Source: Shewanella violacea DSS12
GTDB lineage: Bacteria; Pseudomonadota; Gammaproteobacteria; Enterobacterales; Shewanellaceae
Length of the DNA: 64,000 bases
Reading direction: 5' to 3'
Assembly (NCBI RefSeq): GCF_000091325.1
Contig: NC_014012.1
Span: forward strand, 2,400,824-2,464,823
Part shown: positions 1 through 64,000 of the stretch, piece after piece
Layout: every line of letters starts with the position of its first letter
How positions within the stretch are numbered: the first letter of the stretch is position 1
The notes under the pieces: generated by a model
Told to the model about the DNA's origin: nothing
The model's input: the letters and a program-made list of their open reading frames with translations, nothing else
Databases searched by the model: none
Position numbers and translations under genes: made by a program

Positions 1-67
1 GCCAAGAGTAAAATATCTGTCGGTCCAATCAGGGCTATCAAAATTTTTAATGATAAACAGATGACTT

Positions 68-826
68 ATGAATCTTGAGCAACATGCTATCCATAAGCTT
101 TACCAATATCGTAAGGCAATTTCTACCCGTCCTTATGGCGCCCGGGGTAAAAAACTGATCAGGTGTGAGCAGTGTTTACTAGCACAGCAGTATTGTACCT
201 GTCAGAGTCGCCGCCAACTGGTGTCTGATAATACCTTTTTACTCATCATGTATGATGATGAGGTGCTAAAGCCCAGTAATAGCGGCCGTCTCATTGCGGA
301 TCTTATTCCAGATACTCATGCTTATATCTGGTCTAGAACTCAGGCAAACCGAAAAATGCTGGCGTTAATCCAAGATCCTCGCTATCAGCCCTTCGTTATC
401 TTCCCCGGTGAATATGCCTATCCAGAGCAAACTGTGGTCAGTGAAGTTAAACCTACAGGTTTAGACAGCGCCAAGAAGCCACTGTTTATCATGCTCGATG
501 GTAGCTGGCGCGAAGCCATAAAAATGTTTCGCAAGAGTCCTTACCTACATGACTTGCCGCTGCTTTCATTTACCCCAGAAACCGTCGCCAAGTATGGATT
601 AAGGAAAGGCAGCCGGGAGTTCCAGCTTGGTACTGCAGAAGTGGCCGTATTGGCATTAGAGGCGTCGGGTGAGAAGGGCAATGCCGAGGCGCTGAGTATC
701 TGGTTTGAGCTGTTTATCGCCTCTTCAATGTTTAGCCGAAGTCGTCAAAGCAACAAGGATATTAGCTCCTTGAATCGACTATCCGAAGCGTTTAAGCAAC
801 AAGTCCGTGCGACTTCTGAAGTTTAA
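68..826 (+). CDS. tapT: tRNA-uridine aminocarboxypropyltransferase, DTW-domain protein
   Basis: The 252-residue product closely resembles E. coli TapT (YfiP), which uses S-adenosylmethionine to put an aminocarboxypropyl group on a uridine of tRNA (acp3U). Visible features are an N-terminal Cys cluster (RCEQCLLAQQYCTC, about residues 32-45), the stretch KPSNSGRLIADLIPDTHAY, and the DTW signature as MLDGSWREA, where the usual Thr is Ser. It is followed by KMFRKSPYLHDLP, as in the E. coli protein. Length fits the family (about 230-250). The ATG at 68 is used; no clear Shine-Dalgarno is visible. Bases 1-67 hold nothing recognisable. The family assignment is secure; the modified position is inferred from the E. 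coli enzyme. Confidence 0.9.
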   Translation: MNLEQHAIHKLYQYRKAISTRPYGARGKKLIRCEQCLLAQQYCTCQSRRQLVSDNTFLLIMYDDEVLKPSNSGRLIADLIPDTHAYIWSRTQANRKMLALIQDPRYQPFVIFPGEYAYPEQTVVSEVKPTGLDSAKKPLFIMLDGSWREAIKMFRKSPYLHDLPLLSFTPETVAKYGLRKGSREFQLGTAEVAVLALEASGEKGNAEALSIWFELFIASSMFSRSRQSNKDISSLNRLSEAFKQQVRATSEV

Positions 827-904
827 TTTTGTTATTCATGCCTGATCCTGACTCTGTTTGGTTCTTATCCAACTAGATTCAGGTAAAGAGCTTTATTTAA
901 GCCA

Positions 905-979
905 GTGCTTTAACAATTAGTGCCTTAAGAACCAGTGCCTTAAAAATTAGTGCTTTAAGAATTAGTAACTTAAGAATTA
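905..979. repeat. 15-bp tandem repeat, five units
   Basis: Five direct copies of a 15-bp unit, consensus GTGCYTTAAGAATTA, run head to tail from 905. They lie in the 480-bp space between tapT and the small ORF at 1321. Each unit contains TAA in one frame, so the tract is not coding. The rest of 827-1308 shows no gene or clear signal. Confidence 0.85.
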
Positions 980-1320
980 GTGTCTAGAGTGATATTAGTC
1001 AATATCAAGACAGAAAGTGAGTAAAGGCCAAACTCGATGATGAGGTCAGGTTTAGCATTAAGCCTGATTAACATAAAGTGGCTTCATTACTAGCTTTCAT
1101 AAAAGCGCTTTGATAAAGGGCATTGAATTATCACGGAATAGCAGTCACCTATGAAAAATAATATAAGTGATTGCCATACAAGTTTTGCCATCTGAGGGAG
1201 ATTTCCCTATATTGGAATAAGAAGTATGAACAATTAGTCGATTGAATAGCGGCTAATTAGGTCGAAACCTTGTATTGATTCATGTCTTCTTTCAGTTAAT
1301 AACCAGTAATGGAGCGCTTG

Positions 1321-1563
1321 ATGACAGATAAATGGAAATGTAAATTTGTACCATTGGTTATCTGCTTTTCACTCGTGGCTTTGCTCAACATCTCTGCTAT
1401 AAATTCTTTAGATACTAGCGCCAATCCTTCGCCTACATCAGTTGTAAGTAATTTGAGTCAATTAACCCTCAGCTACAATCGTTATCAAGCGGGTTTTGCC
1501 TGTCGTGAAAATGGTTGGGAGTTTTGCGAGGGCTGGTTCTACCGCCGAGCACGCGTAGCCTAA
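1321..1563 (+). CDS. small hypothetical membrane or exported protein
   Basis: An 80-residue ORF that I do not recognise. The ATG at 1321 is preferred over the in-frame ATG at 1309 because GGAG at 1311-1314 lies six bases before it. Residues about 10-29 are a hydrophobic segment (VPLVICFSLVALLNISA) after a Lys-rich start, so a signal peptide or a membrane anchor. The C-terminal half has two Cys (FACRENGWEFCEGW) and ends basic. It stands alone, just before the repeat cluster at 1641. It could be a real small exported protein or a chance ORF. Confidence 0.45.
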   Translation: MTDKWKCKFVPLVICFSLVALLNISAINSLDTSANPSPTSVVSNLSQLTLSYNRYQAGFACRENGWEFCEGWFYRRARVA

Positions 1564-1640
1564 AGTCAGATCCCTATACTAGCCTGTCTATTGAGGCCTA
1601 ATGCCTATTTTTGCTGTCATCTAACCACCACTGAATTTAT

Positions 1641-1880
1641 CGTCTTTTCGGACTCGTTCCGGGATCTAGCCTTTGGCTTTAGGTTCTAAACAGTGGATTC
1701 CGGCCAACAAGCGTGCCGGAAAGACACTTGGTATCTACTATTCTATCTTCTGACCTACAGGGACGTAGGAAATGTCGATCATGCATGGAGCAATTATCGA
1801 CCCGGGCTTGTTCTGGGATCCAGCTTTTACCTTGGCTGCTAAGAGTAGATTCCGGCTTAATAAGCATGCCGGAAAAACGT
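1641..1880 (-). repeat. dispersed repeat cluster (A + partial B + A)
   Basis: A family A unit (hairpin with TTCCGGGATC, spacer, hairpin GGATTCCGGCC...GCCGGAAAGAC) at 1641-1725 is followed by a partial family B unit at 1746-1803 ending CAATTATCGACCC. This runs directly into a second A unit to about 1880. The strand given means the reverse-complement form of the copies right of 33 kb. About 70 bp at 1734-1803 recur unchanged at 7467-7535. The remaining sequence to 2101 shows nothing recognisable. Confidence 0.85.
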
Positions 1881-2101
1881 AAGAGAAGAATACTGGAATG
1901 ACAGAAGGGAAGGACACCTGAAAGAGGGCAGGTTTCGCCTAGCTAACGCTAGGCCCTAGGTTTTAACTCGCAGCTCGAAACTCACAACCACTCTTGCTTC
2001 TTTCAACTCCCCTAGATCAAAGGTCGTTATCTCAGCGGCAGCCAGCGGAGCCTCCAGGTTAGTTTTTTTGTCCTCGTTTACTCGAAACTGCTCAGTCTGT
2101 C

Positions 2102-3061
2102 TTAGCTTTGATTAACCAGCATCTGCTTAATCGTCTGTTTTAACCAACGTAACTTGGGATTATGGGAATTGCGCTTATGCCACATCAAGGTAATGGGGAT
2201 CTCGATTTGTTTACTGGCTGCGGCACTTAAGGGTAAAGGCCTGGTGACTAGGTTGGGATGATATTGTTTAATGTAGTCTCGGCAGTATCCTGGTGCTGTA
2301 GTCAACATGGTCTGATTGGGCTGGGCTGTCATAAACAGGGACTGCTCAAAGGACGATAGCGACAGGGCTATATTACGGCTCTGTCTGGCTTCTGCTAAAA
2401 TCTCATCCAGTGCCCAGGTATCGCTTTTTTCCCAGAGTATGTTGATATGGCGATATTTTAAAAAAGTGTCCATATTCCAGCTTTCATCCAGCGCAGGATG
2501 ATCATCTCTGAGATACACCAAAGGCAAGTCGGTAAACAGCACCTCATAATCAATAAAGTAGGGCAGCAAATCAAGAGTTTCAGATGAACGGGGATGACTT
2601 TCGCGACCACATAAGCCGATATCAGCCTCACCATTGATAATCGCCGATAGCGAATCATACTCCCAGTTACGGATTTTTATGTTGGAATCTGGATATTGTT
2701 GATCGATCCGTTGGGGTAATTCGGCAAGCTTAAGCATATGCAGCGGCGACTCCATCATCAGCTGAAAGCTAACCCCCTTAGGGGTCTCGCTACTGCGCTT
2801 ACCAGCGATTTGACTCGCAATCTGAAACCATTCAGAAAGCTCACCTTCCATACTTAAAGCCAGCGGAGTGGCCTGTAACCCTTGTGGTGTTCGCACAAAC
2901 AAGGGGTCGTCGAACCAATCTCTGAGTTTAGTCAGAGATTTACTCACGGCCGATGGCGTCACCGAAAGCTTTTTAGCTGTTTTAGTCACGCTACGCTCGT
3001 TTAAGAGTAGCTGCATGGTAAACAGCAGGTTTAAATCAAGACGATGCAGGGACTTTGTCAT
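2102..3061 (-). CDS. yidZ: LysR-family transcriptional regulator YidZ
   Basis: The 319-residue product matches E. coli YidZ along its length: N-terminal winged HTH (residues about 8-65, with [20 protein letters not shown]), then a LysR substrate domain with [10 protein letters not shown], the stretch GRESHPRS and, near the end, [12 protein letters not shown]. In E. coli yidZ sits beside mdtL, and the same pair occurs here. Its start lies inside the 3' end of the upstream transporter gene (26-bp overlap), so the two are co-transcribed and probably translationally coupled. The inducer is unknown; control of mdtL is likely by linkage but not shown by sequence. Confidence 0.9.
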
Positions 3062-4337
3062 TACTGTTTAGCTCCGAAACCTTGTGAGTTAACTTATCAC
3101 TTGATGCTGTGTCACTGGGGACAACATGCAGGAGTATGATGCTAGTTAGGCCAGTTGTCAGCAACAAGAATATCAACATATTCAGTGTACTAATTCCTAG
3201 CCAACCCATTGCAGTGATGTAGGCAGCTGAACAAGCAATCTGGAAAATGCCCAGCACTGAACTCGCCATACCCGCTCTGCGGCTAAAAGGTGATAATGCC
3301 TGGCTCATTGCCGTGCCAAATCCAAGGGAGAATCCGGCGCAAATTAAACTTATTCCCAGTAAGTTTACTCTGCTATCTAATTCAAATTGATATCCAGCCA
3401 TGAATACTACTGCTGAGCATATATACAAGCCTTGAGAGGCTAACATTATCCTTTGTTGGCCGAAATGTGTGAGTAACTTAGGCGCTAAAAATGAGCTAGT
3501 CATACTAATTACAGCTAATCCTGCCATGGCCGCTGAATACTTACCGGTTGAATAGCCCATCTGTTCCATCAATAGCATAGGAGAGGTGTTCACATAGGTC
3601 AGAATTGCGGTGACAGCTAAGGACGTCATAATCAAACGACTGATAAAGAGTCGAGATCCTAGTGGTTCATCGCAGATTTTTTTGGTTGCTTCATTGGCTA
3701 GATTAGCCTTATGGTCATGAGCTTGGTTAACGCGGTGGCAAGACTGTGTACTTGTATTCATATTCCTATGAGTCGTCTCAATATGGCTAGGCTTAGTTTC
3801 TTTTAATATCAACAAACAAAGCTGAAAGATCAGCGTTGCCATAATTGCCATAGAGATAAACAGACTAGGCCACTCGAACCCCATTAAAATAAGATGACCT
3901 ATCACTGGGGCCAAAACGGGCACAATACAGGTAATGCCATTGATCATAGTCAGTATCTTGGCCCGCTTATCGTCATCTAAGGTGTCACGCAAAATAGCGA
4001 AGGTCACTACATAACAAAAGCCCGCACCAATACCTTGTCCGAATCGAGCAAACAAAAAATAATCGACAGTCACTGAGCTTGCTGCATACCAAGAGGCGAT
4101 AGCAAATGTTGCAGCGCCCATTAAAGCTATTGGTTTACGTCCGATACGATCGGCTAACCAGCCGGCTAGCAGCATGGTAGAGGCCATACCCGCGAGATAA
4201 ATAGAGAAGGCCAGATGCAAATCAGCTTGTGAAGCATTTAAGTCTCGGGCTATATCAGGCAGGCCCACTAAATACAGGTCTATGCCTAAGGGATACACAA
4301 GCACTAAAGCGAAACTACACAAAAGGTATCTAAACAT
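3036..4337 (-). CDS. mdtL: MFS multidrug efflux transporter MdtL
   Basis: A 433-residue 12-TM major facilitator protein of the Bcr/CflA drug:proton antiporter branch, very similar to E. coli Mdt[22 protein letters not shown] at the start, the loop motif [11 protein letters not shown] (about residues 59-69), [15 protein letters not shown], and [21 protein letters not shown]. It should export toxic compounds across the inner membrane. The central cytoplasmic loop (about residues 195-230) is longer and richer in His and Asn than in the E. coli protein. First gene of an mdtL-yidZ operon; the overlap with yidZ is 26 bp. The substrate cannot be read from sequence. Confidence 0.9.
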
Positions 4338-4470
4338 TATTGGTTAAGGTCTTTATCGATAAACTTGAATGGCACAGAGACTAATGAGATATGACATAAA
4401 TCGCGAGTTGCCATCACGACAACAGGTATTTCCTAAATGGAAACAGGTTTTTTATCTTGGTTCATAAGAA

Positions 4471-4856
4471 TGGATTCCGGCCTAAAGGCATGCCGGAAAG
4501 GCGATAGGTAAGCATATCTGAATTATCTACTACTCTGTCATCCCGGGCTTGTTCCGGGATCCAGCTTTTGGCTTTAGCTTCTAAATAGTGGATTCCGGCC
4601 AACAAGCGTGCCGGAAAGACACTTGGTAAGCATATCGGAATTACCTACTACTATGTCATCCCGGGCTTGTTCCGGGATCCAGCTTTTGTCTTTAGCTTCT
4701 AAACAGTGGATTCCGGCCTAAAAGCATGCCGGAAAGACACTTGGTAAGCATATCTGAATTATCTACTACTCTGTCATCCCGGGCTTGTTCCGGGATCCAG
4801 CTTTTGTCTTTAGCTTCTAAACAGTGGATTCCGGCCTAAAAGCATGCCGGAAAGAC
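4471..4856 (-). repeat. tandem array of 118-bp repeat units
   Basis: A composite of family A hairpins is repeated in tandem with an exact 118-bp period: units begin TGGATTCCGG at 4471, 4589, 4707 and 4825, the last being partial. Each unit carries GCCGGAAAGAC, a linker with GGTAAGCATATC, then GTCATCCCGGGCTTGTTCCG and a short A/T-rich tail. Unit-to-unit differences are few, so amplification is recent. The array lies between the 5' end of mdtL and the 3' end of hmgA. Bases 4338-4470 and 4857-4980 show no gene. Confidence 0.92.
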
Positions 4857-4980
4857 GATAGGGGAAGCTCGTCCTCTCAGCTTATTCCTCACAACTCGCA
4901 GCTTCTCTGCTTTCCTAGGCGAAGCCTTTTTCTCAGCTTCTATCTCGCGACTCGGAACTCGTTACCCGAACCTTCTCTGC

Positions 4981-6285
4981 TTACCCTGTAAACTTCTTCT
5001 TTATTGCTTTCCAGCATTTTGAATAATTCGGCTGGCGGGTCTTACCCTCTAAGGCAAACTTAGTCGGCTGTATGATGTAACGTGACTCGAACATAAACGC
5101 CATGGTGTTTTCATAGCGCTGGGGAGCAAGCTCGGCGTTGGATGCTTTCTCGAATACTTCGGCTTCAGGGCCATGGGGTGACATGCAGTTGTGCAGGCTG
5201 GCACCACCTGGCACAAATCCGTGCTCTTTGGCATCGTACACGCCTTCAATCAAGCCCATAAACTCACTCATCATGTTTCTATGATAATAAGGGGGTCTGA
5301 AGGTGTTCTCGGCCACCATCCAACGTGGCGGGAATACCACAAAGTCGACATTGGCCACACCTGGCGTACCAGAAGGGGAAGTCAGCACGGTAAATATTGA
5401 AGGATCGGGATGATCGAAGCTCACAGTGTTAATCACATTGAAGCGTGATAGGTCGTATTTGTAAGGCGCACTATTACCCGTCCAGGCAACCACATCAAAT
5501 GGCGAGTGGCCGATGTCACAGCGGAACAGGTTACCGCCAAATTTAGTGATTAATTCGAAATCACCTTGTTTATCTTCGAAACAAGCAATGGGATACTCAA
5601 AGTCACGATCGTTGGCGAAACCGTTAGCGCCAACTGGGCCGCGCTCGGCAAGAACATAAGGCTGGCCATAGTTTTCACAGATATAACCGCGAGCCGTGTC
5701 GGTGAGTAACTCGACAGAGAACTTAATACCACGAGGAATAACCGCTATCTCACCGGCTTTAATGGCAAGCTTGCCACATTCAGTATGCAAGATGATTTCA
5801 CCCAGCTCAGGCACAAACAAGAGCTCACCGTCGGCATTACAAAAATAACGACCTTCCATCGAGCTATTGACCGCATAGATATGAATACCAATACCAGCCT
5901 GACCGTTAACACTGCCATTTGCCGCCATAGTGACTAGGCCATCGATAAAATCCGTTTTTGAGCCGGACTCAGATTTAGGTAATGGAACGGGATCCCAACG
6001 TAGCATAGTCGGTGGGGTGATAACTTCGGTGATGGGCGCACTGCGAACCAAGGCATTGTCTATGGCTTCATATTCACCTTGAACCACTGAAGGGCGAATA
6101 CGGTAAAACCAGTTACGACGGTTATCACAGCGAGGGGCTGTAAAAGCGGTGACATTAAACTGCTCGGCATACAAGTCATACTTGACCTTCTGCGGGCTAA
6201 ACTGACCGATAGGCAGGGCGCCTGGCAGGGCTTCTGTCTCAAACTCATTACCAAAACCTGTCATGTACTCTAGTTCAATAGTCAT
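4981..6285 (-). CDS. hmgA: homogentisate 1,2-dioxygenase
   Basis: The 434-residue product opens the aromatic ring of homogentisate to maleylacetoacetate in tyrosine and phenylalanine catabolism, using non-haem Fe(II) in the cytoplasm. Family hallmarks are the N-terminal YMTGFGNEFETEALPGALP, PRCDNRRNWFYRIRPSV, the cupin segment with PFDVVAWTGN, and the C-terminal Fe-site region FVPGGASLHNCMSPHGPE (about residues 356-373). Length is standard. The start follows GAGGACAAG about eight bases upstream. The usual partners (maleylacetoacetate isomerase, fumarylacetoacetase) are not adjacent. A MarR gene is divergent across a 495-bp gap with two similar palindromic sites, which suggests local control. 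Confidence 0.96.
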   Translation of the reverse strand: MTIELEYMTGFGNEFETEALPGALPIGQFSPQKVKYDLYAEQFNVTAFTAPRCDNRRNWFYRIRPSVVQGEYEAIDNALVRSAPITEVITPPTMLRWDPVPLPKSESGSKTDFIDGLVTMAANGSVNGQAGIGIHIYAVNSSMEGRYFCNADGELLFVPELGEIILHTECGKLAIKAGEIAVIPRGIKFSVELLTDTARGYICENYGQPYVLAERGPVGANGFANDRDFEYPIACFEDKQGDFELITKFGGNLFRCDIGHSPFDVVAWTGNSAPYKYDLSRFNVINTVSFDHPDPSIFTVLTSPSGTPGVANVDFVVFPPRWMVAENTFRPPYYHRNMMSEFMGLIEGVYDAKEHGFVPGGASLHNCMSPHGPEAEVFEKASNAELAPQRYENTMAFMFESRYIIQPTKFALEGKTRQPNYSKCWKAIKKKFTG

Positions 6286-6439
6286 GCTTACTTGTCCTCA
6301 ATGGTATCCAGAATGATATTCAAATGTTCTGATTCTTCTGTTGTTATTTATCTCTGTTACCAGCAAACTACTCTCAAGTGAGACTAGTTTCAATCCTCTC
6401 GCGATAGATGGTCACTAAATTATCGTCAACTTAGACTGA

Positions 6440-6621
6440 GTTTTGTAAATAAAACGCTACAGATGGATAAAGCCGATTACGTTCTTGTAGACTATAAACC
6501 TGTAATCTCGGTGTGCTAAGCATATAGACTGCTTGGGCCTGCTGGCACATGCTCATAAGCTTAATCAGAAACAGTAAACGTAAAGACACCAAGTGGCATT
6601 AAACTGATTTTGTAAATACTC
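6440..6621. promoter_or_regulatory. candidate operator pair between hmgA and the marR gene
   Basis: GTTTTGTAAATAAAAC at 6440-6455 is an almost perfect palindrome, and a related sequence GATTTTGTAAATACTC lies at 6606-6621. Both share the 11-mer TTTTGTAAATA. They sit in the divergent intergenic space, a natural place for MarR-type operators. From about 6660 to 6780 the DNA is a degenerate repeat rich in ACTAAACA and GAACTAAAC, for which I see no function. Binding is inference only. Confidence 0.4.
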
Positions 6622-6781
6622 GTCTCACATGAGAATGAATCAGACCTGGTATGCTTAGAGCAAAACTAAACAAAGAGCTAAACCAAATTTTCAACATGAG
6701 CCAAACATGAACCAAATAAAGCACTAAACATGAACTAAACAAAGCACTAAATAAACAGCCAAACACAGAAAGAGAAAGCTA

Positions 6782-7342
6782 ATGCCTGAATCATATGAAT
6801 CCAGTCTCGTGTTAAAAAACTTCCTTCCCTATAGGTTAGTGAATCTGGCTCAAAACGTGAGTGAAAAGTTTTCCGAGGTCTATCAGAGTGAATTTAATCT
6901 CACCACCCCAGAGTGGAGGATACTGGTTCACCTCGCCGAGCATGATGATAGTGATTTAGTAGGAAATGGCCAAAGCGATGCAAATGACGACAGAGATGAC
7001 AGAGGTGACAGAGGTGATAGAGATGAGAAAGAAGAGAGAGATACAAGCACGGATTCAGCAGGCATAAGCGCTAAAGAGCTCACCGTACTGGCATCGATGG
7101 ACAAGTCTAGCGTCTCACGCGCGGTCAAACTCATGTTAGACAAAGGCTACCTGATAAAACAGCTCGATGAAAACGACAAACGCGCCTCAGTGTTGGCATT
7201 AACACAGCAAGGCAAGTACCTGTATCAAACCATAGCCCCCAAAGCCCTAGCCTGGGAAGTGGATTTGTTAGATACACTCAGTGCATCCGAATACCGCGAC
7301 TTGATGCGTATCCTAGATAAACTCGATAATAGCTTGGCTTGA
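6782..7342 (+). CDS. MarR-family regulator with an acidic low-complexity insertion
   Basis: A 186-residue MarR-type winged-helix regulator. The first helices (PYRLVNLAQNVSEKFSEVYQ) lead to TTPEWRILVHLAEH at residues about 41-54. The HTH resumes at ISAKELTVLASMDKSSVSRAV (about 95-115), followed by the wing and GKYLYQTIAPKA dimer helix. Between them, residues about 55-93 are a hydrophilic run of Asp, Arg, Gly and Glu (DDRDDRGDRGDRDEKEERD) absent from ordinary MarR proteins of about 145 residues. It is encoded by near-repeats of GACAGAGGT, so it probably arose by slippage. It is divergent from hmgA and is a plausible regulator of it; the ligand is unknown. Confidence 0.85.
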   Translation: MPESYESSLVLKNFLPYRLVNLAQNVSEKFSEVYQSEFNLTTPEWRILVHLAEHDDSDLVGNGQSDANDDRDDRGDRGDRDEKEERDTSTDSAGISAKELTVLASMDKSSVSRAVKLMLDKGYLIKQLDENDKRASVLALTQQGKYLYQTIAPKALAWEVDLLDTLSASEYRDLMRILDKLDNSLA

Positions 7343-7402
7343 GTATAAAGCTCTCTATCACTCTGCTTATCCAAAGTTTAGAGCTCACTTAAAGCACGAA
7401 CA

Positions 7403-7686
7403 CTGGATTCCGGCCAAAAGAATACCGGAAAGACGAAATAGGTAAGCATTACGGATTTATCTACTATTCTATCTTCTGACCTACAGGGACGTAGGAAATG
7501 TCGATCATGCATGGAGCAATTATCGACCCGGACTTGCTTGTTCCGGGGTCCAGTGCTCACTCCGTCTTCCCGGGCTTGTTCCGGGATCTAGTGCTCACTC
7601 CGTCATCCCGGACTCGTTCCGGGATCTAGCCTTTGTCTTTAGACTCTAAGCAGTGGGTTCCGGCCATCAAGCATGCCGGAAAGACA
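7403..7686 (-). repeat. dispersed repeat cluster (A, partial B, three A half-units)
   Basis: A GCCGGAAAGAC hairpin at 7403-7436 is followed by a partial B unit to 7531 ending CAATTATCGACCC. Then come three successive half-units of the CCCGGACTTGTTCCGGG type (7527-7554, 7562-7590, 7602-7630) and a closing GCCGGAAAGAC hairpin to 7686. Same orientation as other left-hand copies. The bases to 7800 show no gene. Confidence 0.85.
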
Positions 7687-7803
7687 GAATGTAAACATAC
7701 CGGAACACAGTAGGTCAGCTTAGTCCTTTTAAGGCTTCGTTTATTACTTGATATCCGCAACTCGCAACCTGTTTGCACTTGTCCAAGGCTTTTATATTAC
7801 TCT

Positions 7804-7971
7804 CGTCTTCCCGGACTTGTTCCGGGATCCAGCTGTTGTTTTTAGGTTCTAATAAATGGATTCCGGCCAACGAGCATACCGGAAAGACGAGGTAGAAGAA
7901 CACTGGACCAGTCGCTTTGCTGTCTTCCCGGACTTGTTCCGGGATCCAGATTTTGATGTTGGTTCTAAAGA
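7804..7971 (-). repeat. two family A units abutting the GIY-YIG gene
   Basis: A full A unit (7804-7891) and a half unit (7921-7971) in the left-hand orientation. The last one runs to within a few bases of the stop codon of the GIY-YIG gene at 7975. Confidence 0.85.
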
Positions 7972-7974
7972 GGC

Positions 7975-8262
7975 TCAGCTCTTAATCTCATCCCATAAGT
8001 CATGCCATTCCGGATTCTGGTTTTCGATAAGATTGATTTTCCATTGCCTACGCCACTTTTTAAGTTTCTTCTCAAGGGATATTGCTGAATACATACAGTC
8101 AGTAAGCTCATAATAAACTAGCTGGGTAACATGGTATCTATCAGTAAATCCAGTGACTAGGTGCTCTCTATGTTCCCAGATACGCTTAATCAGGTCACTG
8201 GTGACACCCACATATAAGGTCCCATTCTTCTTACTGGCTAATATGTACACACAAGGCTGCAT
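7975..8262 (-). CDS. GIY-YIG endonuclease-family protein (UPF0213/YhbQ-like)
   Basis: A 95-residue single-domain GIY-YIG protein. Family signs are VYILASKKNGTLYVGVT (residues 5-21; the GIY and YIG positions are VYI and YVG), the Arg in KRIWEHR, and the catalytic-site Glu in SLEKKLKKWRR. It ends in the common NPEWHDLW motif. Such proteins are presumed metal-dependent DNA nucleases; the role of most is unknown. The gene is embedded in repeats: a family A half-unit ends about four bases past its stop codon and another starts about 80 bases upstream of its ATG. That context fits a nuclease that travels with, or acts on, the repeats, but this is inference. Confidence 0.85.
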   Translation of the reverse strand: MQPCVYILASKKNGTLYVGVTSDLIKRIWEHREHLVTGFTDRYHVTQLVYYELTDCMYSAISLEKKLKKWRRQWKINLIENQNPEWHDLWDEIKS

Positions 8263-8340
8263 GCTCTTCGTCCATGAAGTTAATAGAATCTAATTTTAGA
8301 CTAGCTCCGTCATACGGAGCAGAGATAAAGCAGACAAGAA

Positions 8341-8546
8341 TGGATTCCGGCCAACAGGCATGCCGGAAAGACGAAATAGGTAAGCATACCGGAAAGATGA
8401 AATAGATTAAGCATACCGAGAAGGCGGTAAGTGGTGCTGTTACTCTTCTTTTTTGTTGTCATCCCAGACTTGTTCCGGGATCCAGTTTTTATCTTTAGGT
8501 ACTAAACAATGGATTCCGGCCAACAAGAGTGCCGGAAAGACGAGAT
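8341..8546 (-). repeat. family A repeat cluster upstream of the GIY-YIG gene
   Basis: A GCCGGAAAGACG hairpin at 8341-8372, two decayed fragments with GTAAGCATACCG (8374-8430), and a complete A unit at about 8458-8542 starting GTCATCCCAGACTTG. Same orientation as other left-hand copies. Confidence 0.83.
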
Positions 8547-8570
8547 TGAAGAGCACTGGACTCGTCGCTT

Positions 8571-8832
8571 TGCCGTCATGACCTCCATGGGTCAAGGCGG
8601 AAATGTCGATTTGTGGCGACTATAGGGATATAGAAGGTACGAGTCTATGAATGGACAAAGGTAGAATAATGCAGGAGCAATTATGGAGCCGACTCTACAC
8701 CTTCGTAATCTGACCGCCATGGGTCTGTGATATTCCATATATCACTCAGACATTTCCCATATCCCTATGGGTCAACGCGGGAATGTCGATCATGCATGGA
8801 GCAATTATCGACCCGGACTTGCTCGTTACGGG
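8571..8832 (-). repeat. family B repeats, long variant and standard variant
   Basis: The first part (about 8575-8692) is a long B variant carrying the extra stretch TATAGAAGGTACGAGTC, matched in inverse orientation by 59213-59320. The second part (about 8700-8812) is a standard B unit with GACCGCCATGGGTC, ATATCACTCAGACATT and a CAATTATCGACCC end. It joins straight into a damaged A half-unit. The next 437 bp to 9269 hold no gene or signal that I can recognise. Confidence 0.8.
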
Positions 8833-9269
8833 ATCCATCTCTTGTCTAGCACCCATAGCGCTTCCAGCATGTGAATTAAACGAGTAACCTCTAGCTTGTC
8901 TTGTTGGATTTAACCTTCTAATTGGACACTAGATGGAAACTCATTTAAGCCGTTATTTTACTTCTAACTGAATATTTGAGTATTGCTTGGCGTGTAAGTG
9001 GCTGGCTTGATTCGATTCGAGGTTTAATTTAACTCGCTGCAAGCTGCAATTTGTAAACGGCAGTGGTCATCATCTTTAGACCAGACTGTACGGCTTGGTA
9101 TTTGTTGCTGATCATTGATGCTAATGATTGTTTATGGTCGTTTATTATCATTTATTATAGACAGTCGCTAAAAACCGGCCTTCGCCACACTAGCAGCATA
9201 AACTTCGGCCACGACCAAATTTAGATTATCAGAATTAATTCTTACATAGGAATAGTACAGGAATGGTAA

Positions 9270-9551
9270 ATGAGTAAGAAGCCAGATAGACAGACTGCCA
9301 TGTTACTTTTGATTGAGCAGGTAAAGGATGGTTTACCACTGTATGAGCCCGACACCTTCATCTGCGGCCCGAACGGCAGCTGCCAAGGTTGCCCCAAGAA
9401 ACTCTTGGAGCTGGTGGATACTGAATTGACCTATTGGGAATCGGCCATTCAGCGCGGTGCTATCCCTGATTTTGATGAGATCTCCCGCTTCGCCAAGCTC
9501 TGCAAGAATGTGCGCCGGGGCCTAGTACGCAACAATATCTTAAGCGCCTAA
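9270..9551 (+). CDS. small conserved-looking Cys-motif protein, function unknown
   Basis: A 93-residue soluble protein that I cannot assign. It has a compact cysteine motif, CGPNGSCQGCPKKL at about residues 32-45 (C-x6-C-x2-C), which could bind a metal or serve redox chemistry, followed by two amphipathic helices and a basic end (KNVRRGLVRNNILSA). Codon use and composition match neighbouring core genes, and no membrane segment is present. It stands alone, with repeats on both sides. It is likely real because the ORF is uniform and ATG follows AGGAATGGTAA. Confidence 0.65.
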   Translation: MSKKPDRQTAMLLLIEQVKDGLPLYEPDTFICGPNGSCQGCPKKLLELVDTELTYWESAIQRGAIPDFDEISRFAKLCKNVRRGLVRNNILSA

Positions 9552-9605
9552 CCAAGCATTCGTAGAGCCTATCCCTAGATACATAACATACACTGACGTA
9601 AACAG

Positions 9606-9835
9606 ATATTCCGGGCAATATGAGTGCCGGAAAGACGAGCTAAGTGTAGATGTAGTCGAGCCACCTAATTATGCTGATTACAATTATCGACCCATCTACA
9701 TATATGTCATCTGACCGCCATGGGTCTGTGATATTCCCTATATCACTCAGACATTCCCCATATCACTATCGGTTAGTTCGGAAATGTCTTCCCGGGCTTG
9801 TTCCGGCAACAAGCCATTGTCTTTAAGTTCTGATC
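9606..9835 (-). repeat. A/B composite at the left edge of the defence island
   Basis: An A hairpin (9606-9640), a linker with GTAGATGTAGTCGAGCC, a B unit (about 9676-9785) and a truncated A half-unit to 9835. The 90 bp at about 9632-9722 reappear almost unchanged, but inverted, at 38067-38153 beyond the island. This is the last repeat before a 23.5-kb repeat-free stretch. Confidence 0.85.
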
Positions 9836-10154
9836 ACAAATATCTTACTGATGATCATTAAGTATCACAGGCATTCTTAGTCATCTTGATACAGTTAAAA
9901 TTTATAATGAATAGGACACTCCAGTTAAAATAAAAAGAGTGCTGACGGCGGGATATAATTCGGTAAATAAAATGAATTAATAAGTAATATTTTTAACCTT
10001 GGTGAAACACCTTAGTCTCACTAAGGTACATAACCATTTTTTATAAAGGTATATATCTGTTGCGTTTTTTATGCAAACACGTATCTTAATAAGTTGAAAA
10101 AGGAGTTTAATTGGCACAGGGAAAGGTGAACCTCTCAAAATCCATGTTACATGG

Positions 10155-10187
10155 TGTAAAAAATCAATTTTTAAATGATTTTTTACA
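10155..10187. promoter_or_regulatory. perfect 12-bp inverted repeat upstream of dptF
   Basis: TGTAAAAAATCA at 10155-10166 and its exact complement at 10176-10187 are separated by nine A/T bases. The centre lies about 100 bp before the dptF start. It could be an operator for a regulator of the restriction genes or a transcribed hairpin. The rest of 9836-10272 is A/T-rich with no convincing ORF, and I see no integrase or tRNA to explain the island edge. Confidence 0.5.
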
Positions 10188-10272
10188 TGTAGCGTGAGCC
10201 AACTCAAAGTTTCCTAGATGATATCAACTTATAAATACCAGTTAATGCAAAAGCATTTCGAATTGGAGATCT

Positions 10273-11868
10273 ATGCAAAGGTTTAAATCCGTTTTATCTG
10301 TGTTGTCTAAATCCTCGCCCTATGCCGTTAGAACACTGAATCAAAATGACGACTCTATCGAGGACCGGATAAAAGATTATTTATTTATCACAACTGATAT
10401 CGAGCGTGCGTTTAAAGAAGCGCTAATCAATGCGACAGAAGATGACATTATATTCCTGTGTGGCAGTAGTGGTGATGGTAAGTCTGAAATTTTAACTCGC
10501 TACTGTGAAATGGCCATGTTCAAAGACCGTTGCGTTTTTCACTTAGATGCAACCCACAGCTTTTCACCTACTGCTAATGCAATCCAAACGTTGGATGAGT
10601 TATTTGAACAGAACCTTAGCTCAGATAAAATCCTGGTCGTTGGTATTAACGTAGGTATGCTTGGTAATTATGCCCAAGAAGGGGCTGAACAGCATAATGA
10701 GATAAAATCTTCTATAAAAAGCTTCCTCGATGGCTCGACTAGTCAGGCTAATCATCTGTTCCTTGATTTTGAACAGTTCCCTAAATTCATCTTGGGCCAG
10801 CAGGGCTACACTGCCGAATTTGTTAAAGCACTTTTTCAAAAGCTTACTGCACCGAATAACAACATTATTCGTGACCATTTTGAGCATGAGAAGACACTGC
10901 TCAAAGCCGCTGACAAACAGTTATGTGCAAACTATGAGTTACTGAGTGATGAGGCTGTACAAGATACCGTTATCGAGCTGTTGTTTAAAGCTAGACTAGT
11001 AAAAGATCAGTTTCTCACCGCACGTGCCCTGCTTGATTTTATATTTCACCTTCTAGCGGGACCTGCTTATCTGTTTGATAACTTATTTACAGGCAGTGAC
11101 AATGAGTTAGCGAGTAAAATCGTAGGCTTCGATCCTGCCAATATTCGGACTCAACACATAGACAAATTTATATTGTCTAGAAGCCTAGGCTTACCTGACC
11201 ACGATTTCGAAGTTTTCGTTGAGGCGCTTGCACTAAAAGGCTTTACTACAAGTCTACAACCAGAATCTTATTTGAGACTTTTCTACCTACTTAAAAATAC
11301 TGAGTTTGCCAATAACTACCACCAGTCATTTAGTGATGATTTTCAGCAGCAATTGATAAAAAAATATGCAGAAATTTGGCACCTACATTGTCACTTCGAT
11401 GGTTCTGATGAGCATAAGCTAGCACTGCGTCAATATTACAAAGATGTAGCGATTACCGCTATTCACAAATACAACAATCGTAATGCCCCAAAACTCGGAA
11501 AAGGCGAGTTTTTTATCTCTGAGCATAATGGATTTCAACTAGCTGCGGACCTTGAGCTTAAAGCCCATGTGACTCAAATAGCGGAAGATAAAGAGGCCAA
11601 AACCTCACATTTCAACACTTACTTCAAAGTGGGCAAGCGTGTTGTTAAGCTTCCAACCAACATAAACCTCTTGAGTCTGATGTTACGTATTGTCGAAGGT
11701 TACCGCCCAAACAAGCATGATAAAAATACAGTGGTGCTTTTAGATGAGCTAGTAGAACAGATTGCAGAAGTTGCTAACGGCTCTGACACGCTGCACATAC
11801 TGAACAAAAACGGTAGATACAAAATTACCAATGACAATTTTGATGAATTTGAAGTGAGCGGCCTATAA
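10273..11868 (+). CDS. dptF: DNA phosphorothioation-dependent restriction protein DptF
   Basis: A 531-residue P-loop protein; with DptG and DptH it makes up the restriction arm of Dnd systems, which damages DNA lacking phosphorothioate marks. The Walker A motif GSSGDGKS is at residues 64-71 (IIFLCGSSGDGKSEILTRY), followed by HLDATHSF and LFLDFEQFP, probable nucleotide-site strands. The start ATG follows GGAG (GAATTGGAGATCT). dptG begins two bases after the stop, so the genes are one operon. Identification rests on the N-terminal P-loop type, the length and the fixed order ahead of a huge HerA-like partner; the molecular role of DptF itself is poorly known. Confidence 0.88.
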   Translation: MQRFKSVLSVLSKSSPYAVRTLNQNDDSIEDRIKDYLFITTDIERAFKEALINATEDDIIFLCGSSGDGKSEILTRYCEMAMFKDRCVFHLDATHSFSPTANAIQTLDELFEQNLSSDKILVVGINVGMLGNYAQEGAEQHNEIKSSIKSFLDGSTSQANHLFLDFEQFPKFILGQQGYTAEFVKALFQKLTAPNNNIIRDHFEHEKTLLKAADKQLCANYELLSDEAVQDTVIELLFKARLVKDQFLTARALLDFIFHLLAGPAYLFDNLFTGSDNELASKIVGFDPANIRTQHIDKFILSRSLGLPDHDFEVFVEALALKGFTTSLQPESYLRLFYLLKNTEFANNYHQSFSDDFQQQLIKKYAEIWHLHCHFDGSDEHKLALRQYYKDVAITAIHKYNNRNAPKLGKGEFFISEHNGFQLAADLELKAHVTQIAEDKEAKTSHFNTYFKVGKRVVKLPTNINLLSLMLRIVEGYRPNKHDKNTVVLLDELVEQIAEVANGSDTLHILNKNGRYKITNDNFDEFEVSGL

Positions 11869-11870
11869 CT

Positions 11871-13220
11871 ATGTTGCTATTAAAACCTGAGTTACAGGTA
11901 AAAAATAATACACTAAACAGTTACTTTCCTATCAGAACCAAAGACAGATATGACATCTTTGTATGGGATAGTGCACTAGGACATGTGGTAAAACACTCTT
12001 ATCGAAAAGAGTTTATTCCGTTTAAAGACCCAGCAGATCCTACCGGGAAAAAGAAAAAACAGTTTGAATTAGCAGATTTTAAAAACGCCAGCCAAAAAGT
12101 ATTTTTACGTAAGTTAGATGAAGCTGACTTCTGGCCAATAATCGATAAAATGTATTTCGAGGGAAATGAGCTGTTCAAAATCACTCCTGAATTTCTGCTT
12201 TTCAAAACAAATAAATCTGAAAATCACGTACGCGATGGTCGTCTCGGCAGTATGTTTGCCAGCTTATTACAAGACTTTGTATTTACAGATAAGCCACATT
12301 CGCAACTTAACTTTCTCGAGCAGCAGCTCTATGACGTGTTGAGCTTACACCTTAAAAGTCAAGACGTAGCAACGGGAGATTTAGTCAGTAAAGAAGCGCC
12401 ATACTTACCATTTATGGCTAACCACTTTCAGCAAGATCTTAAGTTTTTGAGCAAGCGTCCTAAATACTTACTCTCAATTTTCAAAGATTTCCTTCGACTT
12501 TACGCGCATCTATATACTGCACAGCTCGCATTAAATTTAAAAGACTGGCGTTCGGGTGAACCTAAGCCAAAATTGCATTACTTTATTTTGGACAGTGAAA
12601 AGGCCAGTGATGAACGTACTTTAGTTAAGAGTTATGGTCATAAGCAGCTTTCTGCTGCACTTTGGAGTATCTTTCCATATCTGGCAATGAACGAAAGTTT
12701 GCAAGATAATAAAAATCAGATCATGCCTATTTGGGCTTTAGCACAAAACTTGGCAGAGCATCCAACTTGTGCTGAAGCACTTGAAAGCTATGCTGCAGAC
12801 TTTAAAGCAAATAGACAACTCAATACCAGCATATCAAACTCACAAGACCCACTAGATCAGCTCCAAAACTTATTAAGGCTTAGTGCTGCACAATTTAGTC
12901 GCGGTGAATCCAGGTCTGACATCAACTTACAATACGTCAAATCGACCGAGTCAGAGCTTTGCTCTCACTTTATTCAAAGTCGAGGTCGTGCGGGGCGGGT
13001 GATGGTGTTTAATCAAGATTACCTTCTTTTGTTGACAAACCTTGCAGTGGGCGAAAAAGAAAAGCTACGTTTCCATGAGCTTATCTTAGCGTTCGAATCC
13101 AGAGGGGTGTTTTTTGACAAGCAGAGTCAACAGGCTCTAATCACATTTTATGAACGCATCGGCAATGTTGAGCGTATGAGTGACAGTGGAGATGCAGTAT
13201 ATGTCTTTAAAACAATTTAA
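11871..13220 (+). CDS. dptG: DNA phosphorothioation-dependent restriction protein DptG
   Basis: A 449-residue soluble protein without a nucleotide-binding motif that I can find. It lies between dptF (2-bp gap) and dptH (20-bp overlap), the invariant position of dptG. The N-terminus LKPELQVKNNTLNSYFPIRTKDRYDIF, an interior run of helices, and a C-terminal part with HELILAFESRGVFFDKQSQ are consistent with the family. The role is presumed structural or adaptor within the DptFGH complex. The assignment depends mainly on position and length, supported by the flanking genes. Confidence 0.85.
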   Translation: MLLLKPELQVKNNTLNSYFPIRTKDRYDIFVWDSALGHVVKHSYRKEFIPFKDPADPTGKKKKQFELADFKNASQKVFLRKLDEADFWPIIDKMYFEGNELFKITPEFLLFKTNKSENHVRDGRLGSMFASLLQDFVFTDKPHSQLNFLEQQLYDVLSLHLKSQDVATGDLVSKEAPYLPFMANHFQQDLKFLSKRPKYLLSIFKDFLRLYAHLYTAQLALNLKDWRSGEPKPKLHYFILDSEKASDERTLVKSYGHKQLSAALWSIFPYLAMNESLQDNKNQIMPIWALAQNLAEHPTCAEALESYAADFKANRQLNTSISNSQDPLDQLQNLLRLSAAQFSRGESRSDINLQYVKSTESELCSHFIQSRGRAGRVMVFNQDYLLLLTNLAVGEKEKLRFHELILAFESRGVFFDKQSQQALITFYERIGNVERMSDSGDAVYVFKTI

Positions 13221-16200
13221 CGATTTTCTAGCTGAACAATTTCTAAATTGGGGGCAGCAAGCCCTAAAAGCAGGTTTTAGATATCAGTTTCAGTCTCCTG
13301 ATATGGATAACAGCTTAAAACTGTTTAACTCAATAGTATCCAAATCTGATGGCAGCATAAATGTTAAAGGCACTAAGCTACCTGTAGTACAGTGTGGTGA
13401 AGTACTATTACTGCCTGTACTGCATAGTGAAGACTCGAGTAAATGTGCAGGCTTTACAGAAAACTTCATTTCACATCTGCGTGACGAGGTAGCTGGACAG
13501 TTTGGCGAGCTCGAAGGTTGTGCACTGCTTGTAATACATAACAGTATGTTAGATACCTTGATTAACTCTGCTGAGGATGTCGCGCAACCCACTAGCATTT
13601 GGCACCCTGAGCAGATAAAACACGCCATGCATGATCTGATTGATGATTTTAATGGGACTCGAAAAGTTTCTGAGTGTCTGCTCGAGTACAGGTTTAACCA
13701 GATTGTCGACGATGGCGCGACCATGTTTGGCTTTGAAGACCTCTACAAGGCGTTACTCGATGGTGATCTAAAGTTCAGCGAGCTTGGCTTACTAAATGAC
13801 CCCGCGATTCTCACTTGGGACGGCAAACCTGAGCAGATCAATAAACGCTTAGAAGAGAACAAGCGTCTCTACGAAGAGCTTGAGCGTATTACTCATCATT
13901 CCCCTAATGAATTAGAGGAAAAGCTAGCCGAAAAAGATTTCGGTGCCAAGTTTGTCACCAAGCACTTCGGTGGAGATGATACAGAACGCTGGAAAACTGA
14001 ACTTGAATTCAGTGCGTGTAAACAAGAGCAAGATGATAACCGTAAAAACCTGTTAGAGCTCGAAAGCGAATCCATTTTGCAGGGTGAGCTAATTGCCAAG
14101 AACAAGGTAGAAACTAAAGCCGGCCGCAGAGAGCGTCATCTTATCTTGGTGTTAGAGGATGATCAGCAAGACTTTGGTTTTGAGTTAACCTTTATTGGCG
14201 GGAAAATTGAACGCTATCAGTGTTCCATTATGCACAATAAAACCGACCTGATTGAAATTGCTAACCCAGTTAATTCTGGTGGGAAGCGAAGTCGTGTCAC
14301 CATAACAGGGCTATACCCGGACAAAGCGACGTTTTTCACTTTTAACCTTAAGCGAGAAAAAACCGCAGAACGTTACAAGTTTAAAGTTTTAGTCATTAGA
14401 AGTGGCGACTTCAACATTGATGCCTTCAGGAATAACTTTTTAATCGAGCCTTCATCATCGGCTAAAAAAGGTTCCAGAATTACGCTGCAAACTGAAGACA
14501 ACAGTTTTGTCATTGGCATTAATGGTGGACAAGAGGGCGGTAAAGCCGTGCTCGGTGAAATAGGCCAAGTTTTTGATAATCAAGCGACTAGTGAAATAGA
14601 CTTCGAGCAGATAGCTAATGAATCCGACGAGTTACATTTTATCGTTAAGGGACAAGACTCATCTTTAACCTTTAACGTAGAGGGAGCCATAGCAACTGAT
14701 ACACTAACGCTTCCGCTCATATTAGACAAAGACAGATTTGCTCGTCTCTATCAAGATAACTATCTAGGCAGCTTTAATCGCTCAAAAAATAAAGTGTTAC
14801 TCGATAATAAAGAGGTCTCACCTAAGGGCAGGCGCTTAACCTTACTGCAGTGGGAAGCTGAAATTGTCGATGAGCGCGATAAATCACAAGCTCCTTTGTA
14901 TTTAGTAGATATAGAAGCGACATATCCTTCTCTGTATGTTGCTTATCGTGCGCTATTTGATTACTACGTACAAAACCGCACACTACCGAGTCTTTGTAGT
15001 TGGGGCCCTGAGTATCGGGTTTTAGCCGGAGAGGTCGTTAAGCAATACAATAAGGCTATTTGCGCTATTGGTGATGATATTTTGCTCACCCCCGAGCAGA
15101 AGCAACTTATCAGTCTGGGCTTTGCCACATTTAACGGTCAAGGTTATATCACGCCGTTCCACCCCTTGGTAATGGCTTACTACTTAGCTTTAGCAGAGCG
15201 TGTTACTCAAGATGACAGCCAGAGTTTTAAGACCCTGCCAAAGGTGACTATAGATAGGCTTAATGTCCGTGGATTGTTGCCATTTGTTTATGATCCTATT
15301 CATGGTTTTGCATTCAGCCAGCTTGAGAAAGACAACTGTTTCTGGCTTGAGTTAGTGCCACAACAAGACACCAGTTTTTCTTATGTGCGCAAACTGGTCA
15401 AAGACAAGGTAGGTGAATTTAGAAATGCCTTCTCTGCACTGTTTACCGCAGGACCTAATGCGACACTTCTGATCAACTCAGTCAACAATAAGTTGAACCA
15501 TGAACTTTTCATGGGCCTTGTGGATTTTGTTAAAGCAAACAAAGACAAGGTGTGCCACATACACGTCAACTTATATGACGACAAGTTGGTTTATAGTGAG
15601 TTCGACAGGTTTGCCGAAACAGCGAGTTACGATAAGCTCAAGAGCTTATATGAGTTAGACAAGGGTGCCATTCGTGAGCAAGCTGACACCATTATTGACC
15701 TGCTACGTACCAGGCTTACCTACAGTAAGTTTGAGAATGACAAGATAGATGGCAAACAAGCCTACTCACATCTGAGCTTCTTCAGAAATAACACCAAGGT
15801 TGTGCCAAGAGACGTGAATGTCGACAAGCAACTCAGTGGAGTTGTTTGCCACGGTCTGCTGGCGGGAGAAGCTGCTGCAAATAAACAAGGCAGCTATTTC
15901 ACTGCATTTGGCCTAAATAAGGTTGATACTTCAGGCCACCCACACCTGCAGATAGCTCAAAAGTTGGGAGGGTTAATCAAACCTGCGTTACTTTCCAGTG
16001 AGCCGACGGGTAATTCTAAATCGATGGCGCTGGTTGTCAGCGATAACTTTAGAACCTTATTAGAGCGTTCCTATGAGAGCTCAATCTGGACTACCATTAT
16101 CGATCCTAAGGTTACCTTAGACTTTTTCGACAATGCCAAAGATATGGTGTTAATTCATTACTCGGATAATTACACCAACTCGGCCAATTACGATGCCATT

Positions 16201-18465
16201 ACTGTTACTCGTCAAACAGACCTGTACAAGAAAGTGCTCGAGCAAGATGAAGGTGGGATAACCGAAGAGTTTAATGCCTTTAATGGCGAGTGGCTGCTAA
16301 AGATGATCACCGCCAATGCTAATGATCGTAAAGAGAAGAAGGGCATTATAGGCGCGTACAAATTCGTAAACTGCTTATTGTCTAAATCTGATATTACCTG
16401 GGTACCGTTATCGGTCGCTGAGATGATACGTGTGACCGGCAATATTGGCCTTAAGATGTCAGACAGCGACTTCTCACGTAATGTCCAAGGCTACAAGTCT
16501 GGTCATATTTCAGATGATGTACTGTTTGTTGGTTTTAAAGACAAGCAAATGTACGTGCTGCCACTAGAAGTTAAAACCGGTATTAAACAGACTCACAATA
16601 AAGGGGTACAGCAGGCTAAAGAGCTTAAGCGTTACCTGTGTGAAGACATACTTGGCCGTAATGACTTTGCTGGTATGTTGTACCGTGGCTTATTTATCCG
16701 CCAGGTTCTCATGCAGATAGACAAGTATGAGCTGTATAACCTCTATTCTGACACATATTTCGATGCATTCTTAGCAGAACGTGAGTGGTGGTTACAAGGT
16801 GATTACGGCATCTCTGATTTAGCTGAGTATCCCGATGGTTTCATGTTGTCTCATGTTGAGAACGACACCTTCTTTGAAGCAGATTTTAATGAAGTCGACG
16901 ACATCTTAAAAATTCAGCTGCCTATTAGTTACCTCAAGCGACTCGTCAGCACACCACTGCGTGAGTTGATGAATGATGTCCGTCCTGAGCAACTCTGTCA
17001 TATACCTGAAAAGTATCTGCTCACACCAGAGAATTCGAGTGAAATTAGAAAAATAATCCCAACGAAAGTTGATGATATTGAGATCGGTTTACACGAGGAA
17101 AGTGTCGAAATACCAAGAGATTCAGGACGTGCGATAGAGCTAAATGACTTGTTTCCTGAGAGACATGTAGTAAAGCCTGCTCTTAAGACTGACAAAATAG
17201 ATGAAAGTGAAATTAGTGCTGATAAACATGTTGAGCTTGAAAAGGTCATTCCAGATACTACAGGTACTAGTAACAGTAAATTTAACAAGTCCTCCGAACC
17301 TATTGGGCAGAGCCCGATTGTTCAACGTGAGCAAAGTGATGAACCTATTAAAATCCTAATTGGTCATGATGTCCGCGATAACACCGAAGTGTATTGGGAG
17401 CCGACTAATACTGCCAAGTTTATGAATACGAACTCGGGCATTATCGGCACCATGGGTACAGGTAAAACACAGTGCACTAAATCAGTAGTGACTCAGTTAT
17501 ATCGTCAGCAAGACCGCAATGTCGATGGCAAGCCGATAGGTATTCTAATTTTCGATTACAAGTCCGACTATGTCGATGACAAGTTTTTAACGGCGACTAA
17601 TGGTAAAAAGTTCAATCTACATAAACTGCCATACAATCCGCTTAGTCTGTTTGGTGATACCCCCATGTTACCGGTGCATACGGCCCGTGGATTCTCTGAA
17701 ACCATGGGCAAGGCGTTTGGTTTAGGGCAAAAGCAGCAGCTGAAACTACGTAAGCTTATTGGTGAAGCATATGAATTGGCGGGAATCAAGAAGGGCGATC
17801 AATGCACCTGGAGTAAACCTGCACCAACGATAACTGATATCTGGGCACTGTTTGAAGAGACTGAGCCGACTGAAGATTCGCTTTATGCCGCGCTTGAAAG
17901 CTTATATGAGCTTGAGATCTTCGAAGACAATCATGAGAAGTGCACCAGTTTATATGAGCTGATCGATGGCATCACAGTTATTGAGCTTGCAGGTTACCCA
18001 TCGGAGATCCAAAACTTAGTTGTGGCTCTGACTATGGACTTGTTTTATTCGCAGATGCAGAAGCAAGGTAAACCAGAAGTGCAGGGGGACTTTAGGCAGG
18101 TCACTAAGCTATTACTTGTAGATGAAGCCGATAACTTCATGTCGCAAAACTTCCCCAGTCTTCGCAAGGTACTTAAAGAGGGCCGCGAATATGGTGTTGG
18201 TGTGATTCTGTCGACCCAAGATATTACTCATTTTAAGACCAGCGAGAATGATTACTCAACTTATATATTAAGTTGGATCGTCCATCGCGTGTCTCAGCTT
18301 AAAAACCAGGACATCAAGTCAATCTTCAATAAGGACGATAAGTCAGATCAAGATAACCTGATGAAGAGCATTCGTGAGCTAGATAAACACTACAGCTTAT
18401 ATGTTGATGGTGATAAGAAAGTGCAGAAGATCAAAGATAAAGCTTTTTGGGAGCTGCTTAGCTAA
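13201..18465 (+). CDS. dptH: DNA phosphorothioation-dependent restriction protein DptH, HerA-like ATPase
   Basis: About 1754 residues. The C-terminal third is a HerA/FtsK-type translocase ATPase: Walker A GTMGTGKT at about 1416-1423 and Walker B LLVDEAD at about 1638-1644, followed by LREGREYGVGVILSTQDITHF-like sensor sequence. The long N-terminal part has no motif I recognise. It is the motor of the DptFGH restriction arm. ATG at 13201 is chosen over the upstream GTG at 13180 because GGAG (13188-13191) is well spaced; this gives a 20-bp overlap with dptG. A strong terminator follows at 18487. No truncation is seen. Confidence 0.92.
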   Translation: MSLKQFNDFLAEQFLNWGQQALKAGFRYQFQSPDMDNSLKLFNSIVSKSDGSINVKGTKLPVVQCGEVLLLPVLHSEDSSKCAGFTENFISHLRDEVAGQFGELEGCALLVIHNSMLDTLINSAEDVAQPTSIWHPEQIKHAMHDLIDDFNGTRKVSECLLEYRFNQIVDDGATMFGFEDLYKALLDGDLKFSELGLLNDPAILTWDGKPEQINKRLEENKRLYEELERITHHSPNELEEKLAEKDFGAKFVTKHFGGDDTERWKTELEFSACKQEQDDNRKNLLELESESILQGELIAKNKVETKAGRRERHLILVLEDDQQDFGFELTFIGGKIERYQCSIMHNKTDLIEIANPVNSGGKRSRVTITGLYPDKATFFTFNLKREKTAERYKFKVLVIRSGDFNIDAFRNNFLIEPSSSAKKGSRITLQTEDNSFVIGINGGQEGGKAVLGEIGQVFDNQATSEIDFEQIANESDELHFIVKGQDSSLTFNVEGAIATDTLTLPLILDKDRFARLYQDNYLGSFNRSKNKVLLDNKEVSPKGRRLTLLQWEAEIVDERDKSQAPLYLVDIEATYPSLYVAYRALFDYYVQNRTLPSLCSWGPEYRVLAGEVVKQYNKAICAIGDDILLTPEQKQLISLGFATFNGQGYITPFHPLVMAYYLALAERVTQDDSQSFKTLPKVTIDRLNVRGLLPFVYDPIHGFAFSQLEKDNCFWLELVPQQDTSFSYVRKLVKDKVGEFRNAFSALFTAGPNATLLINSVNNKLNHELFMGLVDFVKANKDKVCHIHVNLYDDKLVYSEFDRFAETASYDKLKSLYELDKGAIREQADTIIDLLRTRLTYSKFENDKIDGKQAYSHLSFFRNNTKVVPRDVNVDKQLSGVVCHGLLAGEAAANKQGSYFTAFGLNKVDTSGHPHLQIAQKLGGLIKPALLSSEPTGNSKSMALVVSDNFRTLLERSYESSIWTTIIDPKVTLDFFDNAKDMVLIHYSDNYTNSANYDAITVTRQTDLYKKVLEQDEGGITEEFNAFNGEWLLKMITANANDRKEKKGIIGAYKFVNCLLSKSDITWVPLSVAEMIRVTGNIGLKMSDSDFSRNVQGYKSGHISDDVLFVGFKDKQMYVLPLEVKTGIKQTHNKGVQQAKELKRYLCEDILGRNDFAGMLYRGLFIRQVLMQIDKYELYNLYSDTYFDAFLAEREWWLQGDYGISDLAEYPDGFMLSHVENDTFFEADFNEVDDILKIQLPISYLKRLVSTPLRELMNDVRPEQLCHIPEKYLLTPENSSEIRKIIPTKVDDIEIGLHEESVEIPRDSGRAIELNDLFPERHVVKPALKTDKIDESEISADKHVELEKVIPDTTGTSNSKFNKSSEPIGQSPIVQREQSDEPIKILIGHDVRDNTEVYWEPTNTAKFMNTNSGIIGTMGTGKTQCTKSVVTQLYRQQDRNVDGKPIGILIFDYKSDYVDDKFLTATNGKKFNLHKLPYNPLSLFGDTPMLPVHTARGFSETMGKAFGLGQKQQLKLRKLIGEAYELAGIKKGDQCTWSKPAPTITDIWALFEETEPTEDSLYAALESLYELEIFEDNHEKCTSLYELIDGITVIELAGYPSEIQNLVVALTMDLFYSQMQKQGKPEVQGDFRQVTKLLLVDEADNFMSQNFPSLRKVLKEGREYGVGVILSTQDITHFKTSENDYSTYILSWIVHRVSQLKNQDIKSIFNKDDKSDQDNLMKSIRELDKHYSLYVDGDKKVQKIKDKAFWELLS

Positions 18466-18486
18466 CAAACTTGCTAACTGATTGAT

Positions 18487-18513
18487 AAAAAACACCCTTC
18501 GGGGTGTTTTTTT
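18487..18513 (+). terminator. rho-independent terminator after dptFGH
   Basis: ACACCCTTCGGGGTGT hairpin (CACCC/GGGTG stem with a tight UUCG-like loop) followed by seven T, 22 bp after the dptH stop. It closes the dpt operon, so the HNH gene at 18769 needs its own promoter. Confidence 0.92.
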
Positions 18514-18768
18514 GAGCTAGCACATATTATTTGTAGATGTAATATGTTTATAATCATATAACTACACAATTATGAGTCAATTAAATGGATTTAATTTGCA
18601 AAAACAAGGACATCACTGATTTCGTAAGAGTGTTTAGCTTCTATTGTAAAATAATAACTCTCCTCTTTAAAGCTAGTAAGTGCGATTTCACTGCATACTT
18701 CTTAAGCTTGTTTATTCCTAGCTTAACTTCACCCAATATCAGACTATCTGGTGTCATAGGGTGCCTAA

Positions 18769-19638
18769 ATGACTCCAAATGAGCTAAGGGGCGCAGTCTT
18801 AAATGTTAAGCGGTGGTCCAGAAGTGATCAACGAGCGCCAAATAAACCGTTAATGATGGTCTATGTACTTTCAAAGTACCTCCAAGGTCATGGCCAATTT
18901 TTCGATTATGAAAGTGAGGTTGACAGAGAAGTGACTGAGTTACTGAGAAGGTTCGGTCCTACTAGATCAATATATCATGCAGAGTATCCATTTTGGCGAT
19001 TAACTAATGACAATATATGGACGCTCAATAATGCTGAAACCTGCCTTCCACGTAAAAGTAATAATGACCCAAGTAAGCGTGAACTGATCAAGCATCAAGT
19101 TACTGGCGGCTTCAATTCTGCAGCTTTTAAAATCCTCTCCCAAGACTCAAACTTTACTTTAGAGTTGTTGGAGTCAATTCTCCAAGATAGTTTCCCTCAA
19201 AGTGTTGTTGAAGATATTACAAGACACCTCGGTCTTGAGTTCAACTTCAAGCAAATTCAAAAGCGCGATCCCAGATTTAGAAAAGAGGTATTGCGAGCCT
19301 ATAATTACCAGTGTGCCGTTTGTGGTTTCGATCTTCGGATGGATGATGTCAGTGTCGGATTAGAAGCTGCGCACATTAAGTGGAAACAGTTTAATGGCCC
19401 ATGTGAAGTAAGTAATGGCTTGACGCTATGCGCAGTGCATCATAAAGCGTTTGATAAAGGTGCATTTTCTATTACAGAAGACTTTAAAGTGAAGCTATCA
19501 GATAGCCTAAATGGAGGTGAGCAAGTACAGCGTTTATTTTTTGATTTTGAACATAAATTAATTAATTTACCGAAGAAGGATAATTGTCTGCCTAATTTAG
19601 AGTTTTTGTTCTGGCATCAGAAAGAAGTGTTTAAATAG
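18769..19638 (+). CDS. HNH endonuclease with probable phosphorothioate-binding (SBD-like) N-terminus
   Basis: A 289-residue protein. The C-terminal half is a McrA-type HNH nuclease: Cys182-x2-Cys185, AAHIKW with His202, Asn216 (SNGLTLC), and HHKAFDKGAFSI with His224/225. The N-terminal half carries RSDQRAPNKPLMMVYVL (about 18-34) and AEYPFWRL (71-78), which resemble the R-x-P-x-KP-LLL and YPF-RL signatures of sulfur-binding domains in ScoMcrA-like type IV nucleases that cut phosphorothioated DNA. If correct, it reads the mark made by DndBCDE. It starts at ATG 18769 after ATAGGG. It is separated from dptH by a terminator and from the next gene by 220 bp. HNH is certain; the SBD call is by motif only. 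Confidence 0.8.
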   Translation: MTPNELRGAVLNVKRWSRSDQRAPNKPLMMVYVLSKYLQGHGQFFDYESEVDREVTELLRRFGPTRSIYHAEYPFWRLTNDNIWTLNNAETCLPRKSNNDPSKRELIKHQVTGGFNSAAFKILSQDSNFTLELLESILQDSFPQSVVEDITRHLGLEFNFKQIQKRDPRFRKEVLRAYNYQCAVCGFDLRMDDVSVGLEAAHIKWKQFNGPCEVSNGLTLCAVHHKAFDKGAFSITEDFKVKLSDSLNGGEQVQRLFFDFEHKLINLPKKDNCLPNLEFLFWHQKEVFK

Positions 19639-19860
19639 CGTACTAGTTGCCTTTAATGGCCGGTTTTAGACAAGTTAGGAAGCAGTTTATTATCAATTAA
19701 GTTAATGATTTAATGTACAAAATGTACCCCCGTTTTTCCAAAGAACTAAAGAAGGGTGAGAGTATGGTGTAGGAATAATTCTGACTACTCAAGCCATCAC
19801 TACTTTAAAACCATACTAGGTATTAAAAAAATATTAATTATAAAGAAAGGTATTTTGAAC

Positions 19861-21054
19861 GTGAAAATAAAAATTTTAGATTCAGATTTACATTCAATTC
19901 ACACAAGAATTTCACAGGGTATAATTGATTTACAACCCGATTTTCAACGAGGATCAGTTTGGTCTCCGCCTAAGCAAAAAAAATTAGTTGACTCGATTTT
20001 AAGGGGGTGGCAGGTTCCCCCCGTACATGTGATTCGTACTGAAGAGTATTCATTAGAAGTATTAGATGGACAGCAAAGACTAAGAGCTGTATATGATTTT
20101 ATGAATAATGAATTCAAAATCAAAGGGGACTTTGAGCCGATAGATTCATCCATTGAAGAACTAAATGGACTTTACTATAAACAGCTTCCAGAGCCAATTA
20201 AAAGAAAACTTGATTTCTATTCAATTAGAATGTTGGAAGTGTATGATTATGAGCCTGGTGAAACTGGTGAATTGTTTAATCGTTTGAATCAGTCCCTGAA
20301 TTTAACTGCGGCAGAAAAAAGGAATGCACAGATCGGTGTGACACGTACACAAATAAAAAGTCTGTCTGTTCTTATGCATAATGTTGGGTTAGATACTGCA
20401 TTTATCGGATTTTCAAACACTAGAATGGCATATGATGATTTGTTTGCAAAACTATCAACTTATTTAGAAAAGCGTAACATACGGGCTAAAGTTACAGATT
20501 CAGAATTATATGAGCAATACAGAAATGCAATACCTTATGATGATAAAATAATTGAATCAATCGAATATACACTTAGGTTATTATCAGAAGTAAAGCAAGA
20601 GCTTATTGAGCGTGATTTGAGTATACATATAACTAAAGCAACTCTCTTTAGTTGGTTGTTTTTTATATCTTCAATATATATAAATGATAAAGAAAAAATT
20701 GATAAAAATCGAATTAAAGAAAGTTTTATAACGTTTGAATCAATGAGGTATCGTTTTAAGAACAATATCGATGACTCTGTACGTTGGAGTGGTATACCAT
20801 TCCCTAAAGAAAAGATTCATGCGATATTTTCTCTATTTAATGAAAGAGCTAGCTCAAGGGTTATGAGTACAGGATCTTTATTAATTAGAGATTGGGCTAT
20901 TTCTTTATATTACTATCTTCAAAATATGGACTATGCAGGGTTAACTTATCAGCTAAATGAACTTGGAAAAATAATTATCAGTTTAAATAGTGATGAATTG
21001 GACATAAAAGCCACGGTTGAGCGATTAGCTGAAAGTGGAGATCAAAATGCTTGA
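19861..21054 (+). CDS. DUF262 (ParB-like) defence-type protein
   Basis: A 397-residue protein with an N-terminal DUF262 domain: QPDFQRGSVWSPPKQKKLVDSILRGWQVPP (about 25-54) and LEVLDGQQRLRAVYDF (65-80). The DGQQR and DFQR motifs are those used by GmrS- and SspE-type proteins for nucleotide hydrolysis or DNA sensing. Unlike GmrSD or SspE, no DUF1524 HNH motif follows; the C-terminal 250 residues are helical and unassigned. GTG at 19861 is chosen (TTG 19855 also possible) because AAAGAAAGG lies just upstream and the domain starts there. The stop overlaps the ATG of the ATPase gene by 8 bp, so the two form a coupled pair. Composition is visibly more A/T-rich than dpt. Confidence 0.82.
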   Translation: MKIKILDSDLHSIHTRISQGIIDLQPDFQRGSVWSPPKQKKLVDSILRGWQVPPVHVIRTEEYSLEVLDGQQRLRAVYDFMNNEFKIKGDFEPIDSSIEELNGLYYKQLPEPIKRKLDFYSIRMLEVYDYEPGETGELFNRLNQSLNLTAAEKRNAQIGVTRTQIKSLSVLMHNVGLDTAFIGFSNTRMAYDDLFAKLSTYLEKRNIRAKVTDSELYEQYRNAIPYDDKIIESIEYTLRLLSEVKQELIERDLSIHITKATLFSWLFFISSIYINDKEKIDKNRIKESFITFESMRYRFKNNIDDSVRWSGIPFPKEKIHAIFSLFNERASSRVMSTGSLLIRDWAISLYYYLQNMDYAGLTYQLNELGKIIISLNSDELDIKATVERLAESGDQNA

Positions 21055-22639
21055 TAGGAAAGCAGAGGTATCTAACTTTTGGAGGCATCTTAAAGAGCGT
21101 AAAGGTTTTAAACTTAAAGTGTCTAGAATATTTATCAAAGGAGATGGGATTATGGATACAATCCCTCTTGATATTAATAGTGCATTGACAACTATTTGCG
21201 GGAAAAATGGTGCTGGTAAAACTACAGTTTTAAAATCTATCTACTCTGTCTTGACAGGAATAGAAGCTGAAAATACCTTTCACAATGTAGAAGATAGTTA
21301 TGTTGCAATTAATGAAGTATCTAACAAAGTAAATAAATTTTACGGGAATAATTATACTACCTTTGATAATGTCTTATATTTAGAGCCAGCAGATGATGCT
21401 ATAATCATAAAAAATAAAATAATAAATGATTCAACATTTAATGATGATTATATAGAAAATGGTGATGAAAGTCCTATTCTCGATGAATACTTAGGCTATA
21501 TAAAAAAAATACTATCAAATGACATCGAAAAAATAACCGTAATTGAAATCGAAGGTGTGTTGGAAAAAGACCGTATATTGCCATATTTTCAGGTTTATAA
21601 AAGAGGAATAAAGTATGGGTCACTTGAGATGGGGCAAGGCGAGCATAAGATTTTGTATCTAGTATGGAGTATGATAACGGTTAAAACTAACTCAATTTTG
21701 ATGTTAGAAGAGCCTGAAGCTTTCTTGTGCTCAAAATCACAAGAGTATTTAATGGACTTCATAGCCTGTATAATCGATAGAAAGAAGCTTCATGTATTTT
21801 TATCCACACATTCAGATCATATTTTAAGAAAACAAAATGTAACATCTTGTTTAATTGTTAAAAGAAATAATGAAGATAAAATTTGCCTGACATCAGAGAA
21901 AGACAAAAGTAAATATCTAGCAGCTTTAGGTTTAGAACCTTCAAAAAAAGGTGTTTATTTAGTCGAAGATGAGTTTGCAAAACTAGTCATACAAACTATA
22001 TTAAATGAAACCAATTCAAGCCTTTTACAAGAGTTTTATATAGATCAATTACAAGGTGAATCGCATGTTTTACAAGTTGCTATGCATTACAAATCAAGTA
22101 ATATGAAAATAGTATGCTTATTAGATGCCGATCAAAAAGGAAAGTTAAAAGAGGATAGTTTCTTGATACCTATTGCATATTTACCTGCAAATCAGATAGT
22201 TGCACCTGAACAAGAAATAATTTCTTATGTTAAGAGTAATGTAGATAGCTTTGTCCAAAGAATGAATTCATCTAAAGATAATATTAAAAGAGAAATTGTT
22301 TCCTTAGAAGAGAATCACCATGATTGGTTCGAAGAGTTAAGTGCAAGGCTAAATTTTACAAATAGTGAAATATTGAAAGTTAATGCTATTTCTTTATGGA
22401 TTCAGGGTAACCGAGATAAAATTGATAAGTTTGTACATGTATTGGAAAACTTACACGAAAATTTGACTGTAAAAATTGAAAAGAAAAATGAAAATTATTT
22501 TGTTAATTCTAACGGAATAACATATGACCTAGATCCTAAACTAAAAGAAAGAATTAATCTTGAATTCTACAATGGTAAAGATATGAAAGGATATCTACAG
22601 TTTTCAAAAGGAAATGAGGTTTTTAATTTTATTGTATAA
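21047..22639 (+). CDS. OLD-like AAA ATPase with C-terminal TOPRIM nuclease-type domain
   Basis: A 530-residue protein. ATPase: Walker A GKNGAGKTT (52-60), a signature-like GSLEMGQGEHK (192-202), Walker B ILMLEEPEAFL (218-228) and STHSDH (254-259). The TOPRIM region follows: YLVEDEFAKLV (305-315, the acidic first motif) and LLDADQKGK (359-367, the DxD motif). This is the OLD/RecF-like architecture seen in anti-phage nucleases such as GajA. ATG 21047 is chosen over the upstream GTG 21035 because GTGGAG precedes it; it overlaps the DUF262 stop by 8 bp. Strongly A/T-rich, unlike dpt or dnd genes, suggesting separate acquisition. The partner suggests a two-gene defence module; activity is inference. 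Confidence 0.82.
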   Translation: MLDRKAEVSNFWRHLKERKGFKLKVSRIFIKGDGIMDTIPLDINSALTTICGKNGAGKTTVLKSIYSVLTGIEAENTFHNVEDSYVAINEVSNKVNKFYGNNYTTFDNVLYLEPADDAIIIKNKIINDSTFNDDYIENGDESPILDEYLGYIKKILSNDIEKITVIEIEGVLEKDRILPYFQVYKRGIKYGSLEMGQGEHKILYLVWSMITVKTNSILMLEEPEAFLCSKSQEYLMDFIACIIDRKKLHVFLSTHSDHILRKQNVTSCLIVKRNNEDKICLTSEKDKSKYLAALGLEPSKKGVYLVEDEFAKLVIQTILNETNSSLLQEFYIDQLQGESHVLQVAMHYKSSNMKIVCLLDADQKGKLKEDSFLIPIAYLPANQIVAPEQEIISYVKSNVDSFVQRMNSSKDNIKREIVSLEENHHDWFEELSARLNFTNSEILKVNAISLWIQGNRDKIDKFVHVLENLHENLTVKIEKKNENYFVNSNGITYDLDPKLKERINLEFYNGKDMKGYLQFSKGNEVFNFIV

Positions 22640-22645
22640 TATTAG

Positions 22646-22704
22646 TAGGGTGAAGTTAAATGTCGTCTTATTTATTATAAGGCGACATTAATTAGGGTGA
22701 AGTT
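22646..22704. terminator. hairpin flanked by 12-bp direct repeats after the ATPase gene
   Basis: A 13-bp stem (AATGTCGTCTTAT with ATAAGGCGACATT, one wobble) at 22660-22690 lies between two copies of TAGGGTGAAGTT at 22646-22657 and 22693-22704. It could end transcription of the DUF262/ATPase pair, though no T-run follows. The direct repeats could be a target-site duplication or a slippage product. Confidence 0.5.
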
Positions 22705-22724
22705 GGAAAGTAAATATGACTATT

Positions 22725-23050
22725 AAAATCCAATATGGATTTCTCAAAACTGAATGCCACCTTCTATATTTGTAACCCAAGCTGGCATGAATGAACAGCC
22801 TTCTAGAACAGGGTACTTATACCTCAGTAGCTGTCAGATACTAACAGTGTATCATCCTTATCTAACACTAAACTATCATCTAATTTTAGTTCCGTTTCAA
22901 TAGTATCGACAGGTACGTAAGTAAAACTTTATTTTATTGAGCGGAAGAAAGCTATAAATGAAGACACTTTTGGGGCTATACCCGTGTACGGTTTTAGTTT
23001 TTTATATTCTCTTCAATTTGTTTGATTAGATTCATTCGATTAGCTAGTAT
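22725..23050 (-). pseudogene. decayed second copy of dndE
   Basis: This stretch is a degraded match to the intact dndE at 24007-24378, in the same orientation. Segments corresponding to WAAHVEDGIAAI, the start of the gene and the PNVSSRIAFF region can still be aligned, but small indels break the frame. The start codon is lost: the ATG of dndE (CAT at 24376-24378) reads TAT at the equivalent place near 23048. It is followed on the same strand side by the matching end of dndD, so a block of the operon was duplicated or came from another Dnd island. Confidence 0.85.
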
Positions 23051-23052
23051 TA

Positions 23053-23320
23053 GTGAGCTCTTACGATTTTATTTTTTTGAATGTTACGTTCCCAGAAATA
23101 TCCTTCATGTAATACCGAGGATTTTGTAACGCCATCGAATTTTATCTCGTAGGCATGAGAAATATCATCTTTTAGATAGTCACTAGACTTCTAGTGCTAA
23201 CTAACTCATCAATCTCTGTATCCAGTTGAGAGGATAATCACCTGATAGCTAGCTTCTGGGAAGTAGTGCTCTATTAGTTTGTCTCTGTACCTAGAATCGA
23301 GGTAAGCGTCTGGTAATCCC
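23053..23320 (-). pseudogene. remnant of the 3' end of dndD
   Basis: This stretch aligns closely with 24380-24620, the 3' end of the intact dndD. GAATGTTACGTTCCCAGAAA and a run of more than 40 bases around CTCGTAGGCATGAGAAATAT are unchanged. Similarity stops near 23320, where the IS66 scrap region begins. Only about 80 codons' worth remain, with a disrupted segment near 23195. The break point is likely an old recombination or IS-related deletion. Confidence 0.88.
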
Positions 23321-23380
23321 CACCTTCATATTTAACGGCTTATAAATCATCATTGTTTTTCTGAATAATGGGAGAACGAT

Positions 23381-23503
23381 ATGTTTGGCAACAGCACTCG
23401 GCTTGATGTCACTTTGCTCTGTGGGATCACTGATATGCGTAAATCAATCGACGGCTTAAGTAACATCGTGGCCTATGAACTCGAGCAAGAACCCTGCGGT
23501 TAG
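23381..23503 (+). mobile_element. IS66-family tnpB remnant
   Basis: The 40-codon open frame MFGNSTRLDVTLLCGITDMR followed by KSIDGLSNIVAYELEQEPCG matches the start of IS66-type TnpB, the small accessory protein (normally about 115 residues). It stops after CG-TAG. No tnpA or tnpC and no terminal inverted repeats are visible nearby. Bases 23504-23640 include a second short frame (ISKDYRAVLGGHSNMMTRLL) that I cannot place. Confidence 0.8.
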
Positions 23504-23724
23504 AGAGAGTTATATGATTAGTAAAGATTACCGTGCGGTGTTAGGCGGCCATAGCAATATGATGACCCGCTTGCTGTACTTAAAGATGAAGGAGTGTTTG
23601 TTAGCTTTAAGTCGGTTTTAATTTTTCAGCTATGGTAGGTTTTAGGCAATAGAAAAGAGTCGAGTTTTCAGATAGCAGTGAAAAAATACTACTGCATATT
23701 TTTACTGAGGACGTTGATATCCCT

Positions 23725-24006
23725 TTGATCAACTGTATAGCTCTTGCTGAGACGGAAGATGTCAATATCTTACGTAGAGAGTCATTGGAGGATGCTCTAA
23801 ATATATTTGAAGAATACGCCTGCGGAGGGCTGGAATATTTAGATGAGGTGATTGATAGAGCAAATTGTAAAGAGTCTATTCAGCAACAAATACAAGATTT
23901 GGACGGTGATCATTTAACGGATGATATTACCAATCTTTTTCAGCAAAATATTCGCAGTAAAACTCTGACAGAAATCAATATTATTTCTGTCAGATTATCA
24001 AGATAG
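23725..24006 (+). CDS. orphan 93-residue ORF, possibly a gene fragment
   Basis: An acidic 93-residue frame (INCIALAETEDVNILRRESL, ALNIFEEYACGGLEYLDEV) that I do not recognise. The listed start is TTG. The frame is open further back to about 23655 (SDSSEKILLHIFTEDVDIP) without an ATG, so it may be the C-terminal part of a truncated gene. Its stop touches the dndE stop on the other strand, and its last codons form a perfect 12-bp inverted repeat. The helical, acidic character would suit an immunity or antitoxin-type protein, but nothing supports that directly. Confidence 0.4.
   Translation: MINCIALAETEDVNILRRESLEDALNIFEEYACGGLEYLDEVIDRANCKESIQQQIQDLDGDHLTDDITNLFQQNIRSKTLTEINIISVRLSR
23964..23994 (-). 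terminator. 12-bp perfect hairpin between the orphan ORF and dndE
   Basis: TCTGACAGAAAT (23964-23975) and its exact complement (23983-23994) enclose a 7-base loop. On the minus strand it lies 13 bp after the dndE stop and is followed by GAGTTTTAC. It is a candidate terminator of dndBCDE, overlapping the end of the convergent orphan ORF. Confidence 0.5.
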
Positions 24007-24378
24007 CTATTTTGTTGCAATAGCTTCTGAAAGGTCATTGATTTTTCGATGGTTTCTTATAGCTGCTATGCCATCTTCTACATGCGCAGCCCAGGCTGAC
24101 ATCAATGGGCGACCTTCTAAACCTGGGTATTTAAGTTTAAGTAGCTGTTCACTCACCAACTGCGTGTCACCCATCCAGGTGATTTTATCTAATACTAAAT
24201 TGCCATCTAACTTGCGTTCAGTCTCTATAGGTTCTGCAGGTAGGTAGGTGAAACCAGATTCAATTGACCTAAAAAATGCAATTCGAGATGACACGTTTGG
24301 GGCAATCCCCGTGTACTGTTTTAGCTTTTTTAGATGCTCTTCAGTTTGTTTGGTTAGATTCATGCGATTAGGTAGCAT
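24007..24378 (-). CDS. dndE: DNA phosphorothioation protein DndE
   Basis: A 123-residue protein with the DndE features RMNLTKQTEEHLKKLKQYTG, PNVSSRIAFFRSIESGF and a final AAHVEDGIAAIRN. DndE is a small DNA-binding helix bundle of the modification complex, reported to bind nicked dsDNA, and is needed with DndC and DndD for swapping a non-bridging oxygen for sulfur in the DNA backbone. Last gene of dndBCDE; its ATG overlaps the dndD stop by 1 bp. A decayed copy lies 1 kb downstream. Length is typical. Confidence 0.95.
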   Translation of the reverse strand: MLPNRMNLTKQTEEHLKKLKQYTGIAPNVSSRIAFFRSIESGFTYLPAEPIETERKLDGNLVLDKITWMGDTQLVSEQLLKLKYPGLEGRPLMSAWAAHVEDGIAAIRNHRKINDLSEAIATK

Positions 24379-26393
24379 TAGTTAGCTCCTACTACTTTAT
24401 TTTGTTGAATGTTACGTTCCCAGAAATATCCTTCACGTAATACCGACGATTTTGTAACTCCATCGAATTTTATCTCGTAGGCATGAGAAATATCATCTTT
24501 TAGATAATCACTACTAAAATATGATTCATCGATCTCGGTATCTGTAGACAAGATAATTACCTGATGGCTAGCTTCTGGGAAGTAGTGCTCTATTAGTTTG
24601 TTTCTGTGCTTAGAATCTAGGCGACCAAGTGGTGTATCGATAATAATAGGTAGTTTCTTACCCGATGTTTTTCCGAGCGCTTCTAGAATTGAGATGGCAT
24701 ATATTTGTTTTTCACCAGCAGATAAGCCTTTACGGCTAATTACGTGCTTGTTTTCATCGATCAATTCAACATCAAATGTCTTTGTGTTGATACGTGCAGA
24801 AAGTTGCAGGTCTTCCTTACGTGCGAGTTTCCGATAGCTCTTGATGAATTCAGTTTCCAGTTGTTTTACTCGTACCGCGGTAAGTTGCTCACTAAACTCA
24901 GCAAGCAGTGCATGGGTATTTTGTGCGTTGGTGAGTGAAGCTTCTGCTGTTGAAGCGACTTTATGTTTATCGTGTAGCTTTTGAACCTTACGGGCATAAT
25001 CTATGGCTTCACGGTATTTTTTCTTTGCAGCTTCAGTGTTATCTCTGTGTTCGACAATAGCCGCTGTGCGATGACTATTGAGCACTTTAAGCGCTTCTAA
25101 TTGAATTTCAAGTTGTTCTTGTTCTGGTGCTCGAGCAATATTGACTGAGATCGCTGCCACTTGCTCTTCGACTATTGTTAAGCGCTTACGTACAAGGTCA
25201 AAACGCTTGCGTGAAGAAGGGGCTTGGTTGCTCACCTGGGCTTTTAGCTGGTCATATTCTCTGTCCGATAAATCCAGTAAAATATCTGTTTTAACTTGCT
25301 CAGCTTCTCTCTCAGTTAAACATTCTTTGATTTGCTCCAGTGCGACAAAGGAGTTAGAAAGTGTGAATGATAACTTTTTTTCAAGCTCAACCAGAAAGCC
25401 ATTTAATTCAGTATTAAAGCTATCTGCTTGTTTAGCTTTCTTCTCTGCTTCCAACTGACTTAGCAAGTTTTTCATCGCATTAGGTGCAAGCGCGAAGGGT
25501 AGGTCACCTTCGATTTCAGTTCTTAATGCTCGCTCAAGTTCTTTTCGTTCTGCATCTAACTCAAACTGTTTAGATTTTTCTTGCTCACGACTTTGTGCCC
25601 AAGCACCACCTCGTGAAGAAAGTTCTTGTTCAGTTTTTTCGATATCTTTAGTGATAAGGTCAATCTTGGCCAAGCAAAGTGATGACTTATTCGCTAATTC
25701 GACCCCAGCGTGTTCCGCTGATGTTCTTTCTGATTCCAGTTTTTCAATTTGAGCTTTGATGTTATCAGGCATAGCAGCCGCGTCATGGCGTCTTAGATAA
25801 ATAGCTAAGTCACTACGTAACCGCTCAGCAACATCGATTCCTAATAAACGACGTACTGCCGTTTGTAAGACTTCACCAGATTCATCTTCTGCAAGATCGG
25901 CAATCTTTTCGCCATCGAAGAAGAATAGGTCCGAAATACCTGGTGGTATTAATTCGTTGAGGAAACTTTGGCATTGATCGTAACTCATGCTGCTAAGCTC
26001 GGAATTATCTTGTTCAAGTACCAGTTTATCTTTTTGGCCGCGTTTCCAACCGCGAGTGACACTGTACTCACTTTCAATGCCATTATGGCTATGGGTAAAG
26101 ATGAGCTGAATTGAAGTTTTATCTACACTGATGCCTACGCCGTTATGGATCAGCGCATCGAGTTGCTCCTGATATTGAGCAGAGCTCATGCCTCGACCGA
26201 AAGCAGCACGACCATAAAGCGCTACGCGTACTGCTGTTAGGATAGAGGTCTTACCCGAACCATTCAATCCACCAAATAAAATGATGGGCGATGGGGTCGT
26301 TTGATGTTTACGGTTTATACGTGGTGCCAGGTCTATTTCGTGTACGCCACGAAATACTCTGAAATTATTGATCACAAGGCTTTTGATTATCAT
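24378..26393 (-). CDS. dndD: DNA phosphorothioation ATPase DndD
   Basis: A 671-residue SMC/Rad50-like ATPase. Walker A GLNGSGKTS is at residues 42-50, a DLFFFDGEKIADLA motif at about 155-170, long coiled coils cover about 200-520, the signature KGLSAGEKQIYA and Walker B KLPIIIDTPLGRLD near the C-terminus. DndD supplies ATP-driven DNA work in the modification complex with DndC and DndE. It is separated from dndC by one base and overlaps dndE by one. The gene is intact; the 3' end exists in a second, broken copy at 23053-23320. Confidence 0.96.
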   Translation of the reverse strand: MIIKSLVINNFRVFRGVHEIDLAPRINRKHQTTPSPIILFGGLNGSGKTSILTAVRVALYGRAAFGRGMSSAQYQEQLDALIHNGVGISVDKTSIQLIFTHSHNGIESEYSVTRGWKRGQKDKLVLEQDNSELSSMSYDQCQSFLNELIPPGISDLFFFDGEKIADLAEDESGEVLQTAVRRLLGIDVAERLRSDLAIYLRRHDAAAMPDNIKAQIEKLESERTSAEHAGVELANKSSLCLAKIDLITKDIEKTEQELSSRGGAWAQSREQEKSKQFELDAERKELERALRTEIEGDLPFALAPNAMKNLLSQLEAEKKAKQADSFNTELNGFLVELEKKLSFTLSNSFVALEQIKECLTEREAEQVKTDILLDLSDREYDQLKAQVSNQAPSSRKRFDLVRKRLTIVEEQVAAISVNIARAPEQEQLEIQLEALKVLNSHRTAAIVEHRDNTEAAKKKYREAIDYARKVQKLHDKHKVASTAEASLTNAQNTHALLAEFSEQLTAVRVKQLETEFIKSYRKLARKEDLQLSARINTKTFDVELIDENKHVISRKGLSAGEKQIYAISILEALGKTSGKKLPIIIDTPLGRLDSKHRNKLIEHYFPEASHQVIILSTDTEIDESYFSSDYLKDDISHAYEIKFDGVTKSSVLREGYFWERNIQQNKVVGAN

Positions 26394-26394
26394 T

Positions 26395-28161
26395 TTAAAA
26401 GTCCACCTTAGCTTGCTTGTCTAGCGCCAGGATTTCAGTCTCGTACTTTTCGATTTGATCTTTATGGATATCAAAGTCTGACTTACTCTGTAGTTGAGCA
26501 TGTCGCTGTTTAATTTCCTCCAAAGAACCCCAATCCTGCCTAAGTAAGGTACCTAGCTTATCGAACACTCCGGTGCGTCGGCTTAAACCTTCGAGGGAAA
26601 GCTCCAGATCGAGAAGTTTCTGTACCATCTCAGGCTCTACCGCATATTGTTCACTTAAATCTTGCAGTATTTGTGCTTCAAGTTCGCCGAAACTAGAGTT
26701 GTCATTAATCACCCAGTTAAGATCGGTACCGAATACTTCACGATAAATCTTTGGCAGTGTATCGGCCCAATCCGGCTCATTAGGATCGTTGAGCCATTCT
26801 TGACGAATAGCATGAAGCTCGGGCTCAGTGACTAAGGTGACAGAATAACCGTTTTTATTAAATTCTCTTTGTTGTACCAATAACTCAGTGAGCCACTCTT
26901 TACGGCACTTAAGCCAATAAGGTCCTGGCACATGTGCGCGCTCAGATGATAACTCTTGACCCTCTTTAACACGTTGATAATTAACTTTACCTACACGGCG
27001 TTTGAAGTTGCGATAAATATCTTTATTCGCTGGTACATTCGTTTCAGCAAGCTTATTTCGGAAGGTGAGTAGAGGTTGCATCCACTCTTCGCCATTTTTA
27101 ATCAGGCTTTCCATGGCACGATCTTTAGTGACAACTGTACAGGTCCAACAGCCAAATCGTGAGTTACCACATGATGGTGTGCTGTCATCGATGACCATAG
27201 GGCACTCACCTTGATCAGATGAGTCTTTATACAGGTTCCAAAGAGTGAGGTTTTTACCGCCCCAAGGATTTTCCCATTCAAGGTCATACTCATTTGACCA
27301 TTTTTTACCTATGCCCATAGGGGAGATTGTCACCTCTAAGCTACAGGCACGAATGAGTTTCCACACATCATCCATACTCCAAGTATCGATAGGGGTATAA
27401 ATAAAGGCATTTGCTAGTGTGGTATGACGAGCGAGTCGGGTATTTTCAATTTTATGTTTTGCAATAACCTGAGCACGAGAAGCACTTTCTTGACTACGTG
27501 AACCAAGAATCACTATGACTTCATCATGTTGTGAGACTTTCTCTTTAATAAAATCACTCACTGGATCGATTTTCATCCGCTCGGTACACCAACGGAAACT
27601 TTGGGTCGGGGCAGGGTAGCCTTTGCCCAATAAGCAAGACCAGAATGTTTGATGAGGCTTAGGTAATACCTTGTGAGTAGTCAAAGGTAAACCATCACGC
27701 TTAGCATGGTTACCAATAGTCTCTAGTGACTTGTTGACGTGATCCACTACCAGTGGTGTTTCCACTAAGGTATCTGATGCTACGACATAAACAGGTTTGG
27801 TACGTTTAGCCTTATCGAGTGACAATAATGCTAAATAAATGAGTGTAACAACGGCCGTTGAGTCTTTACCGCCGCTATAGCCAATAACCCAAGGGCGATT
27901 GTCGGAACAATAAACACTTTGAACATCATCAATAAAATGTTGAAGTAAAAAGCCTTCATTGCTTTTTTGCTCGCGCAATAAGTCACGACATAAATTCATA
28001 CTGACTTGATGCTTTAATGAATCATCAAGCTTGTTATATTTATCTAACTCTACAGGTAAAGTGTCACTATTTTTATATCGCTTGAAGCCGGCAAAGAATT
28101 CTTTTTGAATATATTCTAACTGCTCATCGTCTAGCGCATCGGCTTGGAATAAATCAGCCAT
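26395..28161 (-). CDS. dndC: DNA phosphorothioation sulfurtransferase DndC
   Basis: A 588-residue PAPS reductase-like PP-loop protein. The PP-loop SGGKDS is at about 96-101, followed by a RWCTERMKIDPV motif and the Cys cluster SCGNSRFGCWTC (with a preceding Cys in GECPMV), which matches the 4Fe-4S site of DndC. It activates the DNA backbone with ATP and passes the sulfur. ATG 28161 is preferred to GTG 28173 because GTGAGG lies seven bases before it; this gives an 8-bp overlap with dndB. The sulfur donor DndA is not encoded in the window, so an IscS-type enzyme must serve. Confidence 0.96.
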   Translation of the reverse strand: MADLFQADALDDEQLEYIQKEFFAGFKRYKNSDTLPVELDKYNKLDDSLKHQVSMNLCRDLLREQKSNEGFLLQHFIDDVQSVYCSDNRPWVIGYSGGKDSTAVVTLIYLALLSLDKAKRTKPVYVVASDTLVETPLVVDHVNKSLETIGNHAKRDGLPLTTHKVLPKPHQTFWSCLLGKGYPAPTQSFRWCTERMKIDPVSDFIKEKVSQHDEVIVILGSRSQESASRAQVIAKHKIENTRLARHTTLANAFIYTPIDTWSMDDVWKLIRACSLEVTISPMGIGKKWSNEYDLEWENPWGGKNLTLWNLYKDSSDQGECPMVIDDSTPSCGNSRFGCWTCTVVTKDRAMESLIKNGEEWMQPLLTFRNKLAETNVPANKDIYRNFKRRVGKVNYQRVKEGQELSSERAHVPGPYWLKCRKEWLTELLVQQREFNKNGYSVTLVTEPELHAIRQEWLNDPNEPDWADTLPKIYREVFGTDLNWVINDNSSFGELEAQILQDLSEQYAVEPEMVQKLLDLELSLEGLSRRTGVFDKLGTLLRQDWGSLEEIKQRHAQLQSKSDFDIHKDQIEKYETEILALDKQAKVDF

Positions 28162-29263
28162 TAGATGCCTCACTACTTGGTATATGTTGGTTTTCTAGGG
28201 CTCGCTCTTCCGGAGTTAATGAAAGTGACAAAGTTTGCTTAAGTGCGTTGGTGGTCAACATGATGTTGGTAGACGCTTTACTTAACTTGCCATGTAGCAT
28301 GCTTCGGTGGGCCCATACAGGATTGGATTTTCTCCAATCGACATTTTTTAATTGCTTAATTGTTTCTTTCCATTCATTAGGTTGTGCTGTAATTAATGAA
28401 CAACCCAATGAGCCCAATGCATGCAATCCAACACCATGTGCATGGATATATTCTTGCCTAAATTGGGAAGGGGATAACTCTTTTTTTATTACCATTTGCC
28501 ATTCTGGAGTCGCTGCAAACACCGCTTGCCAATATTCAGAAGCTAATTGCTTCTCTTCATCAGTGAAACTGTCTTTCATGCCTTTACCCAGCAGTGCTCG
28601 GTTTGCTTGCTTCAAGCTACTCAGGGTGAAGAGTTTACCGCTCTTAGAGCTGATGCTTGATTTCTCCATCTCAGTAAAACCGTTAAAAGGTTTAATGGTT
28701 TTTGCTAAATGCCTTGCAAGCTCGGCACTCTCGTCTCTGTGATCGTACAGCGCACCTAAGGAAGGGCTGGGTTTAACCGCATATTTGTTCAGGTCGGCAA
28801 ACATCTGCTGGCTTCGCTCAAGACCTTCATCGACAAAAAACAACACAGGTATGTTGTCATGGGCTAATTCAGGTTGCTCTTTTATTGCGGCTTCGATTGC
28901 GGCACGTCTGTGCTGACCGTCATTGATAAGGATTTGAGCATCCATTGGTATTTTTAATGTACCTAAGTTAGGTGTATCCAGATGATCACTTTCTTCGAAG
29001 GTGACTGTTGAAGCCACTGAAACTGTTAAGGCTGAAAAAACATAGCCTTTGGGATTGTCTACAAGATAACGTACCATCTCTGGGATACGTGATTTATTTA
29101 ACGTACGCTGAGCCCTTAGCTCTGGAGGCACTTCTTCTTCGTCAAACACGAAGATTTTAGGAATAGTGCTTAAGGGACAAGTCGCTATGTAGAAAGGCTT
29201 TCCAGCTTGAATCCCCCTCACTGCTGGAAATGAAAAACAATAACCATCTTGTGCGCTTCTCAT
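28154..29263 (-). CDS. dndB: DNA phosphorothioation regulator DndB
   Basis: A 369-residue DGQHR-domain protein: ILINDGQHRRAAIEAAIKE with DGQHR at residues 115-119, preceded by YVFSALTVSV and followed by FFVDEGLERSQQMFADLNKYA. DndB is not required for modification but controls its level, and is reported to act as a transcriptional repressor of dnd genes in other bacteria. First gene of dndBCDE; AGGAG precedes its ATG. The 90 bp upstream hold many ACGT-centred motifs and a good promoter, suggesting autoregulation. Confidence 0.95.
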   Translation of the reverse strand: MRSAQDGYCFSFPAVRGIQAGKPFYIATCPLSTIPKIFVFDEEEVPPELRAQRTLNKSRIPEMVRYLVDNPKGYVFSALTVSVASTVTFEESDHLDTPNLGTLKIPMDAQILINDGQHRRAAIEAAIKEQPELAHDNIPVLFFVDEGLERSQQMFADLNKYAVKPSPSLGALYDHRDESAELARHLAKTIKPFNGFTEMEKSSISSKSGKLFTLSSLKQANRALLGKGMKDSFTDEEKQLASEYWQAVFAATPEWQMVIKKELSPSQFRQEYIHAHGVGLHALGSLGCSLITAQPNEWKETIKQLKNVDWRKSNPVWAHRSMLHGKLSKASTNIMLTTNALKQTLSLSLTPEERALENQHIPSSEASNG

Positions 29264-29269
29264 GGGAAC

Positions 29270-29352
29270 TCCTAACGTGAAACATGACGTTAATTAAAGT
29301 TTAGTACGTCAACGTATCACGTCAAATCTAGTGTAAGACGTTATAGGTATAA
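29270..29352 (-). promoter_or_regulatory. dndB promoter with a cluster of ACGT-centred motifs
   Basis: On the minus strand, TTGACG (29320-29325) and TAAACT (29298-29303) with a 16-bp spacer make a convincing sigma-70 promoter, its -10 box 35 bp before the dndB ATG. The same 80 bp contain at least six ACGT cores, including TTGACGT twice 13 bp apart, TAACGTC twice and CACGTTA once. That density is unusual and suggests repressor sites over the promoter, possibly for DndB. Confidence 0.6.
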
Positions 29353-29435
29353 CGGGGGAGGTGGCTATTCTAGTAGATTATGACATGCAATGCACGGAGG
29401 AAAAGTAGAATCTGTGTCTTCAGTTTAATAAGTAG

Positions 29436-31472
29436 TCAGGTTAGTTTATAAAAGCGATAGCCCCGAATTTCAAGGCCTTTTGGCTTCAAACTTGATGTGA
29501 CAGCATTCAAGTTACAGGGCCTTTTATTGTCTTCAAAAATATCCTCTTTCTTCAATCGTTTATCAAATGAAATTTGTTTGTTGAAGTCTTCGAATGTTTC
29601 ATCCTGAAACTGGCTCTTATATATCAGTGGTGGTCGGTTGTCTTTTTCTACATAGTCAAAAAAATCCACATCCAACTGCCACATCTTGACCTTAATACGC
29701 TCACGTAAGGTGGGCAGGGGGCTGGTATCAAAGTCATCGTATCCCATAAAGCTGACTTTGCCTGAGGTGATATGGATTTTTACTACATCTATTTCATCTA
29801 GCTCACCGTAGAGCTGCGCCGCGGCGCCTACGTATACCCGTAATAGTGCCGGTAGATAAGGCAGGAATTTTTTGTGAAGCTCTAGTGAGTGGCCTAGGTT
29901 TAGCTTGCTGGCTGGTAGCGATTCATGTGCTTGACTACAGGCAGCTTCAATCTCTTCAGTATTGGCGATACGGTAAAGCAAAGTTTTTGATTCGGCCAGT
30001 GCCACTCTATAAGTGTCGAAGAACACCTTGATGTCACGTTTCTGCTCTTCGGGTAGATGTTGGTAGCCTTTGTGCTGCTCAAACTGACATAAAGCGAAGT
30101 ACACCAGTAGATCTTCTCGCCGCATCTCAATCGCAGCTTCAAATTCGCTAGTAGCCTGTTCACCCTGAACTTGGAGTAGTAACTTGAGCGCCTTCTTGGC
30201 ATTACCAAGGGCTGAATTTATATCTGCTATCTCAGAAAATTCTTCCTGTACCGGCAGCCGACCTAGTTGTAAACACCGATCCCAAAATCGATTGAGTAAC
30301 TCATGATGGCGGGTAAACAGTAATCTAGCTTGCTCTTCACTCGTGGGAGTCGGTGCTGTGATTTGTTTCCAGGCATGGTGGCGCTTGAATCGCCCAGAGA
30401 GAAAGCGCTGCTCTTCAATCTTGTCTTTAAAGACATAATAAATACCAGGTGCGATGGCGATAGCATTCTCATCCAGGGTGCGTTCTATATATCCTTTGAG
30501 CTCAGCCTGTGCATAGTACTTTTGAAAGGTGTTACGGGAGGTGATGACGCCGTCTTTATACGGCGTGAACTGGCTGATGTATTTGTCATTGGCTAACATG
30601 GCAGATACCACCAGCAGCTTTTGAGTCAGTAGCCACGCGCCTATTAGAGCTTCACTTCTTTCAACCTGATCTTCAATCACATTGATCACGAAGCCAATAT
30701 TCACCAGATCTGAGGTAAGTTTATCGTCTTCGGGCCTAAAGTTTGGATCCCAGCCGATGGCATCGAGCCCGTGTGCTTGTAACTCGGTTAAGTCATCACC
30801 GCGGCCGCAGCCATAATCAAAAATTGTATAGTCACCATTAAGATAACCTTGCTTGGCCAGCTGTTTCATTGGTGCCGATAGCTCATGACGCACAATTGCT
30901 GTTTTATGACGATCAATTGATGATGCTTGTTCACTATTATTTGGCGACGTGAGGGCTGAACTGCGAAATAACCTGCCATCGAGCAGCGTATACCCGTGCC
31001 GCTCTATCACTCTTAACCAAGACTGCTTAAAGCCTATCATACGACTGTTATCGTAGAGCCCCGCATTTTCTCCCTCTTGGGTAATGCATTCAAACTCTTC
31101 ATAGCTAGTGTGGTGTGTGGGCAGCATGGTTTCTTTGCGATGCAGAATAGGCGGATTATCGCTATTTTTATAATCGACAATGCGATGGCTTAATTTATTG
31201 AGATCTACGGTGACACTCTGTGTGAGCGATGGATAAGCTTCGGTGAAGAAGGAGGGATAAGAGAGTAAGGATAATCTGAACTCATTACGGGATAACTTAA
31301 CTATGTGCCAGTCTTGAGTCTCAACTTTTAGTGCTTTAGCGACTGCGTGGATAAACTGAGTAAGCGACGCTTCTATCTCACTGAAGCTATCTTTATGTAG
31401 ATAAACGGCGTCTGGTAATTTTTTCCCTAAGGGGATGTCACGAATTAGGTGAGTAAACTGCAGTGCATCCAT
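29436..31472 (-). CDS. DNA phosphorothioation-associated putative methyltransferase
   Basis: A 678-residue protein of the family regularly found beside dnd genes. A Rossmann methyltransferase core is visible: TIFDYGCGRGDDLTELQAHG (about 210-230, SAM site), GWDPNFRP, and VINVIEDQVERSEAL. The N-terminal part has HRKETMLPTHHTSYEEFE and GRLFRSSALTS; the C-terminal half is helical and ends YRFYKLT. Whether it methylates DNA and how it couples to phosphorothioation is unknown. It is last in a three-gene minus-strand operon (gaps of 10 and 29 bp upstream) and is separated from dndB by 172 bp that hold the dnd promoter. Confidence 0.85.
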   Translation of the reverse strand: MDALQFTHLIRDIPLGKKLPDAVYLHKDSFSEIEASLTQFIHAVAKALKVETQDWHIVKLSRNEFRLSLLSYPSFFTEAYPSLTQSVTVDLNKLSHRIVDYKNSDNPPILHRKETMLPTHHTSYEEFECITQEGENAGLYDNSRMIGFKQSWLRVIERHGYTLLDGRLFRSSALTSPNNSEQASSIDRHKTAIVRHELSAPMKQLAKQGYLNGDYTIFDYGCGRGDDLTELQAHGLDAIGWDPNFRPEDDKLTSDLVNIGFVINVIEDQVERSEALIGAWLLTQKLLVVSAMLANDKYISQFTPYKDGVITSRNTFQKYYAQAELKGYIERTLDENAIAIAPGIYYVFKDKIEEQRFLSGRFKRHHAWKQITAPTPTSEEQARLLFTRHHELLNRFWDRCLQLGRLPVQEEFSEIADINSALGNAKKALKLLLQVQGEQATSEFEAAIEMRREDLLVYFALCQFEQHKGYQHLPEEQKRDIKVFFDTYRVALAESKTLLYRIANTEEIEAACSQAHESLPASKLNLGHSLELHKKFLPYLPALLRVYVGAAAQLYGELDEIDVVKIHITSGKVSFMGYDDFDTSPLPTLRERIKVKMWQLDVDFFDYVEKDNRPPLIYKSQFQDETFEDFNKQISFDKRLKKEDIFEDNKRPCNLNAVTSSLKPKGLEIRGYRFYKLT

Positions 31473-31501
31473 GTTTTCCCTTAATGATTAATCATTAGCA
31501 G

Positions 31502-31720
31502 TTAGTCAGACGGAGTATCCAACAGATATAGGTAGCTATTACCTTTCTTTTTAAAGACTAACTCACCGCTCATTCGTTTATGCATCAAATCACAACCCGA
31601 TATTCCAAGTTTGCTCATGGTTGCTTTACTGGTTAACCGTTTGCTACTTTCGATATCTTCTCTACTGGCCAAATTGGCTATAGATTGTTCGAGGTGTTTA
31701 CCTTTTGGGTCATGACTCAT
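31502..31720 (-). CDS. small phosphorothioation-operon protein, function unknown
   Basis: A 72-residue protein (MSHDPKGKHLEQSIANLASR at its N-terminus). I do not recognise it. The ATG at 31720 is chosen because GAGG is eight bases upstream, and it avoids the 35-bp overlap with the preceding gene that the longer frame would need. The sequence has a helical first half and a KRMSGELVFKKKGNSYLYLL strand pair, so it is a small soluble domain. Placed between the M15-like gene and the methyltransferase, it is probably part of the same complex or pathway. Confidence 0.65.
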   Translation of the reverse strand: MSHDPKGKHLEQSIANLASREDIESSKRLTSKATMSKLGISGCDLMHKRMSGELVFKKKGNSYLYLLDTPSD

Positions 31721-31730
31721 CTGTACAACC

Positions 31731-32315
31731 TCAGTAGTGCAGCCGTCTAAGCATGGTAATAGCATCGTTTCCTGATGCTCTGTTTCCAGGCGTCCTGCGC
31801 CCAGAAATTTGATCGGTATTCATCAACTGTACGAATTGATTCATCTCAGGTCCATAACTGATATGTAGCGGCCGTGACTTGCCATAATAGTAGATACGAT
31901 CAAATTCTAGGTGTTCTGCTATCCAAACTATGACTTCAGCCATTTTGTCAGCCATAGAATCCACCTCAAAGTCGACCGCAGCCCCCAAGCGTGTGCATAT
32001 CAATTTACCCTTGCTGTTTAGCTCATGGCAAGCATGTTGATCAATATTGGGCGCAATGTGGGGATTATCATTGTGTGTAATCGCCCGTGATAGCTGCGGT
32101 GAGCAAAAGCCATAGGTGAGGGTGATAGGGCCGAAGCGATCCACAATAGGGTCAAGCAGATGAACGGCTAATTGTTGCAGTGCGTCGAAGGTTTGATCTT
32201 GAAGCGGAATGTTAATCACTTTACCAAGTCTAGCGGTATCACTACACTCGATTAAATCTTGATAGTTGAAATGTCGACTGGCTTGAGCATTCAGTGCAGG
32301 TTTGATCAACTTCAC
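31731..32315 (-). CDS. peptidase M15-like protein of the phosphorothioation island
   Basis: A 194-residue protein resembling D-Ala-D-Ala carboxypeptidase (M15-type) folds: LTYGFCSPQLSR, DQHACHELNSKGK, a candidate metal Asp in RLGAAVDFEVD and a candidate His in RPLHISYGPE. M15 proteins normally cut cell-wall peptides outside the cytoplasm, but there is no signal peptide, and the gene leads a three-gene operon with a phosphorothioation-associated methyltransferase. It may be a lysin recruited as an effector or an enzyme with a changed substrate. The start is GTG. Fold assignment is moderate, function unknown. Confidence 0.65.
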   Translation of the reverse strand: MKLIKPALNAQASRHFNYQDLIECSDTARLGKVINIPLQDQTFDALQQLAVHLLDPIVDRFGPITLTYGFCSPQLSRAITHNDNPHIAPNIDQHACHELNSKGKLICTRLGAAVDFEVDSMADKMAEVIVWIAEHLEFDRIYYYGKSRPLHISYGPEMNQFVQLMNTDQISGRRTPGNRASGNDAITMLRRLHY

Positions 32316-32470
32316 ATGTCACCATTTTTCGTTTTCCCAGTTCTTATCGAGAATGACATATTTTAGCGTCATATCAAGTATCTGTTTGCTGGTTTATGCT
32401 TTAGGTTAATGTAAGTGCCATTAAAAAGTTTTGATTGTTCAGTGATTGAAACAAAAGGGAGTGGTTTATT

Positions 32471-33367
32471 TTGTTACTACTAACTTCAATATTTCTCATC
32501 GCTTCATTGGGCTACTTAGCGCAAACCACGGGATTATGTCTTGTAAGAGGGGTGAACGAAGCGCTTACGGGCAAGCCTATTTTCCTTTTATCCATTTTAA
32601 CTAGTGGCTCACTAGCTTGGGTTTCAATTCTTATCGGTGATTATGCTGGTATCGCTATTCCATTTATCTCTTACGAATATTCATTCTTAGCACTCGTTGG
32701 TGGCTTGCTGTTTGGTATTGGCGCAGCTTTTAATAGCGGTTGCGGCGTGTCGACAATCAGTAAACTTGCTAGAGGGCAGTTAGTCATGTTTTTCACTATT
32801 TGCGGTTGGCTAGTCGGCTGGTTATTGCTAACTACTTTTGTTCCACAATATCAGATAGCTCAATACCAACTCAATTCCAGTTGGCACATTGCCATTTTAA
32901 TTACAGTGTCTTTTACCATAGTCTTATGTACTACAAGAATGAGTAAAGAAAGCAGGCGCCTATGGTTGAGTATGCTAGGTATTGGACTCACGGCTGGCAT
33001 TGTATTTTTGACTGAACCTAAGTGGACGCCAAGTGGGCTGTTAAAAGACATTAGTTTGTCACTATGGCATCAAGATTCAGGCTTATGGCCCTCTGACAGT
33101 AGATTCTTATTAATCGCCGCTTTGATTATTGGAATGATTGTAGCAGCGGTTCATCGTAAAACGTTCAAGTTTATACCGTTAAATGGGAAGGATTGTATTC
33201 GTCATTTACTAGCGGGCTGTTTGATGGGAATAGGTGCAGCCATTGCCAGTGGCGGCAATGATAGCCAGCTACTTCTAGGCCTACCGTCTTTGTCACCGGC
33301 AGGCATTACTACCATTTTTAGCATGTTAGTTGGGATAGCACTGGGAAGGCTGATCACAAGAGTTTAA
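32471..33367 (+). CDS. YeeE/YedE-family sulfur (thiosulfate-type) transporter
   Basis: A 298-residue membrane protein with about nine hydrophobic segments. It has the family repeats: GLLFGIGAAFNSGCGVSTISKLARG in the first half (conserved Cys in the pore motif) and CLMGIGAAIASGGNDSQLLLG in the second. Relatives such as TsuA import thiosulfate, and others move sulfur compounds; the second half lacks the usual Cys. TTG start with AAAGGGAGTGG upstream. It is divergent from the M15-like gene and is the last gene before repeats resume at 33381, so it may belong to the island and supply sulfur for DNA modification; that link is inference. Confidence 0.82.
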   Translation: MLLLTSIFLIASLGYLAQTTGLCLVRGVNEALTGKPIFLLSILTSGSLAWVSILIGDYAGIAIPFISYEYSFLALVGGLLFGIGAAFNSGCGVSTISKLARGQLVMFFTICGWLVGWLLLTTFVPQYQIAQYQLNSSWHIAILITVSFTIVLCTTRMSKESRRLWLSMLGIGLTAGIVFLTEPKWTPSGLLKDISLSLWHQDSGLWPSDSRFLLIAALIIGMIVAAVHRKTFKFIPLNGKDCIRHLLAGCLMGIGAAIASGGNDSQLLLGLPSLSPAGITTIFSMLVGIALGRLITRV

Positions 33368-33380
33368 AGGCTTTGTTAAT

Positions 33381-33464
33381 GTCTTTCCGGCACTCTCGTT
33401 GGCTGGAATCCACTTATTAGAACCTAAAGATAAGCACTGGATCCCGGAACGAGTCCGGGATGAC
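33381..33464 (+). repeat. family A repeat at the right edge of the defence island
   Basis: A complete A unit, GTCTTTCCGGCAC...GGCTGGAATCC, spacer, then CTGGATCCCGGAACGAGTCC and GGGATGAC, in the opposite orientation to all copies left of 9.84 kb. It begins 13 bp after the sulfur-transporter stop and is the first repeat after 23.5 kb without any. Confidence 0.9.
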
Positions 33465-33552
33465 AATTAGGTGAGTAGAACCTTAACAATATGAATGAGA
33501 GTGGGTAAGGCCGAACCATTTCTATTGTTGAATAATCATTCGGCCTTAATTT

Positions 33553-35850
33553 TTAGTTTGCTGTATGTGCCATTTCTAGTGTCATCATTTCTCTGACGGT
33601 ATCGATAAGCTCAGCACTTACATCAAGCTCTTTGCATAGAATCCTTATCAAGCGAGTGACATGGCGGCTGAACTTATTGTCAGGATTAAACTCGTTGTAC
33701 AAGCTTAACCAAGCAGACACCAGCTTCTGCTCGTTATAGCCTGCGTGCTCTAATAGGTACAGTATTTCAATAATGGTTTCATCTTCGCCTAGCTCTTCAA
33801 TCTCAATAATATCGAATTCACTCATGCCCATTTCATTATCTGGGGTGAACTCACTGTTGAGCGATTCAGCTAATGAGTTATGCTCCTCTGCTTGAGAGAG
33901 ACTTAAGTTATCGTTTAGTAACTTAGGTTTAGGTATGGGTATATGAAGGTCGAGAGGCGACGAGTTATGCTCTTTTATTGGTGTGTCATCAGCTTGTTTT
34001 CTTAAAAACTTAGGTATATCTAAGTAGTCATTAGGTGATTTAAGCTCTGATGAATAAATCGGTGCACCTTGGCAACCCATGTCGCTACTTTCACATACCA
34101 GGCTGCCAAAACCACTTTGCCCTGCTGGTAATTGATGAGGAACTGTGCGTAATTTTGGTAGAGCTAGTTCATTTTCCTGCTCATTAACTTTTACCAGAAT
34201 ATAGCTTGTAGACTCGGTAACCAGTTGGTATTTATCGGCTAAATCTAGTGCTTCCGTTTTATTTACCTCTGCTATCCTAGAGTGTGCTGCAAGCCGCGCT
34301 AATGTGTGGTTATCGGTATGGGCCAAGCTAATCTTTTGCGTATGCTTTAAATCAATACCGTCTAAGTCCTTGCAAGAGAAGTTTAGTTCAGCTTGGCCGG
34401 CAAATTCATCCTGGCTACATTTGCCAATGTTTAACCAAGAGAATACATTGATTGTGTCACCAGCAAAGAGGGGGCTCAGTTGTTGTGGTGATTGCTGTAT
34501 CGCTTCATTGGGCTTAGGCCAAGATATCTTACTGTCGTGGAGCCTCGGCTGCTTGATGCGCTCAAAGTGGCGCACTATACGACTGCTCATATTTTCATTA
34601 GGCGTGACAAATTCGCTCGCTCCACCCGTCTCGCTCGCGAGTTTAGACAGGAAAGCTTCACTCACTGCGCTGCCTACACCAACTACAAAATGGCGATGTT
34701 TTGATGCTTGTGCGTTCGTCAGTAGGTAGTCTTGATCCCATATTTGCCCATCGGTGATCAACAGTATGTCTGTGGGAATATTTTTTGGTGTTTTTGAAGA
34801 GTAAGCGGCTTGTAACGCGCTATCCATTTCAGTGCCGCCGAAGTCAGCTCGAAGATTTTGTAGCGTCTTTTCTACACGCTGTAAATTATTTGGCGTTGCT
34901 TGTACTGACTTATTAAAGATGAGTTTGTGGTGACTACCAAACAAGATAATGTTGAACCAGTCGTCATCTGCAAGTTGTTCTACAATCGCTTGCAGCGCAA
35001 TACTCGCTTGGTTAATAGAGTCGCCAGTCATAGAACCTGAGCAATCTACTACCATTTTTATACAGCGTGGTTGACGCTTAGTTTGAATGTCTAACTGAGG
35101 ATAGAAAGAGGTTAACGCAACAATCTGTTCGCCATCTTTTGCCCATAAACCTTCACCAACATAGCTATTCGGTTTAGCTATTTCGATTATTAAATCTCGA
35201 TCCATAGGTTGTGCTGCATCGAGCAGACCTAAGTGCAAGCCTTCGGCATCTAACGCTTGGGTAATGGAATGAGTTGGACTAGTTATCACGGCGTCAGCAA
35301 GCTTGCCTTCAATGTTGGCTTGGAAATCAAATTGGTAGGCTGCAAATAAAGAGTGAGAAGGCACTTCATGTTCAGCTAAGCCTGCCATAAGTGGCTTGCC
35401 ATATTTTGGTGCAAGTGTTGTAGGAATATAAAACCTTAACCTGTCTCCTTGCCATTCGTTAAGCTGAGCATATGTGAAATGGATAATAGCGCTTTCACCT
35501 GCTAGCAAGTTACCCAAGTTAATGGAGTACAGTCCGTCAGTTATCTTTTTAAGCATGACCGCGGTATTACCACTGGTGACCGCTTCTTCATATTGCTCTT
35601 CAGCAACGGAGTTAACTTTGACTTGCCCTTCGAGAATTTGGCCGTTGATCTCGATATTGAGTTGCAGTAGAACGGCATCAATAGGAAGAGGAAAGGTGTA
35701 TACGGTTTCGATATTGGTATTTTCGTTATTTTTATATTTCTGCTTAACATCGACTTCGGCAAGTATGCCGTTTAATTTCGCCTTGATGCTGACAGAACTG
35801 AGTGCAACGTTTTTACCACATTGTGTGGTTAATCCTACTTCACTGTTCAT
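33553..35850 (-). CDS. VIT and von Willebrand factor A domain protein
   Basis: A 765-residue protein. The N-terminal VIT domain (residues 1 to about 130, with ETVYTFPLPIDAVL and QVKVNSVAEEQYEEA) is followed by a VWA domain whose MIDAS motif DCSGSMTGDS starts at about 269, with FGGTEMDSAL and LLITDGQIWD further on. These domains bind partners through a divalent cation. There is no signal peptide. The C-terminal 200 residues include an acidic stretch and a helical end (SAELIDTVREMM). The upstream MerR gene overlaps by 4 bp, so the two form an operon. The role is unknown; inter-alpha-trypsin-inhibitor-like proteins of bacteria often relate to stress or envelope functions. Confidence 0.88.
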   Translation of the reverse strand: MNSEVGLTTQCGKNVALSSVSIKAKLNGILAEVDVKQKYKNNENTNIETVYTFPLPIDAVLLQLNIEINGQILEGQVKVNSVAEEQYEEAVTSGNTAVMLKKITDGLYSINLGNLLAGESAIIHFTYAQLNEWQGDRLRFYIPTTLAPKYGKPLMAGLAEHEVPSHSLFAAYQFDFQANIEGKLADAVITSPTHSITQALDAEGLHLGLLDAAQPMDRDLIIEIAKPNSYVGEGLWAKDGEQIVALTSFYPQLDIQTKRQPRCIKMVVDCSGSMTGDSINQASIALQAIVEQLADDDWFNIILFGSHHKLIFNKSVQATPNNLQRVEKTLQNLRADFGGTEMDSALQAAYSSKTPKNIPTDILLITDGQIWDQDYLLTNAQASKHRHFVVGVGSAVSEAFLSKLASETGGASEFVTPNENMSSRIVRHFERIKQPRLHDSKISWPKPNEAIQQSPQQLSPLFAGDTINVFSWLNIGKCSQDEFAGQAELNFSCKDLDGIDLKHTQKISLAHTDNHTLARLAAHSRIAEVNKTEALDLADKYQLVTESTSYILVKVNEQENELALPKLRTVPHQLPAGQSGFGSLVCESSDMGCQGAPIYSSELKSPNDYLDIPKFLRKQADDTPIKEHNSSPLDLHIPIPKPKLLNDNLSLSQAEEHNSLAESLNSEFTPDNEMGMSEFDIIEIEELGEDETIIEILYLLEHAGYNEQKLVSAWLSLYNEFNPDNKFSRHVTRLIRILCKELDVSAELIDTVREMMTLEMAHTAN

Positions 35851-36275
35851 TTCTCTTCCTTATCACTTGATGCGATGCGTTGGTACAATAAGATGATTTC
35901 TAGTGTTAGTTGTTTGGCTTGTTCTGGTGTTAACCCAGCTTTGCTTGGGTTTAGTGTGAGTGATATGCCTTCATCTATGTGTATGTGGCTACAGACTTCA
36001 ATATCTCCAGGCTTAGCGCGTTTTAGCGGGGGAAGGGGCTTATTGCTGCTTTCATCGAAAAGAAGTTCACTAATACGTTCAAGTGATAGCCCTGCATCCT
36101 GCCACTTCTTAATTTCAAGCAAGCGCTCTATGTGTGCTTGAGTGTAGTGGGCACCACGCCCACTCCCCTCAGGAGCCTGCAGTAGTGACTTTTGAATGTA
36201 GAAGCGCACAGTGCGAGGAGTTAGCTCAACCAGCTGACAAAGATCATTTAAGGTATAGCGATTAATATTTTTCAT
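35847..36275 (-). CDS. MerR-family regulator
   Basis: A 142-residue regulator with an N-terminal MerR winged HTH: YTLNDLCQLVELTPRTVRFYIQ (about 7-28), the wing GSGRGAHYTQAHIERLLEIKKWQDAGLSLERI, and a short C-terminus without the Cys residues of metal-sensing MerR proteins. The stop overlaps the VIT-VWA start by 4 bp, so it probably controls its own operon, and ligand sensing may involve the VWA partner. The 60 bp upstream are free for a promoter. Confidence 0.88.
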   Translation of the reverse strand: MKNINRYTLNDLCQLVELTPRTVRFYIQKSLLQAPEGSGRGAHYTQAHIERLLEIKKWQDAGLSLERISELLFDESSNKPLPPLKRAKPGDIEVCSHIHIDEGISLTLNPSKAGLTPEQAKQLTLEIILLYQRIASSDKEEK

Positions 36276-36334
36276 GACAGTGATACTAGACAGTCTTACT
36301 GTTTAGATCAAGTATTTATGACATGTTCAGCTAC

Positions 36335-36705
36335 TGTCTTTCCGGCACTCTTGTTGGCCGGAATCCACTCTTAGAACCAAGAGAAAAAGCTGGATACCGG
36401 AACAAGTCCGGCATGACGGCATAAAAAAAAGCTAGGTAGTTGATCATTTCAGGCTATATCGACATTTCCTGATATGACCCATATGGATATGGGAAATGTC
36501 GATGATATCGGGAGTATCACTGACCCTGGTGCTCTGTGACTGGAATAGAATAGTCGCATGACATATACATCTAGATCGTCTTTCCGGCACTCTCGTTGGC
36601 CGGAATCCACTTCTTAGAACCTAAAGACAAGAGCTGGATCCTGGAACGGGTCCGGGAAGACACAAGTAGGAACCAAGTACAACAAAGCTCGGGTCGATAA
36701 CGGCT
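36335..36705 (+). repeat. A-B-A composite repeat
   Basis: A unit at 36335-36418, B unit at about 36440-36576, and A unit at 36577-36661 plus a B-like tail to 36705. The B unit has the clearest hairpin of the family: TCGACATTTCC with GGAAATGTCGA, an 11-bp perfect stem at about 36458-36502. All are in the right-hand orientation. The 155 bp before the MscS gene show no other signal. Confidence 0.85.
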
Positions 36706-36860
36706 TAACATATAGATTTGGATATCACTTTTCATGGTTTATGTTAAAGTGCGATTTCTGGCTATATAGCAGTTACTCATTATTTACCAATTGGTTATCT
36801 ATGGTCACACTGCTTCTACTAACGACTAAACAGTTACTTATCAATTCTTAAGAAGGTTTT

Positions 36861-37709
36861 GTGGATAAACTCAATATTGTCATCGAATTTTTTTCAACCT
36901 ATAAGCTTTTGTTTACCGTCATCATCATTGTGTGTCTGTCGTTTCTTAAGCGGTTGGTGGTGTCTAAAATTCGCGGTGACTTGCCCTTTGTCACCGAAGG
37001 TCAACGTAAGTGGATGTCGCTTACCAAAAATGGCACTTTCATCCTCATTATTATGGTCTTATTTCTGCTGTGGCAAACCGAAATCAATAAATTTGCACTG
37101 TCAGTTACGGCGATTGCCATTGCTTTTGTGGTGGCATCGAAAGAGATCATCTTGTGTTTTACCGGTTCCATTCAACGAGCCAGTTCGCGTTCGTTTGTGA
37201 TTGGTGATTGGATTGAAGTGGGTAAATTGTGTGGTGAGGTGATTGAGCACAACTTGATGGCGACGGTCATTCAAGAGATCGACATACTTCACGGCCAATA
37301 TAATTACACGGGTAAAACGGTCACTTTTCCAAATAGTATGTTTTTCAGTTACGCGGTTAAAAACCACAACTTTATGAAACGCTATGTTTATCATAGTTTT
37401 AATATAACTATTGTTGATTTCGTCAATCTGTACCCGTTATTTCCTGAGCTGATTGAACAAATTGAAGCCCATTGTGAAGATTTTCACGATGTGGCGATTC
37501 GATATAATAGTATTATTGAGAGACATGCTGGTGTTGATTTACCTGGGCCTGAGCCGCACATTCAAATTCATAGCGGACCTGCTGGTGAGCAGATGGTGCA
37601 TATTACGATTTTTTGCCCCACAGAACGCGCAGCCCATTTAGAGCAGTTGATCAGAGAAGACTTTATGATTGTGTACCATGAAACATTTCCTAAGAAAGCT
37701 TCAGCATAA
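36861..37709 (+). CDS. mechanosensitive ion channel, MscS family
   Basis: A 282-residue small-conductance channel protein. Three hydrophobic segments (about 11-27, 55-72 and 77-100) are followed by the MscS beta domain: SSRSFVIGDWIEVGKLCGEVIEHNLMATVI (about 107-136) and TVTFPNSMFF. It would release solutes across the inner membrane upon hypo-osmotic shock. GTG start with AAGAAGG seven bases upstream. The pore helix is less Gly/Ala-rich than in E. coli MscS, and the C-terminal domain is short. It stands alone between repeat clusters. Confidence 0.88.
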   Translation: MDKLNIVIEFFSTYKLLFTVIIIVCLSFLKRLVVSKIRGDLPFVTEGQRKWMSLTKNGTFILIIMVLFLLWQTEINKFALSVTAIAIAFVVASKEIILCFTGSIQRASSRSFVIGDWIEVGKLCGEVIEHNLMATVIQEIDILHGQYNYTGKTVTFPNSMFFSYAVKNHNFMKRYVYHSFNITIVDFVNLYPLFPELIEQIEAHCEDFHDVAIRYNSIIERHAGVDLPGPEPHIQIHSGPAGEQMVHITIFCPTERAAHLEQLIREDFMIVYHETFPKKASA

Positions 37710-37740
37710 TTAGGTGGATCGACTACATCTACACCTAGCT

Positions 37741-38232
37741 CGTCTTTCCGGCATGCTTGTTGGCCGGAATCCACTTCTTAGCACTTAAAGACAAAAGCTG
37801 GATCCCGGAACGAGTCCGGGAAGACGGCATAAAAAGAAGCTAGGTCGCTAAAGACCCCAAGTCATAAAGTATAGGGTGATAACCTCTAACTCGTCTTTCC
37901 GGCATGCTTGTTGGCCGGAATCCACTTTTTAGCACTTAAAGACAAAAGCTGGTTCCCGGAACGAGCAAGCCCGGGTCGATAATTGCTCCCTTCATGATCG
38001 ACATTTCCGCCATGACCCATAGGGATATGGCGAATGTCTGAATGATATCGGGAATATCACTGACCCCTGGCGGTCAGATGACATATATGTAGATGGGTCG
38101 ATAATTGTAATCAGCATAATTAGATGGCTCGACTACATCTACACTCAGCTCGTCTTTCCGGCACTCTTATTGGCCGGAATCCATTCTTCGAACAAAGACA
38201 AAAGCTGGATCCCGGAACGAGTCCGGGATGAC
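37741..38232 (+). repeat. A, A-B and A repeat cluster
   Basis: A units at 37741-37826, 37892-37974 and 38151-38232, with a B unit (37973-38110) fused to the second A at the fixed junction AAGCCC/GGGTCGATAATTG. The segment 38067-38153 is nearly identical, inverted, to about 9632-9722 on the far side of the island. The remaining bases to 38377 show no gene. Confidence 0.88.
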
Positions 38233-38377
38233 AGAAGCAGGGGGCCGAAAGAGGGACGCTGGGTCCCGGATGACAAACGTGGATAAGCGTGATTACTGCG
38301 GAGGAAGTAGCGGGTCGATAATTACTCGCAGCTTAAAGAAGGCTAGATTGCACTTACAATTATCGTTCGCTGTTTGC

Positions 38378-39013
38378 TTACTGGTATATAGAATCTAGCT
38401 CGCCGTTGTTTAGCTTTTTATTGACCGCCTTTAAACAGTGCTGCGCATGGCTAATCACCTGTTGCATATTTTCATAACAACGACGATCGTTTTTACCGTA
38501 GGCAAAAAAGGTCAGAACTAGTTGTTGACCCATGCCGCCGCTGTCTTCTGTATCACCGAGCGCGAGGTAACAGGTGGTGGATTGTGATAAACAAATGGCA
38601 CCCGCACGAAAGCCTACTTTGGTACTGGCAACATTTTGCAGTATATTTTGCATTAGCCAGTCGATGCTTCTCTGTTGACAGTTTTCTTCAATATCCCGGA
38701 ACAGTATCATTAATCGCGCACTACACTTTTTAGCATAGGGATATTGTTCATCGGGATTTTCTTCAGCTGCATTAAAGGTGCAGTCATTGCTTTCCAATAG
38801 TGAAGTCGAGCTATTGAGCCATTCTACCAGTGAATAAAAAGTATCGGTAAAGGGCCATTTATTAAAAGGCGTAAAATCTTCCAGAGAGCTACGTATCAGT
38901 TTTGGATTTTTCTTGAAATCCATATAAACACTGCTTTCGTCGGTTGTCATCGTCGTCCAAGGATGAGATCTTCCCTCGGTGTGCTCTGTTTGCTTTGCGG
39001 TAAAAGCGTCCAC
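38378..39013 (-). CDS. hypothetical protein, function unknown
   Basis: A 211-residue soluble protein that I do not recognise. The ATG at 39013 gives a polar N-terminus (MDAFTAKQTEHTEGRSHPWT); a shorter start at MTTDESS is possible. Visible parts are PFTDTFYSLVEWLNSST, ARLMILFRDIEENCQQRSIDWLMQ and a C-terminal FFAYGKNDRRCYENMQQVISH. There are six Cys residues but no clear metal motif. It stands alone between repeats; codon use is ordinary, so it is likely expressed. The next 344 bp upstream (39014-39357) contain nothing I can identify. Confidence 0.7.
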   Translation of the reverse strand: MDAFTAKQTEHTEGRSHPWTTMTTDESSVYMDFKKNPKLIRSSLEDFTPFNKWPFTDTFYSLVEWLNSSTSLLESNDCTFNAAEENPDEQYPYAKKCSARLMILFRDIEENCQQRSIDWLMQNILQNVASTKVGFRAGAICLSQSTTCYLALGDTEDSGGMGQQLVLTFFAYGKNDRRCYENMQQVISHAQHCLKAVNKKLNNGELDSIYQ

Positions 39014-39360
39014 TATTGAATCCTTTAATGCTGATATGAGGGGGATTTTAATGCGTTTTAACTAGAGATACAAAATGTATTTGCTCGACAGGCCGCGCTC
39101 AACATACAAAAAATAACTAACATAACTGAGACACCAATAACTAAGACACCCACGATTGTCAGGTGAAGAACTCTTTACGCTTAAGTGAGGGCTTAAGTGA
39201 GTGCTGTGAGTGAGATTGGTTCATATTTGTGAACACTTGGGCACAAAGCGCTGGCGAGTGGGCGGATAATTACTCTCAGCATAAGAGAAGGCTAGATTAC
39301 AAACGCCTAGCTCGTCATTGCGGAATCTAAGCTACTGTGTTTCCGACATATTCAGCGACT

Positions 39361-39738
39361 GTCTTTCCGGCACTCTTGTTGGCCGGAATCCACACCTACT
39401 TCGTCTTTCCGGTGTTCTTGTTGGCCGGAATCCACTCTTTAGAGCTTAAAGACAACAGCTGGATCCCGGAACAAGTCCGGGAAGACGTATATATGAAGCC
39501 GGGTCGATAATTAATCACTGCATAATCGACATTCCCTACCTGACCCATAGGGATATGGGGAATGTTTGAATGATATCGGGAGTATCACTGACCCATGTAG
39601 GTCAGAATACAGGAAGACGAGACAAGAATAGTGGTTGACGACGTCGACACCTAGCTAGTCTTTCCGGCATGCTTGTTGGCCGGAATCCATTCTTTGAACA
39701 AAGACAAAAGCTGGATACCGGAACAAGTCCGGCATGAC
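39361..39738 (+). repeat. A half-unit, A-B composite and A unit
   Basis: A half-unit at 39361-39392, A at 39402-39487, B at about 39499-39606, and A at 39658-39738, all in right-hand orientation. The junction GAAGACGTATATATGAAGCC (39481-39500) between A and B is repeated exactly at 56349-56368, so these two composites share a recent source. The 115 bp to the next gene end show nothing else. Confidence 0.87.
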
Positions 39739-39853
39739 AGAACTACGGGCCAAGAAGGCGAGATAGTCAAATGGCAGCTTCAATTGGGACAGCTGCTAAC
39801 TCGATCTGTTTACTTGAGTTGCTTACTTGGGCCGTTTACTTCAGTTGCTTACT

Positions 39854-41470
39854 TCAGCTGCTACTAGCTTTGAGCATATCCAGTGCCACGGCTTCCGCAA
39901 TTTTTATCCCGTCGATACCAGCAGATAAAATGCCTCCCGCATAACCCGCGCCTTCGCCGGCTGGGTATAATCCTTTGGTATTGATGCTTTGATAATCTGC
40001 ATTACGTTTGATTTGAACCGGAGACGAAGTGCGTGTTTCTACGCCGGTGAGCATGGCATCATCTTGGGCAAAACCTGGGATCTTCTTATTGAACGCGGGT
40101 AATGCTTCACGAATCGCTTCAATGGCAAAATCAGGCAGGCTAGTGCTGAGATCTGTCATGGTGACTTCTGGCTTATATGATGGTTCAACGTCACCGTATG
40201 GCTTGGCTTCAACCCCTTTCAAGAAATCACCCACCCGTTGCGCTGGAGCTTGGTAAGTGCTGCCGCCTAAGATATAGGCATTACGTTCTAGCTTGCGTTG
40301 CAGTGCGATACCTTGCAGGGGATCGTTATCGAAATCACTAGGTGCAACACCCACCACAATGGCACTGTTGGCATTACGCTCACTACGTGAATATTGGCTC
40401 ATGCCATTAGTGACCACGGCTTCAGTTTCCGATGTGGCCGCCACGACAACGCCGCCAGGACACATACAGAAGCTATATACCGAACGACCACTCTTACAGT
40501 GATGCACCAATTTGTAATCTGCGGCACCTAAAATCGGATGTCCTGCATTGCTACCAAAGCGTGCCTGGTCAATCAGTTGCTGTTTATGCTCAATGCGGAA
40601 ACCTACTGAGAAAGACTGGGCTTCAAGGTAGACCCCTTTATCATGCAACATTTGTACTGTGTCACGTGCACTGTGGCCAATAGCCAAGGTGACATGCTTG
40701 GAATTGATGACTTCGCCGTCTCTGAGCGTCACACCTGTCACTTGGTTGTCGACGATATTGATCTCTTCAACCCTGGTTTCAAAACGAATTTCACCGCCAA
40801 GCTCGATGATCTTGCGGCGCATACGTTCAACCATAGTAACCAGCTTGAAGGTGCCGATATGAGGCTTACTTACATAGATAATTTCAGCAGGAGCACCAGC
40901 GGCTACGAATTCTTGTTTGACTTTTAAGCCTAGAAAATTGGGGTCTTTCACTTGGCTGTATAATTTACCGTCAGAGAATGTACCGGCACCACCTTCACCA
41001 AACTGTACATTTGATTCGGTATTTAATTCACCTTTACGCCAGAAACGGAAGGTATCTTTTGCACGTTCATGTACAGATTTACCGCGCTCTAAAATGATAG
41101 GGTTGAAACCCATTTGAGCCAGAATTAAGCCGGTAAAAAGACCACAGGGTCCCATACCAATAACAACGGGACGTTCTTCTAAATCCGCAGGCGCTTGAGC
41201 CACATATTTGTAACTGGTGTCTGGTGACTTTCTCACCAGTTGATCATCTTCAAAGCGCGTTAACACTTGGTCTTCATCAAGATTATCAAACGTCAAATCT
41301 AGCGTGTAAATCAAGGTGATTTTATTACGCTTACGCGCATCATAACCCCGTTTAAAGATATGGATGTCGACAAGCTGCTCTGTCGTGATCGACAGTTTAT
41401 TAAGCACAAAATTGCGCAATGCATCATCGTCATGATCTAACGGTAATTTGACTTCGTTTAGACGTATCAT
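39854..41470 (-). CDS. FAD-dependent dehydrogenase (COG2509-type)
   Basis: A 538-residue flavoprotein. An N-terminal ferredoxin-like region (about 1-90) precedes the FAD-binding motif VVIGMGPCGLFTGLILAQMG (GxGxxG at 105-110), ERGKSVHERAKDTFRFW, GGAGTFSDGKLYS, the second nucleotide segment LAIGHSARDTV and the C-terminal FAD contact YPAGEGAGYAGGILSAGIDG. It belongs to the widespread uncharacterised dehydrogenase family of bacterial and chloroplast proteins; the substrate is unknown. Length is standard. It is alone on its strand; the following 384 bp to 41854 contain no gene that I can see. Confidence 0.92.
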   Translation of the reverse strand: MIRLNEVKLPLDHDDDALRNFVLNKLSITTEQLVDIHIFKRGYDARKRNKITLIYTLDLTFDNLDEDQVLTRFEDDQLVRKSPDTSYKYVAQAPADLEERPVVIGMGPCGLFTGLILAQMGFNPIILERGKSVHERAKDTFRFWRKGELNTESNVQFGEGGAGTFSDGKLYSQVKDPNFLGLKVKQEFVAAGAPAEIIYVSKPHIGTFKLVTMVERMRRKIIELGGEIRFETRVEEINIVDNQVTGVTLRDGEVINSKHVTLAIGHSARDTVQMLHDKGVYLEAQSFSVGFRIEHKQQLIDQARFGSNAGHPILGAADYKLVHHCKSGRSVYSFCMCPGGVVVAATSETEAVVTNGMSQYSRSERNANSAIVVGVAPSDFDNDPLQGIALQRKLERNAYILGGSTYQAPAQRVGDFLKGVEAKPYGDVEPSYKPEVTMTDLSTSLPDFAIEAIREALPAFNKKIPGFAQDDAMLTGVETRTSSPVQIKRNADYQSINTKGLYPAGEGAGYAGGILSAGIDGIKIAEAVALDMLKASSS

Positions 41471-41854
41471 CGGGTGGTTACCTAACAGGGGATATGGTTC
41501 ATAATCTATGGCGCGCAGTTTACGTGATCTAGGTTAAAAATGAAATTAAAAAGGCAGCGACTATCAGCCAGATGCACTCTCTGCAGCCTATGACTTACAA
41601 GGGGAAGCTGGCAATGGTATCTGTCACTGCTAGCGATTCACGGGGGGATTTATCATAAGAGCCCCAGCTCAGTATTGCGCTTCGCAGTTGAAGCCAGACG
41701 TTGAAGCCAGACGCTGAAAACTGAGACGACATTGCATTGGGATCACTGAGACAACACCTATCTCATTATTTAGGCATTCTTGCTACTGTTTTCTACGTCT
41801 AACCAAGTGCCTTTCTGACATCTAATCGACTGTTTTTCCTACATCTAACCTAGT

Positions 41855-42190
41855 GTCTTTCCGGCATGCTTGTTGGCCGGAATCCATTGTTAGAACTTAA
41901 AGACAACAGCTGGATACCGGAACAAGTCCGGCATGACAGTATAAAAAGAAGCTAGCTAGTTGAACATTTCAGGCTATATCGACATTTCGACTTTATGGAT
42001 ATGGATATGGATATGGATATGGAGAATGTCTGAATGATATCGGGAGTATCACTGACCCTGGTGCTCAGTGACTGGAATAGAATAGTCGCAGGTGACATAT
42101 ACACCTACCTTCCGTCTTTCCGGCACTCTTGTTGGCCGGAATCCAGTTTTTGATAAGCCTGAATGGGACCCGGAACGAGTCAGGTATGCC
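41855..42190 (+). repeat. A-B-A repeat composite with a hexamer tract
   Basis: A unit at 41855-41938, B unit at about 41960-42110, and a degenerate A unit at 42117-42190. The B unit contains a GATATG hexamer repeated five times (about 41996-42024), a local slippage expansion of the normal GGGATATGG segment. From 42190 to 42466 there is no convincing gene. Confidence 0.85.
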
Positions 42191-42466
42191 TGACTGGGTG
42201 GCTATCGAAAGTAGTAACAGAAGCCAGTAAGGGAAGTGTGCTGATTATTTGTTCTCGCTTCGAACTCGCTTTGATTTCATTGCTTTGCTGGCTTTATGCC
42301 TACTGTCTCTACTATTTGTTACTAGCATTCTGTCTAGGATTGTTTCTAGGGCTCTTTCTAGAACTATTTCTACAGAGCTTTCTACAGAGATCTCTACAGT
42401 CTGTACTATTGCCTGATGGGTTTAGTTGTTAATATGCTCGGGTATTTTGCATTTCTGAGGTTGTAG

Positions 42467-45400
42467 ATGGAGCTTAGGCGACATGAGGTTAAATTTGGTT
42501 TTTTGCAGGGGCTGTTTTTTGCTAAAACGGCTAGCTTGTGTGAGCAAGGCTTAATCATTGACGGTAAATTGTTCACTTATCCGAGCATAGAGCAAACCGT
42601 TGAGGTGAGGGCGGGTTGGTTTACTCAGACTCTGGTGTGGGGTAACAATAAGTTTATCTTTTTTCGGTTTAGCCAGAGCAAACCTCTGTTTAAATTAGCA
42701 AGATACAATCGACTGGTGTTTTGTAGGCCTGCTTTACTGCAAACATATGATGACTTGCTGGTCGATATTGCCAGCTTCGATAAAGAGTTTGGCCTGCATC
42801 AGCGCTATTTACGCCATTCAGATAGAGCCCGTTTACATCAAGGCTATAGTGGGACCTTGGCAGCGTTTAAACAGACTGTGTATTTCAACAGATTAGGTTT
42901 TGATGTCACCAAGCTCAATTGCCGACTGGCTAAATTTATTAAGCAACCAGAGCAATTTACTCAGAAATACAATCAATGGTGGCAGGATAAGCAATTAGAG
43001 GCTTATCAGACGCTGTTTGATTCGTTAGAAGCGCATCCCTTAACAGATCTGCAGCGCCAAGCGTGTGTTATCGATGAAAACAACACCTTAGTCATTGCCG
43101 GTGCCGGTACAGGTAAAACCAGCACCATGGCGGCTAAAGCTGCGTATCTGGTCAAACAAGGGTTAGCTAAGCCCGATGAGATTTTGATGTTGGCCTATGG
43201 CAAAGATGCCATGGTTGAACTCAAGCAGCGGGTTTACACAATTCCTGGTCTAAACTCGGTTAAAGTGAGTACCTTTCATGGGCTAGGTAAAGAGATTATC
43301 CAATCTTACTTAGACGAGTCTACTCAAGTGTCTGTGCTTGCCAGTGACACTAAAAAGTTTACCCAATTTGTCGATCAACAGCTTGATGCCATAGTCGCCG
43401 ACTCAAAAATGGCCGATCCAGTTGCCGATTATTTTGGGCGTTATCTGTATCCCCAAGTCAATGAACTGGACTTTCAAACTCAGGGCCAATACCGCTCATA
43501 CCTTAAAAACAATGAGATAAGAGCGCTTTCAGGTGACTTGGTGAAGAGCTTTCAAGAGCTCACTATCTGTAATTACCTATTTACTCACGGCATACAATTT
43601 GAGTATGAAGCTAAGTACGCACCTAAAGAGGGTGTTTTAGTGAGTGAGCCGGGAAAAAGTGTATATCAGCCAGATTTTTATATTCCGGCGCTCGATGCTT
43701 ATCTGGAGCATTTTGGCATAGATAAGCAAGGCCCAGCTCCCAAGGGAAGTCGGCCAGATATCGATAAAACTGCTTACAACCTTAGCCGAGAATGGAAAAT
43801 TGATACCCATAAACGCCACAACACCTGTTTATTGCAGACCTTTAGCTGGCAAGCCGACTTGGGTGAGCTGGAGAAGAATTTAGAGGCCCTGTTATGTGAG
43901 CGGTGTGAGCAGCTAGGCCTGGCACAAAACCAAGTATTTAAGCCTATATCGCCTGAAGCCGTGTTTGCTCAGGTCAAAGCTTTGGGCGTTTACCGCAATG
44001 TCAGTCGGTTAATGTCGAGTTTTCTGTCACTTTTTAAAGCTTCTACTTTCTCTTTAGCCGATCTTGAGCAGATTAAGCTGACGCCAGCTAGTACTAATAA
44101 TGCTAAGAGTGATAAAAAAAGTACTATTTATAATCAAGTCAGGTGGAAGGCGTTTCTGCACCTGTTTAGATGGGTGATAACCCAGTATGAGGCGCACCTT
44201 AGATCGCTTAAGACCTTAGATTTTTCAGATATGATCAGTCAAGGGATTGAGATGACTCAAAAGAGTGACTTTCATCAGCGGACCCAAGGTCGATTTCGTT
44301 ATAAATACATCATGGTCGATGAGTTCCAGGATATTTCTGCAGAGCGCGCCAAGTTAGTGACTCAGTTACGGGATTCAAGCCCAGGTTGTGCGCTATTTTG
44401 TGTGGGCGATGACTGGCAGGCGATTTATCGCTTTACCGGCAGCGACCTTAAGTTAACCACCGAATTTGACCGGGTGTTTGGCGCGAGTCGCATTGTCACC
44501 TTAGACAAGACCTTTAGATTTAACGATAGGATAGAGAAGGTCGCATCAAGCTTTATTCAGGCTAACCCGGCGCAGCTTAAGAAAACCCTTACCACGCATA
44601 CCTTAAGTGATAACCCTGAAGTGTGTTTATTGATTAATTCAAAAGAGACTGGGTTAGCGCAAGCGTTCAATAGCATTGTCGAAGCTATTGCTTCTAATCT
44701 GGCTGCGAGTTCTGACTCTGCTGCAAGCTGTACAGACTCTGGTTCAGGTTCTGAAAAAGGAACAGGAAAAGGAACAGAGAAAGACACAAGCTCTACAAGC
44801 GTGATGGTGATCAGTCGTTTTAAATCCTCATTGAAGGATTTAAGTGTTTGGCAGAAGCGTTATTCACAGCTGCAGATCTCAGGTTTTTCCGCCCATGGTT
44901 CAAAAGGCAAGCAGGCCGATTTTGTTATCGTGCTCGATGTGAATGATGACAAGTATGGTTTTCCAAGCAAGATAGCCAGTGATCCCATTTTAGAAGCTCT
45001 GCTACCTAAACTTGATAAGTATGCCTATACCGAAGAGCGCCGCTTGTTCTATGTGGCCTTATCCCGAGCTAAGCAGACGGTTTTTGTTCAAGCTGAATTG
45101 GGTAAAGAGTCTGTTTTTGTCAAAGAGCTGCGTACTTTTAATAACGATGTTCATTGTTATCTCAGCGACCTCGCGCCCCTGTATATTGAGTCTTTGTCTT
45201 GCCCCGAATGTAATGCAGGCAAACTTATTCCCACTCAAGGGCGCTACGGACTCTTTTACGCATGTTCACTGGGCAAACATTATTGCGACACTAAGCTAGA
45301 TGCGTGCACATCCTGTAAAAGCGCCCCTATGCTGCGCAATGAAACTCATCATATTTGTGCATCGGCTGAATGTGACCACCAGCTACAAATTTGCCCAGAG

Positions 45401-45523
45401 TGTGTTTCAGGCAAGCTTATCAAGCGCACCAACAGTAAAAGCGGTAAAGCATTTTTAGCTTGTAGCCTACACAAAATGAAAGATGAGAATAGCTGTCAAT
45501 ATACTAGTAGTTTGGCAGGATAA
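42467..45523 (+). CDS. helicase IV-like UvrD-family DNA helicase with extra nuclease-like and zinc-ribbon domains
   Basis: A 1018-residue superfamily 1 helicase related to HelD but about 330 residues longer. The N-terminal HelD-like region (MELRRHEVKFGF..., VWGNNKFIFFRFS) leads to Walker A GAGTGKT (about 212-218), Walker B IMVDEFQD (about 616-623), GDDWQAIYRFTGSDL and GSKGKQADFVIV. Extra parts: an insertion with YQPDFYIPALDAYLEHFGID (about 397-416), like a restriction-endonuclease-type fold, and C-terminal topoisomerase-like zinc ribbons from about 910 (CPEC, CTSC, CPEC pairs). ATG 42467 follows TGAGG. Probable role: DNA repair or recombination. A low-complexity Ser/Gly/Lys tract lies at about 745-780. 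Confidence 0.88.
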   Translation: MELRRHEVKFGFLQGLFFAKTASLCEQGLIIDGKLFTYPSIEQTVEVRAGWFTQTLVWGNNKFIFFRFSQSKPLFKLARYNRLVFCRPALLQTYDDLLVDIASFDKEFGLHQRYLRHSDRARLHQGYSGTLAAFKQTVYFNRLGFDVTKLNCRLAKFIKQPEQFTQKYNQWWQDKQLEAYQTLFDSLEAHPLTDLQRQACVIDENNTLVIAGAGTGKTSTMAAKAAYLVKQGLAKPDEILMLAYGKDAMVELKQRVYTIPGLNSVKVSTFHGLGKEIIQSYLDESTQVSVLASDTKKFTQFVDQQLDAIVADSKMADPVADYFGRYLYPQVNELDFQTQGQYRSYLKNNEIRALSGDLVKSFQELTICNYLFTHGIQFEYEAKYAPKEGVLVSEPGKSVYQPDFYIPALDAYLEHFGIDKQGPAPKGSRPDIDKTAYNLSREWKIDTHKRHNTCLLQTFSWQADLGELEKNLEALLCERCEQLGLAQNQVFKPISPEAVFAQVKALGVYRNVSRLMSSFLSLFKASTFSLADLEQIKLTPASTNNAKSDKKSTIYNQVRWKAFLHLFRWVITQYEAHLRSLKTLDFSDMISQGIEMTQKSDFHQRTQGRFRYKYIMVDEFQDISAERAKLVTQLRDSSPGCALFCVGDDWQAIYRFTGSDLKLTTEFDRVFGASRIVTLDKTFRFNDRIEKVASSFIQANPAQLKKTLTTHTLSDNPEVCLLINSKETGLAQAFNSIVEAIASNLAASSDSAASCTDSGSGSEKGTGKGTEKDTSSTSVMVISRFKSSLKDLSVWQKRYSQLQISGFSAHGSKGKQADFVIVLDVNDDKYGFPSKIASDPILEALLPKLDKYAYTEERRLFYVALSRAKQTVFVQAELGKESVFVKELRTFNNDVHCYLSDLAPLYIESLSCPECNAGKLIPTQGRYGLFYACSLGKHYCDTKLDACTSCKSAPMLRNETHHICASAECDHQLQICPECVSGKLIKRTNSKSGKAFLACSLHKMKDENSCQYTSSLAG

Positions 45524-45530
45524 ACCTAAG

Positions 45531-45553
45531 ACAGCCCTCATTATGTGGGCTGT
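45531..45553 (+). terminator. weak hairpin after the helicase gene
   Basis: ACAGCCC and GGGCTGT form a 7-bp stem with a 9-base loop, starting seven bases after the stop. Only AAAAC follows, so termination here is uncertain. Confidence 0.4.
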
Positions 45554-45581
45554 AAAACCTAAGGCTGCACTACACCTAGCT

Positions 45582-45936
45582 CGTCATTCCGGTGTTATTT
45601 TGCCTGGAATCCACTCTTCGAATCAAGAGAAAAAGCTGGATACCGGAACCAGTCCGGTATGACCATTTATTATGGCGTTCAGATGACATTTGATAACCAG
45701 TAGTACATAGACGAGAGACGACATCTACACCGACTTCGTCTTTCCGGCATGCTTGTTGGCCGGAATCCACTCTTTAGAACTTAAAGACAACAGCTGGATA
45801 CCGGAACCAGTCCGGCATGAAATATATGTAGACGAGTGTCCTTGATAGCTCCGAGGAAACATAGAGGTGTCGATGACATTTTCCTCTATTTCGTCTTTCC
45901 GGCATGCTTGTTGGCCGGAATCTAGCTTTTGAATCA
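45582..45936 (+). repeat. three family A repeats
   Basis: A units at 45582-45663 (diverged, CGTCATTCCGG), 45737-45820, and a half unit at 45892-45936. The first two have TACCGGAACCAGTCCGG as right hairpin, unlike the more common TCCCGGAACAAGTCC. All are in right-hand orientation. Confidence 0.87.
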
Positions 45937-46037
45937 AGATATAAGCTGAGAGTTGATACAGCTAAAATCTAGAGCCTGGTATGACTTAAATCTAGAGTTG
46001 GTATCGCTAAAATTAGCGCCAGATATGACTTAAATGA

Positions 46038-46066
46038 CGAGCTAGACCCCGAAGAGGTCTAGCTCG
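46038..46066. repeat. 11-bp perfect palindrome
   Basis: CGAGCTAGACC and its exact complement flank a 7-base loop (CCGAAGA). There is no T-run. It is unrelated to the A or B repeats. It lies about 140 bp past the end of the protease gene (reading minus), so a terminator or a protein site is possible. Confidence 0.6.
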
Positions 46067-46100
46067 ACAATTGCTCTCAGTTTTGCTGCTAATTTTAAAT

Positions 46101-46152
46101 ACTAATACTAATACTAATACTAATACTAATACTAATGCTAGTACTAATACTT
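46101..46152. repeat. ACTAAT hexanucleotide microsatellite
   Basis: ACTAAT/TACTAA units repeat about eight times with two substitutions, 60-110 bp beyond the stop codon of the metalloprotease gene. Length is likely to vary between isolates. Confidence 0.85.
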
Positions 46153-46208
46153 AATAGCTACGCTCAATACTAATTATAAATATTTATGCTCAATACTTAT
46201 GCCTAGTG

Positions 46209-48779
46209 CTAGGGGTTAACTTGCAATGTGAGTGTTAGGCCTGCAACTGCTTGGTAACCATAAATGTCGATATACCAAGTACCTTCTGCCGGTGCGGTAA
46301 AACTACAGCTTTCAGTGTTACCATTTTTGTAAGGGCGACAATCATAAAGGCTAGTTGTTGATTGAGCGCCTTGGCGAATATACAAGTCTGCATCACCACT
46401 GCCACCAGAAATACTGATCGTCATATCAGCATAACCTGCGGGTAATACTTGCGTATAGCGCTGCCATTGGCCTTGGGCGATAGAGATATTGTTCAGGGTA
46501 TCATTGATTGGATCTAGGCCACCCGGTGAACCACCTTCAGTATAGCTTCCTGTTAATGTGAGTCCTGAAAATGCAGAGTAGGCTTTCAAACGGACATAAT
46601 AAGTACCGCCAGCTGCCGTCACATTACATGATTCATTATTACCATCTTTATAAGGACGACAATCATAGCTAGAGTCGGTTGGTATTGCGCCAAACTTCAC
46701 ATACATGTCAGCATCACCAGTGCCGCCGTTCGCCACAAAGTTAATACCTGTCGCACCAGCGGGGACTTCCATGGTAAATACAATATCAGTGCCTGTTGCC
46801 GCGCTGACATTAGTTATAGCGACGCCATTGCTAAGCACGTTATCACTTGGTGGGGTAGGTGGTGTGGTACCGCCACTGGTGTAACTCGCGGTTAAACTGA
46901 CACCGCTAATAGCACTCCATGCCTCAACCATCACATGGTAAGTACCGGCTTGGGCAGTAGCAATATCACATGTTTCTGTATTACCGCTAGATGCACTTTT
47001 ACAATCTTGAATATCTAAACTTGGTTTTGCGCCAAATTTCACATACAGATCGGCATCGCCAGAGCCACCAGACGTATTGAAACTTAAGCCTGTGGAATTG
47101 GCAGGAACTTCTAAGGTATAAAACAATTGCTGTTTAGCGGCAGCTTCAATGCCCGTTTTAGCAATACCATTTTGCAGCTCGCCTCCCACTGGAGGTGGAG
47201 TCGGTGTACCGCCATCAGGACAGGTACCGACACCAACAGCGCACCATGCTGTTTCTACCGCTGTTTTTTCGCTGGCACCGTATAAATCTTGGGCCGCCTG
47301 TGCGGTTGCTGTTCTGGCACCTGAAAAATTAGTATTTTGGCTCATGTAAGTGGTCAGTGCGCGGTAAAATATTTTTTCCGCTTTAGCCATACCTATACTC
47401 GGGACTTGCGCCGTGGATTTATTGCGCGGATGAGTTCCGCCATCCACGAGTAATACGTAGGCTAAGTTGGCAATGCCTGAGTTGCCATGTACGCCACCAT
47501 TATCATTTTGATTATTGGGGTTATTTACAAAAGGAATGCGATCTGGCCACCAATCTTTGGAGTAACCATCTTGGGTTGGGTTATTCATATAGCGAAAAGC
47601 TTTACCCGGTTGATTGTTATAGAGTTCATCTCCTAATAACCAGGTAGAAGTGGTGATACCATTTTTATAGGCTTCAGCCGAAAGACCTAAAATATCAGAC
47701 CAGGCTTCATTAAGCGCACCAGATGCATTGGCATAAACCAGATTGGCGCTATTACCCGTCACACCGTGTGTTAATTCGTGTCCAATAATATCAAAATCTG
47801 CAGTGAAGTCGTTCATACCCTCTGAAGCTTCACCATACATCATTTGACTGCCAGTCCAATAAGCATTGGCAACGCCCATATCAACACTGGAAATCATCGC
47901 CATACCATTATTATCTAGACTGTCACGGCCAAACTTACTTTGATAGTAGTCATACACTTTCGATGCACCATCATGAGCCCGCTGAGCGGCAGCATTACCG
48001 CCACAGTTTTGATTGTCGGTACACAATAATGTACCAGGGGCTGAGTTTGCAGAGCCACCATTTAAGGTATGAGTACGCCATGATTTTGCTGAATGAACCT
48101 GTGGCTCGCGGGTTAATACTTCGAATGAGTTAGCATCAAAATAAATAAAGTCTCGACCAAAATCTTCATTATTATAATCCCAAGAAACCTCTAAGCGATA
48201 AGCCAGCTTGGTTTCTTCACTCAAAGGTAAATAAATATAAACTAACTCGGGCGTGTCAGCAGTATTACCAATCAGTTTTGCAGCAGCCAGTGCTTTTTTA
48301 GCTCCACCTTTACGACTGTTTCCATTCATAACCGAAGCCATGCTTGCATTATCAAGATGGGCTAAACGTCCAGTCAATCCATAAATGCTACTGCTTGCGT
48401 TACCATTATTTAATACGCCCACACTAGGGTTAGCATGAATAATCATGCTGGTGCCATAAACCTTAATACCATTAATCGTCTGATTAAAATGCGTATGACT
48501 CTTACCAAGCTCATCAATCCATTGACGACGAATATTAAAGTTCTCATTTCCTTGGGCGCCGAATTCATTTTGACTGGCAATAATGTCTTTTAATGCCTGT
48601 GCCGCTGAGTTAGCTGTCATGTTACCAAGATTACCAGTAACAAAAGATGGAGCGCCGCTTTCTGTTTGGTTTTTGATATTCATCGACATTACTGTGGTTG
48701 CTGATGCGCTCATGGATGAGGCAACCAGTGTTGCTCCAATCATTAACGACAAGCTAGTAATTTTATTATTTTTATACAT
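46209..48779 (-). CDS. secreted M4 metalloprotease (vibriolysin-like) with three PPC domains
   Basis: An 856-residue extracellular zinc protease. Order: signal peptide 1 to about 27 (ending SMSASA), FTP/PepSY propeptide to about 205, thermolysin-type catalytic domain (about 210-525) with HELTH at 334-338 and the third ligand Glu358 in GALNEAWSD, the conserved DNGGVHGNSGIANLAYVL, then three bacterial pre-peptidase C-terminal (PPC) domains (about 545-630, 650-735 and 757-855), each with GDADLYV-type and CRPYK- or CKSAS-type segments. The PPC domains are usually trimmed off on secretion. The type II pathway is likely. The PPC sequences closely resemble that in the subtilase at 62312. Length is longer than simple vibriolysins because of the third PPC. 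Confidence 0.94.
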   Translation of the reverse strand: MYKNNKITSLSLMIGATLVASSMSASATTVMSMNIKNQTESGAPSFVTGNLGNMTANSAAQALKDIIASQNEFGAQGNENFNIRRQWIDELGKSHTHFNQTINGIKVYGTSMIIHANPSVGVLNNGNASSSIYGLTGRLAHLDNASMASVMNGNSRKGGAKKALAAAKLIGNTADTPELVYIYLPLSEETKLAYRLEVSWDYNNEDFGRDFIYFDANSFEVLTREPQVHSAKSWRTHTLNGGSANSAPGTLLCTDNQNCGGNAAAQRAHDGASKVYDYYQSKFGRDSLDNNGMAMISSVDMGVANAYWTGSQMMYGEASEGMNDFTADFDIIGHELTHGVTGNSANLVYANASGALNEAWSDILGLSAEAYKNGITTSTWLLGDELYNNQPGKAFRYMNNPTQDGYSKDWWPDRIPFVNNPNNQNDNGGVHGNSGIANLAYVLLVDGGTHPRNKSTAQVPSIGMAKAEKIFYRALTTYMSQNTNFSGARTATAQAAQDLYGASEKTAVETAWCAVGVGTCPDGGTPTPPPVGGELQNGIAKTGIEAAAKQQLFYTLEVPANSTGLSFNTSGGSGDADLYVKFGAKPSLDIQDCKSASSGNTETCDIATAQAGTYHVMVEAWSAISGVSLTASYTSGGTTPPTPPSDNVLSNGVAITNVSAATGTDIVFTMEVPAGATGINFVANGGTGDADMYVKFGAIPTDSSYDCRPYKDGNNESCNVTAAGGTYYVRLKAYSAFSGLTLTGSYTEGGSPGGLDPINDTLNNISIAQGQWQRYTQVLPAGYADMTISISGGSGDADLYIRQGAQSTTSLYDCRPYKNGNTESCSFTAPAEGTWYIDIYGYQAVAGLTLTLQVNP

Positions 48780-49231
48780 GTGTTACTCCTGTAAATTAAA
48801 GGACCATTGAAAAGGGTTAATTCCAACGACATTTTATTTATTAAAATAATTATTTACTTCGAGGTTTTAAAATCAGTATTTTCTGACTTTTTTCAACCTA
48901 ACACCAATCAATCTAGATCAACAAAGATCCAACATAAAATTAACAAGTCGATTTAATCAATAAATGTAGCGAAATGTTTCCATAACCATTGAGTTGATAT
49001 GATTAAGTAATAAAATCCTTATTTATCAAAAGAAAGCAGGTTAAATATAATATTGTATATTAAATGCAGATGTGTGAATGGATGTACACTTACTCAAAAA
49101 ATGAATAATATTTTATAAAAGTGGCAAACAGAATTAATATCAAGATGTAATAATTGATATTAATTCAATGAACTTTTTAAGCAGGATTAAGGTCAACTTA
49201 TGTCTGCATAATATATTTGTAAGTAAAACAG
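48780..49231. other. A/T-rich gap upstream of the M4 protease gene
   Basis: A 450-bp A/T-rich space with no ORF and no A/B repeat. It should contain the promoter of the metalloprotease gene; the start codon is preceded (minus strand) by AGGAGTAACAC. I see no clear operator. Confidence 0.5.
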
Positions 49232-49582
49232 CTATTGAGTTTTAAACTGTTTTTCGTCAAGGTTTTCCAACTCTACAAACCTCACCTTAATATTGCTGTT
49301 ATGACTTGGTTGTTCCCCATTAACCAAGGCTATAATGGTTTCTGATAAAGCATTAGCACTTTTTGAGGTGACCACTAAAGACACCAATTTTCGCCATTGG
49401 CATCCTGTGAAACCGCAGCTACCACCTAACTTCATTTGATGAAAATCAATCCAATACTGATCCCTAGGCTTATCGGATAAAAATTCAATTATTTTTGGGT
49501 GTTTTTTTACGGCATCAATGGCAATATCTTCTGAAAATACTGTACTAGAGAATAAACACAGCAAGATAATAATAAATTTCAT
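49232..49582 (-). CDS. small exported hypothetical protein
   Basis: A 116-residue protein with a signal peptide (MKFIIILLCLFSSTVFS, cleavage expected before EDIA). ATG 49582 is preferred to the upstream TTG 49597 because the signal sequence begins there. The mature part has QMKLGGSCGFTGCQW, in which two Cys could form a disulfide. I do not recognise a family, though periplasmic localisation is likely. It stands alone; the gap to the next repeat has no further gene. Confidence 0.65.
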   Translation of the reverse strand: MKFIIILLCLFSSTVFSEDIAIDAVKKHPKIIEFLSDKPRDQYWIDFHQMKLGGSCGFTGCQWRKLVSLVVTSKSANALSETIIALVNGEQPSHNSNIKVRFVELENLDEKQFKTQ

Positions 49583-49814
49583 TTTAGTTCTACTCAATTA
49601 AGCTGTTATTCATTAGAACACCATATAAACATTTGGCGAACAAATCTAGCTTGAAGCCTTTTATTCTAATTTAGCTTAATAGAATTCAACTAAATTTGAA
49701 GCAGCTTAACCAGCAGCTAACTTTAGCCGAAGTGAATCTTTGCTCTGAAATGGTGAATGATAAATGAATTATTAATCTAGATTTGTTTATAAGCTAATGT
49801 TTCGCATTTAAAGA

Positions 49815-49994
49815 ATACAGCTGGATCCCGGAACAAGCCCGGGATGACAAGAAAACGAGAAGGCGAGAAGGCGAGAAGAGAATGCTGGTTGGCCACGTCG
49901 ACACCTACCTCGTCGCTCCGGCATGCTCATTGGCCAGAATCCATTTTTATGAATAGACTTCAAAATCGGGGTCCCGGAACAAGTCCGGGAAGAC
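49815..49994 (+). repeat. A half-unit and A unit
   Basis: A right half-unit (CTGGATCCCGGAACAAGCCC, 49819-49849) followed by GGCGAGAA repeats (49859-49878) and a full A unit at 49911-49994 with mutated left hairpin (CGTCGCTCCGG). Right-hand orientation. The 366 bp that follow (49995-50360) show no gene. Confidence 0.85.
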
Positions 49995-50360
49995 ATTGCG
50001 TCTAGCCATAGGTGATGGCTAGGCTGAGTGATTAGTCATTATTCGCGAACAGAAAATTTATGCTCGAGCCTGAGTTGATATTGATATTGAAGCTGTTCAA
50101 TAATCTAAGTCTAAATAGATATTCGTTTAAGAGGGGAAATCAAAATTTCTATCCGACTGCTCAAGCAACTATAGGAGTGACTACAGGATAATCGAAAGTA
50201 TAAAAGGTTTACCTTCCTCGGCAGAAAGCAGAATATGCCAATAATGAATAGCTAACATGGTCTGCCATGTTTTTGTTAATGAAAGGTTAACTCGCGTTAC
50301 TGGTGTGGTAAGGTCCTAGTATACATGAACTTACTATGGCAGAGGATAAATTACCAAGTG

Positions 50361-51377
50361 ATGAATTATCGACGATTAGCTATTTTTGTAGCCTTATGTC
50401 TTCCCTTTAAGGGATTCGCGGCGGGGATTAATTGTGAAAAGTCAGTCACTGAGATTGAAAAATTAATTTGTGCAGATCAAGAATTGTTGCTTCAAGACGA
50501 TCGTTTGGATGTTATCTACTGGACGCTTCAAGAGGATAATCCCAACTTTAATTTTTATCGGACAAGGTTGCGTCAAGAGCAGCGTGAGTGGCTAAAAACT
50601 CGTGATCTTGAATGTAAAAGTTTAGATAAAGTAAAATTGAAGTATTGCTTAGAAGAGCAATATCAACAGCGTATTACAGTACTTTCAAGCCTACTAGATG
50701 CTCCCATTTATATTAAATCTAATGATGGCAACTATGACATCCCTTTTACTGCATCAATTTATACAGATAGCGATGGGGTATGCCACAACAACAAGCTGCT
50801 TCAAAGAAAGTCGCTCAATCGGTTACTGAATTTCGACCCTGAATCCATGGAATTAATGGTTAAATATAAGAAACCATCACCAAATTCTGTGGCCGATGAG
50901 TGCCCAACTCCTACTTTTGAAACAACTAACATTACCTATACAGAATCGATGAACTACGTCAGTGATAATCTAGTTTCACTTGAGCTGTACAGTATAGCGA
51001 ACTCAGGTGGATCACACCCTGATTTTGACAGGACTCTGTTGAGTCTTGATAGAGCAAAACATTCTCTGATTTCTTGGAATGACATGTTTGGTGAAAATAC
51101 TTCATTTGAAGAGTATGTCTATCAACGCGTTTATGATGAAATTGCCGATCAGGAATATAGCTATGGCGCTATCGAACAATTTAAAGACTTGGGTTATTTC
51201 AATATTAGACAGAATGGACTGTTTATCCAATATGATAACTATGACATCGGCACCTATTCACATGGTGAACCGTCACTAACCATTCCATTGAAAATACTAA
51301 AAAAATACATGAACAGGAAAAAGTATCAGTATTATTTTGGTGAAAGCCAATCAAGCAAAATGGCAATAAAACACTAA
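50361..51377 (+). CDS. LprI-like (DUF1311) exported protein with a DUF3298-like C-terminus
   Basis: A 338-residue protein. ATG 50361 is chosen because it starts a good signal peptide (MNYRRLAIFVALCLPFKGFA); the longer frame from 50325 would bury it. The N-terminal domain is LprI-like: INCEKSVTEIEKLICAD, LDVIYWTL, RQEQREWLKTRDLEC and LKYCLEEQYQQRI, with paired Cys. The C-terminal half resembles DUF3298: LYSIANSGGSHPDFDRTLLSLD and ISWNDMF. Such proteins are periplasmic; LprI-like members can inhibit lysozyme, while DUF3298 occurs in RsiV-type sensors that bind lysozyme. A lysozyme-related role is inference. Confidence 0.78.
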   Translation: MNYRRLAIFVALCLPFKGFAAGINCEKSVTEIEKLICADQELLLQDDRLDVIYWTLQEDNPNFNFYRTRLRQEQREWLKTRDLECKSLDKVKLKYCLEEQYQQRITVLSSLLDAPIYIKSNDGNYDIPFTASIYTDSDGVCHNNKLLQRKSLNRLLNFDPESMELMVKYKKPSPNSVADECPTPTFETTNITYTESMNYVSDNLVSLELYSIANSGGSHPDFDRTLLSLDRAKHSLISWNDMFGENTSFEEYVYQRVYDEIADQEYSYGAIEQFKDLGYFNIRQNGLFIQYDNYDIGTYSHGEPSLTIPLKILKKYMNRKKYQYYFGESQSSKMAIKH

Positions 51378-51406
51378 GGGAAGGCTAGTGATGTGTACTT
51401 CTCCCT

Positions 51407-51640
51407 CGTCATTCCGATCTTGGGTAAGTCAGAATCAATTTTTCGAATGAAGATCAAAAACTGATAATGGATCCTACCTCGTCATTCCGGCATGCTCGTT
51501 TGCCGGAATCCATTGTTTAGCACTTAAAGACAACAGCGTCATCCCGGAACAAGTCCGGGATGACGCATGAAAAAGCAATGTCTAAGTATCACTGCCCCCT
51601 GGCGGTCAGAGACATATGTCCATGACGGTCAAATAGATAA
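51407..51640 (+). repeat. A repeats, one degenerate, with a B fragment
   Basis: A decayed half-unit at 51407-51455, a near-complete A unit at 51480-51564 in which the right half starts GTCATCCCGGAACAAG, and a B fragment with CCTGGCGGTCAGA (about 51570-51625). Right-hand orientation. Confidence 0.8.
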
Positions 51641-51650
51641 TTACTGATAA

Positions 51651-52907
51651 TTATCTAAGGATCATCTGCTCACGCTCTGGGCCGACTGATACCATTTTGA
51701 TGGGGACACCCATTAATGCTTCGATGCGAAGTACGTAGTTTTGAGCGGCTTCAGGTAAGCTTGCAAATGTGCGGCAAGCTGTGATGTCTTCGCTCCAGCC
51801 TTGCATATCCTCATAGATAGGCGTTAGTGCTGCAGTTTGAGGCCAGATTGGGTTTTGTGTGTGTTCACCGGCGTAAGATACACAGATTTTCAGATCTTTC
51901 ATGCCGGTTAAACAGTCAATCTTGGTCAGTGCAATTTCGGTGGCGGCTTGTAGCTCGACACCATTACGGGTCGCGACAGCATCAAAATATCCCATATCAC
52001 GAGGACGACCCGTTACTGCGCCGTATTCATTAGATGCTTCACGGAAGTTATCTTGCTCTTCCATTGCCGTGACTAATGTACCTGTACCCACAGATGAGCT
52101 GAATGATTTTGCCACGGCAATGATTCGCTCCGGGCGTAGTGCCGGTAAACCACTGCCAATGCCAGCATAGGCCGCGGTTACGTTTGAAGAAGTTGTCCAT
52201 GGGTATTCACCATAAACCAAGTCGCGGCCTGCACCGAGTTGCGCTTCAAACAACAAGTTAGCCTTGTTGCTTTGCATCACTTTTAGCGGCTCTGTTACGT
52301 TGCAGATAAATTCACGCCAAGGTGCCGTTACCTCTAATAACCATGCGGTCATCTCTTCTGCGCTTTGGTTGAAGTCACAGCTTGGGTATAGGGCTTTTAA
52401 TTGTGGCATTTTCCAATCGAGCATAAATTGAATACGCTCGAGCAGCACTTCAGGTTGCATTAACCAGCCCACAAGAATGCCTTTTTTCATGACTCGGTCG
52501 CCATAAGCGGGGGCTATGCCTTGACGAGTAGAGCCATAAGCTGCATCGCCCAAGCGCTCCTCTTCCAAGGTATCTTCGAGTGCGTGTAGAGGCAGACATA
52601 GAGTAGCGCGATCTGAAATGTGTAACTTAACGTTCACGCCAGCCGCTTTCACTTCGGCAATTTCTTCGCTTAATGCCGCCGGGCTGATGACCATGCCTGG
52701 GCCGAGTACCGCAAAACAGTTTGGATTGAATATGCCACTAGGGAGCTGGTGTAATTTGAAGGTGCCAAAATCATTGACCACAGTATGGCCTGCATTATTA
52801 CCACCTTGAAAACGAATGCTTGCAGAGGCATCTGCCGCAAGAAAATCAACGATACGGCCTTTACCTTCATCGCCCCAATTAGCACCCACAACAACAATAG
52901 ACGGCAT
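51651..52907 (-). CDS. purA: adenylosuccinate synthetase (PurA family)
   Basis: A 418-residue enzyme that joins IMP and aspartate with GTP on the way to AMP. The catalytic Asp13 (WGDEGKG) and His41 (NNAGHT) are present, with RQGIAPAYGDR and, at the end, VSVGPEREQMIL. ATG 52907 is chosen because AGGAG lies eight bases upstream; the GTG at 52916 overlaps that site. Two deviations, GKGR instead of GKGK and the isolated position next to a divergent LysR gene, suggest a paralogue of the housekeeping purA rather than the main gene; this needs the rest of the genome. Ordinary PurA, not PurZ, since Asp13 is kept. Confidence 0.9.
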   Translation of the reverse strand: MPSIVVVGANWGDEGKGRIVDFLAADASASIRFQGGNNAGHTVVNDFGTFKLHQLPSGIFNPNCFAVLGPGMVISPAALSEEIAEVKAAGVNVKLHISDRATLCLPLHALEDTLEEERLGDAAYGSTRQGIAPAYGDRVMKKGILVGWLMQPEVLLERIQFMLDWKMPQLKALYPSCDFNQSAEEMTAWLLEVTAPWREFICNVTEPLKVMQSNKANLLFEAQLGAGRDLVYGEYPWTTSSNVTAAYAGIGSGLPALRPERIIAVAKSFSSSVGTGTLVTAMEEQDNFREASNEYGAVTGRPRDMGYFDAVATRNGVELQAATEIALTKIDCLTGMKDLKICVSYAGEHTQNPIWPQTAALTPIYEDMQGWSEDITACRTFASLPEAAQNYVLRIEALMGVPIKMVSVGPEREQMILR

Positions 52908-53043
52908 AACTCTCACTCCTGAATAATTAAGAGGCTATGCTACTGCAATAAAAATGATATGGAAAATTAATTATTATTATCAATTTGATAAGCAACTCAT
53001 ATATCATGGCGAGGAAAACGACTTAAATAACCAGGTAAAAGCG

Positions 53044-53937
53044 ATGCTTGATCTCAATTGGCTTAGAACGTTTGTCACCTTAGCCCAGCACCAACACTTT
53101 GGTAAAGCAGCAGTAGCCTTACACATGACTCAGCCTAATGTGAGTTTGCATATCAAGCAGCTAGAAAATACAACCCGAGTTAAGCTCATTGAGCGCAACC
53201 CATTTCATTTAACTCAGGCGGGTGTTCGATTACTGCATACCAGCCAAAAAACCTTGATGGAGTTACAGGTCTGTCAGGCAGATCTCAACGCGATTAATGA
53301 TCTTAGCCAAGGGACAATTACTATTGCGGCCAGTGATATTATTTCTCGGCTACTCTTAATCTCGCCATTTCAGTTATTCAAAGCCGAGTTCCCGGGGATC
53401 GATTTTTCGCTGTTAAACACCACCTCATCACAAGCATCAGAATTGGTTAAAAATGCCCAAGCAGATTTGGGTTTTGTGATCGCTCAAAAAGAGAGTCAGC
53501 CACTGCATTTCACCGAATTGCAACAGATACATTGGTGTGCCCTAGGGGACAACCTAACCTTATGGCAAGAGGCGAAACTACAGCCTGAATTAGCTTTAGA
53601 GAGTGAACCCACCTTGATCCTATTGGGTCACGATACCCGCACCCGAGACCTACTCGATTCAGCTTTGCCCTCCCTGAATTTACCTCAGTATCGAATAATG
53701 GAAGTGGGTAGTGTCGATGCTCAAATAGACTGGGCGGAAGCGGGCTTTGGTGTGGCGATAGTGCCCGAGTTTTCAATTTATACGAAACGAAATTTAAAGA
53801 CCAAAGTGACACCTTTGCCTGAGTTTCCCACCACTAGCCTAGGTTATATTGTGCGTCAGAACCAGATACTCTCGAAAGCCATCAAGCAGTTATTAAGATG
53901 GGTCGATGAAGAGATCATTCGTTCGCAAAATAGGTAG
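53044..53937 (+). CDS. LysR-family transcriptional regulator
   Basis: A 297-residue regulator. ATG 53044 is preferred to the long frame from 52954 because MLDLNWLRTFVTLAQHQHFG is the normal LysR start and CAGGTAAAAGCG lies before it. HTH: KAAVALHMTQPNVSLHIKQLE (about 20-40); the effector domain follows (GTITIAASDI, ... FGVAIVPEF). It is divergent from purA with a 136-bp gap, so it may control it. Effector unknown. Confidence 0.88.
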   Translation: MLDLNWLRTFVTLAQHQHFGKAAVALHMTQPNVSLHIKQLENTTRVKLIERNPFHLTQAGVRLLHTSQKTLMELQVCQADLNAINDLSQGTITIAASDIISRLLLISPFQLFKAEFPGIDFSLLNTTSSQASELVKNAQADLGFVIAQKESQPLHFTELQQIHWCALGDNLTLWQEAKLQPELALESEPTLILLGHDTRTRDLLDSALPSLNLPQYRIMEVGSVDAQIDWAEAGFGVAIVPEFSIYTKRNLKTKVTPLPEFPTTSLGYIVRQNQILSKAIKQLLRWVDEEIIRSQNR

Positions 53938-54052
53938 AGCAGAGACGATGCTCCCAGTGTGAGCGGGTGAAGCTAAGAGGGGGGGAAAGACCGAGAGGAT
54001 GCTAGCGCTGGAAAGACAGCTCAATGTATATAGAGAGGGTCTACACCTCCTT

Positions 54053-54251
54053 CGTCTTTCCGATGTTCTTGTTGGCCGGAACTCACTCTTTAGCACTTAA
54101 AGATAAGAGCAGGATCCCGGAACGAGTCCGGGAAAACGAGAAAACGAGAAAACGAGAAAACGAGAAAAGAATAGTGGCAGATGACATCTACACCTCCTTC
54201 GTCTTTCCGGCATGGCTTATGGCCGGAATCCATTCTTTAGAGCTTAAAGAC
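54053..54251 (+). repeat. A unit, octamer tract and A half-unit
   Basis: A unit at 54053-54136, then an AAAACGAG octamer repeated four times (54134-54168) grown from its GGGAAAACGAG end, then a half unit at 54200-54251. Right-hand orientation. No gene lies in 53938-54369. Confidence 0.85.
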
Positions 54252-54310
54252 AATTGTTCAAACCATGCCTTTATCTGGCTATAGCCGTACTTTCATCATA
54301 TATAAAAACA

Positions 54311-54346
54311 AAAACGCCGCCAGACACGAGTCTGGCGGCGTTTTTT
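54311..54346. terminator. strong bidirectional terminator after ybiT
   Basis: A 15-bp stem (AAAACGCCGCCAGAC with GTCTGGCGGCGTTTT) and a 4-base loop, with an A-rich left side and T-run on the right, so it works on both strands. It lies 24 bp past the ybiT stop. Confidence 0.93.
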
Positions 54347-54369
54347 ATTCGATAATTTATCTAGTCGTG

Positions 54370-55980
54370 TTAAGCGACTTTTCTAGCAGCGGCTTCAGCC
54401 GTGCTGGCCAGGTACTCATCGAAGGTACCGTGGAAGTTGACCAACTGCTTGTCTTTCACATCTATGATGTGTGTGGCCAGTGATGACACGAACTCACGGT
54501 CATGGCTGACGAAGATGAGTGTGCCTTCAAATAGCTTAAGCGCATTGTTCAAGGCTTCGATGGCTTCCATATCCATGTGGTTGGTTGGCTCGTCCATGAT
54601 TAGCACGTTGATATCTTGCATCATCAGCTTGCCGAATAATAGACGGTTTTTCTCTCCACCAGAACAGTTCTTAGCTTTCTTGTTGGCATCGTCTTCAGTA
54701 AACAATAGACGACCTAACATGCCACGAACCGAAAGGTCGTTGTGCTTAGGTGTACGCCACTGTGACATCCAATCAAATAATGACAGCTCATTATCAAAAT
54801 CAGCTGTGCTGTCCTGTGGGCAGTAACCGATAGCGGCATTTTCTGACCACTTGATCACGCCATGATTGTTAGACAACTCATCGACTAGGCAGCGAAGTAG
54901 GGTAGTCTTACCCACACCGTTCTCACCGATAACAGCTAATTTAGCGCCAGCTTCTAGGATCAACTCGCCGCTTTCAAATAAGGTTTCACCGTCGAAGCCA
55001 TGTCCGAGATTTTCGATAATCAGCGCCTGACGGTGCATCTTCTTGCTTTCTTCGAAACGCAAAGACGGTGTCATACGGCTTGAAGATTTAACGTCATCCA
55101 AACTGATTTTATCAAGTTTCTTAGCACGAGAACTGGCTTGCTTGGCTTTCGATGCGTTAGCACCGAAGCGGTTAACGAAGTCCTGTAGCTCGGCCATCTC
55201 GGCACTCTTCTTAGCGTTACCGGCTAATAGCTGCTCTTGGATAAGGCCTGCTGCTTCTAGGAAGTACTCGTAGTTACCTGGGTAGATACGTAGTTCGCCG
55301 TAATCGATATCAGCCATATGAGTACAGACAGAGTTAAGGAAGTGTCTGTCGTGAGATATGATGATCATGGTGCATTTACGTTTATTAAGCTCGCCTGCTA
55401 ACCAAGAAATGGTATGAATATCCAAGTTGTTGGTTGGCTCATCGAGAAGCAAGATATCTGGGTTAGAAAACAATGCCTGGGCCAGAAGTACGCGTAATTT
55501 CCAACCTGGAGCCACTTGCTGCATTAAACCAAAGTGAAAATCTTCTTCGATGCCTGCTTCAAGCAAGATCTCACCGGCGCGAGACTCGGCACTATAACCG
55601 TCCATCTCGGCAAACTCACTTTCGAGCTCGGCGACTTTCATGCCGTCGTCTTCGGTCATTTCTGGTAGTGAGTAGATGCGATCACGCTCTTGCTTCACTT
55701 CCCAAAGTTTTGCATGACCCATGATCACGGTATCTACAACACTGTATTGCTCAAACGCAAACTGATCTTGGCTCAAGGTACCCACTTTAAGACCCGGTGT
55801 GATAGACACGTTGCCAGAGCTTGGTGCTAACTCGCCACTGAGGATTTTCATGAATGTGGATTTACCACAACCGTTCGCGCCGATTAGGCCATAACGGTTG
55901 CCGTTTCCAAATTTAGCTGAAATGTTTTCAAACAAAGGCTCAGCGCCAAACTGCATGGTGATGTTCGCGGTGGATATCAA
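54370..55980 (-). CDS. ybiT: ABC-F family ribosome-associated ATPase YbiT
   Basis: A 536-residue ABC-F protein, nearly colinear with E. coli YbiT ([44 protein letters not shown]). Two ATP-binding cassettes: GANGCGKST (about 34-42) with [11 protein letters not shown], and GENGVGKTT (about 350-358) with [11 protein letters not shown]. The linker between them holds the charged helices typical of the P-site tRNA interaction motif. No membrane domain. ABC-F proteins act at the ribosome; YbiT's cellular role is not settled. Good terminator downstream. Confidence 0.94.
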
Positions 55981-56270
55981 AGAAATGTTCCTAGGTGTAC
56001 AGGCAGGTTTTGAATTGACTCGCTTTTTAAAACTCAGGCCAAAATAACAACGTGCAATAGAATGAATAAATTAGGTCGCGGATTATACAGAGTTTGAGTG
56101 GATTGGGCTAGTTAAGATCGAATTTGGTTGTAAAACTGAGACCTAACTTGGTTATTCAGCTAAGGCAATACTGTGTTTTAAGCGCGAGGAGGACACTTAG
56201 TTGCTGAAGCAAAGACGAGAAGGTGAGAAAACGAGGAAAGAATAGTCGTAGATAACATCTACGCCTCCTT
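55981..56270. other. gap upstream of ybiT
   Basis: No ORF and no repeat unit until 56271. The promoter of ybiT should be here; no clear operator is visible. Confidence 0.4.
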
Positions 56271-56630
56271 CGTCTTTCCGGCATGCCTGTTGGCCGGAAA
56301 CCATTCTTTAGCACTTAAAGATAACAGCTGGATCCCGGAACAAGTCCGGGAAGACGTATATATGAAGCCGGGTCGATAATAGCTCCTGGCATGATCGACA
56401 TTTGCTACCTGACCCATAGGAATATGGGGAATGTCTGAATGATATCGGGAGTATCACTGACCATGTAGGTCAGAATACTGGAATACTGGAATACTGGAAG
56501 GCGAGAAGGCGAGAAGGCGAGAAGGCGAGAAGGCGAGAAAAGAATAGAGGTAGATGACATCTACACCTCTTTCGTCTTTCCGGCACTCTTGTTGGCCGGA
56601 ATCCATTCTTTAGCACTTAATGACAACTGC
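56271..56630 (+). repeat. A-B composite, minisatellite and A half-unit
   Basis: A at 56271-56355, B at about 56368-56472, GAATACTG three times (56473-56497), GCGAGAAG about five times (56499-56539), and a left A half-unit at 56573-56630. The A/B junction is the same as at 39481-39500. Right-hand orientation. Confidence 0.87.
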
Positions 56631-56853
56631 ATCGTCTAAGCACTGAGATCGCCCTTGCTTTACCAGGCCACAGGCCATCATCTTCGTTGTTCCAAGCCTA
56701 GCGCCTGTCTTTGCTCGGTTTCTCCGCAAGCTGTAGCCGCTACGTTGACCAGTACAAGGGGGAATTGAAGGCTGCTAAATTACTTGAGTTACCCACAAGA
56801 ATTGTCGGCCAAGGACAGTGTTGTATGCCTGATGTTCAGTGTTAACATTCTTT

Positions 56854-56949
56854 TTAGAGAGCTATTTTAGAAAACTACCTTAGAGAGCTAGTTTAGACAG
56901 TTATTTTAGTAAACTAGTTTAGAGCACTATCTTGGAACGCTATCTTGGA
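56854..56949. repeat. degenerate short tandem repeat
   Basis: Variants of AGAGCTATTTTAG and AGTTTAGA recur about seven times upstream of the acyl-CoA ligase gene, similar in style to the 15-bp repeat at 905-979. The rest of 56631-57113 shows no gene. Confidence 0.6.
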
Positions 56950-57113
56950 TGAATGCTGTGTAAGGGGTCTGGGAATGTATCTTGAACACAGATACATTTT
57001 TCTGGCTTGCAGTAGATAGCTGATAACCATGATTAGTTTCCAGATATCTAACAGATTAATGTAACTTGTAGATTCAGCTCATTGAAACATCATAAACAGT
57101 GCAGGGAGGCGTA

Positions 57114-58865
57114 ATGTTAGATATTGTCGATTTAAAGTTAGCTGGTTCATCGTCACAAAGGGATTCATCTGTTTTATCCATAAGCGAGTTTTCAGGTCCT
57201 ATAGACATGCCTTTGGCATCGCAAACCATAGGGGCATATTTTGAAGATATCGCTAATCGCTATCCAGATAACCTAGCTGTGGTGGTGCAACATCAAGGCA
57301 TACGCTGGAGCTATAGCGAGTATCAGCAGCACATCGATGAGTTGGCAATAGGATTACTCGAGCTTGGGATTAAGCCAGGGGACAGAGTGGGGATCTGGTC
57401 GCCAAATAATATCGAGTGGTGTCTGACTCAATTTGCTACTGCCAAAATTGGTGCCATCATGGTGTGCATCAATCCGGCCTATCGACCCGAAGAGCTGAAA
57501 TATGCTCTCACCAATGTGGCTTGCAGCGCTATTATCTGCGCCGAGAAGTTTAAATCCAGCCATTACCTTGAGATGCTTTACCAGCTAGCGCCTGAATTAT
57601 TGACCTGTGAGCCGGGTAAGTTAGCCTCTGCTGCACTGCCTGAGCTTAAATCTGTGATCCGTATGGGTGACGACTTGTCTGCAGGCATGTTTAACTTCAA
57701 TCATATAAAGCGGCCATTAATCGATAATGATCGCGCAATCCTAGATTCACTTGCAGCGACTCTGTCACCCAGTGATGCCATCAATATTCAATACACCTCA
57801 GGCACTACCGGCAGTCCAAAAGGTGCGACGCTGACTCATCACAACATTCTCAATAACGGCTTATTAGTCGCCGAGGCTATGAAGCTCACTAGCGACGATA
57901 AACTGTGCATTCCAGTACCTCTGTATCACTGTTTCGGCATGGTGTTGGGTAATTTAGTGTGCATAGCCAAAGGCGCAGCGGCGGTATTTCCTGGAGAGTC
58001 ATTTGAGCCTCAGGCTACGTTAACCGCAGTTGAGACTGAGCGATGCACAGGGCTGCACGGTGTGCCTACCATGTTCATTGCTATGCTTGAGCTCGACGGC
58101 TTTAAGCAGTTTGATTTAAGCTCGCTGCGGACCGGCATCATGGCCGGGGCAACATGCCCCGAAGAGGTGATGCGCCGAGTGCAGGATTTAATGTACATGC
58201 AAGAAGTGTTGATAGGTTATGGCCAGACAGAAACTAGCCCTATTAACCATATTACCGAAATCGATGCAGCGCTCATCAAGCGTGTCACTACCGTTGGCCG
58301 CGCTATGGCTCACACCCAAGTAAAAATAATCGATGAGTCAGGTGACACAGTGGCAATTAACCAGTCAGGTGAGGTGTGTTCAAAAGGTTATTGCGTGATG
58401 CTAGGCTACTGGAACGATGTAGAAAAAACTCAAGCTACTATCGATAGCCAAGGCTGGTTGCATTCGGGGGATATCGGCGAGATGGATGATGAAGGTTACG
58501 TCAAGATCGTCGGCCGTATCAAGGACATGATCATTCGCGGCGGTGAGAACATCTATCCCAGGGAGATTGAAGAGAAGCTCTATAGCCATGCCGATGTGTT
58601 AGATGCCGCGGTATTTGGCGTACAGAGTGACAAATACGGCGAAGAGGTTTGTGCCTGGATAAAGTTACGTCCGGGCTGCCTGGAAATAAAAGATGAGATC
58701 CGCCACTTCCTCACCGATAAGATTGCTTACTTTAAGGTGCCGCGCTACATCAAGTTTGTCACCGAGTACCCGATGACAGTGACAGGTAAGATCCAGAAAT
58801 ATAAGATGCGTGACCTCATGTATAAAGAAGTGTGTGAAGACTTGTATAAGGATTTGCATAAATAG
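57114..58865 (+). CDS. AMP-dependent acyl-CoA ligase
   Basis: A 583-residue ANL-superfamily enzyme that activates a carboxylic acid to an acyl-AMP and then an acyl-CoA. Motifs: YTSGTTGSPKGATLTH (P-loop, about 226-241), GYGQTETSP, HSGDIGEMDDEGYVKIVGRIKDMIIRGGENI-type A7/A8 region and the catalytic Lys in TVTGKIQKYKMRD near the C-terminus. ATG 57114 is preferred to GTG 57099 because GGGAGG lies just before it. The family level fits medium-chain or branched-chain acyl-CoA synthetases; the substrate is not readable. It is monocistronic. Confidence 0.9.
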   Translation: MLDIVDLKLAGSSSQRDSSVLSISEFSGPIDMPLASQTIGAYFEDIANRYPDNLAVVVQHQGIRWSYSEYQQHIDELAIGLLELGIKPGDRVGIWSPNNIEWCLTQFATAKIGAIMVCINPAYRPEELKYALTNVACSAIICAEKFKSSHYLEMLYQLAPELLTCEPGKLASAALPELKSVIRMGDDLSAGMFNFNHIKRPLIDNDRAILDSLAATLSPSDAINIQYTSGTTGSPKGATLTHHNILNNGLLVAEAMKLTSDDKLCIPVPLYHCFGMVLGNLVCIAKGAAAVFPGESFEPQATLTAVETERCTGLHGVPTMFIAMLELDGFKQFDLSSLRTGIMAGATCPEEVMRRVQDLMYMQEVLIGYGQTETSPINHITEIDAALIKRVTTVGRAMAHTQVKIIDESGDTVAINQSGEVCSKGYCVMLGYWNDVEKTQATIDSQGWLHSGDIGEMDDEGYVKIVGRIKDMIIRGGENIYPREIEEKLYSHADVLDAAVFGVQSDKYGEEVCAWIKLRPGCLEIKDEIRHFLTDKIAYFKVPRYIKFVTEYPMTVTGKIQKYKMRDLMYKEVCEDLYKDLHK

Positions 58866-58936
58866 CTAAAAGGCAAAAAAAACACTTGGTTGGTGTGACT
58901 AATACGACGCTCAATTCGTGAGCGATTAGGGCAAGA

Positions 58937-59370
58937 GAAAAAGCTGGTTCCCGGAACAAGTCCGGGATTACTGCAACTCAGTTGTAGGTTGATTTCGCCC
59001 TGACCCACGAGGATATGGTGAATCTCTGATTGATATCGGGAATAGCACAGTCAGAAGACTGGAAAACGAGAAGGTGAGAAAATAATAGTGGCGCTGACAT
59101 CTACACCTCCTTTGTCTTTCCGGCACTCTTGTTGGCCGGAATCCATTCTTTAGCACTAAAGACAACAGCTGGATCCCGGAACAAGTCCGGGAAGACTACA
59201 AGGGAGAGTGGGTCGTTCATTGCTCCTGCATTATTCTACCTTTGCCCATCCATGGACTCGTACCTTCTATATCCATATAGTCGTGCATAATAGACATGTT
59301 CCTTGACCCATAGGGATATGGGGAATGTCTTAGTGATATCGGCAATATCACTGACCCATGGCGGTCAGAT
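58937..59370 (+). repeat. A half-unit, B fragment, A unit and long-variant B
   Basis: Right A half-unit at 58937-58970, B fragment at about 58995-59045, A unit at 59114-59195 and a long-variant B at about 59213-59370 containing GACTCGTACCTTCTATA. That same insert occurs inverted at 8600-8690. Right-hand orientation. The next 149 bp to the gene end hold nothing obvious. Confidence 0.85.
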
Positions 59371-59518
59371 AACAAGTTCAATACGTCTCAGCTTGATATA
59401 GGTCTTGCGAGTATCTTTTTAGCCATTTAAAGCGCTTAGCTGCTGTTCATATAGGCCTATTTGTTTCTATAGCCTATAGGGAGCCGCTGTATCCATCACC
59501 GTCATCTTCACTGTAATG

Positions 59519-60823
59519 TTAATCCGACACTCTATTCCTGCCGCTATTCTTGGCGCGATAAAGAGCGTCGTCGGCTCGTTTGATTATCGACTCAGTGTCA
59601 TCGTGTGGCGAAAATTCCGCTACACCTATGCTGACGGTAAAAGTGACAGGTTCATGATCTTGACTTAATACTATCTGCTGGGATATGCGTTGTCGAATAC
59701 GGTTAGCCACTTCTTTGGCAGCCTTTAGTCGGGTATTAGGCAGAAGAGCAATAAACTCCTCACCGCCAAACCTGGCCAAAATATCCACCTCCCTTATTAC
59801 CTGCTTTGTTTTTTTAGCAAATTCTTGTAACACCTTGTCACCAATTGGATGACCGTAGGTATCGTTAACCATCTTGAATTTATCTAGATCGAACATCAAG
59901 ACGCAGAAGGTGTGTCCGAAACGTTTATATTGCTGACTAATCTCTACTAACTGGCCATCGAAGTAATTTCGATTGTTAAGTCCGGTCAAATTATCTGTGT
60001 TCAGTTTATGTTGTAGTTTTTCTATAAAAGCGATTCGATTAGATACGTCACGTATGATTGCGGTAAATTCTTTTTTTCCATTGATTGATATTTTAGATAT
60101 GGTTATCTCGACTGGGAATTCACTGCCGTCTTTTTTTACTGCCAATATCATCACTCGAGATATCATGTCTCTGGACTGAATATCCGAGTCTGCAAATTGC
60201 TTTATATAATTACCATGATTGGCCCTAAACTTTTCTTTCATTAGTCTAGTAATACTCTGTCCTAATATTTCATCTGCGCTGTAGCCAAATATTTTTTCCG
60301 CGGCATTATTAAATAATTGTATATTTTGTTGAGCGTCCATAGTGATAATGCCATCAAATGCTGCGTCTATCACTGAGCTTAATCTAGCATTGTCACTGGC
60401 ATCCATAACCTCATTGTGTAACTCATGTTTATCCGTTATATGAATGCCAATGATCATGACCCTTGGGGGGAGATTAGGCTCATTATCCATGGGGTTTAAA
60501 AACAAACGCCACCATGGAGATTCAGAGGACAATGCCAATTTCTGCTCTATCTCTATGGGTTCGAGAGTCGCAAATACTTGAGGCAGGTAGGTACTGAAAA
60601 CCTGCAACACTAGATCTGAGGTTAAGCTATCCAATAGACAAGGTTTGATAATCGTACTTGTGGCTTGGTTTTTGTCTTTACCTAACATACGCAGAAAGCG
60701 ATCATTATGGGCGACCACCCGAAATTGTTTCTTCTTACCTTTAAGTTGTTTCAGTTCAACAATGGCAACACTTGCCGCAATGACATCGACTAGATGCTGT
60801 AGATCCTCAGATGAAGCGTGCAT
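59519..60823 (-). CDS. PAS-GGDEF diguanylate cyclase
   Basis: A 434-residue cytoplasmic protein making cyclic di-GMP. A first PAS-like region (about 10-130) is diverged; a clear PAS domain follows (about 148-265: AAFDGIITMDAQQNIQLFNN, KDGSEFPVEITISK). The GGDEF domain covers about 270-434 with the active-site motif GGEEF near 352 and the RxxD inhibitory site (REVD) exactly five residues before it, so product inhibition is expected. No EAL domain and no membrane segment. Signal unknown; PAS suggests redox, oxygen or a small ligand. Confidence 0.93.
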   Translation of the reverse strand: MHASSEDLQHLVDVIAASVAIVELKQLKGKKKQFRVVAHNDRFLRMLGKDKNQATSTIIKPCLLDSLTSDLVLQVFSTYLPQVFATLEPIEIEQKLALSSESPWWRLFLNPMDNEPNLPPRVMIIGIHITDKHELHNEVMDASDNARLSSVIDAAFDGIITMDAQQNIQLFNNAAEKIFGYSADEILGQSITRLMKEKFRANHGNYIKQFADSDIQSRDMISRVMILAVKKDGSEFPVEITISKISINGKKEFTAIIRDVSNRIAFIEKLQHKLNTDNLTGLNNRNYFDGQLVEISQQYKRFGHTFCVLMFDLDKFKMVNDTYGHPIGDKVLQEFAKKTKQVIREVDILARFGGEEFIALLPNTRLKAAKEVANRIRQRISQQIVLSQDHEPVTFTVSIGVAEFSPHDDTESIIKRADDALYRAKNSGRNRVSD

Positions 60824-61129
60824 TTATTCTCACCAAGACTTGAGAAGTGTATTTAAGTTTAGTTGTATTTGAGCACTTGAGTATGAGTTAGGTTTTGGTT
60901 TTAGCTCAAAGCAATGACGCTAGTCTAGCCAGAGTGCTCAATGTGAGTGTGCATTTGAATGAATGCAGCAACTCACCTCGAATATCTCATTGAATTAATA
61001 TTCACCATTATGAATGGAAGTTAAAAACATCTCGGGGTTATATTTTCGATTATGCATAAAAGGCGCATAAAAGGAGCATAAATAGTGCGTAAGCACTGCG
61101 TGGTCATCGGGTAAATAATGCAATTCAAG

Positions 61130-61720
61130 ATGCGGACAGACTCGAGTTTCATTTATGACCCGCAAAGATGCCGATGACTTTTTTGACTTAAACCAAGACC
61201 AAGATGTGATGCACTATATCAATGGTAGACACAAGACCTCCATGGAAGATATTCGACAAATCTTGCTCACCAGACTTTAAAAAAATGGCAATGAAGATGA
61301 AGCTTGGGGGCTCAGGAAAATCATGGCTAAGCCTACACAAGTGCGTTACTCACACCTTTATTTGGGCAGGATATTGGTGAGGTCCATGGACTTTTTAAAT
61401 GATGACCAGAGTGGAATAACCTCGAAGTTGGCGGCGTTTCAAAAAATGCCAGGGGTAAAAATCATGCCCCTGAGGTTGCTAAGGCGATAATAGATCTAGT
61501 GACCGCACCTAACAAGATCAATAAGGTACCGGCCGTCGCCTTCGAAGAGAATCTAGGCTCCATGAAGTCATGGAGAAGCTAGCAATGAGCTTCGTTAAAA
61601 AGGTATCCACAAGGATCCATTGGGTGATTTAGACTTAGGCTTAGATTTAGATTTAGACTTAGATTTAGTTTTTTATGAGAAACTAATATTGCGAGAAGCT
61701 TATATAAAGCAAAGATGATA
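61130..61720 (+). pseudogene. GNAT acetyltransferase pseudogene
   Basis: Fragments of a RimJ-like GNAT gene lie in successive frames: RLEF then MTRKDADDFFDLNQDQDVMH (from 61155, stop at 61278), EAWGLRKIMAKP, AVAFEENLGS, VMEKLAMSFVKK and finally HKDPLGDLDL...VFYEKL. At least three frameshifts and one stop interrupt it. Near the 3' end an Asp-Leu hexamer tract (GATTTA/GACTTA, about 61626-61668) has expanded. Bases 60824-61129 and 61721-62311 show no gene; the latter holds the promoter for the protease that follows. Confidence 0.82.
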
Positions 61721-62311
61721 AGGGTAAGTCTTATAAAAGAGGAGTTAACAGGGGCAATTATTTATACTTCCTCCGTTTATAAGCTGTCATTGATTCACTG
61801 TCATAAAACCATAAACTGAATCAAGTATCCTCTTGGATCAATGTATTTCACTCACTCGATTATCCAATGTGTTTAAGATAAATCGGTTAAATTGAAACTC
61901 AAAGGCCGCCATTAACGCTAAATGAGACTAAATATAGTGATTAATACTTTTGACTTAGTAATCTAGATGTAACTAGTGCAAACGAATTAATATTATTGAG
62001 TCTAGAGCTGGTGATTATAATTGTGATGTTAAAATGATGAAGTTATGAGCGTCAGTATAAAACAATTACTTATATCTCATATTATTTAGTTATCAGATGA
62101 TAAAACAAGATTAGTCAATTAATCGTCAAGTGATGGTTTTAAGTCATTAATAAAAGTCTTATTTTACTATTACTTAGTCATGTAAAGGGAATGTTACAAT
62201 TCCAGCGACCTTGTCTTACCCTTGTTTTTTATACTCTTATTTCCCCAAATCCTTAAATGAATTAGGTTAATTCTGCCCCTGAGGCACAATTAATAAAAAT
62301 GGAGTTAAACC

Positions 62312-64000
62312 ATGTATAAGAAACAACTGATAGCAATAGCGGTCACTGCAGGATTAGCATCGGTCTCTATTCAAGCACAAGAGTATCAGGCACAAATGAT
62401 TGAGGTCGAACAATCACGTGCCATTGCAGATACCTATATTGTGGTGTTTAACACACCGAGTGTGCTCAACCTTTCAGATCAAATGTCTATCCAGAGCTAT
62501 GCCATTCAGCAAGCTAATCAACTGGCTAATCGTTTTAATATTAAGGTAAAGAAGAATTTCGGTAGTGCGCTTAATGGCGTGCTTGTTGGCGCGTCCCGCA
62601 AAGAGATCATGGCCATGCGCAATGATCCCAACGTTAAGTACATAGAGCAAGATCAGATGATGTCCATCAGCCCTATGATGAGCACAGCCGGAGATCAAGC
62701 GAGCCCAATCTGGGGTCTGGATAGACTGGATCAACGTGATTTGCCCTTAGATGGTAACTATCATTACGATTTCGATGGCACAGGCGTCACGGCTTATATT
62801 GTAGATACAGGTGTATTGACCACTCATAATGAATTTGGTGGTCGTGCCAGCAGTGGTTATGACTTTGTCGATAACGACAACGATGCTACCGACTGTAACG
62901 GGCATGGTACCCATGTGGCCGGTACAATAGGCGGTTCTAGCTATGGTGTGGCTAAGAATGTCAACGTAGTGGGGGTTCGCGTACTAGATTGTAACGGTTC
63001 GGGCACTAACTCTGGGGTGATTTCGGGTATTAACTGGGTGAAAGATAATGCTCAGGGGCCTTCGGTTGCCAATATGAGTTTGGGCGGTGGAGTGTCACAA
63101 GCCACAGATGATGCAGTTAATGCGGCAGTTGCAGCTGGGATAACCTTCGTGGTTGCTGCCGGTAACGATAACAGTAATGCCTGTAACTATTCACCAGCAA
63201 GGGCTGTGGATGCGATAACTGTCGGCTCGACAACCAGCAGTGATGGTCGCTCTAGCTTCTCTAACTATGGTAGCTGTTTAGATATCTATGCTCCTGGCTC
63301 TGACATCAAATCTGCTTGGTATAATTCTAATTCAGCCACTAAAACCATAAGTGGTACCTCTATGGCTGCGCCACATGTGGCAGGCGTTGCGGCACTTTAT
63401 TTGGATCAAACACCAACACTTACCCCCTCAGAGGTCGATGCTTTACTCTCGTCTAGGGCGACTACTGGTAAGGTGACCGATGCAAAGTCAGGGTCGCCTA
63501 ACGAGTTATTGTTTGCTCTGGAAGCTGCTGGTGGCGGTTGTGGTGATAATTGTCCGGTCAATGAGACTGAGCTGATCAATAATCAGGGTGTGAGCACCAG
63601 TGGTGCTACGGGCTCAGAGAGTGACTACTTTATTGATGTGCCGGCAGGCGCCACCTCGTTATCTGTTAACCTATCCGGTGGTAGCGGCGATGCAGATATT
63701 TATGTGCAGCAAGGCAGTAAGCCAACAAAGAGCAGTTATCAGTGCCGTCCCTATAAGAATGGTAACAATGAGTCCTGTAGCTTTAATAATCCAGCTGCCG
63801 GAAAGTGGTATGTCATGCTCCATGGCTACAGTGCTTATTCAAACGCGACGCTTAATGCTAGCTATTCAACAGGTGGCGGAGGAGGTGGTGGTAACTGCAC
63901 AGATGCCGATTGTCTAACCAACGGTGTTGCTGTCACTGGGATCACTGGGGCTAGGGGTTCAGAACAAGCTTTTAAGGTTTATGTTGAGGCGGGTTCACAA
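62312..64000 (+). CDS. secreted subtilisin-like serine protease with PPC domains (runs off window)
   Basis: A 563-codon open frame without a stop at the window end. ATG 62312 follows GGAG. Signal peptide about 1-22, inhibitor_I9-type propeptide (DTYIVVF ... DPNVKYIEQDQM) to about 115, then an S8 domain with Asp165 (AYIVDTGV), His198 (GHGTHVAG) and Ser350 (SGTSMAAPHVAG). A PPC domain follows (about 415-515) with GGSGDADIYV and CRPYKNGNNESCSF, a Gly-rich linker, and the start of a second PPC-like unit (TNGVAVTGITGARGSEQAF). It is probably secreted by the type II pathway. The PPC closely resembles those of the M4 protease at 46209. Confidence 0.93.
   Translation, partial: MYKKQLIAIAVTAGLASVSIQAQEYQAQMIEVEQSRAIADTYIVVFNTPSVLNLSDQMSIQSYAIQQANQLANRFNIKVKKNFGSALNGVLVGASRKEIMAMRNDPNVKYIEQDQMMSISPMMSTAGDQASPIWGLDRLDQRDLPLDGNYHYDFDGTGVTAYIVDTGVLTTHNEFGGRASSGYDFVDNDNDATDCNGHGTHVAGTIGGSSYGVAKNVNVVGVRVLDCNGSGTNSGVISGINWVKDNAQGPSVANMSLGGGVSQATDDAVNAAVAAGITFVVAAGNDNSNACNYSPARAVDAITVGSTTSSDGRSSFSNYGSCLDIYAPGSDIKSAWYNSNSATKTISGTSMAAPHVAGVAALYLDQTPTLTPSEVDALLSSRATTGKVTDAKSGSPNELLFALEAAGGGCGDNCPVNETELINNQGVSTSGATGSESDYFIDVPAGATSLSVNLSGGSGDADIYVQQGSKPTKSSYQCRPYKNGNNESCSFNNPAAGKWYVMLHGYSAYSNATLNASYSTGGGGGGGNCTDADCLTNGVAVTGITGARGSEQAFKVYVEAGSQ

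Follow-up and report, generated by a model that had tools for sequence, protein, structure and literature searches.

Dnd loci have a cargo slot of variable content at the junction between dptH and dndE, and in the window (the whole 64,000-nucleotide stretch of Shewanella violacea DSS12 that was analysed) it carries two separable modules, an SBD-HNH nuclease and a pair formed by a stand-alone DUF262 protein and an OLD-type ATPase/TOPRIM protein, the genes of the latter two being co-inherited as a two-gene unit. On balance, we lean towards a view in which the slot houses the pair as a sensor of the phosphorothioation (PT) state coupled to a nuclease, and separately an SBD-HNH enzyme with a pocket that spares the host.

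Gene content of the slot in the window

In agreement with the preliminary description, the HNH, DUF262, and ATPase genes lie on the + strand between dptFGH and the convergent dndBCDE genes (Table 1). A hairpin followed by a T run, detected by eye about 20 bp past the dptH stop and not listed by the terminator scan, probably separates the HNH gene from dptH transcription. The HNH and DUF262 genes are 222 bp apart, and the latter likely starts at GTG 19861, which fits most homologues and has AAAGAAAGG upstream (by eye), rather than at 19756. The DUF262 and ATPase genes overlap by 8 bp (21047-21054), provided that the ATPase starts at ATG 21047, as in its closest relative (P0002), the longest ORF opening at GTG 21035. 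The 1367 bp between the ATPase gene and dndE hold a fragment of IS66 TnpB. As previously noted, the last two genes are A/T-rich, with a G+C content of 0.324 (DUF262) and 0.293 (ATPase) versus 0.39-0.43 in the dpt and dnd genes, a range in which the HNH gene (0.393) is ordinary.

Table 1. Features of the dptH|dndE slot and its flanks (window positions)
Feature	Position	Strand	Basis
dptF (DndF)	10273..11868	+	TIGR03238 536.1 bits
dptG (DndG)	11871..13220	+	TIGR03236 326.1 bits
dptH (DndH), left slot edge	13180..18465	+	TIGR03237 1499.9 bits
probable intrinsic terminator 3' of dptH	18487..18513	+	hairpin and T run, by eye; absent from terminator scan list
SBD-HNH nuclease, PT-dependent family	18769..19638	+	NF045808 360.9 bits; alignments
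stand-alone DUF262 (ParB/Srx-fold NTPase), helical C-terminal part, without GmrSD_C/HNH; PADLOC NsnA-like	19861..21054	+	PF03235; NsnA 101.9 bits
OLD-type ABC ATPase with C-terminal TOPRIM	21047..22639	+	Pfam, PADLOC, conserved Walker/TOPRIM residues, model
IS66 TnpB fragment, between ATPase and dndE	23381..23500	+	PF05717 28.5 bits, cut-off 26.6
dndE, right slot edge	24007..24378	-	TIGR03184 78.0 bits
dndD	24378..26393	-	TIGR03185 527.6 bits
dndC	26395..28173	-	TIGR03183 532.9 bits
dndB	28154..29263	-	TIGR03233 479.2 bits

The dptH|dndE junction in other genomes

Convergent dptH and dndE genes with other genes between them occur in 17 of the 22 DndC-positive genomes of the order sample (the window and 16 more); the slot table leaves out L051, L056, and L060 (no dptH in the fetched stretch), L054 (dptFGH arranged otherwise), and L070 (contig end). 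In the class sample, DptH is restricted to the genome of the window (1/274). In E. coli, the cassettes differ while the flanks are 97-98% identical, the similarity stopping within the final codons of dptH and dndE, and one strain has an empty slot; we infer that the slot content is exchanged by recombination. The cargo of other slots includes PIN, AIPR, and GHKL proteins with no obvious link to PT and, in one case (L058), a DUF262-DUF1524 protein of the DndI type that matches PF07510. Membrane segments of the cargo were called from Kyte-Doolittle windows, and some small slot ORFs (e.g., short ones of L063, L066, L067, L068, and L069) fall outside the Pfam scan.

HNH, REase, GIY-YIG, PIN, and HEPN genes near dnd, as well as the wHTH(SBD)+SAD+HNH architecture in 698 taxa, are reported in the sections consulted of PMC10853773, whose main text does not mention DUF262 and whose only mention of OLD is in the reference list. 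The neighbourhoods of E. coli dnd operons are treated by Ho 2015 (PMC4373003), the consulted part of which describes neither domains, modules, nor exchange between near-identical flanks. The literature searched yielded no description of a DUF262-OLD ATPase pair within a Dnd locus.

Recurrence of the DUF262-ATPase pair

Chance placement of the cassette is rejected because the pair recurs in the equivalent position in other genomes. Specifically, each of the 43 E. coli genomes in which one or the other version of the pair was detected carries it in the Dnd slot (a second place in record H80 is left out of this count) and, among the matches listed, 8 of the 11 distinct pair lineages have it in or near dnd. 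The proposed link to phosphorothioation thus stands as a strong tie of the pair to dnd but does not extend to the whole family: also among the matches listed, DndC has no match in the genomes of three lineages (G692, Hymenobacter L008, and Sphingomonas L009), which means that PT cannot be a requirement of all pairs. By identity, these three are not clearly farther from the window than some Dnd-linked lineages. Despite them, pairs remote from PT genes are not common. In the DUF262 tree, eight Dnd-linked proteins group apart from three unlinked ones (support 0.917).

The scan of genome contigs returned at least 45 loci, of which seven were annotated (L004-L010) and 38 left out (L011-L048); among the annotated loci, L010 is excluded from the pair count because its ATPase relative is not accompanied by DUF262. 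With the ATPase profile, the window scores 751.5 bits in the order sample, followed by 90.9 bits, with no strong second genome; family f6 (196 genomes) yields one match (G400, 446 bits), f11 (24 genomes) no strong match (best 88.8 bits), and the class sample (274 genomes) the window and G692 (170 bits), whose position in the ATPase tree is unresolved (support 0.570). On plasmids, tblastn with the ATPase gives matches of 20-26% identity only, and relatives of the DUF262 protein adjoin SIR2, HEPN, helicase, and ATPase genes, with PT genes within about 6 kb in one of the nine relatives examined (out of 14 plasmid matches). The position of the other eight, away from PT genes, speaks against PT reading.

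In Photorhabdus and the two E. coli versions, the pair has a distinctly higher A/T content than the genes around it; this contrast is small in Thalassomonas haliotis and in Alteromonas, and it all but disappears in Pseudomonas 30_B. A/T-richness therefore looks like a trait of the pair module, and its recent acquisition by the genome of the window alone is rejected as the explanation. The same comparison bears on the idea that the cassette is decaying, functionless cargo, to which the A/T-richness, the nearby IS66 fragment, and the weakened SBD pocket could be ascribed. The IS66 fragment is present, and some strains of E. coli (H84, H162, and H163) have pair copies that are annotated in pieces; however, all three genes of the window are open with intact motifs and the base composition is shared with the pairs of E. 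coli and Photorhabdus, even if weakly in T. haliotis and hardly in Pseudomonas, and we regard decay as highly unlikely.

Domain make-up of the pair and comparison with known systems

The DUF262 protein matches PF03235 (75.3 bits) without a match to GmrSD_C/DUF1524 (PF07510), which bears out the reported absence of a C-terminal HNH part. Its DGQQR motif is intact throughout the family alignment, except for one residue in one of the 56 rows. At the place of PxYQ, Phe is found in all 56 rows, the correspondence being established by motif and not by structural superposition. The predicted structure (pLDDT 88.7) aligns with BrxU and DndI with a large rmsd and thus only in loose agreement, and a PDB sequence search with this protein gave no match.

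The ATPase is an AAA protein with AAA_15 and AAA_21 above cut-off in Pfam, and its OLD-like nature, also anticipated earlier, is corroborated by the predicted structure (pLDDT 87.3), for which Foldseek ranks the OLD nuclease 6p74 first (E 1.3e-11 over 555 alignment columns, with a TM of 0.27 that indicates a different arrangement of the domains). The ABC motif residues G52, N54, G55, G57, and K58 are present in all 25 rows that cover the region (2 of 27 are gapped), and E222 and H255 in 27 of 27. E307 and D360/D362, which we take to be the acidic TOPRIM residues (E; DxD), are likewise invariant in the 27 rows and lie at predicted strand ends. The VIA-align rows over residues 19-298 are SMC/Rad50 and PtuA heads and do not inform on TOPRIM.

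In PADLOC, the DUF262 protein matches NsnA along residues 35-313, counted on the longest ORF, and the ATPase matches HEC-04 best (109.2 bits, residues 139-474); NsnB is matched at 73.1 bits. We assume that the names NsnA and NsnB belong to Menshen. HEC-04 is a candidate system of one gene that lies within another defence locus, whereas its counterpart here is paired with DUF262. Menshen comprises three genes, with the OLD nuclease as a separate third gene. Such a third gene is absent from the window, in which the two overlapping genes are followed by dndE as the next recognised gene and the TOPRIM residues lie within the ATPase. The impression that no described type matches is only partly upheld: the pairing of DUF262 with an OLD-type protein has no counterpart within Dnd loci in the literature searched, but the theme is known from Menshen (NsnABC), for which the part of PMC10952713 consulted reports a stand-alone DUF262 gene and a predicted OLD nuclease. 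The pair differs in consisting of two genes, in uniting the ATPase with TOPRIM in a single polypeptide, and in its location inside a Dnd locus.

The other close parallels are SspE and DndI of IscS-DndBCDE-DndI, which are also DUF262 NTPase proteins with DGQQR tied to a PT locus. According to the portion of PMC11662687 consulted, dndI is co-transcribed with dndFGH and adjoins dndBCDE, and the PT-sensing residue of DndI and SspE is a Tyr (Y25/Y30). In contrast, the effector of the pair is a separate OLD-type protein instead of a fused DUF1524/HNH domain, and the sensing Tyr is replaced by Phe in every DUF262 protein of the pair alignment, an observation that runs counter to PT reading.

The SBD-HNH nuclease and its probable independence from the pair

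The assignment of the first gene to the SBD-like HNH nucleases is confirmed by NCBIfam NF045808 ("phosphorothioated DNA-binding restriction endonuclease"), with a score twice the cut-off of 180 bits. The sulfur pocket of SBD consists of H-R/K and Y-P, as given in the consulted parts of PMC6224610 and PMC7461809. In the alignments, N25 of the window protein replaces the pocket His, while K26, Y73, P74, and the HNH residues are retained. It thus resembles EcoWI/SprMcrA-type enzymes in its family score and intact HNH residues and differs from them in adjoining dnd and in the Asn at the pocket.

This Asn occurs in 3 of 4 Dnd-linked SBD-HNHs, whereas the His is retained in all 11 readable unlinked ones, in which Met or Leu precedes the Pro (15 unlinked genomes exceeded the cut-off and 12 were fetched, L101 lacking a readable first motif); three unlinked genes have in-frame stops (G251, G068) or are partial (G169). 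The difference has p = 0.009 with shared ancestry ignored, and the two groups also form separate clades. SBD-HNHs are weakly enriched with DndC (3/22 DndC-positive versus 15/372 genomes, p = 0.07). An altered pocket is no general safeguard, since the Vibrio-type SBD-HNH of L071 and an SBD-only protein of L060 adjoin dnd and keep the His.

The preliminary description envisaged one split, multi-protein system; with all three proteins in it, the SBD-HNH would read PT, DUF262 would act as the switch, and the OLD ATPase would cut. The adjacency of the three genes is repeated in T. haliotis (L081) and probably in Pseudoalteromonas ruthenica, where the three proteins come from contigs of equal length (189649), so co-occurrence of the HNH gene with the pair exists but is not required. 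However, two E. coli versions and Alteromonas antoniana carry the pair without an HNH gene in that slot, a genome-wide search of eight further genomes with the pair gave no SBD-HNH match in seven, SBD-HNH shares the slot with other, unrelated cassettes in L064 and L071, and in the window the intergenic gap and the unlike base composition set the HNH gene apart. The association over slots has p = 0.18, and T. haliotis was itself found via the pair. As pair and HNH each occur in slots without the other, the single system is rejected; its probability, small from the outset, was lowered further by the pair genomes without SBD-HNH and is now minimal. The SBD-HNH is most likely a module independent of the pair and a putative PT-DNA nuclease.

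Proposed mechanism of the two modules

The DUF262 protein is most likely an NTP-driven switch that reads the state of DNA, probably PT, and gates the OLD nuclease; the pair would thereby parallel DndI/SspE and Menshen in split form. It would bind DNA and hydrolyse NTP through the DGQQR pocket in a cycle set by DNA modification, most likely the PT mark made by DndBCDE; this cycle would license or release the partner ATPase dimer, and the TOPRIM domain of that dimer would then nick or cut invading DNA. The job of single-chain DndI/SspE would hence be divided over two proteins, an OLD nuclease taking the role of the HNH. In this scheme, DNA binding, PT reading, the DUF262-ATPase complex, and the direction of control are inferred, the domains and the conserved catalytic residues being observed. 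In the other module, the altered sulfur pocket may let the SBD-HNH spare the host's own PT sites; for SBD-HNHs beside PT-making genes, inactivity, low activity, or different targets are proposed in the part of PMC7461809 consulted.

Alternatively, the pair could work on its own and independently of PT, as an abortive or restriction system of the Menshen kind that responds to a phage product or to DNA ends, with the slot as a mere harbour, safe and readily exchanged. The three genomes without DndC, the best PADLOC matches (NsnA and HEC-04), the loss of the PT-sensing Tyr of DndI, the slot cargo without obvious PT link, and the plasmid relatives away from PT genes all fit this explanation, but a mere harbour predicts neither the invariable slot location in E. 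coli nor the separate grouping of the Dnd-linked DUF262 proteins, and we consider it rather unlikely.

Implications for PT loci

Beyond the PT-sensing pair, a broader reading is offered tentatively and as one joint claim, with the odds somewhat against it: dptH|dndE may be a dedicated exchange site and PT a shared hub for interchangeable modules, often a ParB-fold reader (DUF262 or DndB-like DGQHR) with a varied effector (OLD nuclease, DUF1524-HNH, Mrr-type nuclease, or small membrane protein), recombined through the conserved flanks. No split PT reader before DUF262-OLD would then have had an OLD nuclease as its effector, and a DndB-like protein with a membrane protein would be a PT-coupled membrane effector.

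The pocket residue is a concrete lead on how PT-cutting SBD-HNHs coexist with PT-making genes. If the proposal is true, the gain of new antiviral effectors by PT loci becomes testable within one strain background, and the "hypothetical proteins" annotated between dpt and dnd would be candidate exchangeable defence modules.

The Dnd island and the genes between its arms

The window contains a complete Dnd island, in which the ends of dptFGH and dndBCDE face each other. Gene coordinates bear out the preliminary description that three + strand genes, coding for an SBD-HNH nuclease (HNH), a DUF262 protein, and an OLD-type ATPase/TOPRIM protein, lie between these convergent ends, as well as the 8-bp overlap of the last two (21047-21054) and their A/T richness, with a G+C of 0.324 for the DUF262 gene and 0.293 for the ATPase gene; the HNH gene (0.393) resembles the dpt and dnd genes. 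The ATPase gene is followed by a 1367 bp stretch with an IS66 TnpB fragment. At E <= 0.001, the DUF262 protein is the single PF03235 match in the whole genome.

Location of the features discussed; coordinates without a locus handle (L, loci fetched from other genomes) refer to the window
Feature	Location	Strand	Remark
dptF, dptG, dptH	10273-18465	+	profile matches
SBD-HNH gene	18769-19638	+	between dptH and dndE
DUF262 gene	19861-21054	+	from likely GTG start
ATPase gene	21047-22639	+	3' partner of DUF262 gene
Direct 12-base repeat TAGGGTGAAGTT	22646 and 22693		just 3' of ATPase gene, IS66-fragment stretch
dndB, dndC, dndD, dndE	29263-24007	-	profile matches
678-aa gene	29436-31472		adjoins dndB; weak methyltransferase match below cut-off
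Hydrophobic + DndB-like proteins (example)	L071:11000-12724
Related slot protein	L057:9800-10933		PIN_8
Related slot protein	L062:8367-9488		PIN_8
Related slot protein	L081:12706-13830		PIN_8
Related slot protein	L065:9937-11400		Swt1-like HEPN model, barely above cut-off
SBD-only protein near dnd	L060:6248-6823		pocket H-K-Y-P
Hymenobacter ssp locus	L104:773-7879		plasmid NZ_CP110137
Empty slot, E. coli ST2747	L083:8673-8958		284 bp
Pair annotated in pieces, E. coli	L001:7935-9140

The dptH-dndE slot across the order

When 394 genomes of the order were searched for DndC, 22 scored above the cut-off, and the DndC neighbourhood was read in all of them. Convergent dptH and dndE with intervening genes, here called the slot, occur in 17/22, and most of the cargo is encoded on the same strand as dptH. 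For E. coli, Ho et al. 2015 (PMC4373003) had already noted that the dpt and dnd clusters are separated by 1 to 3 hypothetical proteins. In Pfam typing of the cargo, with some short ORFs left unscanned, nine of the 17 slots (window, L052, L055, L058, L059, L062, L063, L066, L071) encode a ParB-fold protein, either DUF262 or DndB-like, that exceeds the curated cut-off; four more (L057, L061, L064, L065) have a match below it, and none was detected in L053, L067, L068, and L069, the cargo of L067 being sugar and transport genes. SBD-HNH is present in three slots (window, L064, L071) and the DUF262-OLD pair in that of the window alone. Moreover, nine of the ten slots carrying a DndB-like DGQHR protein (L052, L055, L059, L062, L063, L065, L071, L084, L089) encode a small hydrophobic, likely membrane, protein immediately 5' of it, and the tenth, L066, a 180-aa protein with no hydrophobic segments; the combination looks like a separate membrane module linked to phosphorothioation (PT). 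Four slot proteins are related to each other, three of which match PIN_8.

The SBD-HNH nuclease as a separate module

The proposal that the three genes form one defence system is not supported: HNH is a module separate from the DUF262-OLD pair. In L064 it shares the slot with a ParB-like + Mrr-like cassette, in L071 with one made up of a membrane-type and a DndB-like protein, and it is missing from the slots of both E. coli pair versions and of Alteromonas antoniana. Whole-genome searches of eight other pair genomes, some of them drafts, matched SBD-HNH in Thalassomonas haliotis (L081) alone, where it meets the pair; the seven without a match are A. antoniana, the two Pseudomonas, Photorhabdus, Hymenobacter, Sphingomonas, and the genome G692. 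All three proteins of Pseudoalteromonas ruthenica come from a contig of the same length, 189649 bp, and their genes are probably adjacent there too. Across slots, the association of HNH with the pair has p = 0.18.

SBD-HNH enzymes cut PT-DNA, and their presence near dnd had been considered rare (less than 3.6%), with inactivity, low activity, or other targets offered as explanations (PMC7461809), whereas wHTH(SBD)+SAD+HNH proteins have been counted in 698 dnd taxa (PMC10853773). The sulfur pocket is described as His116, Arg117 (a position at which most homologues have Lys), Tyr164, and Pro165 (PMC6224610). Among Dnd-linked enzymes it reads N-K-Y-P in the window and T. haliotis, N-K-Y-S in L064, and H-K-Y-P in L071, and all 11 readable unlinked enzymes, from genomes without DndC, have His-Lys and Met or Leu before Pro. 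Of 121 aligned rows (window and 120 listed homologues), 61 have Asn at the first position, 58 have His, and 2 are gapped. Since linkage and clade are confounded, a tie between pocket Asn and dnd linkage is a lead, not proof. Separately, the L060 protein (191 aa) matches the SBD part only; dndC is ~9 kb away, and the stretch contains no dptH.

The DUF262-OLD pair and its possible input

The suspected tie of the pair to dnd stands for 8 of 11 distinct lineages and fails for three, found in genomes without DndC (Hymenobacter L008, Sphingomonas L009, G692). Five lineages are slot-borne (window, E. coli B7A type, E. coli 98203 type, A. antoniana, T. haliotis), and the other three linked ones lie 3.2 kb (Pseudomonas K2I15 and 30_B) or 1.3 kb (Photorhabdus noenieputensis) from dnd; a DptH search of Pseudomonas 30_B gave no match, and Photorhabdus DptH is on a different contig from the pair. 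The order dptH, pair, dndE recurs in all 12/5426 E. coli genomes with the B7A type, the identical 12 accessions coming from two separate searches, and in the 31/5426 with the 98203 type (best place per record). The DUF262 tree sets the eight linked apart from the three unlinked (support 0.917), and the ATPase tree leaves G692 without resolution (0.570). The same two linked groups appear in both trees, which suggests that the two genes move as a unit. Identity of the unlinked pairs to the window (ATPase 25, 24, 20%; DUF262 38, 38, 32%) overlaps the range of more distant linked pairs.

DndI is a DUF262 protein fused to an HNH nuclease, whose NTPase responds to PT via Tyr25 (PMC11662687). The DUF262 protein of the pair shares the NTPase domain but lacks the nuclease, and the neighbouring protein brings a predicted one; a split system is therefore proposed in which DUF262 would be the sensor and the OLD-type ATPase the effector. 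A Hymenobacter plasmid has, after sspB, sspC, and sspD, a gene for an NsnA-like DUF262 protein at a position that an SspE-type gene might have occupied, and then a SIR2 gene; this arrangement is further evidence that PT systems can include an NsnA-like DUF262 protein that stands alone. Counting against PT as the sole input of the pair are the unlinked pairs, the Phe that the family carries where DndI has the sensing Tyr, and the plasmid DUF262 relatives, of which one in nine read lies beside PT genes.

Probable cassette exchange in E. coli

Earlier work has described the DUF262 + OLD combination (Menshen), PT-sensing DUF262 proteins (DndI, SspE), and dnd-associated nucleases; searches confined to an open-access library gave no description of the pair in Dnd loci or of an exchange slot there. 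A B7A dndED query matched 204/5426 E. coli genomes, and the contents of the nine regions read fall into five kinds: either of two pair versions, the small hydrophobic + DndB-like DGQHR proteins, a Mrr-type nuclease accompanied by a 206-aa protein, or nothing, as in strain ST2747, which has a type I Zorya locus after dndB. In three genomes (L001 and match records H84 and H163) the pair is annotated in pieces, with a split DUF262 in HUM3355 and split annotations in EC416 and APEC 102026; this may point to a cost.

Strain 98203 (pair) is 98.2% identical to BY68 (DndB-like cassette) until 28 bp before its dptH end, has no match anywhere across the slot, and regains identity (97.2%) 25 bp inside the dndE 3' end; ECA64 gives the same pattern (97.0% and 93.2%). 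With the pair and its flanks as query, 31 of 201 matching E. coli genomes hold at least 80% of it, and the remaining 29 of the 60 matches listed all carry the DGQHR protein instead. The E. coli slots hold different cassettes between nearly constant flanks, from which the natural inference is that the cassettes are exchanged by recombination through these flanks.
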